Below are positions 1-64,000 of a stretch of 64,000 nt of DNA, piece after piece. The notes below the pieces were generated by a model. It made no database searches and was not told the origin of the DNA. It worked only from the letters and a program-made list of their open reading frames with translations. The DNA is from Henricia sp. BOLD:AAB3569 (taxonomy: Eukaryota; Echinodermata; Asteroidea; Spinulosida; Echinasteridae): positions 1,984,001 to 2,048,000 of the forward strand of contig JBBELK010000454.1 in NCBI GenBank assembly GCA_037783545.1, given 5' to 3'. The position numbers and the translations under genes are program-made. Within the stretch, counting starts at the first letter, position 1; each line of letters starts with the position of its first letter.

Positions 1-3000
1 TTCTTGCGGATGTCCGCGGCTTGTAACGGGGAGAGTAAGCGAAGGAGTTGTTGTATGGCTCCGCGTTCTATTGCCTCTACTTGGACCTTGGGATTGCTTT
101 TAAAAAGTAGAAAAAGCAAAAAAAAGTAGAGTTTTAGCGGTCGGTTACAATTCTGAGCAATTTGCTAAATGTACTTAGCAATGTAGTATGCGAATAATGA
201 ATGTTTATGAGTGCAACAGTACATATAATTTTATGACGATAGATTTTGCCTCGTGGAATAGAACATTAATAGCGTCACAAATCAAAATTATTTGTTCTAT
301 TGCCCAAATTTTAAGCATACATTATTTGTTTTATGAAACACCAGAATAAATTTCTGTCATCTGAACTGACAAATTAGCATTGTAACTCTCGACATTGCAC
401 AAGTAACTCGGATTCCTTGAAAAATTATTGATCTCATGAATGTCGCCCCATATAAAAACCCTTCTCGACTGTAAATTTACCACCTCACAGAAATTTGTCG
501 ATGTGTCTGAAGTCTAAAGTTTAATCTATTTTTCAGGTGTACTCTCCAAAATCCAGTAAAACTGGCAGCTGTGAGGTATGACCTTCTACTTAAAAGTTGT
601 GGGACTGGCAACACATTTCCATTTTGCAAAATGTTATCCATACCCGAGTTGCCACAAAATTTAGTCCTGATTTTCAACTCGCCCCAAAAATGACAGGAAA
701 TGAGACATATTTTATCGTTCGGATTGAACAGAAGGCTAAAATTTTTACTTTTGAGCTGCAGATCCAAGAACAAACGCTGCCTGTTTACGGAGGACATCAT
801 GAGTGTCGTTAAGCGCCCCGATGATCAGTTCAAACCCACCGATGGTGATCAGATCCTGAGCGTTGTCAATCTGAAACATGTTAAACATATCGTTCAATCA
901 TAAAAGGGAGCCAAAGTACGACATCAAAAATGATTTTCCTAGTTACTAAATTTATTTAAAGAAATTCCCCAGCAATTTCTAAATAGTTTAGAACAACTCA
1001 AATAATTTACAAACATTTAGACATATCTTGGTATCATTAGTTCTGATAATATTCACTAAAATTGGTTAACAATGTACATTAATGGAGCAACATAGCATTT
1101 TTCAAACCCTAACCACTGCATTTCAATTTTTTTTTACCAGTTTTCTTTTTTTGGGAAAGGGAACTGCTAAGCTACAGGTAGTTTACCCACCCTACAGAAT
1201 CGTCCCCCAATTTTCCCATGTAACTTACATAACAGGACCAAGATGTCCCACAAGTGTTTGTCTTTGTTACTTAAAGTTAGAACAAAATCAGAAATTTACA
1301 CATAACTCACACAATATAAACATGAGACGTTAGTAAACTTCCCCTTAAATGATTTGTCTAAAGTGCTATAGTTTTTGAGAAATGAGTAAAACAATTAATT
1401 TTCATCTCATGAGATACAAATTCACTTCGCCCCAAAACCATTTCGCCCTGCACCACTTAGCCCTGAACCACTTCGCCCCGAAAGCCGGCTTGCCCCCAAA
1501 ACCACTTCACCCTTATACCACTTTGTCCAAATGCCACTTCGCCCCAAAATACTTCGTGCACAGGCCGGGAAGTGGTTCGGGGGGCGAAAAAGTTACAAAG
1601 CTAGACAAAGTACAGAGCTGGTTTTTGCTCAGGTTGGTTTTAATCACGCATATCTTCAATCACACAGGGAGATAAAACCATTTTTAACAGTTTTCCAATC
1701 ATGTGTTCTGCCTTTAAATCAATGGGAAATTTGTACATGGAGGTTTGGAAAGGTATTTTTACTAGACTACTTGTCTTCTTTTGGAGGCTTTAATTATATT
1801 CTTAGAAAAAGTTAACATTATTTCTTCTATTTTAAGAGAAGATAAAAGTATTTTGATTGCTACACGGGGATCTGGACCCGAGAAATACCTATGTACATTT
1901 GGCAGGACCCTTTTAATGGTGAAATGTAAGGGCTGAAACCTGCTGAAACATTTTTGTTTTTCCTTGTAATAAATAAAATCCCTGTTTTGTGATATCTAAA
2001 CTAACCTGGTGTGCGTAGAATTCCAAGTCGTACAATGCTCTCTCTTTTTCCTCTACGGTGGTCCCCTCCTGTTGATATTTCTCAACAAGTCGCTTCATTA
2101 TATCAACGTCCGTCTCAATTTTTAGGTGCATGTCTTCAAAATCCTTTTTCAGTTCGTCAATCGAGCGAAACTTCTGTTTTATTTCATCCACCTGCAAATT
2201 TTGAAAAAGAGGTCAAAACTTTCAGCAACTGCATGTTTTTGGTTCAAGAAGTGTGCAAATTAAATATTTCATTTAATTTTTCTTTTCAACAATTATTTCT
2301 GGCAGATTCAGAGAGTTAAATGCTGAATGGGTTTTAAATGGTTCCGAATAAGCTCAGAAGAATATTCTCTAGAGTCGATTAGAATCAATTCCGAGTTAAA
2401 AATCTGAATCGCGATTCCATCTTTTGAAGGAATCATTTCTCATTATCTTGGCAATTCCAGGAAGTACCCGGCGATTCTGAATATTAATGGAAGCAGAAAT
2501 TTCATAATTCCAGAAATTTGCCATTGTTTTGTATCGGAATTGCGAGATATTTTTTAAATGTTTGAACAATGACAGGATTTCCTGTAGTAAAAGTCCCTGG
2601 AATGAATGACATTTGTTTGTACACAAACACATGGAAGCCTGCCAAGCACTCTGGCTTGCCCTGACACCGAGGCTTAAAGGTGCACTCACCATGTTATTTG
2701 GCTCTGTCTTTTTTAAATTAGGGAATAAAAGTGGGTTTGGCCAGTCTTAAACCGGCTAGGGGCTAAGACTAGTGAGAATGGCCCGAGCCACAGGCAAAAG
2801 CCATACTTTTATTCCCATCCATGATTACCTTTGTGTGTAAATCAGTAAAACTCACAAAAATTAAATTGCGGTTTTGCATTGTACTATCCTACGTGCATTG
2901 CGTTCGTTCAAACTGCTAGCTGTGCATCAAGTTGTTTTTATTCGATATTACGCATAATGCAGGCGTGTTGTACGCACACGCACACAACAGGGTACTTATT

Positions 3001-4859
3001 TTTGTCACAGCGCACATTTTTTTTCGGGCGCGTGTAGTTTCTGTGTGCGTTTGCGTGTTTCATACGCATTGACTAGGGCGCATGCCAGGCAAGAAAGTAT
3101 TTAAGTCTGGCCGGCTGGTCGTTATCGTCCATTTAAGAATGGCCACGTGACGTGCTCTCAGCCAATAGCCATGCGTAAACTGTCGGTATTTAGGAATAAT
3201 TTTTTAAAATCAGTACAACACAGGATTGAATCTGGTTCATACCCTTTGTTTCTCTTTGACATCGTCATGTTCAGCCTTTAATTTCTTGAGGGCGTCTTTA
3301 AGCTCTTGTTTTGACCATACGCCCCCCACTGGCTTCGCTGTGGACTCCAAAGCATCCTTTTTCGTGGCAACGTCTTTCGGTCGATAACGTTCCCCGTTGT
3401 CACCATCCATTAACTTGGCATTTTTTTCTCCCGTTTGTAGGTTCATCTGAACGTGGAGGCCAGCAGGGATTGCTTGACCTGAATTGCCAAGAAGAGAAAT
3501 CAAGTCAAGTTTGAGATTACCAAATGATAATGAAAACACAAAGACGAGAATTTGATATAAAATTTAAAACCCCAACTTTAAATCTGTTACTTGTCTGGTA
3601 CTGTGGCCGAGTGGTTTGGGTCGTTGGCTCGTAACGTTCAGGTGAAAACTATACCTTGTCATTGTACCTGTGCCCTTGGGCTAGGCATTTAGCCACAATT
3701 GCTCCATCCTTCGGAAGGGATCTGAAGCTGTTGGTCCAGTGTGCTGTGTAATGCACTTAAATGATACCAAGAGCACTCCTTCGTGATCATCCAGTGTCTC
3801 TGGCCGTCGGATGCCAATAGCGCCACCCCACCTATGTATCTCAATGTTTAAGGGGAAGATACTTATATATTTCAGGCAATTCGGCCTACAGGCTGCAAAT
3901 TTAAGTTCCATACATTATAACGCTATTGAATAAATTAAAATGCTTTGATGCTTTTGATGGGACTAGGTTCTTTCTTTCAGTCAAAAGAATTTTAGAATTA
4001 ATTAACTTTGATGAAATTTTACTACTATTTTGAGATATTGACTGCTTTCAATGACGTAGAACATCCGGGAATGTTTGGTGGTCAACAGTCACGCGCGCGC
4101 GCCAATAGACGCACATGAACACGCGTACAAAATACTCACCAGTGTATTTTCATTCGAAGATGCCGCACGCGGGCGTTGTGTACGTTCAAAATATTGAGCA
4201 TGCACTCGGCTTGTAAAAACGAAATTGCTTTTACTTGATCGCGATTTTTAGCCTGAAGAAATGCGTTTTTATCTTTCTCGATACAACAGCCACGGCACAA
4301 CAACATAAAGCAAGGTTAAGCAACAGAGGTAAATGCAACCAATGCGATTTTCTTGCTCTTTTTGCCGGTTATTACTCGAGCCACGTGGGTCGTAAAAAAT
4401 GCCCACCAAAATGGTGGATGGAAGGGGTGACGTCACCAGAAAGCAATCAATATGTAAATGTGCGTTACTGAAAATTTGTATTTGCAATCTTTGAATTTTT
4501 TTTACCCTGCAACCAATGTCCCAACAAATACTAATATCACTAACAAATCAGTTACAAATGACAATATCAAAAGAAAAGCGAACTGGACAAAATAATTTAT
4601 GATTTGACAAACCAGCTTTCACGGGTTGCCATTTGTCTGTCGGAACGAACACTTCCATGTCCTCTGGATCCAATTCCACTTCCACGTTCCCATCCGAACC
4701 ATTTTCATCCTTTGTTCCCCTATTATCAGTTGCCACAGCAACAACAGCATTTTGTTCCTTGTCAACCCCGCCAACTTGGGCGCAGAAATAGCAGGACAGA
4801 AGAAAGAGCGAAATACTGATTATGTGAAACATGTGGAGTTGTCCGAATGCAGTCATCAT
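1..4859 (-). CDS. SIL1: SIL1 nucleotide exchange factor, five N-terminal coding exons (3' end beyond window)
   Basis: Five coding exons, read on the minus strand: 4859-4613, 3478-3243, 2191-2006, 870-749 and 96-1, the last running off the window. All junctions are GT-AG and the phases agree (1, 0, 0, 2). The start is the first ATG of an ATG-ATG pair and is followed by a hydrophobic signal peptide (about residues 8-28). Recognition rests on blocks typical of SIL1: an acidic stretch then EVFVPTDKWQPV, GQAIPAGLHVQMNLQTGE across the exon 1/2 junction, IDELKKDFEDMHLKIETDV in exon 3, and IDNAQDLITIGGFELI with an N-glycosylation sequon (NDT, about residue 244) in exon 4. Exons 3-5 enter the armadillo-repeat region. 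In the known family SIL1 is an ER-lumen exchange factor for BiP/HSPA5. The C-terminus is not visible. An acceptor-like TATTACAG near 4950 suggests an upstream 5'UTR exon. Confidence 0.93.
1270..1711 (-). repeat. Dispersed element with internal CACTTCGCCC minisatellite, copy 1
   Basis: Lies in the SIL1 intron between exons 3 and 4. It carries a run of degenerate 16-17-bp units of the form ACCACTTCGCCCYRAA (about 1424-1600), preceded by an imperfect palindrome centred on CTCATGAG and followed by a block (about 1615-1700) also present at 11.0-11.1 kb. It matches the complete copy at 11021-11529 in inverted orientation. The end near 1692-1711 resembles that copy's terminal repeat; the other end is unclear. 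Confidence 0.75.
2560..2668 (+). repeat. Dispersed repeat shared with about 49630-49742
   Basis: A block containing AATGACAGGA, CCTGGAATGAATG, GTACACAAACA and GGCTTGCCCTG recurs in the same order near 49.63-49.74 kb. It lies in the SIL1 intron. The class is not identified and no clear termini were seen. Confidence 0.5.
3596..3812 (+). mobile_element. tRNA-derived SINE, degenerate copy
   Basis: The head GTGGCCGAGTGG is a tRNA A-box-like sequence. A core follows (CCTGTGCCCTTGGGCTAGGCA ... CTCCATCCTTCGGAAGGGAT ... TTGGTCCAGTGTG) that is closely shared with the better-preserved copy at 25038-25406. The B box is decayed in this copy. It lies in the SIL1 intron between exons 1 and 2. The right end is uncertain. 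Confidence 0.7.
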
Positions 4860-5390
4860 GAAGTTTAGGTCATGTAGGTGTAGGTGTTGATTCCAAAGTT
4901 TTATCCAATTGTAGGCAAAACAGTCTTAACACAGCGGGCTCTTCTAAACCTGTAATATGAACAAAACAGTGAATACAATAATCAGCGATTATGCCCGGGG
5001 ATATAAATGCACATTGCGTTGGTGTAAGATTCGAGAAGTTGACTATTCTGTCAGTCGCTGCCACGTACATTTATCAAATTTGGGTATTTTTTTCGTATAC
5101 ATTGAACAAAGATTTGAAGGAAATTACCTCCTGGAATCAACAGATAAAATACTTCCCACTTGCACGACTTGCACTTTTGTCGCAAATGTCGCTTTTCTGT
5201 AGAAAAATCACATTTTCTTCTTCAAAAATTGCCTTCAGTTTACCGGATTATCGGATCATCGGAAGTAGATTTTGTTGCTAACGTGTAGTTCGTGCGTTGA
5301 CGGTGGCTCCGGAGCTACGTGGTATTAAAATAACAAGCCGGAGGTAGGTTGTAGCATGTACTACACGGTAAGAATTTAGTACTCGGACGT

Positions 5391-5941
5391 TACCCCTAGA
5401 ACTATGGGGGATATAGTATCCCCCATAGGTTATGTTGTTTTTTTCCAATATGGCGGCGCCTGAACTTTAAGATCGGACCGATACGGTTTAAGCTAGCGCA
5501 ATAATCCGCTCCCCAATCGCCACCAAACTCCGTCTGATAGTTCTTGAGACACTCACCTTGCGTGTGTCTACGGAATTTCGGTACCATTTGTCCACTAAAT
5601 TCTCCGAAAATAATGTTGGGAAATGAACGGGAACATGTGTGATGCATCCACATGCATTTTACCGAATGCCTCAATCATGCATGTGGATGCATCGCACATG
5701 TTCCCGTTCATTTCCCAACATTATTTTCGGAGAATTTAGTGGACAAATGGTACCGAAATTCCGTAGACACACGCAAGGTGAGTGTCTCAAGAACTATCAG
5801 ACGGAGTTTGGTGGCGATTGGGGAGCGGATTATTGCGCTAGCTTAAACCGTATCGGTCCGATCTTAAAGTTCAGGCGCCGCCATATTGGAAAAAAACAAC
5901 ATAACCTATGGGGGATACTATCCCCCATAGTTCTAGGGGTA
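5391..5941. mobile_element. 551-bp fold-back / Mutator-like MITE with about 260-bp inverted arms
   Basis: Nearly the whole element is one inverted repeat. The left arm, starting TACCCCTAGAACTATGG, reads as the reverse complement of the right arm with only about a 2-nt indel and few mismatches, leaving a short spacer around 5655-5680. It is flanked by the 9-bp duplication CTCGGACGT (5382-5390 and 5942-5950). Long TIRs with a 9-bp TSD fit Mutator-like or fold-back elements. The two about 90-105-codon ORFs inside are the same palindromic sequence read from both sides and are not genes. Confidence 0.85.
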
Positions 5942-5950
5942 CTCGGACGT

Positions 5951-8470
5951 CACTAATTTTGCCTTAAAATTATTTATTATACATCAATAAGTACAAATCT
6001 AATGAAGAAACCAAAATTTGGAGGGTAACAAAATATGAAGAATTTAGTACTACTTTACTAGTACTAGGCCCTACTAGAAAAAACTTTAGTTGTTCTATAG
6101 GCTTAGTGCATGAGGGCTTATGTGACAATTAATTTTAAAGAAAACTTCTCAACTTCTAAATTTTTACCTTTTTTTTGTCAGTTTCATGCATTTTTTTGTC
6201 ATTTTTGAACACACGACTGGTCAACGCAACGACTCATTGAATTTTTCTGAACAAACATTCTTACCGTTCTACTTAAATCTGAGGAACAACAATTCACTGT
6301 CTTAATTCTTCTCTTCTCTTGCACAAGTATAACGATGTTCAAATATGATAAAAGTGAATGAAATATGTTCAACCGAGGTTGCTAAAGACACGTCAGTTTG
6401 CGCTACAATTGACACGTGTAATTGTTGATCGAGTGATGCAAAATGCAAACCAAATGAATCAGTACAACTCCAATAAAAGAGGATCAGAGCCAGACGATAC
6501 GTCATAAATATGAATAATAAATAGTCATCATGATACACAAAGCGTTTTCGAAACTCATGGATTTGTCTTCGGCTTTGGGTTTTTCAAGCGTAAGAAACTG
6601 TTATCTTTGAAGTTGTTTTTTAGTTATTTCGTGTTTTACGTTTTCCAAAAAGAATTTTCCATAATTCTGGTTTGAATATTTTTCTTTATATTTCACTGGT
6701 GTGTAGACCCAAACAGCGCCCTAAATCCAGATTGTTATATTCATTTTCAAATCAAAGTGAACAACATTGTGACTTTCTGGCATGATGAACGTCAACCACG
6801 TAGATAAAAATTGATCGAGTCTAAATTATTTTATCATTTCAACTGGAGTGCAAGCTAGAAAATTTGTGAAAGGTCCTTAATCCAAAGTCAAAGCTGTCAT
6901 TTCGAAATCGTTCACGGCTTGGCGACGGGAAGTGATTTATTATTCATGATGACGTTGTACTTTAGGTATTTAGCTTTTAGTACCTTAAAAATTACATAGC
7001 GCCACCAAGAGTTTATAATTTTCTCATCTTGTGCGGTGTCGTTGAGCCTGGTTGAGCGACAAACCCGCAAACCTTTTTATTTACAACAATTTGAAGAAAA
7101 ACACAATTTGAATCAAATTTTCAATCAAGTCCTAGCAATTTATCATGCAAAGAAAATATTTTATTTCATCTTATCTCATCTCCGTCAAGTCAATTGTTTT
7201 TGACAGTCATCCAGAATATTAAGACATAATTTTAATGCATTTTTTGCAAATTTAAACAAAACATTATGATTTCCTACTTTAACACATTTTAATGCAAACT
7301 GGCCGAAAATTTGATTTTTAAAAATAAACTTTTGGTTGGTTTACACCAAGTGATATAAAAGACTTTTTTGTATTGCAAATTAAAATATAAACAAAATCCA
7401 TGTTGGTAAATTTTATTTCAATCAGTGTTATTTTAAACTTTAGTGAAGTGCAAACTCTAATTGGTTACAAGTGTTCAAGTTTTTAAGACAATTCTTTGCA
7501 AACTCTGCAAATAAAATTTCAATAAAAAATAAATCCCACACTGAAATGATTTTCGTAATCATGACAGTTTGACTTGTATAAATTTAGCACTGTGCATTTT
7601 CATAAGGTCTGTTAAAAATACACCCGAGCATACAAAATATAACATCTGCATCCAGGATTTTGCAAAGGGGGAGGGGGGCGTGATATGCGGATGACAATGA
7701 AATGGCGAGCGCGTAGAGCAAAGCCCTAACGGCGTGGGGTCCGGGGCCCGTTTAAGGAGCTTGATTCTAGATGCTCTGTGGTGCGATCTCAGGCAATATT
7801 TAACCACTGTGCGCACCCCACACCCCCTGGATCCGCCCCTGTCCACAGTTCGAATCCTGGTGGAGCCAAGTTGTTTTTTACTGCATCCAGATTTCCCAAA
7901 CTCGTGGACATCTGTCCACATTTGGATAAAATTAACAAAATTTGAATGTACAGAAATGTTAAACTACATGTATAGCTCTACTACTGTGTCTGTAATAAGC
8001 TGCACTATTATGCATGTTATCTGGGTATCAAGTTACAATATACTGATGTTTTCGATTTGGTTATAACACTTGATACAGGTGATGTAAAGAAACAATTGAA
8101 ATAATTTACAGAAATAATTTGTCCATAAAAACTTGGAATTTTTAACAAACTGATGTTAAAGGTAATTTCTCACACAAAATACCGTACCATTTTGCACTGA
8201 AATGAAATCATGTGGTGTTTGTTACTATTTATTATTTACACTTTTAGTAAGGTTTTCTTGTCAACTCGTGAAAAAAATATAAGGTCACTGCAAATGATGT
8301 GTTCTACTTTCAACATTTGTCAATATCTAATCTATCTATCATATTGTCAGTTTTACAATGTACAGCATTTATCAGTTCAGTCAATCATGTCCATTTTCAC
8401 ATACTGACATAGTGCAAACAAAATGCTAAGATTTGCAAGAATTACATTTTAAAGTTTGTTTCAATTTGAA
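5951..8470. other. Intergenic, no gene recognised
   Basis: AT-rich sequence with only short unconvincing ORFs. It contains one transposon-terminus-like motif (CTGGATCCGCCCCTG near 7827-7841), close to a B-box-like TTCGAATCCTGG (7850-7861). Near 8170-8300 is a copy of a dispersed repeat (ATGTGGTGTTTGTTAC ... TTCTTGTCAACTCGTGAA) that recurs near 30.65, 33.95, 54.73 and 62.95 kb. Confidence 0.5.
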
Positions 8471-8471
8471 G

Positions 8472-9461
8472 TCACAGCTCAGAGAGGAACTTATGAATGG
8501 CCTTGCCAATGTCATCCGGGGAATCTTCTTGAATAAAGTGAAGACCCTTGACGGTGACGCTTTTTAGATTTGGCCAATTCTTGACGACGAATCGAATCGA
8601 CGGGGAGAAGAATCCTGGCTTTGCATCGACGAAGAGCTTTGGAATGTCAGCCGACTCCGACAGCCAATCACGGTAGGCGTTCACAATGGCGACGACATCT
8701 TGAGGCCCCTCCGTCTCAACAGGAACTTCGCGCGGCCATGTCAGGGTCGGTCGGCGGTCCTCGCCAGCGTTGCGGAACGGCTCTCTGAAAGCCTCCATTT
8801 CGTCGTCGCTCAGCTCTCGCATCATCGACTTCGGAAACAAAAGCTCCACGAACAAGTTTTGCTCGAGGACCATATTCTCGCCGTCTTTTGATCGCAGACT
8901 CTGGAATATGTTACGGGCGACATCCGGGAAGACACTCCAATCGGGCACAGTGGCTACGATGCTCTCCATGAAGATAATAGACTGGACGCGGTCAGGGTGC
9001 ATGTGACACCAATGGAATCCGAGCCCGGATCCCCAATCATGACACACGATGGACACCTTACGTGGCAAATTGACCGCTTCAAACCAAGCCGACAGGTACC
9101 TGTAATGGTCCTTGTACTTGTACGATATCGGCAATTTGCTGGATCGACCCATTCCAATGAGGTCCGGAGCCAGACACCTCCGAGCGCCCTCAACGTGCGG
9201 GATGATGTTACGCCAGAGAAAAGACGAGGTTGGATTACCGTGCAGAAACACGACAGCTTCGGTCGACTTGGTCTGTCCGGGGTCTGAATCGTAGTAGCTC
9301 ATTTCCCCATCCAGAATCTCCACGCGACTGCATTTTTCCCACCAGTCGTCCGCCTTAGTGATGCGGGGGAATTCGCTGGACACTCCCCGGCTTGATAGGG
9401 AGAAGTTATTTGACTGGCGAAATCCCAAAATGTTGGAAAGAACACGTATTCTAGACGCCAT
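8472..9461 (-). CDS. Renilla-luciferase / haloalkane-dehalogenase-like alpha/beta hydrolase
   Basis: Intronless reading frame of 329 aa starting at the ATG of MASRIRVLSN; the frame is open 11 codons further up but without an ATG. Family signatures: oxyanion-hole loop HGNPTSSFLWRN (H74-N85) with halide-stabilising N76; nucleophile elbow CHDWGSG with D142 and W143; acidic residue E166 in IIFMES; catalytic His 308 in GLHFIQEDSPDDIG. The stretches RRPTLTWPREVP and PGFFS also fit cnidarian/echinoderm luciferase-like members of haloalkane dehalogenase subfamily II. All catalytic residues are present, so it is probably an active hydrolase. Whether it is a dehalogenase or a coelenterazine luciferase cannot be read from sequence. 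Residues 1-30 are basic and Ser/Asn-rich without acids, resembling a mitochondrial presequence (inference). It is divergent from NLR-1. Confidence 0.93.
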   Translation of the reverse strand: MASRIRVLSNILGFRQSNNFSLSSRGVSSEFPRITKADDWWEKCSRVEILDGEMSYYDSDPGQTKSTEAVVFLHGNPTSSFLWRNIIPHVEGARRCLAPDLIGMGRSSKLPISYKYKDHYRYLSAWFEAVNLPRKVSIVCHDWGSGLGFHWCHMHPDRVQSIIFMESIVATVPDWSVFPDVARNIFQSLRSKDGENMVLEQNLFVELLFPKSMMRELSDDEMEAFREPFRNAGEDRRPTLTWPREVPVETEGPQDVVAIVNAYRDWLSESADIPKLFVDAKPGFFSPSIRFVVKNWPNLKSVTVKGLHFIQEDSPDDIGKAIHKFLSEL

Positions 9462-10835
9462 TTTTGCCGAAATCACATTTGTCACAGTGCACAAACTAGC
9501 TATGCGCTAGCTACCATGTGTACTCGAACTCGGCTGCCCAACTTTAGACTAGACTTGGCAAAGTCCATTGATTGAGTCTATGCTGCTTGTCGCGTGCGCG
9601 CATGCAAATTATTAAACAGCTAGAATCCCCCTTTTAGTTTTTCTGTTTATCATGGAGATGTATGTGTCTACAACACCATCACAACTTGTTTTGCACAAAA
9701 AATCGACAGGCTTTTGCTTAAAACGTAAAGCAGTTCCGACCCTCTTCACCCGAAATTCTGAAACGCTCGAGGTCACTTGGTTTGTTTATCAACAGGGTTT
9801 TGACGTCATCCTGAGAAACATACAAAACGGTCTGTGCAGTATTGAATGGAAAATACACGAAGTGAATGTTTATCATGCCTGTTTTGTCCTTGTAATTCAA
9901 AATACAAACGTAAAAAACACTTCATGTAATGTGACAACAATCTACTATTACCTGTTTTGTGAAAAAAACAGTGAAATTGTGGCTCACAATGAAGCTCTTT
10001 TGAAGTAAATACTGGTGCATTGCGACGGGTGGTTTTGTCACGGAACGAACGGCATTCACAGCGGTCTGTGTACAGCATGGAACGGTTCCGTCCCTGCGGG
10101 CATCGGCCGGTACAAGTTAGAATGAGCGACTCATTTTTTCTCTCTTAGTATTAGAAAAGAAAATCTTTCTGCTCTCTTTTTTTCATAGTGTCTGGTAAAA
10201 CATACAACCACGCAGCTACTGGCATATCTCTGGCTTTTTGGACCAACAAAATTCTTCAAAAAACACCATCTAACAGAGACGGTATTCCAAGTTTTTTGCG
10301 TGTAAACGTATGGAGCTAACAATCGTGTTGACTTCCCTTTCTCAGGATTGCGTCACGGGGACACGCGCATATCATGAATACCTAATGAGCGTTTCAGAAA
10401 TCGCGAAAATCTCATTTTCGAAAAGCGCACTTTTGCTTGCAATTTATCCACTTAAAACTAACAATATAAAAATAATAAAAATCTACGTCGGCAAGAGGGA
10501 TGTTTGGACTATCGAAAAAAGCCTAAATGCTGGATTTTCGTCAAGGGGGATTCTTCCTCTTTAAAAATCACAAAAATATATATTCTTTACGAAGACCCGG
10601 AGGGGACATTTGACCTATTAATAAAAAAAACTTATTAACGACTGGATGACTTGCTAATCGAATTAATGTAAATTGTTAGCTTTTTGCTAAGCATACCGTC
10701 GGCAGCCGTGCACGAGCAGCCAATAGAGGGCGCGCTAATACGGAAGTGTTTCGCGAAAAGCAGTAATTAATAAACTAACTAACCAACGACTGACTCCAAC
10801 TTTCAAGAATACTTAGGGAAAAGCAGATTGGAGAA
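9462..10835. promoter_or_regulatory. Divergent intergenic/promoter region between the hydrolase gene and NLR-1
   Basis: The two start codons are 1375 bp apart here, but 945 bp is a transposon-like insertion with TTAA ends. Without it the spacer is about 426 bp, as in the second copy (19011 to 19446, 435 bp). Elements kept in both copies: an octamer ATGCAAAT (9602-9609 and 19179-19186), and an ETS-like CGGAAGTG followed by the E2F-like palindrome TTTCGCGAAA about 90 bp before the NLR ATG. The bidirectional promoter role is inferred from layout and conservation only. Confidence 0.5.
9616..10560. mobile_element. 945-bp TTAA-flanked non-autonomous insertion (piggyBac-like)
   Basis: It is absent from the second duplicated block, where the flanks are joined directly (ATTATTAAAAATCACA), so the boundaries are precise. 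The target TTAA is duplicated at 9612-9615 and 10561-10564. The ends form an imperfect inverted repeat of about 18 bp sharing AGAATCCCCCTT. It has no transposase ORF. TTAA duplication is the hallmark of piggyBac-type transposition. Confidence 0.75.
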
Positions 10836-13800
10836 ATGACATCACGTGGTCACCTAAGACGCGCCACAGGTGTGGATCCTGACGAAAGACAACAGCCGTC
10901 TGCTGTCTTCATTGGCAGCGTATCTGGCCGGTCACAAGTAAATTTCAACATGACACAAAAAGGTATTTCGAAAAAACAGAGCACTGATCCCCAGTTTCGA
11001 TCTAGGGTCTTAATAAAGATAGTATACATGATTGGTAAACTGTTACAAATAGTTTTACCCCCCTGTGTGATTGAAGATATGCATGATTAAAACCAACCTG
11101 AGCAAAAACCAGCTCCGTACTTCGTCTAACTTTTGAGAAAACAGTCAAAAAAGGGTTTGCAGTCATTTCGCCCCAAAACCACTTCGCCCTGAACCATTTC
11201 GCCCTGAACCACGGCCTGTGCACGAAGTGGTTTTGGGGCGAAGTGGCATTTGCGCGATGTAGTGTTTGGACGAAGTAATTTGGGGCGAAATGGCACTCGG
11301 GCGAAGTGGTTTGGGGCGAAATGGCACTTGGGCGAAATGGTTTTGGGGCGAATTGAATTTTCGTCTCATGAGACGAAAACTAATTGTTTTACTCATTTCT
11401 CAAAGACTATAGCACTTCAGACAAAACCATTTCAGGGGAAGTTTTCCACGGTCATCATGTTTATATTGTGTAAGTTAGGCGTAAATCTGTGAACATTTCT
11501 GATTTTCGAGATTACCAATGATGTATACTGCCTTTAAGTAGCAATCTGCGGCCAAAAGTGTGGAAAATTTTGGAAAATCACAGCACTGAATCGGATTATA
11601 AAAGAGTTCTCACTGCACCAGAGACACTTTTCCCAGATGCTATAGACTACTAAAGTAAAAACGTCATTCTTTGCTCGCTGCCGAAGTTTCTAGCTAAGTC
11701 TACACTCAAATCAGTGACATGTTTCATGTGCTTCACCAATAAAAGTTTCAGATTTCCAGCGAATGTTTGGACCCAATAATATCATGACAAGTGACGTCAC
11801 ACTTTAGTAGTCTACTTTGTGGCAATATAGCACTTACGCATTATGCCAAAAACAAAAGAGTTGATTGCACGGATGTAACTTTAGGTATTTCAGTGTGGTT
11901 TGCCAAAACTTGCCAAAAATATTTAGTCTTTTTTGGCTCTATTACTTAGGCGAGTTGAGGCCATTCATTGCATTTTGCTGTTTTGTCAGACTTTGGGCCT
12001 TGTTTTGTCCGAAAAGTCAATTAGCCTCAATTGAATATTGCTGTATAATATATTTTTTTGCTTTAGTGATACTGTTGATTTTATTGATTCTTGTGACATT
12101 TCTAGAGTACAACAGGCCTGCGTCTGCACAATGCGGACTAGCATTAGTATTTTGCATCGCTGTCGTGACCATGGTGACAGTCATTCTCGTGTTCACTCAC
12201 AAAGATCCAGGTAAATATTTTGTTGTCCAAATTTAAAACCAAAACAAAATCAATCAAAAATACTGGTCAAAACTTGTAATAATCAGCAACATTTGTAAAA
12301 TTTTCTTTATCAAACTGACCAAGCACACTTTATATACAACGCAATATTTGGTAAGGTGCATAACTACCATTAAAATCAAACTTGGGATGAAAAAAAAAAA
12401 AATATGGGCCTTATGATTGATTCGAACACGGGATTCGATCCCGAGACATATGCAGACATATACTATATGCCAGCTGAGCTACACGGTTTGTGTCACCTTG
12501 AAAATTTCTTGTTTCTTTCAGTCTTGGACCTTTGTCAGCAACAAATTATCCAGTTCTACATTGACATGGCAGGAACTATCCCACATCCTTCGTCTCCTTC
12601 AAGAACCTGGAACATTGATCAGTTCTTTATTCCGCTGGAACTTGCCAAGGAATCGTCTAGCCAAACAGAGTCCATACCAGGGGGAGATTTTTTTCTGGAC
12701 AAAGTTCAGTCAGTCCGCCTGAACTCGTGGAAAGATCTTTTTGATCAGAAAAGAGTTATTCTGTCGGGTGGAGCTGGGTACGGAAAATCGACTTTGTTGA
12801 CCAAAATTGCAAACACTTGGGCGAAAAGCGGACAGCCCGCTAGGTTCCAGCTTGTGTTTTTGTTGAGACTGAATCAAATACAAACAACAGGTTGTGTCAT
12901 AAAAGCAATTTTTGAACAGATTTTGCCCAAGGACACAAGTTTGACCACACAGAATATTAAGGACTTACTTGATGGGCATCAAGACAAGATTGCATTTTTG
13001 TTCGATGGTTTCGACGAAATTGAGTCAAATGCCTTAGAATCTCCCGAGGGAGTCTACAGAATCCAAGACATTTTACATCACAAGGTCTTGCGGAACAGTT
13101 TCGTTCTGGTAACTACACGTCCACATAAGGTCGACTCTGTCCGAAAAGCTTACCCATACACTCATGTCAAGACTTTGGGTTTTACCGATGGCAATTTAAA
13201 CAAATTTATCGAGTCTCATTTTTCCAACGATGTCCAGTTGGGCGAGGCTTTACTTTCCCACCTAAAATCAAACCCGTCTCTTCACACATTGTCTACGATT
13301 CCACTCGTAAGCTATATGATTTGCATAATTTGGAAGAACCAAGGATCCTTGCCGAATAAGACGACTGAACTTTACACGGATTTTGCCAAATATATCGTGC
13401 AACAACGATTGGGTGAAGACCAGTGGCAGCAGCGGATGGGCACTCTCCTTAACGGCATTGGGCGAGTTGCTTTGGACGGACTTCTGGACACGAATGCGAA
13501 AAGACAGCTCTTTAGGCCGGAGGAATTCCAGAGTTGCGGGACCTGTTTAGAAGATGGCACGAATACCGGTTTTCTGCAGCGAGAAAACTTCACAAGTGGC
13601 GTAGATGTTAAAGAAGTGGTCGTGTTTTATCACTTGTCATTTCAGGAATACTGCGCAGCGTATTATCTCGTTAATTTGCTCGAGGATAACGCAGACAGTT
13701 TCCATACTAAGGTAGGACAACTGATGAGGGACGCGGATTTGCTGAAAATTTCCCAAATGGAGACGATGCTTAGGTTTTGCTGTGGTAGGTCACATCGGGC

Positions 13801-14557
13801 TGCTGGCGTCATACTTAAACATATAGGCCTACTTAAGTTATCACCGAGGGGTAAATATAATTTCCAGATAGACCCAATATTTTATTCTCAAAGTCAAATA
13901 TCGACTACTTCTAGACTAAACCGCTTCGTGCGCTTGTTTCTATTGGAGGCTGGTTCACCCAAACTTGCATGCAAAGTCCCGAAGCAAAGTCCCGACGTGT
14001 TTTGGTGCAAGACTTCAGAAGACATATTAGCGCTGAAGTTTTATGTCGAGTCGGTCTATGCGAAGTCGCTCAACACTAAGGTACATTTCAATTTTAATTG
14101 TCAGTCCTACGACCAGATGAAAGCCATCTTTGAAGTAATTTTAAGTGTCGACATACGTTCAGTCGCCGGTGTAGAGATTAGTTATCAAGTGTCTAAACAC
14201 GCCAAGAAGGAAATTAGCTACTTGACGGAAATACTCAAATTATTCCAAAAAGGCACTCAATTTAGATTTGTTGTATACGTCAAGGAGGAATATGGTGTTG
14301 ATCAGAACGTTGTTTTCAAAGGTCTTGAATTTCTCCGTCAAAATCAATCAGTGCACCAGTTTCGTACCATTACTGATTACACAGGGTGCCGAAAAACCCT
14401 TTTCTACAAAATGTTATACCTAGAATGCATACCTACCGTGCCAATTGGCTCTAAACCATCATGGACGTCGGAACATGGACGTCTCATTGCAAAAGCACAT
14501 TACGATTCAGTGATTTTTATTTTAGAGACAATTGCCTGGGCAACCACCAAAATGTGA
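10836..14557 (+). CDS. NLR-1: membrane-anchored NACHT ATPase with N-terminal amyloid-like motif
   Basis: Model: exons 10836-10962, 12106-12210 and 12522-14557 (755 aa). Both introns are GT-AG and phase 1. Residues 1-42 are hydrophilic and contain VFIGSVSGRSQVNFN (about 24-38), which resembles amyloid-signalling motifs (inference). Exon 2 encodes a proline-containing linker and one hydrophobic segment (about 53-73). Exon 3 carries the NACHT: Walker A GGAGYGKST (160-168), Walker B/DGFDE (about 232-243), the VLVTTRP sensor region (about 271-278) and a winged-helix/helical HLSFQEYCAAYYL motif (about 448-460). The remaining about 290 residues show no LRRs. NACHT proteins are STAND-type oligomerising ATPases, often in innate immunity. 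An open frame runs upstream of exon 3 from 12404, but it crosses a tRNA-like sequence in the intron and is rejected as coding. The gene is duplicated as NLR-2. Confidence 0.85.
11021..11529 (+). mobile_element. 509-bp MITE with internal CACTTCGCCC minisatellite, complete copy
   Basis: An insertion in intron 1 of NLR-1 that is absent from NLR-2. Its ends form an inverted repeat of about 18 bp (AGTATACATSATTGGTAA). Inside are degenerate 16-17-bp units based on CACTTCGCCC, present in both orientations, so the core can fold back. There is also a perfect palindrome of about 20 bp centred on CTCATGAG (near 11368). It is related to copies at 1270-1711 and about 59975-60060. Confidence 0.75.
11597..11604 (+). 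promoter_or_regulatory. Candidate TATA box in NLR-1 intron 1
   Basis: TATAAAAG followed within about 30 bp by an initiator-like CTCACTGCACC. The same string and context recur in NLR-2 intron 1 (19683-19690). It could drive a shorter transcript lacking the N-terminal motif exon. There is no independent support. Confidence 0.25.
12404..12490 (-). other. tRNA-like sequence in NLR-1 intron 2
   Basis: On the minus strand it reads GTGTAGCTCAGCTGGCA (A-box-like) and then CGGGATCGAATCCCG (B box within a stem). The intervening part does not form a clean anticodon arm. A related tRNA-like sequence sits at the same place in NLR-2 (20985-21065). It is probably a tRNA pseudogene or an old SINE head rather than a functional tRNA. 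Confidence 0.45.
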
Positions 14558-14807
14558 CGTATTCACGTCGTCAGTCTATTTCGATGGGGAACAAGCGACA
14601 GAAATCTTGTCGCCTCTCTATACCAATATCAGGACGCCGCTTGGCAGTGCATTGCAGGCATTCAAATGTAATATAACGCGCGCAGATTGTATAAGCACGT
14701 CAATGCAGTGTGGTATATGTATATAGGCTATACTCGGTAATGCTAGCCGTGTCCGCGTCGGCGATTGGCTGCTATTTAAAGCATACAGGGGTTAGCATGC
14801 ATCACTG
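14525..14807 (+). repeat. 3' flank of NLR-1 duplicated after NLR-2
   Basis: From the end of the NLR-1 reading frame through GGTTAGCATGCATCACTG the sequence matches 24918-25812. There it is broken by a MITE that itself holds a SINE. This places the right side of the segmental duplication near 14.8 / 25.8 kb. Confidence 0.7.
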
Positions 14808-14975
14808 TAATCCAAATGGATTAAATCAAAATGACTCGGGCGTGTGTTTGCTAAACGCAACAGCCGCCTTACTTCACATATTTGCGTGGATTTCCCCAGG
14901 GCATTGTAACGTCGCTTAGCAGAGTGGAAATTCCCTGAGATCACAGGATGACCTTTACTGGGACACTCTTGATAA
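14807..14975 (+). repeat. Repeat present in inverted orientation at about 26140-26312
   Basis: Shared strings read on opposite strands include GATTTAATCCATTTGG, GCCCTGGGGAAATCCACGC and GATCTCAGGGAATTT. It indicates local rearrangement beyond the duplicated NLR blocks. Confidence 0.6.
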
Positions 14976-15128
14976 AATATATGGGCGGCCAAAATAAATA
15001 AAAAATCTTCATCATAAACAATGAGAAACATATAAAGGACAAAACAACGGCAAAGTCAAAATCAAACTATAGACGGGTTGCGTCTGAAACAAGTTACAGA
15101 CGCAAGGTGTTCGGGGCATGTAAAGGAC

Positions 15129-15239
15129 CAGAGGCGGATCGAGCATCATTTAAAAAACAGGAATACGATGAGATTCAGGGGGACCCCCTGAAATAAAACA
15201 CGGTATTCCTATATTTTAACGAGGCTGGATCCGCCACTG
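15129..15239. mobile_element. About 111-bp MITE with hAT-like ends
   Basis: Ends CAGAGGCGGATCGAGC and GCTGGATCCGCCACTG form an imperfect inverted repeat of the CAGTGGCGGATCCAG type found on many hAT MITEs. AGGAC occurs on both sides, but a full 8-bp TSD was not seen. The internal sequence GGGGGACCCCC is palindromic. Confidence 0.5.
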
Positions 15240-15261
15240 AGGACAGAAGTTTAAGCTTTAA

Positions 15262-15545
15262 ATGGACAAACCGGCCTATACTGTTTACGTAATTTAGCAT
15301 AATTGATGGTCCTTGTGAAAAAAGTTCGTCAAAATGTCCCGTTATTAACCACAAAAGTTTAAAGTTAATAAAAACTGTCAATAGTCGAGTTATACGCTTT
15401 ACCAGCCGTTGCTATCCCACGAGACTCACGACTTTGTCGGAAACAATTCGCTTTTCACTTGGCAGCTTTTTGCTTTGGATATCTCTCATTCTCTGCTGAA
15501 GATTTCACTGGACAGCCTGGACGACCGAATGGGTTTTTCCGTTTT
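15262..15545 (+). repeat. Dispersed repeat shared with about 46598-46895
   Basis: Shares ACCGGCCTATACTG, TGATGGTCCTTGTGAAAAAAG, CGAGACTCACGACTTTG, CACTTGGCAGCTTTT and TTTCACTGGACAGCC in the same order. The class was not identified. Confidence 0.6.
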
Positions 15546-16059
15546 CTGTAGAGCAGCTGACCGTTCATGGTTTGTCTTCTCTAACGTAGTTCCACGGCAC
15601 TACCGGTTTCGGGCAGCCAACGTGTGTGTGCCGTGGGGCTAAAAATTACATTGTCCGGTAGACTGTCCACGCGTGGAACTAGCTTCGGTTCCTCGGACTT
15701 TGTGTCAACATTTTATGTACGATTTTTCAGAGTTATGTTTAATAAATAGTCTCTTTTGTCAAATACTCATAAATATTTTGAAAAAAATCAGAGCTGAGTT
15801 TGATGCAGTACTGCAGTAATAAACTTAAGGAATAAACTGTGTATCACACGGCCATATGGCTGGAAATACAACTAACTCACAAGACCACGCGGAACCAGAA
15901 TCTGGTTCCGAAAAGTCACGTGACCTTGACTTTTTGAAAAAAATGCTAAAAAACGGCAAAATGTTGTGGTTTCTTTTCAGGTCCTCTTCAGTCTATTTCG
16001 GAAAGACTTTCAGAATCTGTATGGGTCTATTTCGAGCCCAAAATAGCCCAACATTTTAG

Positions 16060-16440
16060 AGTGAATAGAGTGTTAAAAAAGGTTTATATGAAGTATTGTC
16101 AAGATGACAAAATTATATCACACACTAAGGTCCATCGACTTGGTAAATAGGAAAATATGTCATAGGTCATGGTGACATCAGCTAAATATATCATACACTA
16201 TAAAGGTGACCATCGATTTGGCTAACAGAAACTTAAGTCAAAGGTCATAACGTAATGTTTGTCCAAAATCAAAATTATAGGTATTTTTAAATTATGAAGT
16301 ATAGCCAACGACGTCATTTGAAATTCGCACACTTGTCAAGATGCGTACTCTTAAGTTTCAAGTTCATACCATGTTCCGTTTTTTAGCTAGGCCGCTTTTT
16401 GTCAAAAATCAATTTTTGAAATTTGAAATTATTATTATTA
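16060..16440 (+). repeat. Repeat block shared with about 25912-26485 (partly inverted)
   Basis: The part at about 16062-16300 recurs reverse-complemented at about 25915-26085. The part at about 16285-16440 (ATGAAGTATAGCCAA ... GCTAGGCCGCTTTTTG) recurs in direct orientation at about 26345-26475. No coding capacity was seen. Confidence 0.6.
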
Positions 16441-16639
16441 CGTAATCGTTGATGTTATGATGACATCATACTATCGTCAAGATCCCTTGAATCCCTCGGC
16501 GCCAGGAGTACCCTAGAGTAGACACGGTGCGCTATACAAGTGTCCACCATCACATTTATTACCATTATCCCTTTTGTTATTGCTTGATTTTTCGGGTGTT
16601 TTTCTTTTGCATGTCTTTTTTCTTCTCTTGGGGTCCAAA

Positions 16640-17570
16640 CTTAGTTCAAAGCATATAACTCGAAAACGAAACAAGGTACAACTACGAACTTCAAACTTGG
16701 TACCAACTTAGAACTTAGTCTGAGGTGGACATATAGTAGTGACGTCATCGTGACGTCATCAAGTCTAAAAAAACTAGCCAAAAATGACTAAAATATGCAT
16801 TTCTTAAAATTTCTCCCTCTCCAAAGCCACGTGACCAGGGTCTTCTTATTTGGCAGACATATAAACCAGATCGATCATGAGCTACAATTTGCTTTGTGGG
16901 GACATTTTCATCTGACCATTCCTTCCTGGGTCAATTGAAGGTTACATTTCAGTCGATTAAAATATCAAAATTTTTGTACTTTTTGCACTTATGCAGCAAC
17001 ATTTCCCATGAAACTATGCTTGATCTTCATGAAACTAGGTACAGGCATAGGCCCATGATAAACTTCCAGCAGCATGTATGACGTCACCATGACGTAAATG
17101 ATTACGTAATTATAGAAGGTTGAAACTGCTAAAAAAGATGATTTTCATAATTAAGATGACCAAAATATGCATTTTAAGAAAATGATTCTCTCTCAAACAC
17201 CACATGACCAGGGTCTTCATATTTGGCAGACATATAGATCAGATCATGGTCTACAATTTGCTTTGTGTGGGCATTTTTATCTGACCCTTTCTTCCTTGGT
17301 CAATTGAAGGTCAAAGTTCAGTCAATTCAAAAGTCACTTTTTAAACATAATCCAGCCTAACTGGAGAACGGAACGAGGTATGAACTTCAAAATACAATTT
17401 TAGACTAGGGATCCGGACGTTTGTGTGATGCCACTATGACGTCATCGGTTGGCTTATTATAATATTGTTTAAATACTTTTAAAAAAAAAGTATAACTTGA
17501 AAACGGAACATGGTATGAACTGGAAACTTGGCCCAGTCCTAGGTCTTAGACTAAGGATGCATGTAGTATG
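16640..17570 (+). repeat. Degenerate long-period repeats with TGACGTCA sites
   Basis: A unit of about 370 bp (accession of ACATGACCAGGGTCTTC, TTTGGCAGACATATA, CTACAATTTGCTTTGTG, GGTCAATTGAAGGT) occurs about twice, with a partial third. Between units lie CRE-like TGACGTCA motifs, for example near 16740-16760, 17078 and 17440. No ORF was recognised. Confidence 0.55.
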
Positions 17571-18969
17571 GTTTATTTCACATCTTCCCTGGATTCATTC
17601 AATACAATCATTACAAGCTGCGTTTACTTATATAAACTTGTCATGAATGTCATGTTGAAAACATAACACAACACAACACAACACAATAAGGGCATATTTG
17701 TTAATGGAAGATGTATAGGATGCTAGATAAAAAGCCAATAAGACCTAGCACCCCCGTTACAATTAACAAGGTAATTTTAAATTAAGGTGAGGTGCAAAAA
17801 TTAACAAGAATAAATAAAACATAACTTTATACAATTGTCAAAACTTCTAAAGGACCTTATGTACCATACATAGCTACACTTCGAGGTAAAACTGGTTTTT
17901 ATGTGTAAACTTATTTAGCTATTAAAATATTTAGTACCTTGAAATTAGATAAAAATATTTCTTAAATTTGTAAATACTATATACGCATGTATGGAATATT
18001 TTTTTAATTATTCCACAATAGTGGACCTTGCTGTCTAACTGTAGATTTACAAATACTTGTTCTAACAGGATTTATGTGAAACATAGAAGACAATCTTGTA
18101 TAATAGGTGTGTATTGCATTATTCAAAGTAAAAATATTAACGGTGCAGGGTAATATGTCTTTATCATACTTAAACATTAAGACCCCAATGTGGTATTTGT
18201 AAATTTCAAAAATTGTAAGACATTTAAAGTTTTTAAAAGCATCTGTAATAATTACAGAGGGATTTCTTTTGGACTACAAATAATTTGTTTTAATACGTTT
18301 GATATGTATTTCCCCAAGACAAAACAGTGGGGAAGGGTTAAAGTGTTGTAAATGGAAATAAGCACCTTAGTGGGCAGTATGTGCATCAATTTGCGAAGAA
18401 TACAAGTTCCTTGAGATAACTGAGTGGACTTTTAGACAGTACTCTTTCCATGTAATTTTGTCATCGATTACAACTCCATCACCCATTTGTATTCATTTTT
18501 ACCAGCTATGCCAGTTATTTATATGTATTTGTTATTGTCTATGTGTTAGGACCCCGGTGGAAATAAGCCGTTTTATTATCAGCTTTTTGGGTTATCCTTG
18601 GCTTGTTTTTATGTAGTAAAATGTTTTGTATATTTGTGTTTGTGAGCTATGTTTTTTTGTATATTTTAGCCAAAATAAATAAATAAAATAAATAAAGGAA
18701 TTTTGTATTGCGAGTTTGATTCATTAAAATATTATTAAAGTACACATTATAGTTTTGTGCATCTGTTTTCTTCTTAGAAAACGACATTAAAGTTTGTCTT
18801 GTCAATATTAATGGATAGTTTATACATAATTTATGAGCCATCTGGAGATATTTGCCAATTCAGTATTAACAAGACCAATATCATCTTGCAAACATTTACT
18901 ACTGTAGAAAATATTTGTATCATCAGCAAATAAAATAAATGACAGCAATTTTGAGGAATGACATATATC
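17567..18969 (-). pseudogene. Decayed non-LTR retrotransposon (LINE), 3' part of reverse transcriptase
   Basis: Minus-strand reading gives DICHSSKLLSFILFADDTNIF, containing the RT FADD catalytic motif, then KKKTDAQNYNVYFNN. Beyond an insertion come VVIDDKITWKEYC and an RT-thumb-like segment near 18300-18400. Several frameshifts and stops break the frame. It ends with an AATAAA-containing tail near 17567-17580. It is 5'-truncated and abuts the hydrolase-gene fragment at 18970. Probably a Jockey/CR1-like LINE; the clade is not resolved. Confidence 0.75.
18494..18701 (+). mobile_element. 5'-truncated LINE 3' end nested in the minus-strand LINE
   Basis: Contains a 3'UTR-like GGACCCCGGTGGAAATAAG and ends in an (AAATA)n tail. 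It is flanked by the 8-bp duplication TTTGTATT (18486-18493 and 18702-18709). It interrupts the RT reading of the older LINE between NVYFNN and VVIDDK, so it is the younger insertion. Confidence 0.7.
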
Positions 18970-19192
18970 AAATCCCAAAATGTTGGAAAGAACACGTATT
19001 CTAGACGCCATTTTTGCCGAAATCACACTTATCACAATGATATGCCTATGTGCATGTACGTACATGTACCACCTGTCACCGCGGTATATACGGTACGGTG
19101 TGTATCTGCTGCCCAACTTTAGACTAGACTTGGCAAAGTCCATTGATTGAGTCTAAATGCTGCTTGTCGCGTGCGCGCATGCAAATTATTAA
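18970..19192 (-). pseudogene. 5' fragment of a second hydrolase gene (first about 14 codons plus upstream region)
   Basis: Matches 9420-9612 closely: on the minus strand the start MASRIRVLSNILGF is intact (ATG at 19011). The coding sequence then stops at position 18970 and joins LINE sequence, giving an artefactual fused frame MASRIR...FADDTN. The body of the gene, with all catalytic residues, is not present to the left. It is a truncated duplicate and not expected to be functional. Confidence 0.85.
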
Positions 19193-19445
19193 AAATCACA
19201 AAAATATATATTCTTAAATCATGTTTGACCTATTAAAAAAACACTTATTAACGACTGGATGACTTGCTAATCGAAATAATGTAAATTGTTAGCATTTTTG
19301 CTAAGCATACCGTACAGCCGTGCACGAGCAGCCGATAGAGGGCGCGTTAATACGGAAGTGTTTCGCGAAAAGCAGTAATTAATAAACTATAACCAACGAC
19401 TGACTCCAACTTTCAAGAATACTTAGGGAAAAGCAGATTGGAGAA

Positions 19446-22400
19446 ATGACATCACGTGGTCACCTAAGACGCGCCACAGGTGTGGATCCTGACGAAAGAC
19501 AACAGCCATCTGTTGTCATTGGCAACGTATCTGGGTCACAACTAAATTTCAACATAAAAGTAAAAGGTATTTCGAAACGACAGAGCACTTTCGATCTAGG
19601 CCTATAACATGTATAAGCAGCAATCTGCGGCCAAAAGTGTGGACAATAATTATTTTTGGAAAATCACAGCACTGAATCGGTTTATAAAAGAGTTCTCACT
19701 GCACCAGAGACACTTTTCCCAGATGCTATAGACTACTAAAGTAAAAACGTAATTCTTTGCTCGTTGCCGAAGTTTCTAGCCAAGTCTACACTAAAATCAG
19801 TGACATGTTTCATGTGCTTTACCCATAGAAGTTTCATATTTCCAGCGAATGTTTGGACCCAATAATATCATGACAAGTGACGTCATACTTTAGTAGTCTA
19901 CTTTGTGGCAATTTATAGCACTTACGCATTATGCCAAAAACAAAAGAGTTGATTGCACGGATGTAACTTCAAGTATTTCAGTGTGGTTTGCCAAAACTTG
20001 CCAAAAATATTTAGTCTTTCTCGGCTCTATATATTACTTGGCTCAAGTTAGGACCATTTATTGCATTTTGCAGTTTTGTCAGACTTTGGGCCTTGTTTTG
20101 TCCGAAACGTTAATTAGCCTCAATTGAATACATTTGTTTGTTTTTTGCTTTAGTGATACTGTTGATTTTATTGAATTTCTTCTTGTGACATTCCTAGGGT
20201 ACAACAGGCCTGCGCCTGCACAATGCGGACCAGCATTAGTATTTTGTTGTATTTGCATCGCTGCCCTGATGACAGCCATTCTCATTATGGACAAAGTTCC
20301 AGGTAAATATTTTGTTGTCCAAATTTAAAACCAAAACAAAATCGATCAAAAATACTGGTCAAAACTTGTAATAGTGTCTTGTGTGTTCGTATGATAACTA
20401 CAAAAATCAGCAACATTTGTAAAATTGTCTTTATAATATCAAACTGGTCAGTCACACTTTATATACAACGCAATATTAATTTGGTAAGGTGCATAATCAC
20501 CATTAAAGTTGCACTGCCCGTGTTTGGGCCGATTTGGGCGTCAAATTTGTTTTTAAAAGTTAAATAGGTATTTTTCTAGAATAGAAAAAGTTATCAGCTT
20601 TCATTTGGTACCAAGAACGTAAAAATCCGTCAAGGATTAATGCCAGTCGATTAAAAACAAGAAATGATTAAAAGGCTGGCAGGTCAATTAATCGACAGGG
20701 TTATGACGTAAATGTACATGTGCGCGTACATGTGTACATTGTACACATACTATGTACATATGAGCGTACGCGCACATGTACAACATGTGAAGCACGTTTC
20801 AAGAAAAAGGCTTGTATCTCCAATTCCCGACGTCGGAAATTTAAGTTTTTGATATTTTTCGTTACAGAGACACGTAAGCTTTCTAAATTCGTTCGCTTGT
20901 GTAAATTAATTTTGTTAATCCTTTCACCGAAACACGGGCAATGCAACTTTAAAATCAAACTTGGGATCATGAAAGAAAAATCATATGGGCCTTATGATTC
21001 GAACCCGAGACTTCATACTCACCGGGCAGACAGATGCTCTCAGGCTGCCAGCTGAGCGGGCTATACACGGTTTGTGTCACCTTGAAAATTTCTCGTTTCT
21101 TTCAGCAAAACTCCCGCCGGCCGTGGACCGTTGTCGGCAACATGTTATCCAGTTCTATAATGACACGGCAAGAACTATCCCAGCACATCCTTTGCTTCCT
21201 TCAAGAACCTTGGACATTGATCAGTTCTTTATTAAGCTGGAACTTGCCAAGGAATTGCCCAGTCAAACGAAGCCCACTGAACCTCTCAAGCTATCAGAGG
21301 GGAATTCTGTTCTGGACAAAGTCCAGACGGTCCCCCTGGACTCGTGGAAAGATATTTTTGATCAGAAAAAAGTACGACAGTCCAGAGTTATTCTGTCGGG
21401 TGGAGCTGGATACGGAAAATCGACTTTGTTGACGAAAATTGTGAGCAATTGGGCGGGAAGCGGAGAGCCCGCTAGGTTCAAGCTTGTATTCCTGTTGAGA
21501 CTTAGGAACATACGAACGACGGGATGTCTCATAGATGCAATTTTTAACCAGATTTTGCCCACGGACACAAGTTTAACCAGACAGGAAATGAAGAACGTAC
21601 TTGATGTGCATCAAGACGAAATTGCGTTTTTGTTGGACGGTTTCGACGAATTTCAATCAAGTGCCCTAAATTCTCCAAAGGGCATCTACAGAATCCAAGA
21701 CATTTTACACCACAGAGCGTTAGTGAACAGTTTCGTTCTTGTAACTACACGTCCACATAAGGTCGACTCTATCCAAAAAGGTTACCCACACTACGCTCAT
21801 GTCAAGACTTTGGGTTTTACAGCCGGCAATAGAAACAAATTTATCAAGTATCAATTTTCCAACGATGTCCAGTCGGGCGAGGCTTTACTTTCCTGTGTGG
21901 AATCCAACCTATCCCTTCAATCATTATCTACTATTCCACTCATAAGCCAAATGATTTGCATAATTTGGAAGAACCAAGGTTCCTTGCCGAATAAGATGAC
22001 TGAACTTTACACGGATTTTGCCAAAGTTCTCGTGAAGCGCCGATTGGGTGAAGACCAGTGGCAGCAACGGATGGACACTCTCCTCAACGGCCTTGGGCGA
22101 GTTGCATTGGACGGACTTCTGGACGCGGATGCGAAAAGACAGCTCTTTGAGCCGGAGGAATTCCAGAGTTGCGGGACCTGTTTAGAAGATGGCACGAATA
22201 CCGGTTTTCTGCAGCGAGAAAACTTCACAAGTGGCCTAGATGTTAAAGAAGTGGTCGTGTTTTATCACTTGTCATTTCAGGAATACTGCGCAGCGTATTA
22301 TCTCGTTAATTTGCTCGAGGATAACGAAAATAGTTTCCATACTAAGGTAGGACAACTGATGAGGGACGCGGATTTGCTGAAAATTTCCCAAATGGAGACG

Positions 22401-23102
22401 ATGCTTAGGTTTTGCTGTGGTAGGTCACATCTGGCTGCTGGCGTTATACTTGAACATGTACGTATGTTATCACCGAGGGATAAAGATGACTTTAAGACAG
22501 TATCTTTGTTACAAGTCTCGCCTACTTCTGGACTAAACCGCCTAATGCGCTTGTTACTGTTCGAGGCTGGTTCATCTCAACTTGTACGCAAAGTCCCGAA
22601 CCAAAGTCACGAAGTGTTTTGGTGCAAGACTTCAGAAGACATACTATCGCTACAGTTTTATCTCCGGTCGGTCCATGAGGAGTTGCTCAACGAGCTACAT
22701 TTCGATTTTGAATGTCAGTCCTATGACCAGATGAAAGTCATCTTTGATGTACTTTTTAGTGTCGACATAGGTTCAGTCGCCGATGTAAAGATTAATTATC
22801 AAGTGTCTAAACACGCCGAGAAGGAATTTCGCTACTTGGCGAAAAAACTCAAATTATTCCAAAAAAAAGGCACTCAATTTATATTGGTTGTATTCGGCAA
22901 CGAGGAACATGGTTTTGATTCGAACGTTTTTTACGAACGTCTTGAATTTCTCAGTCATATTCAATTATACGAGCGCGGGTCCGTGACCGTTACTCCTCTA
23001 CCGTGCCGATGTCTTGTTGAACCCGACCCCATAGACGGCCGAAGTGTGGAGTGCGACGTGCCATTTGGCTCTGAACTATCATGTCCGAAAAAAGTACCAT
23101 AA
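19446..23102 (+). CDS. NLR-2: membrane-anchored NACHT ATPase with N-terminal amyloid-like motif
   Basis: Exons 19446-19566, 20198-20302 and 21106-23102 (740 aa), with the same phase-1 GT-AG structure as NLR-1. The N-terminus carries VVIGNVSGSQLNFNI (about 23-37), with whole-codon indels relative to NLR-1. Exon 2 encodes a hydrophobic segment (about 50-71). The NACHT has Walker A GGAGYGKST (174-182), LLDGFDE, VLVTTRP and HLSFQEYCAAYYL. Identity to NLR-1 is very high through the helical domain and lower in the C-terminal about 250 residues. The stop comes earlier than in NLR-1, and the last about 40 residues differ (for example CRCLVEPDPIDG). A 1.8-kb transposon begins 42 bp after the stop. No LRRs. 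An immune-type STAND ATPase role is inferred from the family. Confidence 0.85.
20507..20948. mobile_element. 442-bp piggyBac-like MITE in NLR-2 intron 2
   Basis: Flanked by TTAA on both sides (20503-20506, 20949-20952), with the terminal inverted repeat AGTTGCAYTGCCCGTGTTT. NLR-1 lacks it and shows the single empty site ACCATTAAAATC, which defines the insertion exactly. Inside is an inverted stretch of alternating GTACATGTGCGC-type sequence. A second copy lies at 47285-47692. Confidence 0.9.
20985..21065 (-). other. tRNA-like sequence in NLR-2 intron 2
   Basis: The minus strand reads GCCCGCTCAGCTGGCAG...GAGAGC (D-arm/A-box-like) and CTCGGGTTCGAATC (B box). It sits about 40 bp before the exon 3 acceptor, as in NLR-1, so it predates the duplication. 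The 3' side of the T stem and the acceptor stem do not pair well; a pseudo-tRNA is most likely. Confidence 0.5.
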
Positions 23103-23144
23103 TTGCAAAAGTACGGGGACACGGTTGAGTGATTTTTTTGTTTA

Positions 23145-24917
23145 GGGCGGGTTCACACTACACTATTTTCATCCGTCAGACGTATACGTTACATCCGTTG
23201 TCCGTCCGTCCGTCGTGTAGCCACACGTCAAAACCTATACCCAGCACGATATGTGGCAGAGGGACTCCCCCCTAACGCCCCTATACCTCAACACACTCTT
23301 CCCTTTCGTTGAAGCGACGGTCACAACCCGCCGTGCGTGTTTTAGTCCGTACGTTTTTTGGGGAGGCCACGGCCGCCGCGTTTTTCTGAAAACGTGTGGA
23401 GGGAGTGGCAAGAGCAGGGAGGGTGTACGTCAACGCACGTCACCCGCACGGTTGCGCAAGGTGTAAGTACGTGGCCCGCACGCCACGCCTGGCCGTGGGC
23501 GGTTGCGTGCATCGTACGTTGCGCAAGTGGTAAGTGAGTTGTACGTGCTTACAACGTGCTTACAACGTACGATCTCCGTGCTATTGCCACGTTATCGTAC
23601 GGAGGCCGTACTTACACGTGCTGCTCACGTACGGTGTCCTTACTCACTCGCATGTTGTAAGTGCGTGCAGGTGCGATGAACGTGAGTTTCCGCCCCATGT
23701 CGGGGGTGGGGGGGAGGGGGGGGGGGGGGGGGGGGGTTATATATAGAAGGACCTTCCGAGGTTCTCCAGAAGTCCCAGCTGCTGCTGCCTCGGATTTGTA
23801 TATATACTGCAGAAATCAGTGCACACAACGTGCGTTGTAAGTGGGGAGCACGTGCTTCCTCGGTACGGTCCACGTGAGTTCTGCGTGCTCATTTGACAGT
23901 TGAACTGGGGAAGTGCCGAGTAAGCAAGGACCACGCACTTATCACGTGCGCAGCACGCACGTGCTAAGTGCGCCGTCCGTAGAGCAACTGACCGTGAGAA
24001 AAATTTTAATTTAAAATTTAAACCTTTAAAAGACTCACGGAGTCAGTGCGTTGTGCGCTTATTGGCTGTAGAGGGCACGCGCGTCACCCGTACTGGGGGT
24101 GAATCCGTAGCCCGAACGCAGCGAAAGTTCCTCGTGCACTAAAAGTGCTGCGGCGTGTCTGCGTGCTCCCAAATCCGTACTGAGGCGGTACTCACCACGT
24201 ACGGATCTCCACGTTTTCGCAAGTAGACAGCACGCACTTGCAAGTACGGTGGGTTGGGACCGTCGCTTAACGCACCAATCCCCCCTTAAAAACTGAAAGG
24301 AATTCTTTGGAAATTCCTTGGATGTTTGAGACACAATAGGGGAACAATGGTAGGGGGAGTCCGTTTGCCACATATCGTGCTGCATATGTCAAAACGGATG
24401 AGTTGAATTTGTTCCAGATTCTGTCCGTTTACGTACGTCTTAGCTTCCCCAGCGGTTCACACTATCGACGCATCCAACCAACCGCATGCGGAGCTGAACA
24501 AAACACACGCGCCGTTTTCATCCATTCCTTATGCGAGCAAAGCTAGCTCAGCCATACATTCGAAAACAAAGAATAAATCTACCACAGGATTTTTTTTCAA
24601 ACAAACCGCTTTAAAAAAAATCATCATGTGGTGGATGTATTTTAGTCGCACTGTTGTAAGTACAACGGCCTTGACGGATAAAAAATCGACGGACAAGTAG
24701 ACCTCGGATCAACACTTCCGTCATCCGTCAATTCGACGTATGAAACGTTCGGATACGTTGATTTGTTTCGACTCGACGTACGTAAATGAAGCTGATCTTT
24801 GAGACGGTTCACATTGAAAACGCATCAACGGACCAAAAACTGACAGACTGGAGACGACGTACGTAAATTTTACTTTTTACATCTGACGGACAAAAATAGT
24901 TCAGTGTGAACCCGCCC
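23145..24917. mobile_element. 1773-bp non-autonomous DNA transposon, TTA TSD (PIF/Harbinger-like)
   Basis: Ends GGGCGGGTTCACACT and AGTGTGAACCCGCCC are perfect inverted repeats, flanked by TTA (23142-23144, 24918-24920). The empty site is preserved next to NLR-1 (TTTTAGAGACAATTG). TTA/TWA duplication fits PIF/Harbinger. No transposase. The interior is unusually rich in CACGT/GTACG words and contains a second inverted pair (CAGCACGATATGTGGCA at about 23245 and its complement near 24375), suggesting a nested element. There is a G-only run near 23717-23736. Confidence 0.8.
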
Positions 24918-24996
24918 TTAGAGCCAATTGCCTTGGCAACCACCAAAAGATGACGTATTCACTTCGGCAGTTTATTTCGCTGGGGAACAAGCGACA

Positions 24997-25601
24997 TAGA
25001 CTGAATCCCGTCCCCATAGGGCGCTTCATCTTGATCTAGTGCATACCGTGGCCGAGTGGTATAGGGCCATTGACCCGCAATCGTGGATGAAAACTTGGGG
25101 TTGCGGGTTCGAATCCGGCTGCGGTACCTGTGCCCTTGGGCAAGGCACTCAACCACACTCGCTCCATCCTTCGGAAGGGATGAAAAGCCGTTGGTCCAGT
25201 GTGTTAGATAATGGTAACGCACTCTAAAGATCCCAGAGCATTCTTTCGTAAAGAGCAAGGGGATATTCCCCGCCCGGTGTCTCTGGGTCATTTCTAATTC
25301 GAATTCTTCATGGGTTTCCTCACGCTTGCGAGTGACAGTGCAATGAGCACTATTGAGGAATCCTTGGTATGAATACCAGAAAGAAATAATAATAATAATA
25401 ATAATAATCTGTAATTGGTCGTCTTTGCGCATGCGTATTGTGTTTTTTATATTTAAAAATAATTTAAATATAAAATGTACTTTATTTACATATCGATTGG
25501 ATATGTATGTCAACGCAAAATCTGCCCGTCATGGCTGCCCTTTACCGATCCCTATATTTTCGCAATAAGCGAACCAATCTATAGGGATTGGGAACCAATC
25601 T
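24997..25601. mobile_element. Mutator-like MITE (TAGAYTGGTTCCC ends) interrupted by a SINE
   Basis: Terminal repeats start TAGACTG and end GGGAACCAATCT(A), flanked by CAAGCGACA/ACAAGCGACA on both sides (TSD 9-10 bp). The same element without the SINE occurs at 31382-31706. It lies in the 3' flank of the second duplicated block; the NLR-1 flank has the empty site. Confidence 0.8.
25038..25406 (+). mobile_element. tRNA-derived SINE with (AAT)n tail, full-length-like copy
   Basis: The head contains an A box (CCGTGGCCGAGTGGTATAGG) and a good B box (GGGTTCGAATCC), a Leu/Ser-tRNA-like start. A conserved core follows (CCTTGGGCAAGGCACTCAACC, CTCCATCCTTCGGAAGGGAT, GTTGGTCCAGTGTG), with a tail of about eight AAT units. 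It is inserted in the surrounding MITE with a short ATCT duplication, and the intact MITE at 31.4 kb shows the unoccupied site. A degenerate relative is at 3596-3812. Confidence 0.85.
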
Positions 25602-26099
25602 ACAAGCGACAAAAATCTTGTCGCCTCTCTGGACACGACGCCGGCAGTGCATTGCAGGCATTCAAATGTAAACGGTGCGCAGATTGTAAACACGTGCGTG
25701 CAGTGTGATACATGTACTCGGTAATGCTGGCCGTGTCCGCGTCGGCGATTGGCTGCTATTTAAAGCATACAGGAGATCCGTTTCGTTCACGTTGGTCAGC
25801 ATGCATCACTGTTATTAATTTTAAAAACTGCTGAGTAAATAAGATCGTCGCCAGAAATTTTAGTAGGAATTGGACAGTCATAAGGAACAGAACCCAATAC
25901 AATTTCTGGAAATTTGAAAATACCTATAATTTTGATTTTGGAAAACATTACGTTATGACCTTTGACTTATGTTTCTATTTGCCAAGTCGATGGTTACTGT
26001 ATTGGACCTTAGTGTGTGATATATTTAGGTGATGTCATCATGACAATACTTAATTTAAACCTTTTTCAACACTCCATTTAAACCTTTAACCTCTGTCCT

Positions 26100-26939
26100 C
26101 AGTGGCGGATCCAGCCTTTTTTTGGCTCTTTGGCCGCCCATACATTTTATCGAGAGTGTCCCAGTAATAGTCATCCTGAGATCTCAGGGAATTTTCACTC
26201 TGCTAAGCGACGTTACAATGCCCTGGGGAAATCCACGCAAATCTGTGGAGTAAGGCGGCCGTTGCATTTAGCAAACACACGCCCGAGCCATTTTGATTTA
26301 ATCCATTTGGTAAATGTTATGCCGAAAAGAAACGATTTATATACTTATGAAGTATAGCCAATGACGTCATTTTAAAGTCGCACACTTGTCAAGATGCGTA
26401 CTCTTAAGTTTTAAGTTCATACCATGTTCCGTTTTTAGCTAGGCCGCTTTTTGTCAAAAATCCATTTTTGAAATTCGTTTCAGAGAGCCTGTGAGAGTCA
26501 GAAGCAGTCGGACTATACCAAATCTGCCATTCTCATGAAAATAAAACTTCTTGAGCTGATCTAGACAGATACAGTGAAAATATCGACAGGATAAATCCCC
26601 TGGAAAAATTGTCAAGTTAGAACTATGTTCTTAGTATAGCTGTATTTCGTCTCCGGACTTGGTGCATCTCAAAAAGTGTTTCTAACCTCAAAAGATTAGA
26701 AACATATGGCTTCGACACCTATTTGAACGTTCACCCTGTTTAACATATAGGGCCAATATATTTGGCGGATTCGGGGGGAGGGGATTCTGAGGGGATTCTG
26801 AGGGGGGCCGCCTAAATTGGGGGGAAAAAGTGGGGGTGGTGCTGCAGGGAAGAGAGGGGAAGAGGGAAGAACGCAATCCCATTCATAAATGATATGGGAG
26901 TATTCAGGTAACAAAAACAAATGTCTGGATCCGCCTATG
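26100..26939. mobile_element. Possible hAT-like element
   Basis: Starts CAGTGGCGGATCCAG and ends CTGGATCCGCCTATG, an inverted pair with two mismatches. It contains the rearranged repeats shared with 14.8-16.4 kb and a G-rich stretch (about 26770-26860). No matching 8-bp TSD was found, so the pairing of these two ends is tentative. Confidence 0.35.
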
Positions 26940-28076
26940 CAATAGGAGGAATCTTGGCAAAGAAACTGTATACTGACGAACTAAAAGAGAAAATCTAAAA
27001 ACAAAAGAGCATGAACCCAAATCCACGGTATTTTGAAGAAAGAAGAAAAAAAATACTGTATATATATATATATATATATAGCGCCTCTTGCAGACAAGAC
27101 ACAAATGGGCAATCTTTTTACCTGCTGTGCAATCTTGTATTATTGCTTCATCCATTGTGTTCAAATGAACTGTGTTTTTATTGTTTTTAATTCGGATTTT
27201 TAATGTTTATTCTGTAACTACATTATCTGTGTACATGTACTTGCCGGCCATGTGCATTGATAATTTTTAATTCTAAAGTGTGTTATTGTAAAAAAAAATT
27301 TAAAAAAGTAGGAATGTATAGAAAATCAAAGGCATTGGTCAGTCATTTTTTGACCAAGTTGCATGCATGGTAAACATTCCGCAGACATGTGTAACATAAT
27401 TATAAAGATGGAGGAATATTAATTTCAACCTTCAGTATTCTTCACTTGTTTTCATCCTTAGGATCTTTTTTCGTAGCACCCTGCAGAGTGGCTTTAGCGT
27501 TGTTTGTGGTGGAGGCACCGACGGTTTGACATTAAGTAATATTTATCTCTTTTTCGTGGCGAATAGAATTACTAAAGTAATAAAGATAAATAACTCCATA
27601 CAATGTGACGGTTAAAAGTGTGTCCAATATGGTATATGACCTCAATACACTTTGATCGTTGAAAGTTGTTTTCTTCGCATCACAGGCCTATACATGCATT
27701 ATTAAATTACTTAACAAAACTGCTTGCTTTTATGTGACTGTGTTTTTCAGGGCGCCAGCGCTATACTTACACAATAAATTAGCCTAAAAAGTCTAAAGTG
27801 AACTTATTTTGATGCTTGTCTAATATCGCTTGTTATTTGGCGGGAATTTCCATAGTAACACGCGTCACAATTCGTATAAGACGGTTGATTAATCACGTCT
27901 AAAAACTAAGACTTTTCACTCTTGGTCAAAATGTCTATCATGATTAACTGGTATTGACATCGAGTGCAAGCATATATACACGATGTTGGTTCAGTGTGTA
28001 ACGTTAAACATTAATCATATTCAATCTTGATTTGGGAAATTGAGACATTTTTGGTGTTTCGAAGATTGATTCATAC
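26940..28076. other. No gene recognised
   Basis: AT-rich sequence with a (TA)n microsatellite near 27058-27080. Short ORFs only, with no family similarity that I can see. Confidence 0.5.
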
Positions 28077-28379
28077 TTTAAAGGAGCGTTTTCAGATTTT
28101 CCCAAAAAAATGGATTTCGTTTTAAAAATAGGCTAAGAATCATATAAAATGACTCCCTAAAACATGACTTCACAATCTTCAATTTGGATGTGGAAGCAAA
28201 AAGATTGGTGTATACTGCACTGCGTTATGTAACCAGACATTGGTGTTTTGTTTAACGATATCCTTGAAAATTCAGAATGGTAATGAGAAAAATATGACTA
28301 AATGATATGGTATCAAAATCTCAACACCCATTCAAAAAATAGAGGTTCAAAAATGTGATCTGGACACGCTAATTTAAAA
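28077..28379. mobile_element. About 300-bp MITE with TTTAAAGGAGCG ends
   Basis: Begins TTTAAAGGAGCG and ends GATCTGGACACGCTAATTTAAA. The right half is closely related to the ends of the 1281-bp element at 62638-63918 (GTGATCTGGACAC, TATCAAAATCTCAACACC). Related material also lies at 33421-33800. Confidence 0.6.
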
Positions 28380-28444
28380 CCCAATAAATCATTTGCAGAT
28401 ATTTTCTTTACCAATTTCCAGGAATTACAGCAACATAGTAAACT

Positions 28445-28542
28445 CACTATGAACATCTAACAATGGAAATTGGGCACACACCATTGTTACTAACAATGGG
28501 GTTACAATGAACATGTAGGCCTACATGTTTTTGCTCATAGTG
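28445..28542. mobile_element. 98-bp CACTA-type mini-element, copy 1
   Basis: Ends CACTATGAACATC and GCTCATAGTG, with the 3-bp duplication ACT on each side. The interior has repeated AACAATGG words in inverted order, giving a hairpin. A near-identical copy lies at 29982-30073 with a different 3-bp duplication. Confidence 0.7.
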
Positions 28543-29881
28543 ACTATCCTGCAGAAATTAAATGTTACGTCTACAGACACGGTTTCTTTTGAATATTTCA
28601 TACAACTATTCTCATTTAGTAAGATTTCGAATCATTCTAAATTCAACGGGCCTTTTAAAGCGAACGGTTGAGAATGCAGCCGGCTAGGTGAGCGTGCCGT
28701 AGTGAGCATGCCGAGTCACACCCCATATTATAAGGCCCGTTATTCAACGTCACTGCGGAGTTTCACTAATATTTTCTGCCCATGCACCATTTGTCGTCGG
28801 GCAAAACGGAATTAAATCACGAAGGATAACTGAATTAAGATTCAATTTATCTACCCTATAGTGTTCGGCATTTGTGGATCACAGTCAGGGGTTTTGGGGG
28901 TTGAAAGTAATCACAATTGGACTTGCAAATTAATAGCACAAAGTTATCTTCTGCATGGGTGAAAATTTGGTCACTAAATTAAACCAAGCACAATAAAGTC
29001 AACGTGATGCTATATGGGTCTTTCTCATGAAAGTTGTTGAGACACAAAATGTGACATTCCTTTATTTCCACAAGACGTCATTTATAGTTTAGAACGATGT
29101 TGCATAACATGTTTGCTTCACATGTTTTGAGATACTTTTGGCGCCTTTTGGAGCAATATAATACCGTCTATAGTTGATATAATGGTGGCTGTGGACACCA
29201 TGTCGGTTTAGCCTATTTTTGTTGAATTTGAAATTAGCACACAGTTCTCGACCTAAACAGCCCTTTGTATTCTGGATTTATATGATTCTAACTAGAATGT
29301 TTGTTTGGCTCAAGAATATTTATTTTTAAAAATGTGACAAACATTTGCACAAAATCCCATTTCGTTACACATAGTGGAGGCTTTTAATTTATCTCATTCA
29401 ACAGATTATACATGTATGCCCCGCCCCCGCGGATTGTATTGACCAATCAGTGTCAAGGACATTTGGACTACTGCGTCTTATTTACATATTTATACAAATT
29501 AAAACATTTCTTCCTCTATATGGTATCCTATATTTCAAATGAATTTTTTTTTATATATTATTATTACTCTTTTAGATTTCCGGGATAAAAACACGACAGC
29601 TTCAACCCGCACATTTTGCTCATATTACTTCAGACGCGCATGACTGCAAAATAATTACAAACCATTTTCCCAAATTGTTCATAAGGCAACACTTGACGTG
29701 TGATTATACCAGTAATTTCTCCATGACGAAATGAGAAAATCGAACAGGCTATTTTGTGCGTAGACCATTTCGTTTGACTTCGTGCTGTGGTTCTATTACT
29801 GAACCAAAAATTGGTGCCAAAAATTGGATTTGTTTTTTTGTTGTTGAACAAAGTTGGGAGAGGGGTGTGCCGGCCACCACC

Positions 29882-32800
29882 ATGGATCACGGTAAGATTA
29901 CTAAGTTTATATAAATGCCCAATATATCATTTGAAATATAAAACTTTACACTGATTCCTGAAATAAGGGCATAACATATCTCACTATGAACATCTAACAA
30001 TGGAAATTGGGCACACACCATTGTTACTAACAATGGGGTTACAATGAACATGTACATGTTTTTGCTCATAGTGTCTATAATGTTGGCAAACAGCCTCGGA
30101 AAGTCAAGTTTGACTGACGATTTCTCTTTTGTTGCAAAAAAATTTTCCTTAAATTTTATATAATTGGAAAGCCCTGTTATTTCTCTTTACGATGATGTGT
30201 CATTCATTATGGTTAAGCAATTGGGGTAAAATGTTGGGTCACTGCAAATGCTAAAATGGCCTTTAAACTTGCTAAAGATATTTATTGTACATAAAAATAG
30301 TATTGTCCTTTTCAACTTATTATTAAAGTTTGCATTTTCCCTTTACAGGACGGTGCTGTAATTTTTTTCAAAATTAAACTTGAATGGGCAAAGTTTTAAG
30401 TCATGTTGAAAACAGTTCATTGTTTTGAAAGACAGTGGAAAACTGAGAAACTAACCGACAATATAAGGCAAGATTTCAAATTCCAGACATGTACAATTTA
30501 CACGGCGAGAAACAGTTGATTTCACAATTTTTTAAATCTTTACGTAAACTTTTAAATGCGAGCACGGTTTTTGTGTGAAGCGAATGCTAAAATTGAGTGT
30601 GCACAATCATTTGAAAGCCAATTTCAGTAATACTCATTTCTTACAGAAAATACCATTTAGGACATAAATGGTGTTTGTTACCGTTGCTGTCAACACTTTA
30701 GTAAGGTTTTTCTAGTCAACCCATGAAGTAAAGTTTTGGGATATTACAAATGATACAATGGCCTTTAAAACGAATCAAGGTGTTTTACTCATAACACAAC
30801 TGTAGTAAAAACTATGGTCCAGTGAATAAAGATGATCATTTTTTACCCCTTTGTGGTAACAGGTCGGATAATTCAGGGCCCAAGATACATCCTTTTTGCG
30901 GTGTTAATGTGTTTACCTGCCGTAGCCGCCTGGGTAGATCTAGCACCCGTGTTCACAGTCGAGGAAGCAGTATACCCAAAGCAGTATATCGTTGTTCTAG
31001 AGGTAATGTTACATTTTGTGACCCTCCATATTGTTGTCACTATATGCATTGTATGAGTCAAAATTGTGGAGATTTTAGAGCTAAAAGCTAAAAACGTCGA
31101 AACAATCCCGCGGCAAATGCCTCAACACTTTTAGTGAGAGAGTGCTTTTAGTGAGAGGGTGCTCTTAGTGAGAGGCTGTACCCCATGACAATATTTTTCT
31201 TTTTCGGAAACATGAAGAAATGCATCAAATTCCCCACTGTATCTGGTATTAAAATGTATCTCATGATCCCCTCTAGTTTGATGGTTTTTCAAATAGAAAC
31301 CATGTTTACAGTTGGAACATCACCGAAATCATAAATAAAATTCTTGACAACCTTCCCATATTTCATATCATGGATAGAGGATAGACTGGTTCCCGTTTAC
31401 ATAGGAGAATATAGGGACAGGTAAAGGGCGCTTCATCTTGATCTGTGATTGGCCGTCTTTGCGCGTGCGCATTGTGTGTTATATATTTAAAAATTGGCGA
31501 AGCCCTTTGCTTTATAGGCAATGTACTTTATTTGGATATGTTTGACAGGCACGGCCGGGTTACAAATGTCAATGCAAAATATGCGCACTCACTAAAAAAA
31601 TAATAATAATAATAACCACGTAAACGGGCAGAATTCTACCCGCCATGGCTGCCCTTTACCGATCCCTATATTTTCGCAATAAGCGATGGGATCGGGAACC
31701 AATCTAGGATAGAGGAATTTCAAATTGTCATCGAAAACTAGGGTCTCGGTGCTTCCTTTTGTGATAAAATTTGCAAATGAAAAGACGCGTGACGTAATAG
31801 AATAGCTCAGCATCTGAAACGAGGCTGCCAGTGATCATTTGAAATTTGTCAACTAATGATTATGATTTCCACTCAGGATCACGAGCCGGCAAAACAATTT
31901 ACAGATAATTTCAGGATCCAATCCCGAAAATTAGGCCACAGCGATTGTACGATTCTGCATACGTTTAACACCGCCCTCAACGGCTTTGTCACGCAAGCTT
32001 CCGGACTATGCCTCGAAAGGGTATGTTTTTCAAGGATAATATATATTTTAAAAATACAATTAAAAATAAATACATAAAATAAACCCTGTTTAAGTAATTA
32101 AATGATGGTGTTTGAAAAACCATGTTGGGAATTGAAGTACTATATCATTTTAAAAGAAATTCATGAAATTGTTTGCGCTATTGATATTTTTCCAGAATGC
32201 TTTCACAAAATAAAGACTTATTTGCTTCGTTTTCTGATGCAGATACGAAGGCATAAAGCTGTTCGATTTCTTGAAGAGGACAGTCAATTTAAGGTCATGC
32301 CCTTTGACAGTGCCCTTCGTAACCCCGGATTCTGGTCGTCTCCCGTAAAATCATGGGGTCTAGATCGAATAGACCAGCGAAATCTTCCACTGGATGGAGT
32401 CTACCAACCAAACGGTAAAAATATGGGGGGGAAAATCTTCAGTTTCCGGTTCTTTTCAAGTTTCAAAATTAAAACACTTCAGTTATGCTCAGATATATCA
32501 TAAAGACTAATTCCGATCGCTATGTTTTACATTGGGGCAAAAATATTGATATATAAAAGTCAATTTTCAGGCCAAATTTTAAGCAGAAAACTTTCTGAAA
32601 TACTTTTATTTTTTTCTCGCTATCAAAGCTATATTTGTAGCGATTATTTTAATTATTTACTTAATAATTTTTTTCTTTAGGAGATGGCGAAGGTGTTAAT
32701 GTTTACGTCATTGATACGGGTATACGAACGACCCACGAAGATTTTCAAGGCCGAGCAAAGATTGCCTACGACGTTTTTGGAGAAGATGTAATTATTATTA

Positions 32801-35800
32801 TCCTTTTCATCAAACATGTTTAACGCAAAATATCAGACATGGATCGTCATTTTAATCATTACTTTATTTGCTGTTTTTGTTTCCAGGGTAACGACTGCCA
32901 TGGTCACGGAACGCACTGCGCAGGCACCGTTGGGGGCGCCCTTTACGGCGTGGCAAAGAAAGTGAACATTTTCGGAGTCCGCGCTATAAAATGCAACGGC
33001 AAATCCCCCAGTTCGAATATCATAAAAGGTGTTTATTTTATAGATTTATATTTTTATTTACATCATAAATAACGTCGCAAGTCGCGTCGCAAGTCGCATC
33101 GCAAGTTGCGTCGCAAGTCGCATCGCAATACGTCACAAGTTGCTTAACATGTCGCATTACGATATAAACACTTATAACCACTAATAAATTTAAGTCTCTT
33201 TCCCATAAAACAGGTGTCGACTGGGTTGTATCTAACGCCAAGCTTCCCGCCGTTGCCTCCCTGTCTCTTGGTGGAGCCGCGTCACGAGCCCTAGACATCG
33301 CAGTGCGCAAACTCACTGAGGTCGGGGTCTTTGCTGTCGCAGCCGCTGGGAACGAAAGAAGGGACTCCTGCTTGACGTCGCCGGCTCGTGTACCTGAGGT
33401 AACTTTTGAACGCTTTGATGTTTTAAAGGAGCGTAACCAGATCACATTTTTGGGCCTCCCATTTTTTGTTATGGGTGTTGGGGTTTTGTACCATATCGTG
33501 TATCATATTTACCATTCTGAAATTTCGCGTTCTCAATCTGTATATTTCTGGCAATATCGTACAAAAACCACGGAAGTTTAGTAAACTAATTTATCCGGTT
33601 ACAAATACAAATAATGAAGCACTGCAGTGATTACACCAACCGTTTTGCTTCCACATCCAAATTGGGGATCGTAATTTCCTTGGTGTTTTTTTTCTATGGA
33701 TAGTATGTTAGGGAGATATTTTACATGATTGTTAGGTTAGAATGAAATCAAATTTTTGGAAAAATCTCAAATTTCAAAATTCAAATAATAGGCTATACAA
33801 TGTCCGATGAAATCATTCACCGATCACATCCCACTATGGGTTAATTAATTTTCGCTGCACCGTATAGACACTTTTCATGGGCGGCCATGACAGGGGGCAG
33901 TCACATTTGTTATTTTTACAGGGACCTCTTTAAAGCCCCACTGTATCATTTGCAATGACCCAAAAATTTACTTCACGAGTTGACAAGGAAAAGTGTTGAT
34001 GGCAACGGTAACAAACACCACATGAATTTATTTCTGTTCAAGATGATAATTTCTGCAAGTTGATAATTTCTGCAAAATGATATAATTTCTGCAAGAAATT
34101 AACAACTGAAGGTGATTAAAAATGGGTGTATTAACCCTTTCCATCATTCACCTAACACAAAAACCATGTATGAATTTGAAAGGCTTTCGGAAGCGCGCAT
34201 TGCTGCATCTGCGTAGCTGAAATGTCTTCAGGTTATATAAAGATTCTTACTCAGATATGTGATGCTGTTGTTCAAATTCATAGAAAAGTTTCATCTTACA
34301 AATGATATATCTGGAACTTAAAATTTTTCACAGATGATCGAGTGTCAGCAAAAACACGTTGAAATATAATGCAGGGATGATGACACCTTTTGAAATCGTC
34401 TTAATGGAGATTGTAATGCCGTGGTTATTTCCCTAGGGGCGTATTAAATTTATAATGTAAAAATCCACTGTTGTCCGGAGTAAAATGCATTTCCAAATTT
34501 CCCCCTTCAAGGAGTATCGTGCTTTCTTATCATCTGTAAGCTGATATGCGTGGCGTATCAGAGAAAAACAAATGGGGGGAAAAAGTGATAAAATGTAGTC
34601 TCCTCCGTGCACATGCACTGACCCCCGGAAGATGTTTTCGTGACAGACACATTTTGGCGCCATTATTTGGCGCTTGATGTATATCCCTATAAATCCATAC
34701 CCTTTAGAAAGATGTTGGACATTTTCCAAGAGTTTTTTTAGAATGTGGGAAGACAAGTTTACAAACGAAGTTTGGGAGTAAAAATTTGTCATTTATTTAC
34801 GAAATTAACAGTTTAAAGTTTTTGAAAAAGACAGTTTGGACGGAGTCTTATACAGCGGACTGTATAGCATTTTACCACTGAATACGTGTAGTTTTAAGGG
34901 GCCGGCCAAAATAATTGTCAACATTTGCATGGTTCTACAACGAGTAGGAAGGGGTCGGGGTCGAAGGCTGCGTAGGACTTTACATGCACTGTAAAATGTT
35001 GACATTCATGGTACTGCCAGAAAAATGTTGATAAGTATAGTATTTAAGGGGAAAGGAGGGGATCTTGAAAAATACTACTCTCTGTAGAACTGTAAAAATT
35101 TTGACAACTTTGGATAAAGTACAGGTAGTTGAAATGATCTACATTTTCCATGCTCAGGAAAAAAAATGGTTACTTTTCTCGTTTTCCCCCGAAGTTGCTC
35201 ATCTACGCAATCACCACCGAACCGTTATATAGAGGCGCCAAAGTTTACTATAATTGCCGTGAGTGCAAATAATATATCTCTCCTGAAAAACAACTGCTAT
35301 TAGGTGCATGAGGCCTATCAAATCATACGGTAGACACCGACTGTCTGCATTACACCTCTAATAAATTGCTGCACATTATATCGTTCTGTAGCTTGATACT
35401 CCGGATTTACGATATTAAATATCTCCACCTCGACAGGCGTTATTATTATCGCCTTAGGCACAGCGCTGTTGCTTCGTGTGAAATGCATTAAAGAGGATTT
35501 GCCTAACTTTAACATATTTCTTGTTTTATAAGCTCGACTGGTGTCAGTTTTCCAATAAAGTGGGCGGTAATCTGCGAAGCATTTAGTGCGAAATCTCAAT
35601 TAAATTGCTTTTCAGGTTTTGGCGCCAAAAGTCCTCAAACGAGATTTGGAGCCGGTCGTTTGTCCACCGGACAAGGAATCACAGGGAGAGGAATCACAAG
35701 GTTGATACATTTTCCAAAATATCGCCAAACATATAGCAACGTTTGTTATAAAAGTGGCGCATGGACATTTATTTTCCAACCGTATCCCTTCTGACCATTT

Positions 35801-36807
35801 GAAAGATCATGTATGTCGACATGTTTTGCAGTTCGGAGCTCGAACCTGAAAAGCGAGAGTCAGTTCACAACATATTTTATATACTCCACAGCGTGTATAG
35901 GAGTCGGGAAACAAGAGTTCAATCTTGAACTCACCATGCAATAAATTGTTGCATACATTTGCCAATAACTACAAACAAGTGTTTCCTCTCCGTTCAAGGG
36001 ATGTAAAAAGACGTTTTATCTTCCTGAAACAGTGTAATCTTTGTTCATTTGGCTACAGGTTTTTACTGTCGGTGCGGTGTCTTTTAATGACGAGGTGGCA
36101 TCATTCTCAAACTATGGTAAATGCGTGAATGTATTTGCCCCTGGTGTGTCGATAACAAGTGCCGGAATTCAGTCCGACAAAGCTACTAAGCTAATGAGTG
36201 GAACGTCCATGTCGTGTCCACACGCCGCAGGTAAGTTGAAAAGGCTGTACAATGTCCCATTGAATCATTCAACGATCACATCCCACTATATGGGTTATTT
36301 TTCGCTACACCATGTCAAAGTTGTAGTAAGTCTATCACAAGTCCAGTGCCGATAAACAAGTCCGTCAAAAGTCCAGTAACAAGAAGCACATAATGAACAC
36401 TCACAAAATAATTCCTTTGTTGGAGTTCATTTGAATAGCTTGTGAACAGGGACTTATGGTGGACTTGTGAAGGCTCATATAGGGCGAGGACGCCGTCTGA
36501 TGAACTGACTATACAACCCTGCACCGTGTATGCGTTTTATGACACAAGTTGTGGCGGGGTAGTTTGTAACTAATTCCAAGTTCTTAGAATAGCCTAAAAT
36601 ATTAAAATATTAAATCAATAATTACTTTTTTCTCTTGAACTACAAACAGGCGTGGCTGCGATTAAGCTATCTGAAAACCCCAAAATGACAGTGGAGGAAT
36701 TAAAGCACGCCCTCACCGACGACGCTACGCCAGACATTGTCATCACAGCAAGACGGCAAATACCGAACCGTTTGCTCTACGTCTCGGGTGTTCGTGGATC
36801 CGAATAG
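29882..36807 (+). CDS. Secreted proteinase-K-like subtilisin (S8A), nine exons
   Basis: Exons 29882-29891, 30863-31002, 31877-32020, 32243-32414, 32681-32787, 32887-33028, 33214-33398, 36059-36230 and 36650-36807 (409 aa). All introns are GT-AG with consistent phases. The first exon is only 10 nt, with a strong initiation context (CACCACCATGG), and completes a signal peptide (about 1-26). Then comes an inhibitor I9 propeptide (YIVVLE onward, about 45-110). The peptidase has Asp167 in VIDTGIRTTHEDF, His198 in HGHGTHCAGT, oxyanion Asn285 in AAAGNE and Ser350 in SGTSMSCPHAAG. All catalytic residues are present, so it should be an active secreted serine protease made as a zymogen. Length is normal for proteinase-K/PCSK9-type cores, with no Cys-rich C-terminal domain. 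The usual PHVAG is PHAAG here. Confidence 0.92.
29982..30073. mobile_element. 92-bp CACTA-type mini-element, copy 2
   Basis: Same sequence as the copy at 28445-28542 apart from a few bases at GTAGGCCTACATG. It is flanked by TCT on both sides. It lies in intron 1 of the subtilase. Confidence 0.7.
31129..31179 (+). repeat. Three tandem 17-bp units
   Basis: TTTTAGTGAGAGRGTGC repeated three times with small changes, in intron 2 of the subtilase. Confidence 0.75.
31382..31706. mobile_element. 325-bp Mutator-like MITE (TAGAYTGGTTCCC ends), intact copy
   Basis: Inverted ends TAGACTGGTTCCCG and CGGGAACCAATCTA are flanked by the perfect 10-bp duplication GGATAGAGGA (31372-31381, 31707-31716). A subterminal block (TATAGGGAYMGGTAAAGGGC) is also inverted. 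It lies in subtilase intron 2. Same family as 24997-25601. Confidence 0.85.
33073..33160 (+). repeat. 10-bp minisatellite GTCGCAAGTC in subtilase intron 6
   Basis: About eight degenerate tandem units of GCGTCGCAAGTC / GCATCGCAAGT type directly after exon 6. The repeated Cys-Asp-Ala-Thr peptide seen on the minus strand is a by-product. Confidence 0.75.
33421..33935. repeat. Copy related to the TTTAAAGGAGYG long-TIR family
   Basis: Begins TTTTAAAGGAGCGTAACCAGATCACATTTTT, here given as its landmarks AAAGGAGCG and AGATCACATTTTT. It shares TTCTGAAATTTCGCGTTCTCAAT with 62.7 kb and the block CTTCCACATCCAAATTG with 28.18 kb (inverted). A CTTTAAAG near 33928-33935 may be the other end. Subtilase intron 7. 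Confidence 0.45.
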
Positions 36808-36842
36808 TTATGAGTGTCTGGTGTGACGTCAGCAGTGTTTAA

Positions 36843-37162
36843 GCCAATGAGCAGCTTTGGTAGTCATCGACCAAAGCCGCTTATTGGTTAAATCCATGAT
36901 GATGTCACAGACATATTTCTGGTCATGCATGATTACGAAAATTTCAAACTGGTTGGCTTTTTTTTAAACACTGGACATCAACAGACTGTTCCAATAATTT
37001 TACTTAAATGTGTGTAAAATGATTGTCGATGTCCAGTGTTTAAAAAAAAGCCAACCAGTTTGAAATTTTCGTAATCATGACCAGAAATATGTCTGTGACA
37101 TCATCATGGATTTAAGCGGCATTGGTCAATGACTATTTACCAAAGCTGCCCATTAGCTAATT
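36843..37162. mobile_element. Fold-back MITE 3' of the subtilase
   Basis: The left arm (CAGCTTTGGTA ... CATGATGATGTCAC ... AAACTGGTTGGC ... AACACTGGACATC) and right arm are reverse complements over about 130 bp, around a loop near 36990-37025. It starts 36 bp after the subtilase stop, so it may lie in the 3'UTR. No TSD was fixed. Confidence 0.75.
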
Positions 37163-37346
37163 TAATGTCTCTAATTTAAAACGGGCAAAGAACATTTATT
37201 TAGTTATTTACACCAGCTTCCAGTTTAACGCAACGTTAAAAGTAACATTAACAAAAAGTGTATCTTTTTTTAATGTTTTTGATTCATTAAGTAAATTGAA
37301 TGTTACTTTTACAAAGGTCTAGGTAAAACCTCGACTCCATACCCTT

Positions 37347-37831
37347 TGTAACGTCGGTAAATGATCACAAACTTGACTGGTTTATTCACTCTCGGGTACC
37401 GACATACAACTGCCCTTTAATGCCACTACAGCTGCCTGATGCCACGTCAACTAGGATTTAAAATAAAGATAACAAATAAACAGTACTTAATAAACAGTAA
37501 AACTCTGTAACAAGCTTCCAAAACACGGGCGCAGACAACACCACCGCGAGAGGGCGGTATAACCTGCAGCGGCGAGTAACGTTGCAAACTCGCCCCAGGT
37601 AAACACACGGGAGGGGGTGAACATCCATCCAAAACTACAACAAATTTAACTTTAAACAACTGTCCCATGGGTCCAGATAAACTGGGTAACTTTCCCCTTC
37701 AACTGCAAGGGCTGCAAGGTATAGATGAAGGCAGAATTTATGCCAAAAGTCCCACTAAAAGTGTCACTAAAAGTTCACTGAACGGCAATTAAGCTAATGC
37801 CGGGGCGAAACTCCACTTAATTAACTTTCCA
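37347..37831 (-). repeat. 3' LTR of the BEL/Pao element
   Basis: 485 bp, TG...CA termini. It matches the other LTR over its whole length apart from a 6-nt deletion. The pol reading frame ends within it. Confidence 0.9.
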
Positions 37832-40081
37832 AATATCGACGTAGAAACTTCTCATAATTTCAGGATGTTGGTTGTCTGCTGTGCATTTACGCAGGGCTGC
37901 AGAAGCACAAGATGGCGATGATACAGCACCAAATGGGTGTGACGTCAGACGATAGACTTCTGGTGGTCGGGAAATGTCTCCATCTGGAAACCACAGATAA
38001 CGTAGGCAATCTCGATGATGTTCAGATACCTTTACTTGAAAGAACATGCCCTCAATATCCCCCATGAGCCCGACTGATTGTTGCCTGAAGCGTAGCAGCA
38101 CATCTACGACTGTGTTCGTGAGAGTGGGCCCTGGAAGGAGTGCGTCGTTGAGCGAGACTCCTCTGGTCTTCGCCGAGCAATCGAAAACAACTCTTATCTT
38201 GCCCGGTTTGTTGGGATTGTAGATGCCGTGATGAGGCATATACCATCGGTTCACTGCATCACTGCTGTCGTCGGTGGGCTCAACAAGCTTCTCTCCATAC
38301 CCTTTCTCCATTAGTGAGTTCATGAAGGTCGTATAGTCATGGTGGAAGTTCGGATTGCTTCTTAGCTTCTTCTTCAATGACATCAAGCGGTTCATAGCTT
38401 CAGATTGGTTGTCTTCAAGCTTACAAGCTGGATCTCGGAAAGGCAGGTCGCATTGATAGTGACCGTCTACCAGCTTCAAAGATCTATGAATGATCTCCTC
38501 AAATCGCTTGTCTTCAACTGAAGGCTCCTTGGTACTGTCCACCAGGCGCTCCGGAAAATCCATGTCCATGGAAGATCTCACCAGGTCTTCCAACCTCTGA
38601 AGTTGTTCTGCCTCTGCTCTAACTGATGCTAATTGGTAGTTGGAAGAGTGACAGGGTTCATCTCCGCCTCTCACCATCCCCCATATTATCCATCCAAGCA
38701 CTGATCTGGCTCCATGGGGTGCACCAACTGGCCCTGTCCTCAGTTCTCGTGGTGTGTAGGCGGCTGGAACGTTATTGCCTATCAGCATCTGTACCTCAGC
38801 CTCAATAACTGGGAGCTTGATCCCTCTAAGGTGGTGATATATGTCAACGTCTTCTTGCGTTGGCATGAGATCTCTGGTGACGGGCATCTCAGATTTGGTA
38901 TAGACTACAGGGAGCTTTACCGTGGGACCTAGGTCCAGCCCGCACACTTCTAGTCCTGAAATACGGTAGGTCTTGAAATTCTGTGTCTGTCCCATGGTAC
39001 TTAGTTCCATGGTGGTGGCCTTGCCGGTTACTCCAAGCTGCTGTGCAAGGTCCTTGGTGCAGAAAGTCACGTTGCTGCCTGGGTCAAGGAATGCGTAGGT
39101 CTCTACTGTAGTGTTAGTAGTCGGGGATCTGACCCTTACTGGAATGATGGCCATAGTGCAAAGACCTGCGCCGGCTCCCATGTGGGAACTTGCCCTGTCC
39201 TTGGGTGGAGCTACGTATGTGGAACATGAATTCCCTTGTTCAGTGGTCTTGGGCGTCTGTTGCTTTAAGGACTCTTCTTCTACCTTCTCATGATGTTCCC
39301 TGTCCTTATGTAGCACTGTGGGGTGCAGGGAGCTACACTCCTTGCACTTGGCTTTTGCTCTGCATCGTTTGCTCAGATGGCCGAACTTGAGGCAACCAAA
39401 GCAAAGCCCCTTGGACTTCAGAAACTGCAGCCTTTCTTCAATTGACCTTGCCTTAAGTTTCCGACATTCCTGCATCGAGTGAGCTGTACCCTGACAGAAA
39501 CTGCATGGCCTAGAACTTGCTACATCAGTTGTCAATTTAGTGCCTGAATCAGTATAAGACAGTTTCTCGGATTCGCTGATCGGCTCAGATGCTCCGAAAG
39601 CACATCCAATTTTTCTGACCCGTGGCTGAGGGCGTCCTCCCACATTCGGTCTAGTTTCCTTGGGCTTGTATCCCAAGGCGAATCGTCCATATACTGGGTC
39701 TGTTGCCTTCCTGGCTTCTCTTTGGACGAAGTCTACCAAGTGAACAAAGGTGACTGACTCGCCACCGTCCTTCTTATTCATGACTATATTCCGCCATCTC
39801 TCGTGTAGATAGAAAGGGAGCTTGGACACCAGTCTCTTGATGTTCTCGGCATACTCCAAAACCCTTGCGGCATTCATGGAGTGAACTGCATTTTTGCACT
39901 CCATGAGGAATATTGCAAAGGCGTCAAGTCCAGATGGGTTATCAGGTCTGATTTCTGGCCAACCAAGAGCCCGCTGTATGTAAGCATTGGCCAGGAGATC
40001 CACATCTCCATACCGCTTTTCTAATTCTTTAAGGGCAGCCGGGTAGCCTACATCACCAGGGAGACAGCTAGCTATATCCAT
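37817..40081 (-). CDS. BEL/Pao pol-type ORF: Gag C-part, zinc knuckles, protease, truncated RT
   Basis: 754 codons from ATG at 40081. In order: Gag continuation (PGDVGYPAALKELEKRYGD), zinc knuckles CSFCQGTAHSMQEC and CFGCLKFGHLSKRC (about 193-240), an aspartic protease with DPGSN (333-337), and BEL/Pao RT (about 600-750) with RVVFDCSAK, GDIEGMFFQVKV and SHPFGAVSSPS. The frame ends FYVDIWKVN: after YVD it enters the 3' LTR and stops, so the second catalytic Asp of YVDD and everything downstream are lost. RT cannot be functional. It overlaps ORF1 by 14 nt in another frame. Confidence 0.9.
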   Translation of the reverse strand: MDIASCLPGDVGYPAALKELEKRYGDVDLLANAYIQRALGWPEIRPDNPSGLDAFAIFLMECKNAVHSMNAARVLEYAENIKRLVSKLPFYLHERWRNIVMNKKDGGESVTFVHLVDFVQREARKATDPVYGRFALGYKPKETRPNVGGRPQPRVRKIGCAFGASEPISESEKLSYTDSGTKLTTDVASSRPCSFCQGTAHSMQECRKLKARSIEERLQFLKSKGLCFGCLKFGHLSKRCRAKAKCKECSSLHPTVLHKDREHHEKVEEESLKQQTPKTTEQGNSCSTYVAPPKDRASSHMGAGAGLCTMAIIPVRVRSPTTNTTVETYAFLDPGSNVTFCTKDLAQQLGVTGKATTMELSTMGQTQNFKTYRISGLEVCGLDLGPTVKLPVVYTKSEMPVTRDLMPTQEDVDIYHHLRGIKLPVIEAEVQMLIGNNVPAAYTPRELRTGPVGAPHGARSVLGWIIWGMVRGGDEPCHSSNYQLASVRAEAEQLQRLEDLVRSSMDMDFPERLVDSTKEPSVEDKRFEEIIHRSLKLVDGHYQCDLPFRDPACKLEDNQSEAMNRLMSLKKKLRSNPNFHHDYTTFMNSLMEKGYGEKLVEPTDDSSDAVNRWYMPHHGIYNPNKPGKIRVVFDCSAKTRGVSLNDALLPGPTLTNTVVDVLLRFRQQSVGLMGDIEGMFFQVKVSEHHRDCLRYLWFPDGDISRPPEVYRLTSHPFGAVSSPSCASAALRKCTADNQHPEIMRSFYVDIWKVN

Positions 40082-41354
40082 TTACAATATGTTGTGGCTC
40101 TCCCTCCGTAAACTGCTCCAAGTAGTTCATCCTTTCATCATCGTCGACTGTGTTGGCGACAACTCTGGCCTTAAACTGGCGCATGAATCTCCTATACTCC
40201 AAGGGGTCTCCTTTAAACTTAGCCAGGTCTGAGCTAGGCTTTCTGATCTCCATCACTATGTGTTGGACTGCAGCAACAGTTGACGCCACGGAGGGGTTCT
40301 GATTTTCTGGGACATGAATTTCACTTGAGTAGGCACTTAACACTTGACCCTCATTTCCCTTACTACTTGACTGTCCTTCACAAGTTTGTTTTACGGTATT
40401 GCTTGTGGGGCTAGTTTTCTCTGCTGCTGTATTCTTGCTAGCTTCTTTAGTATCTTGATTGTGTGCCTCTTGTGAAAACTTGTTCACAGTGCTTGTGGGT
40501 CCATCTGTAAGACGAGTGATGTCCGAATCTGGCGTCTGGGGCTGACCTTCTGCCTGGGCTTGAATGGACATGACGAATGATGATGCATCTTGTGATGTTA
40601 CGGGTATATACTCTGGGGCGGCAGTATTAAAGGTTACGACTGTTGGCGACGTAGGTCTGGAAGAAAGTCGGGGTAATGCACTCAGGTTTTGCTCGTCTCG
40701 AATTTCGCTCTGCTCCAGTTCGTCTAAGATTGCTGCTTTTGCACTGGAGACTTCCAGTTGTGTCCTGAGCTCCAGCTCTTCTTCTTTGTGCTTAAGTTTT
40801 AGCTCTTCCTTCTTTTTCTTGGCTTCAAACTGAAGCCTCTCTTCCTCCAACCCCTCTTTCTCTTTAAGTGCCCTACTACGGGCCAATAACTCGGCCGTTT
40901 TCTGATGTTCCATTGCTCTGGCCATTGATAAGGAGCTTGAAATACGGCTTACAACTGAGCGAGAAGTACGCGACCTCACTGACCTCACACTTTCTCTATC
41001 CGGTACTCTGGTGTGCCACACTAGCCACTGATCTAGTGTAGCCTTAAAGTCCTGAAAACTGTTCAGCTCAGGTTGTAGTTCGGCCTCCACTGTAGTACGC
41101 CGATCTTCAGGGACTAGTGTTAAATATTCACGATGGTGAATCAAAAATGTTTCGTATTCTTGAAGCCATCTTGAATGCCTAACTCTGACTTCATCCACAT
41201 CTGGGGGAAGTTTTAACAGCAATGGTTGAATGCTGTCCTTCATTTCGATAAGAGTCCGGGCATTGTCTCGCCGACTCTCCATCAGTGACTTGGTTTTGGC
41301 CCGTGTAGCCATGGTTTGGACTTTGGTTTCTTCGTCACTGTCGTGGGTTTGCAT
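40068..41354 (-). CDS. BEL/Pao Gag-like ORF1
   Basis: 428 codons from ATG at 41354. It has an N-terminal helical region, a charged coiled-coil segment rich in E/K/L (about 165-230), then a Ser/Thr-rich stretch. It ends in a DUF1759-like Gag block (FMRQFKARVVANTVDDDERMNYLEQ). The stop at 40068 falls inside what is normally a continuous Gag domain, since PGDVGY... continues in the next frame. This is a 1-nt frameshift, either a mutation or a programmed shift. Confidence 0.85.
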   Translation of the reverse strand: MQTHDSDEETKVQTMATRAKTKSLMESRRDNARTLIEMKDSIQPLLLKLPPDVDEVRVRHSRWLQEYETFLIHHREYLTLVPEDRRTTVEAELQPELNSFQDFKATLDQWLVWHTRVPDRESVRSVRSRTSRSVVSRISSSLSMARAMEHQKTAELLARSRALKEKEGLEEERLQFEAKKKKEELKLKHKEEELELRTQLEVSSAKAAILDELEQSEIRDEQNLSALPRLSSRPTSPTVVTFNTAAPEYIPVTSQDASSFVMSIQAQAEGQPQTPDSDITRLTDGPTSTVNKFSQEAHNQDTKEASKNTAAEKTSPTSNTVKQTCEGQSSSKGNEGQVLSAYSSEIHVPENQNPSVASTVAAVQHIVMEIRKPSSDLAKFKGDPLEYRRFMRQFKARVVANTVDDDERMNYLEQFTEGEPQHIVNGYS

Positions 41355-41510
41355 TACTTGCAGCAATTTTCTGTTGTTGATTTTCTCTCTTTTTTTGCAA
41401 TTGATTCTAGGTGGTCTTCAATGTTACCTAAGGGTCACCAGTGTTGACTCGGGGTCACTTATCTCTGGGTCACTTCGGCACTATAACTCTGGGTTACCAT
41501 TAGCGTTGAC

Positions 41511-42001
41511 TGTAACGTCGGTAAATGATCACAAACTTGACTGGTTTATTCACTCTCGGGTACCGACATACAACTGCCCTTTAATGCCACTACAGCTGCC
41601 TGATGCCACGTCAACTAGGATTTAAAATAAAGATAACAAATAAACAGTACTTAATAAACAGTAAAACTCTGTAACAAGCTTCCAAAACACGGGCGCAGAC
41701 AACACCACCGCGAGAGGGCGGTATAACCTGCAGCGGCGAGTAACGTTGCAAACTCGCCCCAGGTAAACACACGGGATCGGGAGGGGGTGAACATCCATCC
41801 AAAACTACAACAAATTTAACTTTAAACAACTGTCCCATGGGTCCAGATAAACTGGGTAACTTTCCCCTTCAACTGCAAGGGCTGCAAGGTATAGATGAAG
41901 GCAGAATTTATGCCAAAAGTCCCACTAAAAGTGTCACTAAAAGTTCACTGAACGGCAATTAAGCTAATGCCGGGGCGAAACTCCACTTAATTAACTTTCC
42001 A
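41511..42001 (-). repeat. 5' LTR of the BEL/Pao element
   Basis: 491 bp, same termini as the 3' LTR; carries the extra ATCGGG near 41776. Confidence 0.9.
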
Positions 42002-44811
42002 AATATGCGACACTAAAAACGTCAATTCAAAGCATCAAATAAAGCTAAATACTGTCCTTACCGCTAGTTTGGGATCCAGGGTCCTATGAAACCTTCAAAA
42101 CTAAACAATTATTCTTCAACTTTGGGGCAAAAAACGTTGCCAAAAGCATGAATGTAAAAACGATCATGCGAACACGGTTTCCGCGATCCCGCATGTACAT
42201 AATCAATAGCGCCCTCTGTTGAGCACTCGCGCACCGTCTATTACCGTCGAAACACCCTTGTCTACAAAAAGCTATATTTTGCTGGCAAAATCATGTTCAA
42301 CCGTCTCTGACAGTTTAAGGCAAAAGAACTATCAATTTGGTCCAAAATCGTTCCCGATTAGCGGCTTGCAACAGAACGAGTGTCGGAAGGGATTGGTTCA
42401 CTACTTCAAGCTGTTACGGAGTATTGAAAGTGGAAACTCGCGCCCCGTGACTTAACGATCCGGGGCGTCGATAATTGAACAAAACACAGTGCGCCTTCCC
42501 CGATTTCCAAAAACATCAATTTGGCCGAATTTTACGAGAACGAAAGGCTTTCGCAACGCACTAAAACAGTGCTACTTTGAGTGGACTAAAAAGGGTTTTG
42601 AAAATAACGAGCTTCGAATTTGTGCAAATGGAATGCTTAAGCTTTGGGGTTCAGTAAATCTCACATTTTGAGAAAAATGAGAGAAGTAAATTGAATCGGT
42701 CATGAAAACTGGCAAGGCTATATCAGGCCTCGCTCGTATATAATACAGTATTGTACACAAGGAGACACGCAAGCTTATGTTGCCCGTTTTACTTAAGGTT
42801 TGATGGTAAACTGCATCTTAAATCGGGACCAACCTTTGCGCGGGAATTAAATTGAACGAATCCTTTGAAAATCCTGCAAGTGTGCTAAAGTTTGTTTGCG
42901 TCATTTTTGTAAACTTTCCGGAAAGTAAAATAATTTTGATTGGGTGGAATAAATTATGGTTTTCTGGGATATAAGATTACATCAGTGGTATACTCTATCT
43001 TATTCGACTCTTACTTAGAAGAGCGAAACTTCACTGAGGAGATTGCCTTCTTCTAGACGTACGAGGTTGTCAAAACACTTCAAGACGTGTTTTTACAACG
43101 TCAATTTTTATCGACAAACTCAGAAAAATTAGGAAAGACGGACACTCGTGCATATGCTTTAACAATACAAATCAAAGAGTTCGTCGCACCGTCGCGAGCC
43201 GTTTTGTGAAACCCTAGGGACTTTATTTGTCTCCTACTTCTCCAGTTTACCTTCGGGATTTTTGGGGAAAAAATAGGCGTCATGGAATGATAACATTCTA
43301 GACGATAGAAGAGCGTTAATGTGCTTTCACAGCGTTCTGCGAAACACGCCGGGCCATCGGAAAGTGATTGAACTCGCTCGGCTGAACAAACAGTTTCGAG
43401 TTGAAGACATTGCGATTTTGCTGTATATTTAGGTCAGTTTGAACCTAAAACCTAGTTAATTTAGGTCGTGTCCGAATTATCTGCGTCTTGAAATGACACA
43501 CGAGTTAGTCTTTGGAAAGCGATCAAGCGTCTACAATAATAGGACTCGTTTCAAAACCTATGTCGTATAGACATATAATTATAATTTGGATATTCGTCAC
43601 TGACCCTGGTTTGGGCATAATATGAGACTCTTTAGTCTTAATGGAATATGTCGATTTTAAGCTTTTTGCGTGTTTCGCAAGAACATCGTCTGGTGTACTG
43701 ACGTACTTTCTTTCGCATGCACACTAAGTATCCACTTGACCAGACTAAATTGTTATTGCTATGTGGTGCACACGGCAGGTGTGAAGTACATAATTAATAC
43801 CGTGTTCACCGTAGGAGAGAATGGCATAAAGCAACCAGACTGTTGATTGCTAGGACATGGCTTGCACCACGTAGCAACAACAGCGTAGTATTTGACTTTC
43901 TAAACGGCCTCTTTATATGAAAGTGAAGAATTTGGGGCACCAGCCACTATACAAACATTACACGCAAAAGGCTGATTCTAAAATCCTATTTAAGGAATTC
44001 TCCCAGTCATTTTCTCCGACTTTTTTTTCAAAACTCTCAACCCATCCCTCAAGCGACATGCACTAAATTCCCATTCATTCTGAGGCGACTCGACGCGAAA
44101 CCTAAGTACCGTTATAAACCTAAGGGGCGGTTCACCGCCTTGTTATGACAAATAGCAGCCCGACTGTCGCCCGAGGAAGCATTAAAATGATTTTTCCCGC
44201 TCTTGTGTTTTCATTTAGTAAATTGTGACGCAATTAAGTTACCAGAATACAGACTGCTTGAAGCCCGTTTGGCGCTATTATATACGTGCCGAGAATGTTA
44301 AATCTCGTATAGGCCTAGGCCTATAGGATTTGCGTTGTCTCAAAATCTAATCAACTATAATCATGAAAAATGGACGTACATGGTTCCAACTGGTCTAATG
44401 CAATGATTCCCCCAAGATGAACTATTTGTTTTTATAAGAAAACCAATAATTTAAGATGAATTTATAAAAATGCGTGTCCACACACATTTGTTTTACAAGG
44501 GCGCCCTCGTGTGAGCGAAACTAGGCCCTGGCCCTGACTACCGTTGTGTTATGGCTTTGTCTTCCGTGCAGTATAGCTATGGAACCAGCCTAAATAGGAC
44601 GATGGGTTCACACAATTTCTTGAAAGTATTGACACTTTTATAATGCTTTCTCAGACCGCAGATGAGATACTGAGTTGACTTATACATAGGTTGGTTTTAC
44701 AAATCCTGAATCGCACATATACAGATAACGTTTGTTACAGTTTTTGTATCATTATGATCTATCTTTCAGCTACAAAAGATGATATGCAAAATCTCAGAAA
44801 TTATAGTCACA
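42002..44811. other. No gene recognised
   Basis: No ORF with a recognisable domain, and no clear terminal repeats seen. Confidence 0.5.
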
Positions 44812-45220
44812 ATGGGCGTGTTTGTTTCATGACAGATCCGAATCCAGATTCCGATCTGTTTTACCGCGCACAAACAAACGAAACCGCTCTCAACTCGGAT
44901 CTCAAATCACGTGAATTGCAATTTATTTACCAAATTTGTCAAATTTCTGTACCAAATTTCTCCCACGACATTCGTCGTAAATAAACAAGCATTCTAAATT
45001 TGTTTGTATCGTGTGTTGCCTCTGAAAACTGAAACGACACGGTTTACTCACACAAAATCTCAACGATGTTTACGTCGCCATTTTGGATCTAGCGCTGAAC
45101 CATCTCTCGAGAAGGATTCCACAGATCACAGATCTCGGTCAGGATGTGCGCGAAGTGAACGAGTTCACCTTGTATCTGCGCGGATCTGAATCTGGATCCG
45201 TCCGAAACAAACACGCCCAT
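44812..45220. mobile_element. 409-bp TIR element
   Basis: The perfect inverted ends ATGGGCGTGTTTGTTTC (44812-44828, 45204-45220) are followed by a subterminal inverted block (GATCCGAATCCAGATTC versus GAATCTGGATCCG). No ORF. The target duplication is unclear (possibly 3 bp). Confidence 0.7.
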
Positions 45221-46597
45221 AATAACTCCAAAACCACGTGGTGTTGGATCTCAAAGATTAACACCACACCTAATTTACAAGTTATTATTCATTCTTTTAA
45301 AAAACCGAGTGCCGGACATAAAAGTCGATTTACATCGGCCAAGACATCCATCATTTCGTGGTTTCATTTGCAGCCCTTTATGAGCCGCGTCTAGCATTTC
45401 GGGACATTTGACGGACTCCGCAGCAGCGGCGTAATGAGCCGTCGTGCGTCCCTTGCGGCCGGCCGACATTTGGCTTGCTCCCGATCATATAACCGATTGC
45501 TCGGCGAAATCTGCATTGTTTCAGCCAATTTGGAAGTTCTCTGGAATTCTTGAAATGAATTTCTTCACAGGCTGGCATTAATCATTCGGGGTTGTAAGTG
45601 CGCCCAGACGCTCATTATCGGATTTCAAGAATATTTCCAGTCCAGCATTCGCGCACCAGGCTAATTTATAGAAGGCGCGAATATGTAGGCTAGAAAACTC
45701 CTGCAACTTTTGGCAACTTTGCCGCGTAAAATTTTGGCAGTTTTCAAAAACCAGAAACTAGGAAAGCTGTATTTTAAAGTCCTTTCAACACGTCTCATTT
45801 ATGAATAGTTTGCACTCACTGACAGGCATTGCTCATGTGTTCGTACAAGGCAAACGACCACGCCCTCAACGGCGAAAATGCGTCACGTTTGTTCAATTAT
45901 CTGACATTTTCTATTCGAAAACAGAGATGTTTTCATTAAAAATCAAAGTACCTCACAAAGAAAAACATTACAAACTTCAATTAGAATACCAATAAAAATA
46001 CACGCTCTTTAAGAAATCGTTTTTATTAACATTACAAGCGGGATTTCGTGTAAAGATTTTTCCTACCAGAATTAGACTTTGATTTCAGCTGTTTTATAAC
46101 TTGTCTTCCATTTCTCAGAAAAAGTACTCTGAATATGTCATGCATGAAAAATCTGGGGGGAGGGGGGATATATTTATTATATTTTCGCGGCTTACATGTC
46201 ACAATTATCCTTGAAATTCGATTTCGTAGATCAGTGATCATAATTTAGGTATTACCATGAGTGGCTATCCCAATCTCCGTATGCTTGAGCCAGAGGCTGA
46301 AAAGTATGGATTGTTGTCAACATGAAGTGCGACTTAAGCCGCGCGCAATGACGGCATCACGACGGAGATTTCGCCCGCGTTTGAGCGAGAACTTGTTACG
46401 CTCAAATCTCAATTTGTTTTTTCTCTCGAAACCGCTTCATTTTTGGAAGCCTGAGGGCACGATTTGAGGTAGCGTCAGCTGTGATCAATTATTGAAAACC
46501 TGCAAAATCTATATTCACTCCAAATTATACACGTCTGCACATGAATCTATAAAGGTCGTGTTACACGATGAGACGTTTGCCGTTCATTAAAGGTAAC

Positions 46598-46895
46598 ACC
46601 GGCCTATACTGCTTACATAATTTAATGATGTAGCATCATTGACAATATTTATTTGATGGTCCTTGTGAAAAAAGATTATCAATATCTCATCATTAAATAC
46701 AAAAGCTTAAAATTAATTCTAAAAACTGTAAATGGTCGAGTTATAGGCTTTCCAGCCGTTTACTTCGCGCTAGACCCGGGCGCGAGACTCACGACTTTGC
46801 CGGAAACGATTCGCTCTTCACTTGGCAGCTTTTGCTTTGGCTATCTCTGATTTTCTGCTGACGATTTCACTGGACAGCCCGGGCCACCGAATAGG
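46598..46895 (+). repeat. Dispersed repeat, second copy of the 15262-15545 family
   Basis: Ordered matches to 15262-15545, with short indels. No termini identified. Confidence 0.6.
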
Positions 46896-47284
46896 TTTAC
46901 TGTAGAGGAAAATTAACACTTGCAATGTTTTGTTAATATAATATTCTCGAATATATTGCCGACCATTTCAGGCCTTTAAAGCTGAAAATTTAAAGTACAT
47001 GTTCTCGCAAAATCTCGTAGAATTACACGGGTTTTTAATGTCGAACGTTCCCAAGGAAGGTTTATGTCCATTCAACCTCAACCAGCAGTGCATTTAAAAT
47101 CGACTGATACGCAACATGTGCCAGCTGCATTGTCTGTATGCAAACCATTATGGAGATGCGTATAACAACTGGGCTTAGCATGCACATCATGCACAATCAC
47201 TATCCTCGCAGGTACCCATTTACTCCTGGGTGGAGAGAGGCAATTTGTGCCCAAGAGCACGTGTCACGTATAAGCAGGACTTAA

Positions 47285-47692
47285 AGTTGCACTGCCCGTG
47301 TTTGGGCCGATTTGGGCGTCAATTTTGTTTTTTAAAGTTAAATAGGTATTTTTCTAGAATAGAAAAAGTTATCAGCTTTCATTTGGTACCAAGAACGTAA
47401 AAATCCGTCAAGGATTAATGCCAGTCGATTAAAAACAAGAAATGATTAAAAGGCTGGCAGGTCAATTAATCGACAAGGTTATGACGTAAATGTACATGTG
47501 CGCGTGAGCGTACGCGCACATGTACAACATGTGAAGCACGTTTCAAGAAAAAGGCTTGTATCTCCAATTCCCGACGTCGGAAATTTAAGTTTTTGATATT
47601 TTTCGTTACAGAGACACGTAAGCTTTCTAAATTCGTTCGCTTGTGTAAATAAATTTTTTAAATCCTTTCACCGAAACACGGGCAATGCAACT
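47285..47692. mobile_element. 408-bp piggyBac-like MITE, second copy
   Basis: Nearly identical to 20507-20948, with the same inverted ends, but lacking about 35 bp of the internal GTACAT-type stretch. TTAA is on the left; the right flank is ATGT, so the right target site has mutated or been lost. Confidence 0.85.
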
Positions 47693-50408
47693 ATGTATAC
47701 ATGTAACCTCTAGAAACGGTCTTGAGTATAAGCCACTAAATCGCTAGGCCATTGAGGGATAATGTACCAGCGGCCCTGACAGGGGGCAGATTTTCATATT
47801 TAAACGGTGACAATCTGACTGGCCTCTGTCATGGCCGCGAGTGCAAGAGGTCAGTTTTTAATGTTGTCAAACAGTTGCTTTGACCTTTTTAATCAAACTG
47901 ACGAGCCATACTCGACACACGAGAACTAGAACGTGCCAGCTGACGGAGCGTGTGTCGGAAACACGCTGACATCTCCGAGTCAGCAGACGGGCGAAATCTG
48001 CGAGAGCCTTGGATGGGTTGCTGAACCAATTTCCTATCACCGTTTCCAGTCAGCACCTGACATCGTAAATATATTCCTCTTGAGCTTCTTCCAATTCAAA
48101 TAAAGACAGATTAACGTCTGTTTGCCTTCTTGTTGAAATGGACACTTGGATGAAGGGAGAAAATAAAAATGAAGCTGAGTGGGAACTTTATATAGTGCGC
48201 TTTTCTTTGCACGGATGAGGAAGCAAACATGTCGCTATTTGCAGGCAGGAAGGTTTGTGTGCCAGCTGAATTGAGCTTGCCATGTGATGGATTCATTTTT
48301 TTTTAAAAACCCGTATATAAGATTTGCAATTTCCTAAAGTTTTAATAAACCATTTGATCGAAAACAAAATACTACCTAAATCAAAGAAGGAATCCCAAAT
48401 GGCAACTTATTCAACAATTCCGCCCGAGATCTTTTTTATGAGAAAACGAGGATACTCGATTAATCGCGGCACCATCTACCATTTCCCACTTGAGATTTTA
48501 TTGTGATCTGTCTTGTTTTTGACAAACAAAAAAAACCCACACACACACATTTATTTATCATCTTCAAAAATGAAAAATACTTTGTACAAGTTTTGGGAAC
48601 AGTCAGCGATTACTCGAGTAATCGAGTATTATCCCCACGAGTACTCGACTACTAACTGCGCCAATCGCTCACCTGTATACGAACCGTTTTTAAGCAAACA
48701 AATATTCCATTTTAGGAGAGAGAAACGTACGCTTGAATGCACAATTCGAAGAATCAATCTCCATAACCTGCTAAAACGGATCTGTATTCACGCTACACCT
48801 ATTCTGTGATGACATTGCTTTGAATGCACGGCTGCCATTATAACGCATCTTCCACGCCACAGATTGTAGCTAAAGGGGAATTTTTACGCCTCAAAACAGA
48901 CTGAAAAAACATAAACACTCACTGCCGTTAAAACCATATTATCCTTCAGAAAGCGAGTGACATCCTGCAATTCTTTTCAGGGTCCCCCACTGACCCAAGG
49001 CCTTCAACTGTCATCTTTAAGAAAACGGATGAGTTATCTATCTTTCTTTCTTTCTTTTTTGTTTTTTTACAAATGTCGTCATTTCCCCCCGTCTGCCAGC
49101 TGGCAAGCAGGCAGAAAACACAAATAGACATTTCGAGGGGTACGCCAGGTGAAAATACAGATGCTATGACGGGTGACCAACAAAGTCAGCTTTAAGGGTC
49201 AACATTTGTAAACGCATGTACGGGTGACTTCATACTGAGCCTTTTTGCGCGCGCAAATGCAACGGACGTTGCTGGCTTTGAGAAAAAGCGGCGTGGATGA
49301 AATTTTAGTGAAAAGGCGAATTGAAAATCGCAGAATCGACTTGGGCAGAAGGTGTTCTTGTAATTCTGTGATTTTCAGTCCGTTAATAAATTGTTTCCCT
49401 CCAAAATCATTCCACACGTTTTTTTTTCTCCAAAACGACGCTTAAAAAAAATAAAATAAAATAAAGATTCGCCCACGGTTGATTCTGTAGCTTTCAGTGC
49501 GTCGTTTTATTCCAAATTCTCTTCACGCCGCTTTTTTTCTGAAATGGACGCGCGCCAAATTTACCCGCGAAAAATTATTTATCAAGGTGTCCATATAGGC
49601 CTACATCAGAGGTTTCTTAGTCTAGCTTAAACAATGACAGGACGATTAATTTCCTGCAGTAAAATCTCCTGGAATGAATTGCATTTTTGTTTTTGGTACA
49701 CAAACATACGAGGGCCTGCCAGACAGGCTAGGCTTGCCCTGGAAAATCACACACTGGATAATCTGCACGGCAATGAATGGTAAGAAAATATGGTTAACCT
49801 TTATCGTCAATTTGATAAGTAAAATTATTATTTTAATAATACAACCAGCACGTTTATTTATATCTACGTTTATCAGTCGAGCGTTCAAGTGTATAGTGCT
49901 TTTCTTTCGCAAATTTTTTTTAAAGGAAAAAACAAAAATACCAGTACCAGCTTATTTTCAACTTTGTTCTCACTGCTGTACACATTTTTACGACAGGAAG
50001 AAATTATTATTTTAACCTTTGCCGTTTGCAATTACAGTTTGAAAATGTGATGTTAATTTGGAAATGTGATGTTAATTTAGAATACAAAACAGTCTGTCGC
50101 ACATGCCTATATGTTTGCAGCCGGACAGTGTTAAAGTTTTAGTCCTTTATAGTCCTTGATATGGTCCGATTTGACAGCACAGCTGGGCGTAGAAGAAATG
50201 CTTGACACGAGAGGAATTTTAATGAGGTCAACGCAAATACAAAAATGAACCCGCGCGCGCGTGGAGTTAGTAATTTTACCAATGCAAAGATTCTTCAACA
50301 AATTCTGTTTATTTTTCATTTTGTACTTTAATTAAACGGTCCGGTACTATTCTTGGGTTTTACTTTCTTGACAACCGGTTGCTATCCGCCATTACTGTGT
50401 CCATACTA
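47693..50408. other. No gene recognised
   Basis: Contains a short CA run (48537-48550), a CTTT microsatellite (49041-49057) and, at about 49630-49742, the second copy of the repeat at 2560-2668. Confidence 0.5.
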
Positions 50409-50619
50409 TGGCACGCCAAAGCAAAAAATAATTTGTAAAAATGTTGACGCATATTTTCGCAAATGTTGCGCAAGAAAAATAAAAAGGTTGGCATGACTTT
50501 CAAATGTTGATAGACTGTTTGAAATCGGCATACCGTGCTTTTGTTGGCAAATTTTAAAAAATGTTTTAGGATTGATGGTAGAATTATCAGTGTTGAATTA
50601 TTTCCGCTTTGGCGTGCCA
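50409..50619. mobile_element. 211-bp mariner-like MITE
   Basis: Ends TGGCACGCCAAAGC and GCTTTGGCGTGCCA are perfect inverted repeats, flanked by TA on both sides (50407-50408, 50620-50621), as for Tc1/mariner. A 26-bp direct repeat (CCGCCATTACTGTGTCCATA core) lies just left and 25 bp right of it. Confidence 0.8.
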
Positions 50620-50687
50620 TACGCGTGACGTCAACAACTATCGTATCCGCCATTACTGTGTCCATACTATGCATCGATATATATATA

Positions 50688-50941
50688 CACTGAATGAAGT
50701 ATGCAATAGCAGTTGGCTATACGAGAATTAAAGCCACGCGCCGGCCGCCATTCTACCCCACTAACAATGCTTGGCCTAGACTGCTCCGCGGTCCATGCGA
50801 TCGCTTGCATTCCACTTAACACATGTAGATTAGATGTAGACTAGTGAAGACAGTATGACCAGTCTAGGCAAGGCATTGTGTTTGGTGGGGTACAATGGCG
50901 GACGGTGGCTTCAATTTTAGACGTCGTTGCTTCATCCAGTG
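50688..50941. mobile_element. 254-bp MITE with CACTGGATGAAG ends, copy 1
   Basis: The arms of about 100 bp are imperfect inverted repeats (CACTGAATGAAG ... GCTTCATCCAGTG; CCGCCATT ... AATGGCGG; GCCTAGACTG ... CAGTCTAGGC). Flanked by TATATA. A second copy is at 59265-59524. Confidence 0.8.
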
Positions 50942-51001
50942 TATATACATCGATGTTACCATATATGACACGCTATGCCACCTTTACCGTGGAAAGACTA
51001 T

Positions 51002-52426
51002 GGCCCGTATTCTAAAACCCTCCTTTAAATAGGCCTGAAGTAGACCTTTATAGGGGCTTCCTTTATTGAGGAGTTCCTTTGCTAAAGGCTCCTTTAACAA
51101 ATGGTATTCAAGAACCACACTTTAACTTCCCTCATGTTAAGGTCTTCCTTTACCACAAATTGTTTAAAGGCTCCCTTTAAAGAAGGGACACTTTCCCTAA
51201 GGCTCCCTTTATGCTCCTAAATGAGCTGTTGTAACAGGACGATGTCAGTTTTCTAGTCCCGTGTTAGCCTTGATCAAGGCGTTGGGCTTGTCTTCTAGAC
51301 GGCCCGCTGAAGATAAAACTGAACAAAGCGCTTACAAGCTACGGAATCTGTTGCACGTATTGGCTCACAACGCGCCGCGCTACGACTATGCACACGTACA
51401 CATGCGCTATGCACGTACATGTATCGGTACGGTCCTAAACCCAACGCCTTGGTGGTTCTGCATTCAGCCAGCGAAACTCATTACAGTAATAGGGAAACCA
51501 CCACAGCATGAGCTGAAATTTCATTGGTCGACGCACGGGAGGTTCTGTTTGAAAAACGCTATGATCTGCGATCCCCAGTTTGTTCATCCGAGGCAGTATT
51601 AAGAGCTCCCACAAATCATTCAGGAAAGCTGTCGTATTACGACCGTTTTCCCTTAGAAGTGTAATCAAATACGTAAACAGACAAGCACAATAAATGCTAC
51701 GAACCCGAGAATATTTGTTCTTTTCGTCCATCGATCATGTCACGGTTCTCGTAACATGAGGACGCCATCACATGCACAATGCATGCATCGCGTCATTACG
51801 TGCTACACATGAAGCTCTTGATTGGCTCAAGACAAATGTTAATATTCATACCTTGCATACCCGCATATCCAAAGCCCGCCCATTTTCGGCCAAAACTGGC
51901 CGAAAACTATTAAACCCGGAAGTGCAGACTCGCCAGGCCGTACGCAGCTAGTACGCAGTATGTACGCAGTCAGTGTGTTGCCGTACGGGTTGACTACGGT
52001 GGTTAAATCCATCCTTGGTGAACCGAAAGCGTTTTAAAAAAGGCGTCATCACTGAAATCATCCTCTTGAAACTGAGGAAGACGTGTCCTGATACGTGGCA
52101 TACCCCTAATGACGTCATAGAAACGCGCTAATCGGTTGACGTAATCACCCATCGCTGAGGTATCAGAAGAGATCCTTGCACATTGGCTGCTAAAGGAAGA
52201 CTAAAAGATACTCCAGACCAACCTTACGTTTAAAGGCCTCCTTGAGGCAAAATAAAGCATTTCCTGTAATGAAGGAAGGTTCTTGAAACGACCCAACCTT
52301 TGATAAAGGAAGGTACCTAAAGGCGTCCTTTGACCCGATATAAAGGTTGGTTCTTGAAATAAAATTTAGCTAAAGGTTGTCTTAAAGTCTCCCTTAACGC
52401 TAAAAGAACGTTCTAGAATACGGGCC
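51002..52426. mobile_element. 1425-bp DNA transposon-like element with GGCCCGTATTCTA ends
   Basis: Starts GGCCCGTATTCTA and ends TAGAATACGGGCC, flanked by TAT on both sides. Subterminal regions are full of short AAAGGCTCCCTTTA / AAGGTTGGTTCTTGAA repeats in opposite orientation at the two ends. The interior holds no recognisable transposase; a 98-codon minus-strand ORF (about 51435-51731) is unassigned. Confidence 0.7.
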
Positions 52427-55146
52427 TATGTTCCTAAAGTGACATGCAGGGCCCTCTTTCTGTGAGTTTCTGCAAATAAATGCGACCTTTTATTCACGGG
52501 GCATCCAAATAAACAGCTGTATTATCTTTCTAAACATATGCAACAAAAACTAGGCCTATACATAAAGTTAGCATTTTAGGGCCCTTTAACTGAGAGAGGA
52601 GGCGTTTCTTTATTTCCCCCCATTTCTCTCCTTCCAGTCGTTCTTATCTTTCCTTCAATTTTGATTCATCTTCAGGCACAAACTTTCCTCTAAAAGCATC
52701 AATGGCGACCTTATGTCAATAGTTTCAGGCGACAGTACACATCGCATAAGCGCCATCCGCGGAAAAGCAATTTAGAGTATACTCCTCTTTAACCACTTCA
52801 TCTGCAGCAAAAACAACCGCGTGTAATTTTACTTTCTTCCTCCATACTTCCGTCAGAAAATTCATTTCTTTTCTATTTATACCTCATGTGAGACAAGAAA
52901 AGGACAAAAACAGGTCAAATGTTTCCAATGGTGAACAGTGGCTAGGTCGTTGTGTGAACCTTGCTGTTCGATTTATTTTAAACTCCGCTAATCAGCTTGA
53001 TTAGGATCAAATTATATGCACAAATGTAATGTCCTTCAAATGTGGTTGAAAACAATAATTATACACGTCTGGTGTAAGCCGTGTTAAAGGCCTATCGATT
53101 TAGAGGCTATCAAACTAGCATCTGAACCAAGTTGGATGTATGAATTGCGAGCTGTAAACAATAAAAAAGTTCACAGTATCTAGGTCTCGACAATAAAGTG
53201 TCTCGGAACTGAAACTGAATTCGGGTCGAGTGTCGGACCAGCAATGTGTGCTGGCGCTCGGTGGCCACGAAAAACCCCCAGCCATTGGAGGAAACGTGGG
53301 TGCATCCAGGGCACTCGACAGGGGTGCACTCCCCAGGTCCGAATTCTGATTGAAGTGGGAAAATGGGGTGGGCGGGATTGTACTGCAAAGTTGACACGGT
53401 TGACCGAGAGTGAGCTACTGAAGCAAACGTGGCGTTTATATAGCCAGTTGTTATGTAATTCTATTGTGTTCAGTGTGTATACACTGGCACCTGTCGTTCT
53501 AAAACGAAAAGAAATTCCACAAGGAAACCCCTCAAATCGAGAAGTGTGTTTTTTATTTGTTTTGGCCGGGACAGCGTACGTGACTAGAAAACGAAAAATA
53601 CAAGTCGATTTGTGCTAGAAGAATTGATTTGACACGAGTAACTGGTTGTGGAGGTTTTAAAATCAACAAGTTAGGTTCGCGTGCTTTACCCGGGGCCGTC
53701 CGTGCACAATGGGGCACATACGCGTACGCATGTAGTAATGTTCTTCCCTTTACACAGAGAGGGGTCTTTGCAAAATTCAAAACACTGCAATGTTGTAGGC
53801 AAAATAAAAATGAAAATGGAATGGTTAAAATTTCAACATAATATTCAAGCCCTTTCAATTAATTATTTAGCTCTTGTGTGCGAAAAGACAGCACATTAAT
53901 TACCATGGCCTTTTCTCCAATGGATGGTTATGATACATCGTGAATTTATCTAGCCACCGAAGCACTTTGCATCGAGGTTTCTGATTGGTCAAACATTTTG
54001 ATTGGAGTGCGCGCTCAAAATTATCGTCTGCAGTCTTGCGCGTCAATCGTCTGCCACATGTGATAGTTATCGATTGTAATGCATCCATTTTGGTTTGGAT
54101 AACAATGCCAGAGGCCTACGGTTGAGTGGGCCATTTTCGGCTCCTATAGAATATGGCTTCTTTCGAAGAATTTATCCCTAAATGGCGACAAAAACTATGA
54201 CTGCAGCCGATGGAAGAAATGCTGTCCCCTGGCCAAGAGAACATTGCCAGTATTTTCCATCCCCGGACAACCTTTCCAATAGGAGTTTTTGGTCCGCCGG
54301 AACAGAAATTTCCGTAACACTTGAACCACACAAATCTCCGCCTTAATTTCACGAACACGATCCGACTAATTCACGGAGCTACGCGCCTCGCGGTCACTCC
54401 CGATCCCCCGGGCTTGACCGTGATTTCGCACCGCGTACCTTACGAGACAATCACGCTGGCTTACCAAAACAGGTCACGTAACACCGGGGTACTTGAAATG
54501 CAATACGGGCCCAGGTAATTGGTGTAGTGCGTCCAGGTGTACAGATTATTTCGAGAAACCTTCAGAGACATGTCGGTTTTATTCGCTAGTTGTAAGGGGG
54601 TAGGTTAGATTTTCCGAGAAATTCGTGTAAATCTACTTAGATGAAATATATGACGTCCAAATGGGGTGTTTATATGAAATATTTTGCCCTTTTCGACTTA
54701 TAAAGCCTTATTATATTATTGCAGTGACCCAAAGGTTTATTTCACGAGTTGACAAGAAAGTGTTGATAACAATGGTAAACACTAAATGATTTTTCCCACG
54801 TAAAATTACCCACTGAAATGTGCTTATAATTTTATTTTAAAAACAAATTATTTAAGGGCGCGCGCACCAAATTCGTCCCACGAAATAGGCAGCTTGATGC
54901 CTTTGCTACGGAGCTGCGTATTTTGTGGCACGAATTTGGCGCGCGCGCATTGCTGACGAGCCTGGCCCTTCAACACAAAAATTAAGCACATATTTTTAAG
55001 ATTATCTGAGGTATACTGCATCCATGTGGCTGAAATCTCTATACAAGGCAGTTTATCAATGTAATTCCGTTGTTCATGACATTAGCAAAAACGTTTTCTC
55101 TGCAAAGGATATAATGCACCTTTAAAGTCAATAGCAATGAATGAAT
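52427..55146. other. No gene recognised
   Basis: Overlapping ORFs of about 95-125 codons near 53.1-53.9 kb on both strands have no domain that I can recognise. A copy of the TTCACGAGTTGACAAG dispersed repeat lies near 54725-54800. Confidence 0.5.
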
Positions 55147-55147
55147 A

Positions 55148-55429
55148 TGTGAACCGCTCTGGAAAAAGGTAGAATAAGTCGCGCAGGCTAGGTCGAGTTT
55201 TCGTGACCATAAGTAGATATCTGCGGCAGATATGCGGCAGATCCACGCTTTTTAAAATACAAAAGCACAATGGAAATTCCTGGCGGTGCCCAGATACCGT
55301 CTGGAATTGTGTTTTTGTATTTTAATGAGCGTGGATCTGCCGCAGATTTCTTCTTATGGTCGCAAAAACTCGACCTAGCCTGCGCGACATATTCTACCTT
55401 TTTCCAGAGCGGGTCACATAATCTTTTGA
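55148..55429. mobile_element. Fold-back MITE
   Basis: Arms 55148-55263 and about 55315-55429 are reverse complements with few changes (GTGAACCGCTCTGG / CCAGAGCGGGTCAC; GCGCAGGCTAGGTCGAG; GGCAGATCCACGC). The left arm has GCGGCAGATAT duplicated. No TSD fixed. Confidence 0.75.
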
Positions 55430-56184
55430 GATTTCCTAGCAGTCGCGAAATGATTCTTTATCCTGTCCCAAATCATTGCAATTTCTTGCTACATTTTGAC
55501 ACCAGCAAATGTCCGATGATGCAACATCCTAAAACATCTAACATCTTTTTTTTCTGCCACAACCAATCTGCATCTCTCCGAGGTGAAGTCGGAGCTATTG
55601 TTTCTCATACGTCTGTCCTATTACTTTCTGAAATCAATGCCAACTCGATTTTGTATGAGAACTCGTTTTAGCCACGCCATATACGCTTGACCAAAATGTA
55701 GCCTTTTATTATGCAGATCGATTGTCGAAAAAGCAAATATAACTAGCCCCGTTTTCTTTGCAATCAGACCCGGCCAAACTCATTATTCTCATGTGACGGA
55801 GTGTAAGCAATCCATGCAAGGAGGGTGCTAGAATTCACATCCAGGTTTACACGAGGCGATCAATTTCCCCCTCCCGATTGCTTTGCAAAGTCACTCTACA
55901 CCTCCAGCGAATTCAACCATCGTGGTTTGTATATAACACCCCTCGAATACAATAGCCGAATCCACCGCACAGTCACTGGCCCAACATTATCATGAGCCGA
56001 AAATGAGCACAACCGCGCAACGACGCTGGCAGATGAAAACATTTCCCACCGCCGACTGAACACCTACCCGAGACAGATTCATGAAATGGTAATTAGCGCG
56101 CAAAGAAAACTCTACTTTGGCCCAAGATGTTGTCACGTTTATGTCTCGAAGCATTCTCGTGTGATAGGTCTTAAGAGGTCGGCG

Positions 56185-56228
56185 GAGGAAGTAAAGGACA
56201 GGCGGAGGAAGTAAAGGACAGGCGGAGT
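56185..56228 (+). repeat. Two tandem 20-bp units upstream of the receptor gene
   Basis: GGCGGAGGAAGTAAAGGACA occurs twice in tandem followed by a partial GGCGGAG, 20-60 bp before the ATG; purine-rich. Confidence 0.75.
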
Positions 56229-56248
56229 GCGGAGTAGAATTGGCTACA

Positions 56249-58324
56249 ATGTGTTGGACCGTGCGGATGGTCGTAGCGGCGCTCGTCACGGTGGTGATGG
56301 GGCGATCAGCGCTCGCCGTCCCAGCTCTGTCTTGCATCAACTACGCCAGACGAGGTGATTATAACCTCGGAGGGATATTCTCAGTCCATCTGGAGTCGCA
56401 AGACCCGACGGGAGACCAGTGTAGTCCAGAGTTGTACACCTTTGTCATGTACGTGGTGGAAACGATGGTCTTTGCTGTGGAGGAAATCAACAATCGAAGC
56501 GATATCTTACCAAATGTGGATCTCGGATTCGACATAAGGGATGATTGTTTGTCAGAGGATTTGGCACTTTGGACGGCCATGGCTCTCATACACGGTCAGG
56601 GTACCCCGTTGTATGATCACTTCTGCCCGTCCGAGGACCCAGATGATAGTGGTGGGGTCATCGGCATTGTAGGACCTGGTAGAAGCTCCATGAGTCTCAC
56701 CGCTGCCTCCGTGGCTGATCTTTTCAACGTGCCACTCATTTCGTACGCTGCTACGAGCGATGAGCTCAGCGATAAAGCCAAGTTTCCATTCTTCCTGCGC
56801 TCGGTGGCCCCTGATCGATTCCAGGTAGACGCTATCGTTGACTTGTTGGTCCACTTCCGATGGCGGTACATCACTGTCCTGTACTCCACCGACGAGTACG
56901 GGATAAACGGGGCCCGGTTGCTGCAGCAGAAAGCCGAAGAAAACGAGATATGTGTGTGGCTGTTCACGTCCATTCGCTCATCACCCAGCAAGAGAGAAAT
57001 AGTCACAGTGGTGCAGAGACTCAAAAAGAACACCAAGTCCAAAGTTACGGTCGTTTTCGCCGTGTTTCAGGTCGCCAACGCAATCCTGAGCGAGGGGAAA
57101 CGGCTGGGGCTCCCCGGTAACATGACCTGGATCGCTAGCGACGCCTGGGGCCATCGACTCGAGGAGTTCAACAACGAGGACGCGGCTTTGGGTGGGTTGT
57201 TCATAGACATGGAAAGCAACATCGTGCCGATATTTGAGAGTTATTTCAGGACTCTGACGCCGGAAAATAACGATTGGAACCCTTGGTTTAACGCTTATTG
57301 GACACATCGCTCTAGCACGAATAACTGCTCAGGGGCATCAGATGTCGAGGAGAGGACGAAATGCGTTCTCGATTCGCATAAGAGGGGTTTTAGCTCCAAA
57401 TCGATCTCGTCCGTCTTAGATGCTGTTTACGCCTTCGCCTACGCTCTCCATTCCTTACTCGAGGAGGTCTGTTCCGGAAATATATCGTCACAATGCCGAC
57501 CAGAGATCAATGGGCTTGAGTACTTGAGACATCTTTACGGGGTAAACTTCCAGGAGCATGGGAGGAGGTTTCTGTTCGATGATAAGGGTGACCCACCGGG
57601 GAAATACGAAATCAAGAACTTGCAGCTAATCGATGGGGAGTACCGGATGGTGCCGGTAGGGAGGTGGGACGCCATGAACGAGACTTTCCGGCTGAAGATT
57701 GATAAGGATCGGATCTATTGGGCCGGTGGGCAGACAACAGTACCCGAATCGATCTGTCGAGAGGTGTGTCGACCTGGCTTCGTTCCAGTCAGATCTCCAG
57801 AACCTTGCTGCTGGGAGTGCAATAGGTGCCCCTTAGACGCCATCGTGGTTAATCAGACACAATGTGAGAAATGTCCCAAGCGATACTGGCCGGATAAGAA
57901 CTACACCACGTGTGACCCTTATCCTGAGATCCCAGTCAGCCCCAACGAACCAGTTATTCTAGTCGTCATCCTGCTATCCGGAATTGGAATCGTCTTAACT
58001 ATTCTAACAGTTATAGGGATGCTCGCCCACTGGCGTCACCCCAGAATCAAAGCCAGCAGCCGTGAACTCAGTTACGTCAACCTAGCCGGTCTGGTTCTCG
58101 CCTTCCTTACAATCTTCCCACTCATATTAAGACCGTCTGTTGAAACATGCTCCGTGGCCCAGACTGTCATCTCGGTGTGCCTGACTCTAACCTTTGCGCC
58201 GACTTTGTTGAAATGCAGCAGGATATTCAGGATCTTCCGGGCCGGGAAAAGGTCCACGCAACGCCCGAGGTTTATCGGCCCTAAAGAGCAACTTATCATG
58301 GTGACTGTTATGGTTTGCCTTCAG
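56249..58324 (+). CDS. Class C GPCR, metabotropic-glutamate-receptor-like, first large coding exon
   Basis: Starts at ATG 56249 (MCWTVRMVVAALVTVVMG), a signal peptide of about 23 aa. The donor CAG|GTGGGT at 58324/58325 ends the exon after 692 codons in phase 0; later exons lie beyond the window. Venus-flytrap ligand domain, about 24-490: GVIGIVGPGRSSMS, ISYAATSDELSDKAKFPFFLRSVAPD, WRYITVLYSTDEYG. The mGluR Ser/Thr contacts in the AATS block are present. NCD3G Cys-rich domain, about 500-556 (CREVCRPGF...CCWECNRC...CEKCPKRYWPD). TM1-TM3 at about 568-656 and the start of TM4 from about 682. Plasma-membrane receptor; ligand identity (glutamate or another amino acid) is not provable here. Starting 3 codons earlier would use TTG and is rejected. 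Confidence 0.92.
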
Positions 58325-61300
58325 GTGGGTGTCGTGCAGTGTGAGGCATAAACATTAAAGTTAGTTTACTGTTTTACAGACGGACAGACATTTGTAAAGA
58401 CCCTATTGATCACGTTCACAGACGCCATCTTCGTAGGAAAAAAAGCTACTGCGTATTAAACGCCATAAAGTACGCGCACACACACGCTGGAACATGTTCC
58501 AAACACGCGCGTGTGTTGTTCGAAATACGGCGCAATCGATGCGCGTCACCAAAAAATACGCTCAAAATCATGATGCACGTGGCAATTTGTACACGTGTTG
58601 TAGGAAGTGACGTCATTTGAACGTGATCAATAGATAGTATTCGAACACGTGCGAATACGCCATTTTGTAAGTCAAATAATTGTGAAAGTGATGTGCGTGC
58701 GCGTTGCGTGTGTCTCTGGTGGGCGTAGCGCGGTTTAGTTCACCAATGGGAGCCTTCGTACAGAGCGTTACGCGTGCTATAGACACACGCGGCGCGCGCG
58801 CGCATTGCTTCCGCATTGGCGCGGCGTTGTTTGACACACAACATGACGTCATGAGAAAGCTATCAATAGACTCTTTGCACCGGCATCCATGGCAGAGGAC
58901 AGTCACTTTGTTAGCTTGCGTCATGCACGAGTAGGCACTATGTGGATCTATTGTCACATCGTTTAAATATGAAAACCTGCCCCCTGCCACGGCTGCCGGT
59001 ACGTGCAAAGGGTCTATTCTCGAAGAACGACGGTTCAACCTTGTCCCCAAAGCTTTGTATGCATTCCAAACCTCGTTTCCAAGACGAGGATTGGAACGCA
59101 AACAGTCTGGCATCTTTCCAATCGGCGGTTTGCACGCTGTAGGAATGATTCAGGGAGCATGACTTAACTGTTCTCCCGCGTGAATAGAGTACTAAAATAT
59201 ACACGTCCTCCTTTGTATGTTACATGTACTATAAGGTTACTGGTTCTACACATCGATATATATACACTGGGTGAAGTATACAATAGCAGTTGGCTATACT
59301 AGAATTAAAGCCACGCGCCGCTCGCCATTGTACCTCACGAACAATGCTTGGCCTAGACTGCTCCCCGGTCCATGCGATCGCTTGCATGCCACTTAACACA
59401 TATAGGCCTAGACCATGACGTAACTAGTGAAGACAGTATGATCAGTCTAGGCAATGCATTGTATTATGTGGGGTACAATGGCGGACGGTGGCTTCAATTT
59501 TAGACGTCGTTGCTTCATCCAGTGTGTATATATTTATATATCGATGGGTCTACACTAAAACCAGTTAAAAGTTTCCCTGTGCTTTAGCAATGGACGGTTT
59601 AGATTGACTTAATTTATAGCCTGGTACCTGAAGACACACTTTAATACTGTAGTCTATAGGCCCGTATATGGTCTATTTACACAGGCTCGCATTTGCCTCG
59701 CAGCTCGCCATAAATAGGCGCAAAAGTGCATTCCATATAGTACCTTTGGAGCAAAACCTAGATATTTCTGATTCGTATCTTTGAGCAGCTTTGCTGTAGG
59801 CTATTTTCAGAGTCGCATCGACTTCCTCTTTCGCTATGTGTCGTGTGTTATAAAAAGTCGACCATGCAAGGAGTCACTTGCTGCTGGAAACCTAATATAT
59901 TACAATGCTTTCCAAAATGGCAGCCGTCCTCCACTGGTTTCGGTTTTCGTTATAATCGATGCGGCCTTAAAGATATATTACAAGATTGGAAAACTGTTAC
60001 AAACTGCGTTATCTCCTTGTGTGATTGAGGATGTATACATGGTTAAAACCAACCCGTGTATGCCAGCCTATACCCTATCTATACGTTCCGAGAAAACAAT
60101 TTAATTTTGTCCATGCTTTCTAGAAATTGTGCGAATCTGGTTCCGTGAGTAGTTTAGGCTAGTTCCCAGGCTATGCTTTACGGAACACGCAGCCATAAAA
60201 CCACAATAGTTAGGGGCCTAGTTTCGTTGAGGGCGCCCTTGTAAAAAAATTGCGTCTGCACACACATCTATATAATTTCATCTTCAATTATCATTTTCTT
60301 ATTTAAAAAAAGTGTCATCTCGGGCGAAATCGTTGCATTGTGTACTTGGAACCGTTTCTACATGTATGTTCCATAAGAGTATAGGTTTTTCTGGTCAAAA
60401 TAATGGTTGGAAATACAAGATTCAAATTTCTTTCTCAATTTAAAATTCATCTCCGATAAAAAAAATCTCAAGATCTCAGTTCAGTTTGCGGCGCATTTGA
60501 TATTCACACTCTTTACATATTCATCATTGTGACAAATTCATCCACATCTTGTAATAATTGTCATCTTTCCCGGAATTTAATAAACAAGCACTGTCGGAGA
60601 TCTCGGAGAAAGCTATCGGCTTCCGCGGAGGTCTTTAATTGCTCAAAACCCGCTGTGATGTAGACGTGTCTTATCTCGCACAATGGATGGCGGGGTTCGT
60701 CATGGGAGAGGAGACGCAATTAATATCTAGCTTTGGGATCAAGACATGTTTACTTGATTTTAAACATTTTTTGTATTAAATATAATACGGCTGTTATCTG
60801 ATTTCTGTTTGGGAGTTCCTGTGTATAGTCATCGGGTTTTAAAGATACATGGCGACAGCCAATTTTAAGGCGGACGTTTTCGAAACGAGTGGACTGTGTT
60901 ACAGGCTTTGGCTTTGCGCTATTTTTGCCATTGGTGTAAAATGTAGGCCTAATCAACACAAATAGACAGTAGTTAGCATTTTAGAGTAATTTTTTGGGTA
61001 GATCATTTTGGTGGGGAAAAGGCACGTTTAGAAAAGGCCACACTAAACTACCCAAAAAATAATAAAAAAAGAAAATGCCGTTTATGCCTGTTATAAATTA
61101 TCAGTCTCAAATTTACAAGAACTATATACAAATAACGTATTCACGATATTGTTATTGTTAAACGGTTTTACATATTGATATTTTAGCATGCTTTTTGTTA
61201 TCAAAAACACCTGGAAACTGCACCCGACATTATTATGTCAACTCTACATCTGGGTCAATATTGACACGAAAAGCACTCGTGTAAAATGGGTAAATTTGTA

Positions 61301-62637
61301 TCTATCAGCGCTCGTGAGTCACTCACGTATGTATTGACATAGATTACATGTCGTTTAGTTCAGACATTGCACGCACATGCAGTTGCGCACAAATCGAACA
61401 TTAATGCACAATAATTCAGATCCAGATGTCGCTTTCTGTAATTCAATACTTTGTAGCGCATCCAACGCAATTCATTATGTGTAATTTGTGTCCGTTCCCG
61501 CTAAATGAAAAAGGTTAACCAAATACACGTATAGGCCTACCCAATTCTGCTTTGTGAAACTGTCAAAAAGGGTTTTGCGCTGCGGCTTTAAACAGGTTCG
61601 TCCTTAATTATACTGATGCACGAAAATGTTCGAGGTTAAGTTAAATCGAACGAGGTTCAATTTAAATTCATAATGTATTACTATTTTTTTATACTTTACT
61701 GTGGACAGATGGGATGTTTTCACAAGAACGTACCACACACTACATGCAGTCACAACACTAGGTCACGACAAAGGCTATAGGCAGAATCGAACGCCAATGC
61801 TGATGTATAAAAACAGAAAACGTCGACATTATTGATCCCAATTTTATGCTCTAATTAAATTAAAGGAAATGCAATTACTTTTTTGGCAGCTGAAAAAGGC
61901 GCGATCTAAGTTTACTATTATGCCCATGGCTGCGCCATTCGCCACTTGCACGGTCGCATTCAAAACGAGGCTTTCCTGGCATGCGTCGTATTTTACAAAG
62001 AACAAAAGCCAACGTCACAGCAACCGACATGGTAACGACACGAGGGGGTCATTGTATTGTTCATACAGGTTGCACACCAGTAAATAGGGCTCCCATAGGA
62101 ACCAATGCTAAATGCCCCATTTTCAAAAATCATTTAAAAACACTCACAACTCTCTCAGCTTCTCAGGACAACAATCAAAATACTCATTGAAGTCTCATCT
62201 TTTCAATTCTGTTCAATTTTATGAGGGTAATCCGTCACTTTTATTCCCCAATTTGCAACAAAACTATCCCTGCAACAGTGAAAATTGCTAAACAGACCAG
62301 CGTCCATTTTGGAGCAAAGGCACATACGCTACTGGGCAAAATAGGGCCACTTTTAGGAGCTACAGTGTCCAAAATGTTTGTAGTTAAAAGAAAAAATACC
62401 CCACATCGCGGCGATAGTCATATTCTACACAAGACCACACTCCTTCAGCTCGCAATTCTCTATAATATAAAAGAATTTGAGGGCATACAAAATATTCATG
62501 AGCTCGGCGCACAGATCTTGCCTATTTACTTGTGTGCACCCTGCAAGGAAAGTCTCACTGTTATGCCAATATGGCGGTTCCGTGCAAGTGGTTATTGCAG
62601 TGTGGCTGACTCAGCAGTGAACGATGCTCCATTAACA
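58325..62637 (+). other. Intron of the class C GPCR (no gene recognised)
   Basis: Follows the splice donor at 58325. It contains the MITE at 59265-59524 and a partial copy (about 59975-60060) of the end of the CACTTCGCCC element (AACTGTTACAAA ... TGTGTGATTGAGGATG ... GGTTAAAACCAACC). No recognisable exon of the remaining 7TM region was found. Confidence 0.5.
59265..59524. mobile_element. 260-bp MITE with CACTGGATGAAG ends, copy 2
   Basis: Collinear with 50688-50941, including GCAGTTGGCTATAC, CAATGCTTGGCCTAGACTG and GTACAATGGCGGACGGTGG. Flanks are TATATA-like again. Lies in the receptor intron. Confidence 0.8.
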
Positions 62638-63918
62638 TTTAAAGAAGCGTGTCCAGATCACATTTTTTAGCCCAATTTTTTTCCATGGGTGTTGAGATTT
62701 TGATACCATATCATTTGTCATATTTTTCTCATTACCATTCTGAAATTTCGCGTTCTCAATACGTATACTTTCAATGATTCACAAAAAAAACATAAATTTT
62801 GTTTTTTTTAATGCTTTTATAAAGGGATTCACTCTAGACTTTTGAAGAGCGAGTTTTTCACTCTTTTGTATTTAGAGTTTTGCAATTGACTTTTTCAGAA
62901 AATCTTTTTCAGTTGTTAATTTCCCATACAAAATATCATTTTGAACTGAAATGAAATCATGTGGTGTTTGGTACCATTATTGTTAAGTTAGTAACATGTT
63001 TTTCTTGTCAACTCCTTTTAACTCACGTTCTGCACAACAATGGAAACAAATTAGACGTGGCAAAATTTTTTAAGCGAGGTGACTGGCCTCGCTACTATAT
63101 ACAACATGCCGTGCATAATATGCCTATCAGGACGTTTAAAATCGAATTAATTCGGAATCAGTAATATGCCCAGAGTATATACGTTCTTGAAGCTTTCCTG
63201 TTTTCAGTCCGATCAATATTCAAATCCGAGTTTGTTTAACGGGTGTGAGACGGATCGTTTGCCCCGTTACAAGGCTCAAGTGTGCCCCGGTCCGCGGCCG
63301 TGATTCGCGTTATATGATCCCGGAGTATAGCTCGATAAACGCTGGAGGAAAATAGGAGACAGTTTCAAATTTACAAGTCTGTGCCCCGTAGGTGCGTACA
63401 ATATGTCACAAAATGCAACATTTAAGTTTATGTTTATTGCCATGCGAGCCACGAGATTATATACAGGTAGGCTATTTGAACGGAACCGCCATATTGTTCT
63501 GACCTAACAATCGTATAAATTACGTCCCTGAAATACTATCCGTGGGAGAAAAAAAGGAAATTTGCAATCTTCAATTTGGATGTGAAAGCAGAAAGGATAG
63601 TGTATCACTGCGTTGCTTTATGGAACCGCGGGTATATTAGTTTACAAAATTCGGGCGAGTTTTTTTTAAATATGATATCCTTGAAAATACAGGCCTATAC
63701 AGATTGAAAGCGCGGAATTTCAGATTTAGAAAAATATAACAAATGATATGTTATCAAAATCTCATCTTCCTGTCGCTATAGGCTGTTGCTCCCACACCGA
63801 GTTGTCACAACACAACTCGGGAGCGACAGCCTTGCGACAGGAAGATGTCAAAATCTCAACACCAATGGAAAAATGGGGAGGTTTGTCAAAAAATGTGATC
63901 TGGACACACTCCTTTAAA
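62638..63918. mobile_element. 1281-bp long-TIR transposon-like element with 6-bp TSD
   Basis: Begins TTTAAAGAAGCGTGTCC and ends GGACACACTCCTTTAAA; the inverted similarity runs on for over 100 bp (AGATCACATTTTTT, GGTGTTGAGATTTTGA, CATATCATTTGT). Flanked by TTAACA on both sides (62632-62637, 63919-63924). No transposase ORF. Its right arm is interrupted by the hairpin at 63763-63847. Confidence 0.7.
63763..63847. mobile_element. 85-bp hairpin insertion with 9-bp TSD
   Basis: CATCTTCCTGTCGC at the left and GCGACAGGAAGATG at the right are perfect complements. The middle also pairs (GGCTGTTGCTCC with GGAGCGACAGCC; CCGAGTTGTC with AACTCGG). TCAAAATCT is duplicated on both sides. It sits inside the right arm of the 62638-63918 element, so it is a later insertion. 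Confidence 0.75.
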
Positions 63919-64000
63919 TTAACAAAACGAAATACATGGTATGATTATATAGTTTCAAATAGCACAAGTGATATCCCGCCCACAAGATGAATCTATACCA

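Follow-up and report, generated by a model that had tools for sequence, protein, structure and literature searches.

The 64,000-nt stretch of Henricia sp. DNA analysed here, hereafter the window, carries on its forward strand a tandem pair of genes, copies A and B, whose models were both read from genomic DNA alone. Copy A has exon 1 at 10836-10962 (42 codons plus 1 nt, ending in a phase-1 donor), exon 2 at 12106-12210 (105 nt, phase 1-1) and exon 3 at 12522-14557, which codes for a linker, a NACHT domain, a winged-helix/HD2-like part and a C-terminal part. The corresponding exons of copy B are found at 19446-19566 (40 codons plus 1 nt), 20198-20302 (105 nt, phase 1-1) and 21106-23102. Every junction in both copies has GT/AG boundaries and phase 1, splice sites and phases are identical in A and B, and the joined frame is open up to the stop, giving products of 755 and 740 amino acids, respectively. 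The anatomy described in the initial annotation, with a phase-1 exon 1, a 105-nt exon 2 and a NACHT exon, is confirmed at sequence level in both copies. Intron 2 looked tRNA-like by eye and ARAGORN found no tRNA in it. In the mitochondrial genome of the source, COX1 carries AAA at invariant Asn positions, which points to the echinoderm code, and of 8 tRNA matches upstream of COX1 (one of them below its gathering score) 7 lie on the minus strand, an order like that of asteroids.

The NACHT domain spans 12752-13228 in copy A (Pfam E 2.7e-24; Walker A GGAGYGKST, Walker B FLFDGFDE) and 21384-21863 in copy B (Pfam E 1.1e-23; Walker A GGAGYGKST, Walker B FLLDGFDE). The intact Walker A and B motifs identify both products as NLRs (NACHT STAND NTPases). 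A PDB search aligned the region from the NACHT to the helical part with 46 distinct sequences at E<=0.001 (best E 3.5e-20), and alignments of exon 3 extend past the NACHT to residue 388-437, indicating that helical/winged-helix parts are present; the Pfam match to NLRC4_HD2 is weak (20 bits against a cut-off of 33). Pfam scans detected no LRR or other repeat in the C-terminal part (13841-14383 in copy A, 22467-23000 in copy B). Modelled alone, this part of copy A gave beta-alpha repeats at low confidence (mean pLDDT 59), and a fold search with that model returned zero matches at E<=0.001. A structure of exon 3 predicted from a 2-row alignment (mean pLDDT 34) was set aside. Between A and B there is a deficit of nonsynonymous changes in NACHT core codons 151-400 (p 0.0017) and an excess in codons 551-700; judged by these substitutions the NACHT core is under constraint, and the C-terminal part appears to be the fastest-changing at the protein level, on a weak p value (0.017).

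By its sequence, the pair is one recent tandem duplication that has been partly homogenised. The 5' half is homogenised between copies, and a near-identical stretch in exon 3 of copy A (13522-13821) has 97-99% identity to copy B, against 80-92% in the rest of the exon, which probably reflects gene conversion. The initial annotation had read the common exon structure as a coherent mobile architecture; the likeness of A and B stems from this duplication and homogenisation. For the same reason the similarity of the exon 1 motif between the copies proves no conservation, and it was dropped as evidence since the introns and 5' flank are equally alike.

Exon 2 codes in both copies for one strong hydrophobic helix, LALVFCIAVVTMVTVILVF in copy A (12138-12194; mean 3.04) and PALVFCCICIAALMTAILIM in copy B (20230-20289; mean 2.85), the score being the best 19-residue Kyte-Doolittle mean. 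The helix lies ~50 residues into the protein and no signal peptide is evident in exon 1 of either copy. In exons 1 and 2 the indels that separate A from B are multiples of three in 5/5 cases when neighbouring gaps are netted, compared to 6/35 in the 5' flank and introns (p 0.0007); the initial alignment, with gaps not netted, gave 4/6 (p 0.024). Because indel lengths between the copies keep the frame, both exons are probably coding.

The closest NLRs in the same genome (C293 and C69) have 35% identity to the window pair. As pieced together from about 7 kb of genomic DNA, the relative's gene has the exon order V-set Ig, C2-like Ig, TM and NACHT. Its V-set Ig scores above the cut-off (E 1.7e-6), while the C2-like Ig is split and stays just under the cut-off with its halves joined (E 6e-4). 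The TM exon (147 nt) has two possible donors, one of them phase-1 compatible, and enters the NACHT exon in phase 1. The distance from helix to a conserved Cys is 11 residues in the relative, 10 in copy A and 14 in copy B. In a tree of 22 rows, which covers 20/43 of the other NACHT places of the genome, the four TM-type rows form one group with support 100/98, so that the window pair falls together with the Ig-TM-NACHT gene. A strict TM-exon scan of loci L009-L028 gave none with a donor filter that also misses the L020/L021 exon, so the empty scan shows no absence. Searches of the window with the genome's own Ig and Death domains (tblastn) yielded one chance hit (E 0.63), and Pfam found no Ig in the 10/45 ORFs scanned among those of at least 45 aa around the genes. 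The initial claim that the standard effector domains are absent agrees for Death with this tblastn search and for CARD, PYD and TIR with Pfam scans, the one method used for these three and for DED.

With moderate confidence, the tandem genes are read as coding for single-pass membrane-anchored NLRs that lack Ig and come from a TM-NACHT lineage of echinoderms. They would share this lineage with the Ig-Ig-TM-NACHT gene, the Ig ectodomain being replaced by a short segment of about 43 residues. The helix would hold the NACHT on the cytosolic face, where the C-terminal part may sense a ligand or partner and ATP-driven oligomerisation at the membrane would lead to an output, perhaps jointly with Ig-bearing TM-NACHT partners and similar to the actin/phagocytosis output reported for the sea cucumber receptor AjNLRC4. 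The earlier proposal of a membrane-tethered animal NLR is supported by the anatomy and by kinship: the closest relative in the genome likewise carries a TM exon immediately before its NACHT exon, and TM-NACHT receptors have been published from a sea cucumber.

A different origin of the 5' end, in which the true genes use other exons or are decaying and splicing does not join exons 1 and 2 as drawn to the NACHT exon, is unlikely. In its favour, copy A offers a further in-frame acceptor at 12067 that competes with the one drawn and would extend exon 2 by 12067-12105, a second hydrophobic stretch; the extension is frame-shifted and the acceptor unusable in copy B, and several indels separate exon 2 of A and B. 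Against this stand the frame-keeping indels, the splice sites and phases that A and B share, the TM exon of the closest relative and a window in which Ig or Death relatives amount to the single chance hit. When the 5' regions of A and B were scanned for phase-1 TM exons, exon 2 was the sole result (with two acceptors in A). The two-helix reading offered by acceptor 12067 is open in A but broken in B and was therefore not adopted.

The initial annotation had also proposed amyloid signalling through a motif in exon 1, at 10899-10949 in copy A (SAVFIGSVSGRSQVNFN) and 19509-19553 in copy B (SVVIGNVSGSQLNFN). The text runs ...FIGSVSGRSQVNFN in A and ...VIGNVSGSQLNFN in B, followed by 4 residues and the junction. 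A cytosolic motif would here form a beta-arch that templates a partner upon NACHT oligomerisation, which is quite improbable. Its N-terminal place, a beta-turn-beta appearance that includes G, N and Q, a frame that survives two codon deletions between copies and three changes that each swap one hydrophobic residue for another speak for it. The core reported for RHIM/PP is G-phi-Q-phi-G (PMC7885112), and the RHIM tetrad is V/I-Q-V/I-G (PMC12119088); the residues around Q are R-S-Q-V-N in A and G-S-Q-L-N in B and do not form the G-phi-Q-phi-G core. RHIM is absent from Pfam matches to exon 1 at E<=10, in a search where most matches with E greater than about 0.1 are lost to the HMMER filters; no RHIM or PP match to exon 1 was of note, and its comparison to the PDB gave one chance match (E 0.25). 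On an aggregation scale the motifs do not outscore shuffled sequences (0.12 and 0.68). Within exon 1, the motif half diverges faster than flank and intron (8/61 versus 35/871), and a single helix would separate it from the NACHT. Searching the 740.7 Mb genome with the copy B exon 1 peptide recovered only the two window genes and no effector or adaptor with the same motif, although a shorter diverged motif could escape such a search. The proposal had named lack of motif conservation in paralogues as its refutation and, with no third exon 1 copy found, that is the outcome. Amyloid signalling through the window motif is thus unsupported by these sequences, and most likely the short motif forms a stub outside the cytosol that has no conserved role in signalling.

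Such a device might not be out of place in this species, as another beta-like motif exon precedes many of its NACHT exons. This distinct short exon, with the pattern GxGNIxIxNPxGxxIxI, lies ahead of NACHT exons at 11/17 places and also precedes two Death-domain ORFs. Its pN/pS of 0.91 (bootstrap 0.64-1.38) gives no sign of purifying selection. Of the 13 loci of this set, L035 and L037 were left out and L013 was truncated. Copy B exon 1 ends like GxGN exons (...KG, phase-1 donor); the AAG|GTA donor is found in eight other GxGN copies and is absent at that position from L009 and L038. Against three small GxGN profiles copy B exon 1 ranked 4, 5 and 5 of 2815 window ORFs (E 1.6, 1.6 and 3.5, the last out of register), a weak resemblance that counts against the stub reading, but with a 13-sequence profile it fell to rank 36 (E 23). 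Copy A ranked 750-1309 with the small profiles and 480 with the larger one. The small profiles thus hinted that exon 1 belongs to the GxGN family, a hint that did not survive the larger profile. It is quite improbable that GxGN is a non-RHIM amyloid-like motif common to NLRs and NACHT-less Death-domain proteins of which window exon 1 is a diverged member placed before a membrane helix; if true, animals would have their own equivalent of the NLR amyloid signalosomes known from fungi and bacteria. The GxGN exon is a better candidate than the window motif, and a concrete one, for amyloid signalling by animal NLRs, a question that the window pair does not settle.

Instead of a permanent anchor, the hydrophobic segment could also be an effector helix that inserts into the membrane once the NACHT has oligomerised, in the pore-like manner of plant CC and fungal HeLo N-termini. 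A single N-terminal helix before a STAND switch is in line with this, and HeLo and CC-RPW8 proteins are reported to have N-terminal helices that attack membranes (PMC12881547). The helix of the pair, however, lies ~50 residues from the N-terminus, has an exon to itself and keeps a distance from the NACHT exon much as in the Ig-bearing receptor gene, which makes such a role hardly likely.

A single helix places motif and NACHT on opposite membrane sides, the topology puzzle raised in the initial annotation. Homology to the Ig-bearing relative would put the N-terminus on the outer side, which also argues against a motif that signals in the cytosol. By the positive-inside rule, a basic N-tail favours N-in. 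Charges are +7/-4 in the N-tail of copy A and +1/-3 in the 30 residues C-side of the helix, and +7/-3 and +5/-3 in copy B; this bias favours N-in, most in copy A, and runs against the topology derived from the Ig relative. A type II receptor with extracellular NACHT, whose cytosolic basic N-tail and motif would be the signalling end, fits this bias and a reported extracellular NACHT (PMC13133943), but is very improbable given intact Walker motifs and a constrained NACHT core that suit an ATP-using cytosolic switch, and an Ig-bearing kin gene that implies the opposite topology.

The window motif is similar to RHIM, PP and BASS motifs in being a short N-terminal beta-prone segment before a STAND NTPase, and differs in its core residues and in that neither conservation nor a partner gene was found in the genome search. 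Vertebrate NLRs (NLRP3, NLRC4 and others) align with the pair from NACHT to helical region; the pair differs by its membrane helix, by having no PYD or CARD and by the lack of a detected LRR. AjNLR-new of Apostichopus japonicus, whose NACHT is reported extracellular (PMC13133943), also combines N-terminal TM and C-terminal NACHT, but has two helices with Ig between them and a topology that comes from TMHMM and antibody work. AjNLRC4 of the same species is described with Ig domains, TM and intracellular NACHT without CARD or LRR (PMC8699970), and is reported with a second TM after the NACHT. In a comparison of described features, the window pair shares with it an echinoderm host, a TM helix before the NACHT and the lack of CARD or called LRR; it differs by having no Ig exon, no evident signal peptide and a short N-terminal segment. 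The closest relative of the pair in its own genome resembles AjNLRC4, with Ig, TM and NACHT in this order. The pair suggests that NACHT receptors anchored in the membrane occur in one more echinoderm, where forms with and without Ig stand side by side, so that what the ectodomain does and on which side the NACHT lies become testable.

The tandem NLR gene pair has the three-exon organization proposed in the initial annotation. Exons 1 (short motif), 2 (transmembrane helix) and 3 (NACHT) lie at 10836-10962, 12106-12210 and 12522-14557 in copy A, and at 19446-19566, 20198-20302 and 21106-23102 in copy B. As also described there, every intron is of phase 1 and exon 2 has 105 nt in both copies, coding a single strongly hydrophobic segment. 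All intron borders are GT-AG. The joined frames are open over 755 (copy A) and 740 (copy B) residues, with an in-frame stop 15 codons upstream of the start codon in both. Exon 3 features the NACHT (E 2.7e-24 in copy A, 1.1e-23 in copy B). Its Walker A motif is GGAGYGKST in both copies, and its Walker B motif is FLFDGFDE in copy A and FLLDGFDE in copy B; the copy A exon can be aligned with structures of NLRP3, NLRC4 and other NLRs. Comparison of the copies supports a coding role of exons 1 and 2 in both, since their indels keep multiples of three (5/5 with neighbouring gaps netted, 4/6 as first aligned) against 6/35 for the 5' flank together with introns 1 and 2 (Fisher p 0.0007 and 0.024, respectively).

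Copies A and B arose by tandem duplication. An affine-gap aligner puts their likeness at 97% in the 5' flank, 96% in intron 1, 94% in intron 2 and 88% in exon 3, where positions 13522-13821 are an exception with 97-99%; the divergence of exon 3 differs from that of noncoding DNA with p 1.8e-13. MAFFT, which spreads large indels, yields 90, 92, 77 and 84% for the same segments, so the contrast between intron 2 and exon 3 depends on the aligner. This pattern may reflect a recent homogenisation that covered the 5' half and 13522-13821, or else the remainder of exon 3 may come from a more distant donor. The duplicated unit extended into an Alpha/beta-hydrolase frame (8472-9506, minus strand, E 2.7e-25), because a 70-bp piece of the 5' part of this frame is repeated at 18970-19039, upstream of copy B. 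Directly 3' of copy B, reading by eye identified an inserted element (23145-24917) whose inverted ends are GGGCGGGTTCACACT and which is flanked by TTA on each side; its insertion explains the shifted 3' match between the copies. The window also codes a Class C GPCR (56195-58351, plus strand; ANF_receptor E 3.9e-66, with NCD3G and 7tm_3) and two retroelement-like frames (37817-41417, minus strand), one with a weak aspartyl protease match under the cut-off.

The second half of exon 1 had been proposed to be an amyloid signalling motif, a role that lacks support. According to the text available, G-phi-Q-phi-G is the core common to RHIM and PP (PMC7885112), and the tetrad of the amyloid motif is treated in PMC12119088. 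This core is absent around the Q of copies A (R-S-Q-V-N) and B (G-S-Q-L-N), and Pfam lists no RHIM in exon 1. On an aggregation scale the exon 1 segments do not outscore their shuffled versions (0.12 and 0.68). A search of the genome (740.7 Mb) with the copy B exon 1 peptide matched the two window genes only, up to E 10, and their likeness is uninformative on conservation in a tandem duplication whose 5' flank and introns are this alike. Copies A and B share the first 60 aligned nt of exon 1 without change; the 8 substitutions and 2 codon deletions that separate them in this exon all fall within the motif half (8/61 substituted positions versus 35/871 in 5' flank plus intron 1, p 0.005). Nonsynonymous changes are 7 of the 9 exon 1 differences by NG count, too few for a test.

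The search for exon 1 relatives met a different short exon upstream of other NACHT exons, with the pattern GxGNIxIxNPxGxxIxI and phase 1 where borders were read. It is found at L009:125-256, L017:742-873, L013 (reverse) 2333-2455 and L019:5117-5212, at loci L034, L036 and L038-L043, and on contigs C1010, C129, C1662, C220, C256, C854, C259 and C23. One copy used as query retrieves 17 places in the genome up to E 10, and at 11 of them a NACHT match follows 1.4-6.8 kb downstream on the same strand, where 0.004 would be expected. The other 6 have no NACHT within 8 kb; of these, 5 were examined across 6 to 6.7 kb. At C291 and C921 the motif is followed on the same strand by a Death-domain ORF (24.9 and 21.5 bits, cut-off 22.6), with no NACHT match within 8 kb. 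No Death-domain ORF was seen by reading among the ORFs listed over 6 to 6.7 kb at C129, C972 and C1662, the last being head to head with an NLR. A divergent copy before the NLR at 4.29 Mb of C23 matches itself and two places of the family (E 0.11 and 3.1). Purifying selection is not clearly seen among the recent copies, two of which are without the usual donor. The exon is a candidate for a signalling motif of homotypic or amyloid-like type and is unreported in the available text of the literature searched on amyloid motifs in invertebrate NLRs. A similar exon, MEESTHRDSNRVFVKVKGTDNITIVNPTNSKIYVNSND, precedes an NLR exon by ~0.9 kb; its position is L032:2500-2613 (reverse strand of C162:1487400-1491400). 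Copy B exon 1 bears a weak sequence resemblance to the family and has the same exon boundary at its end; its membership in the family was not upheld by profile tests.

Mitochondrial COX1 carries AAA at positions generally invariant for Asn, and 7 of the 8 tRNA matches that precede COX1 lie on the minus strand; the host is accordingly an echinoderm, probably a sea star. NACHT matches in its genome number at least 45, window pair included. Copies A and B are 73% alike and their next nearest relatives, on C69 and C293, 35%. The latter are near-copies of each other (95.6% over 4.1 kb; L020, L021, L029) that may be haplotypes. The C293 NACHT exon is preceded by a V-set Ig exon (E 1.7e-6), read at C293 only, by a C2-like Ig that is split between two exons and reaches E 6e-4, under the cut-off, once these are joined, and by a transmembrane exon. 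This C293 transmembrane exon has one donor compatible with a phase-1 junction to the NACHT exon and another possible donor that would not fit. It stands 11 residues ahead of the conserved Cys, a spacing that is 10 residues in copy A and 14 residues in copy B. The C293/C69 locus is probably an Ig-Ig-TM-NACHT gene, as assembled from genomic DNA. In a tree of 22 rows (the window pair plus 20 sampled from the other 43 NACHT places, row L013 being short) the four transmembrane-type rows group together with support 100/98. Elsewhere, Death domains precede the NACHT at L025, L026, L027 and L031, and a TRADD-N-like stretch lies upstream of an NLR at L009:2824-3333 (20.1 bits, cut-off 23.7).

Kinship with the probable Ig-bearing gene suggests that the exon 2 helix is an anchor, with the amino terminus outside and the NACHT inside. 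The basic N-tail of the window pair and the lack of an evident signal peptide in exon 1 count against this topology. The copies show constraint on the NACHT core (p 0.0017 for codons 151-400) and a nonsynonymous excess over codons 551-700 (p 0.017). This C-terminal part forms beta-alpha repeats in a low-confidence model, with which a fold search found nothing at E<=0.001. Beyond the anatomy and kinship established here, we infer a membrane-held STAND switch in which the C-terminal part would act as sensor and the output would be of the kind of the sea cucumber receptor AjNLRC4.

Two sea cucumber receptors offer a comparison, as far as the available text of their reports goes. The NACHT of AjNLR-new is reported outside (PMC13133943). 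AjNLRC4 has two Ig domains, a transmembrane segment and an intracellular NACHT, without CARD or LRR, and is said to carry a second transmembrane segment after the NACHT (PMC8699970). Its published domain order is that of the probable C293 gene: Ig, Ig, TM, NACHT.
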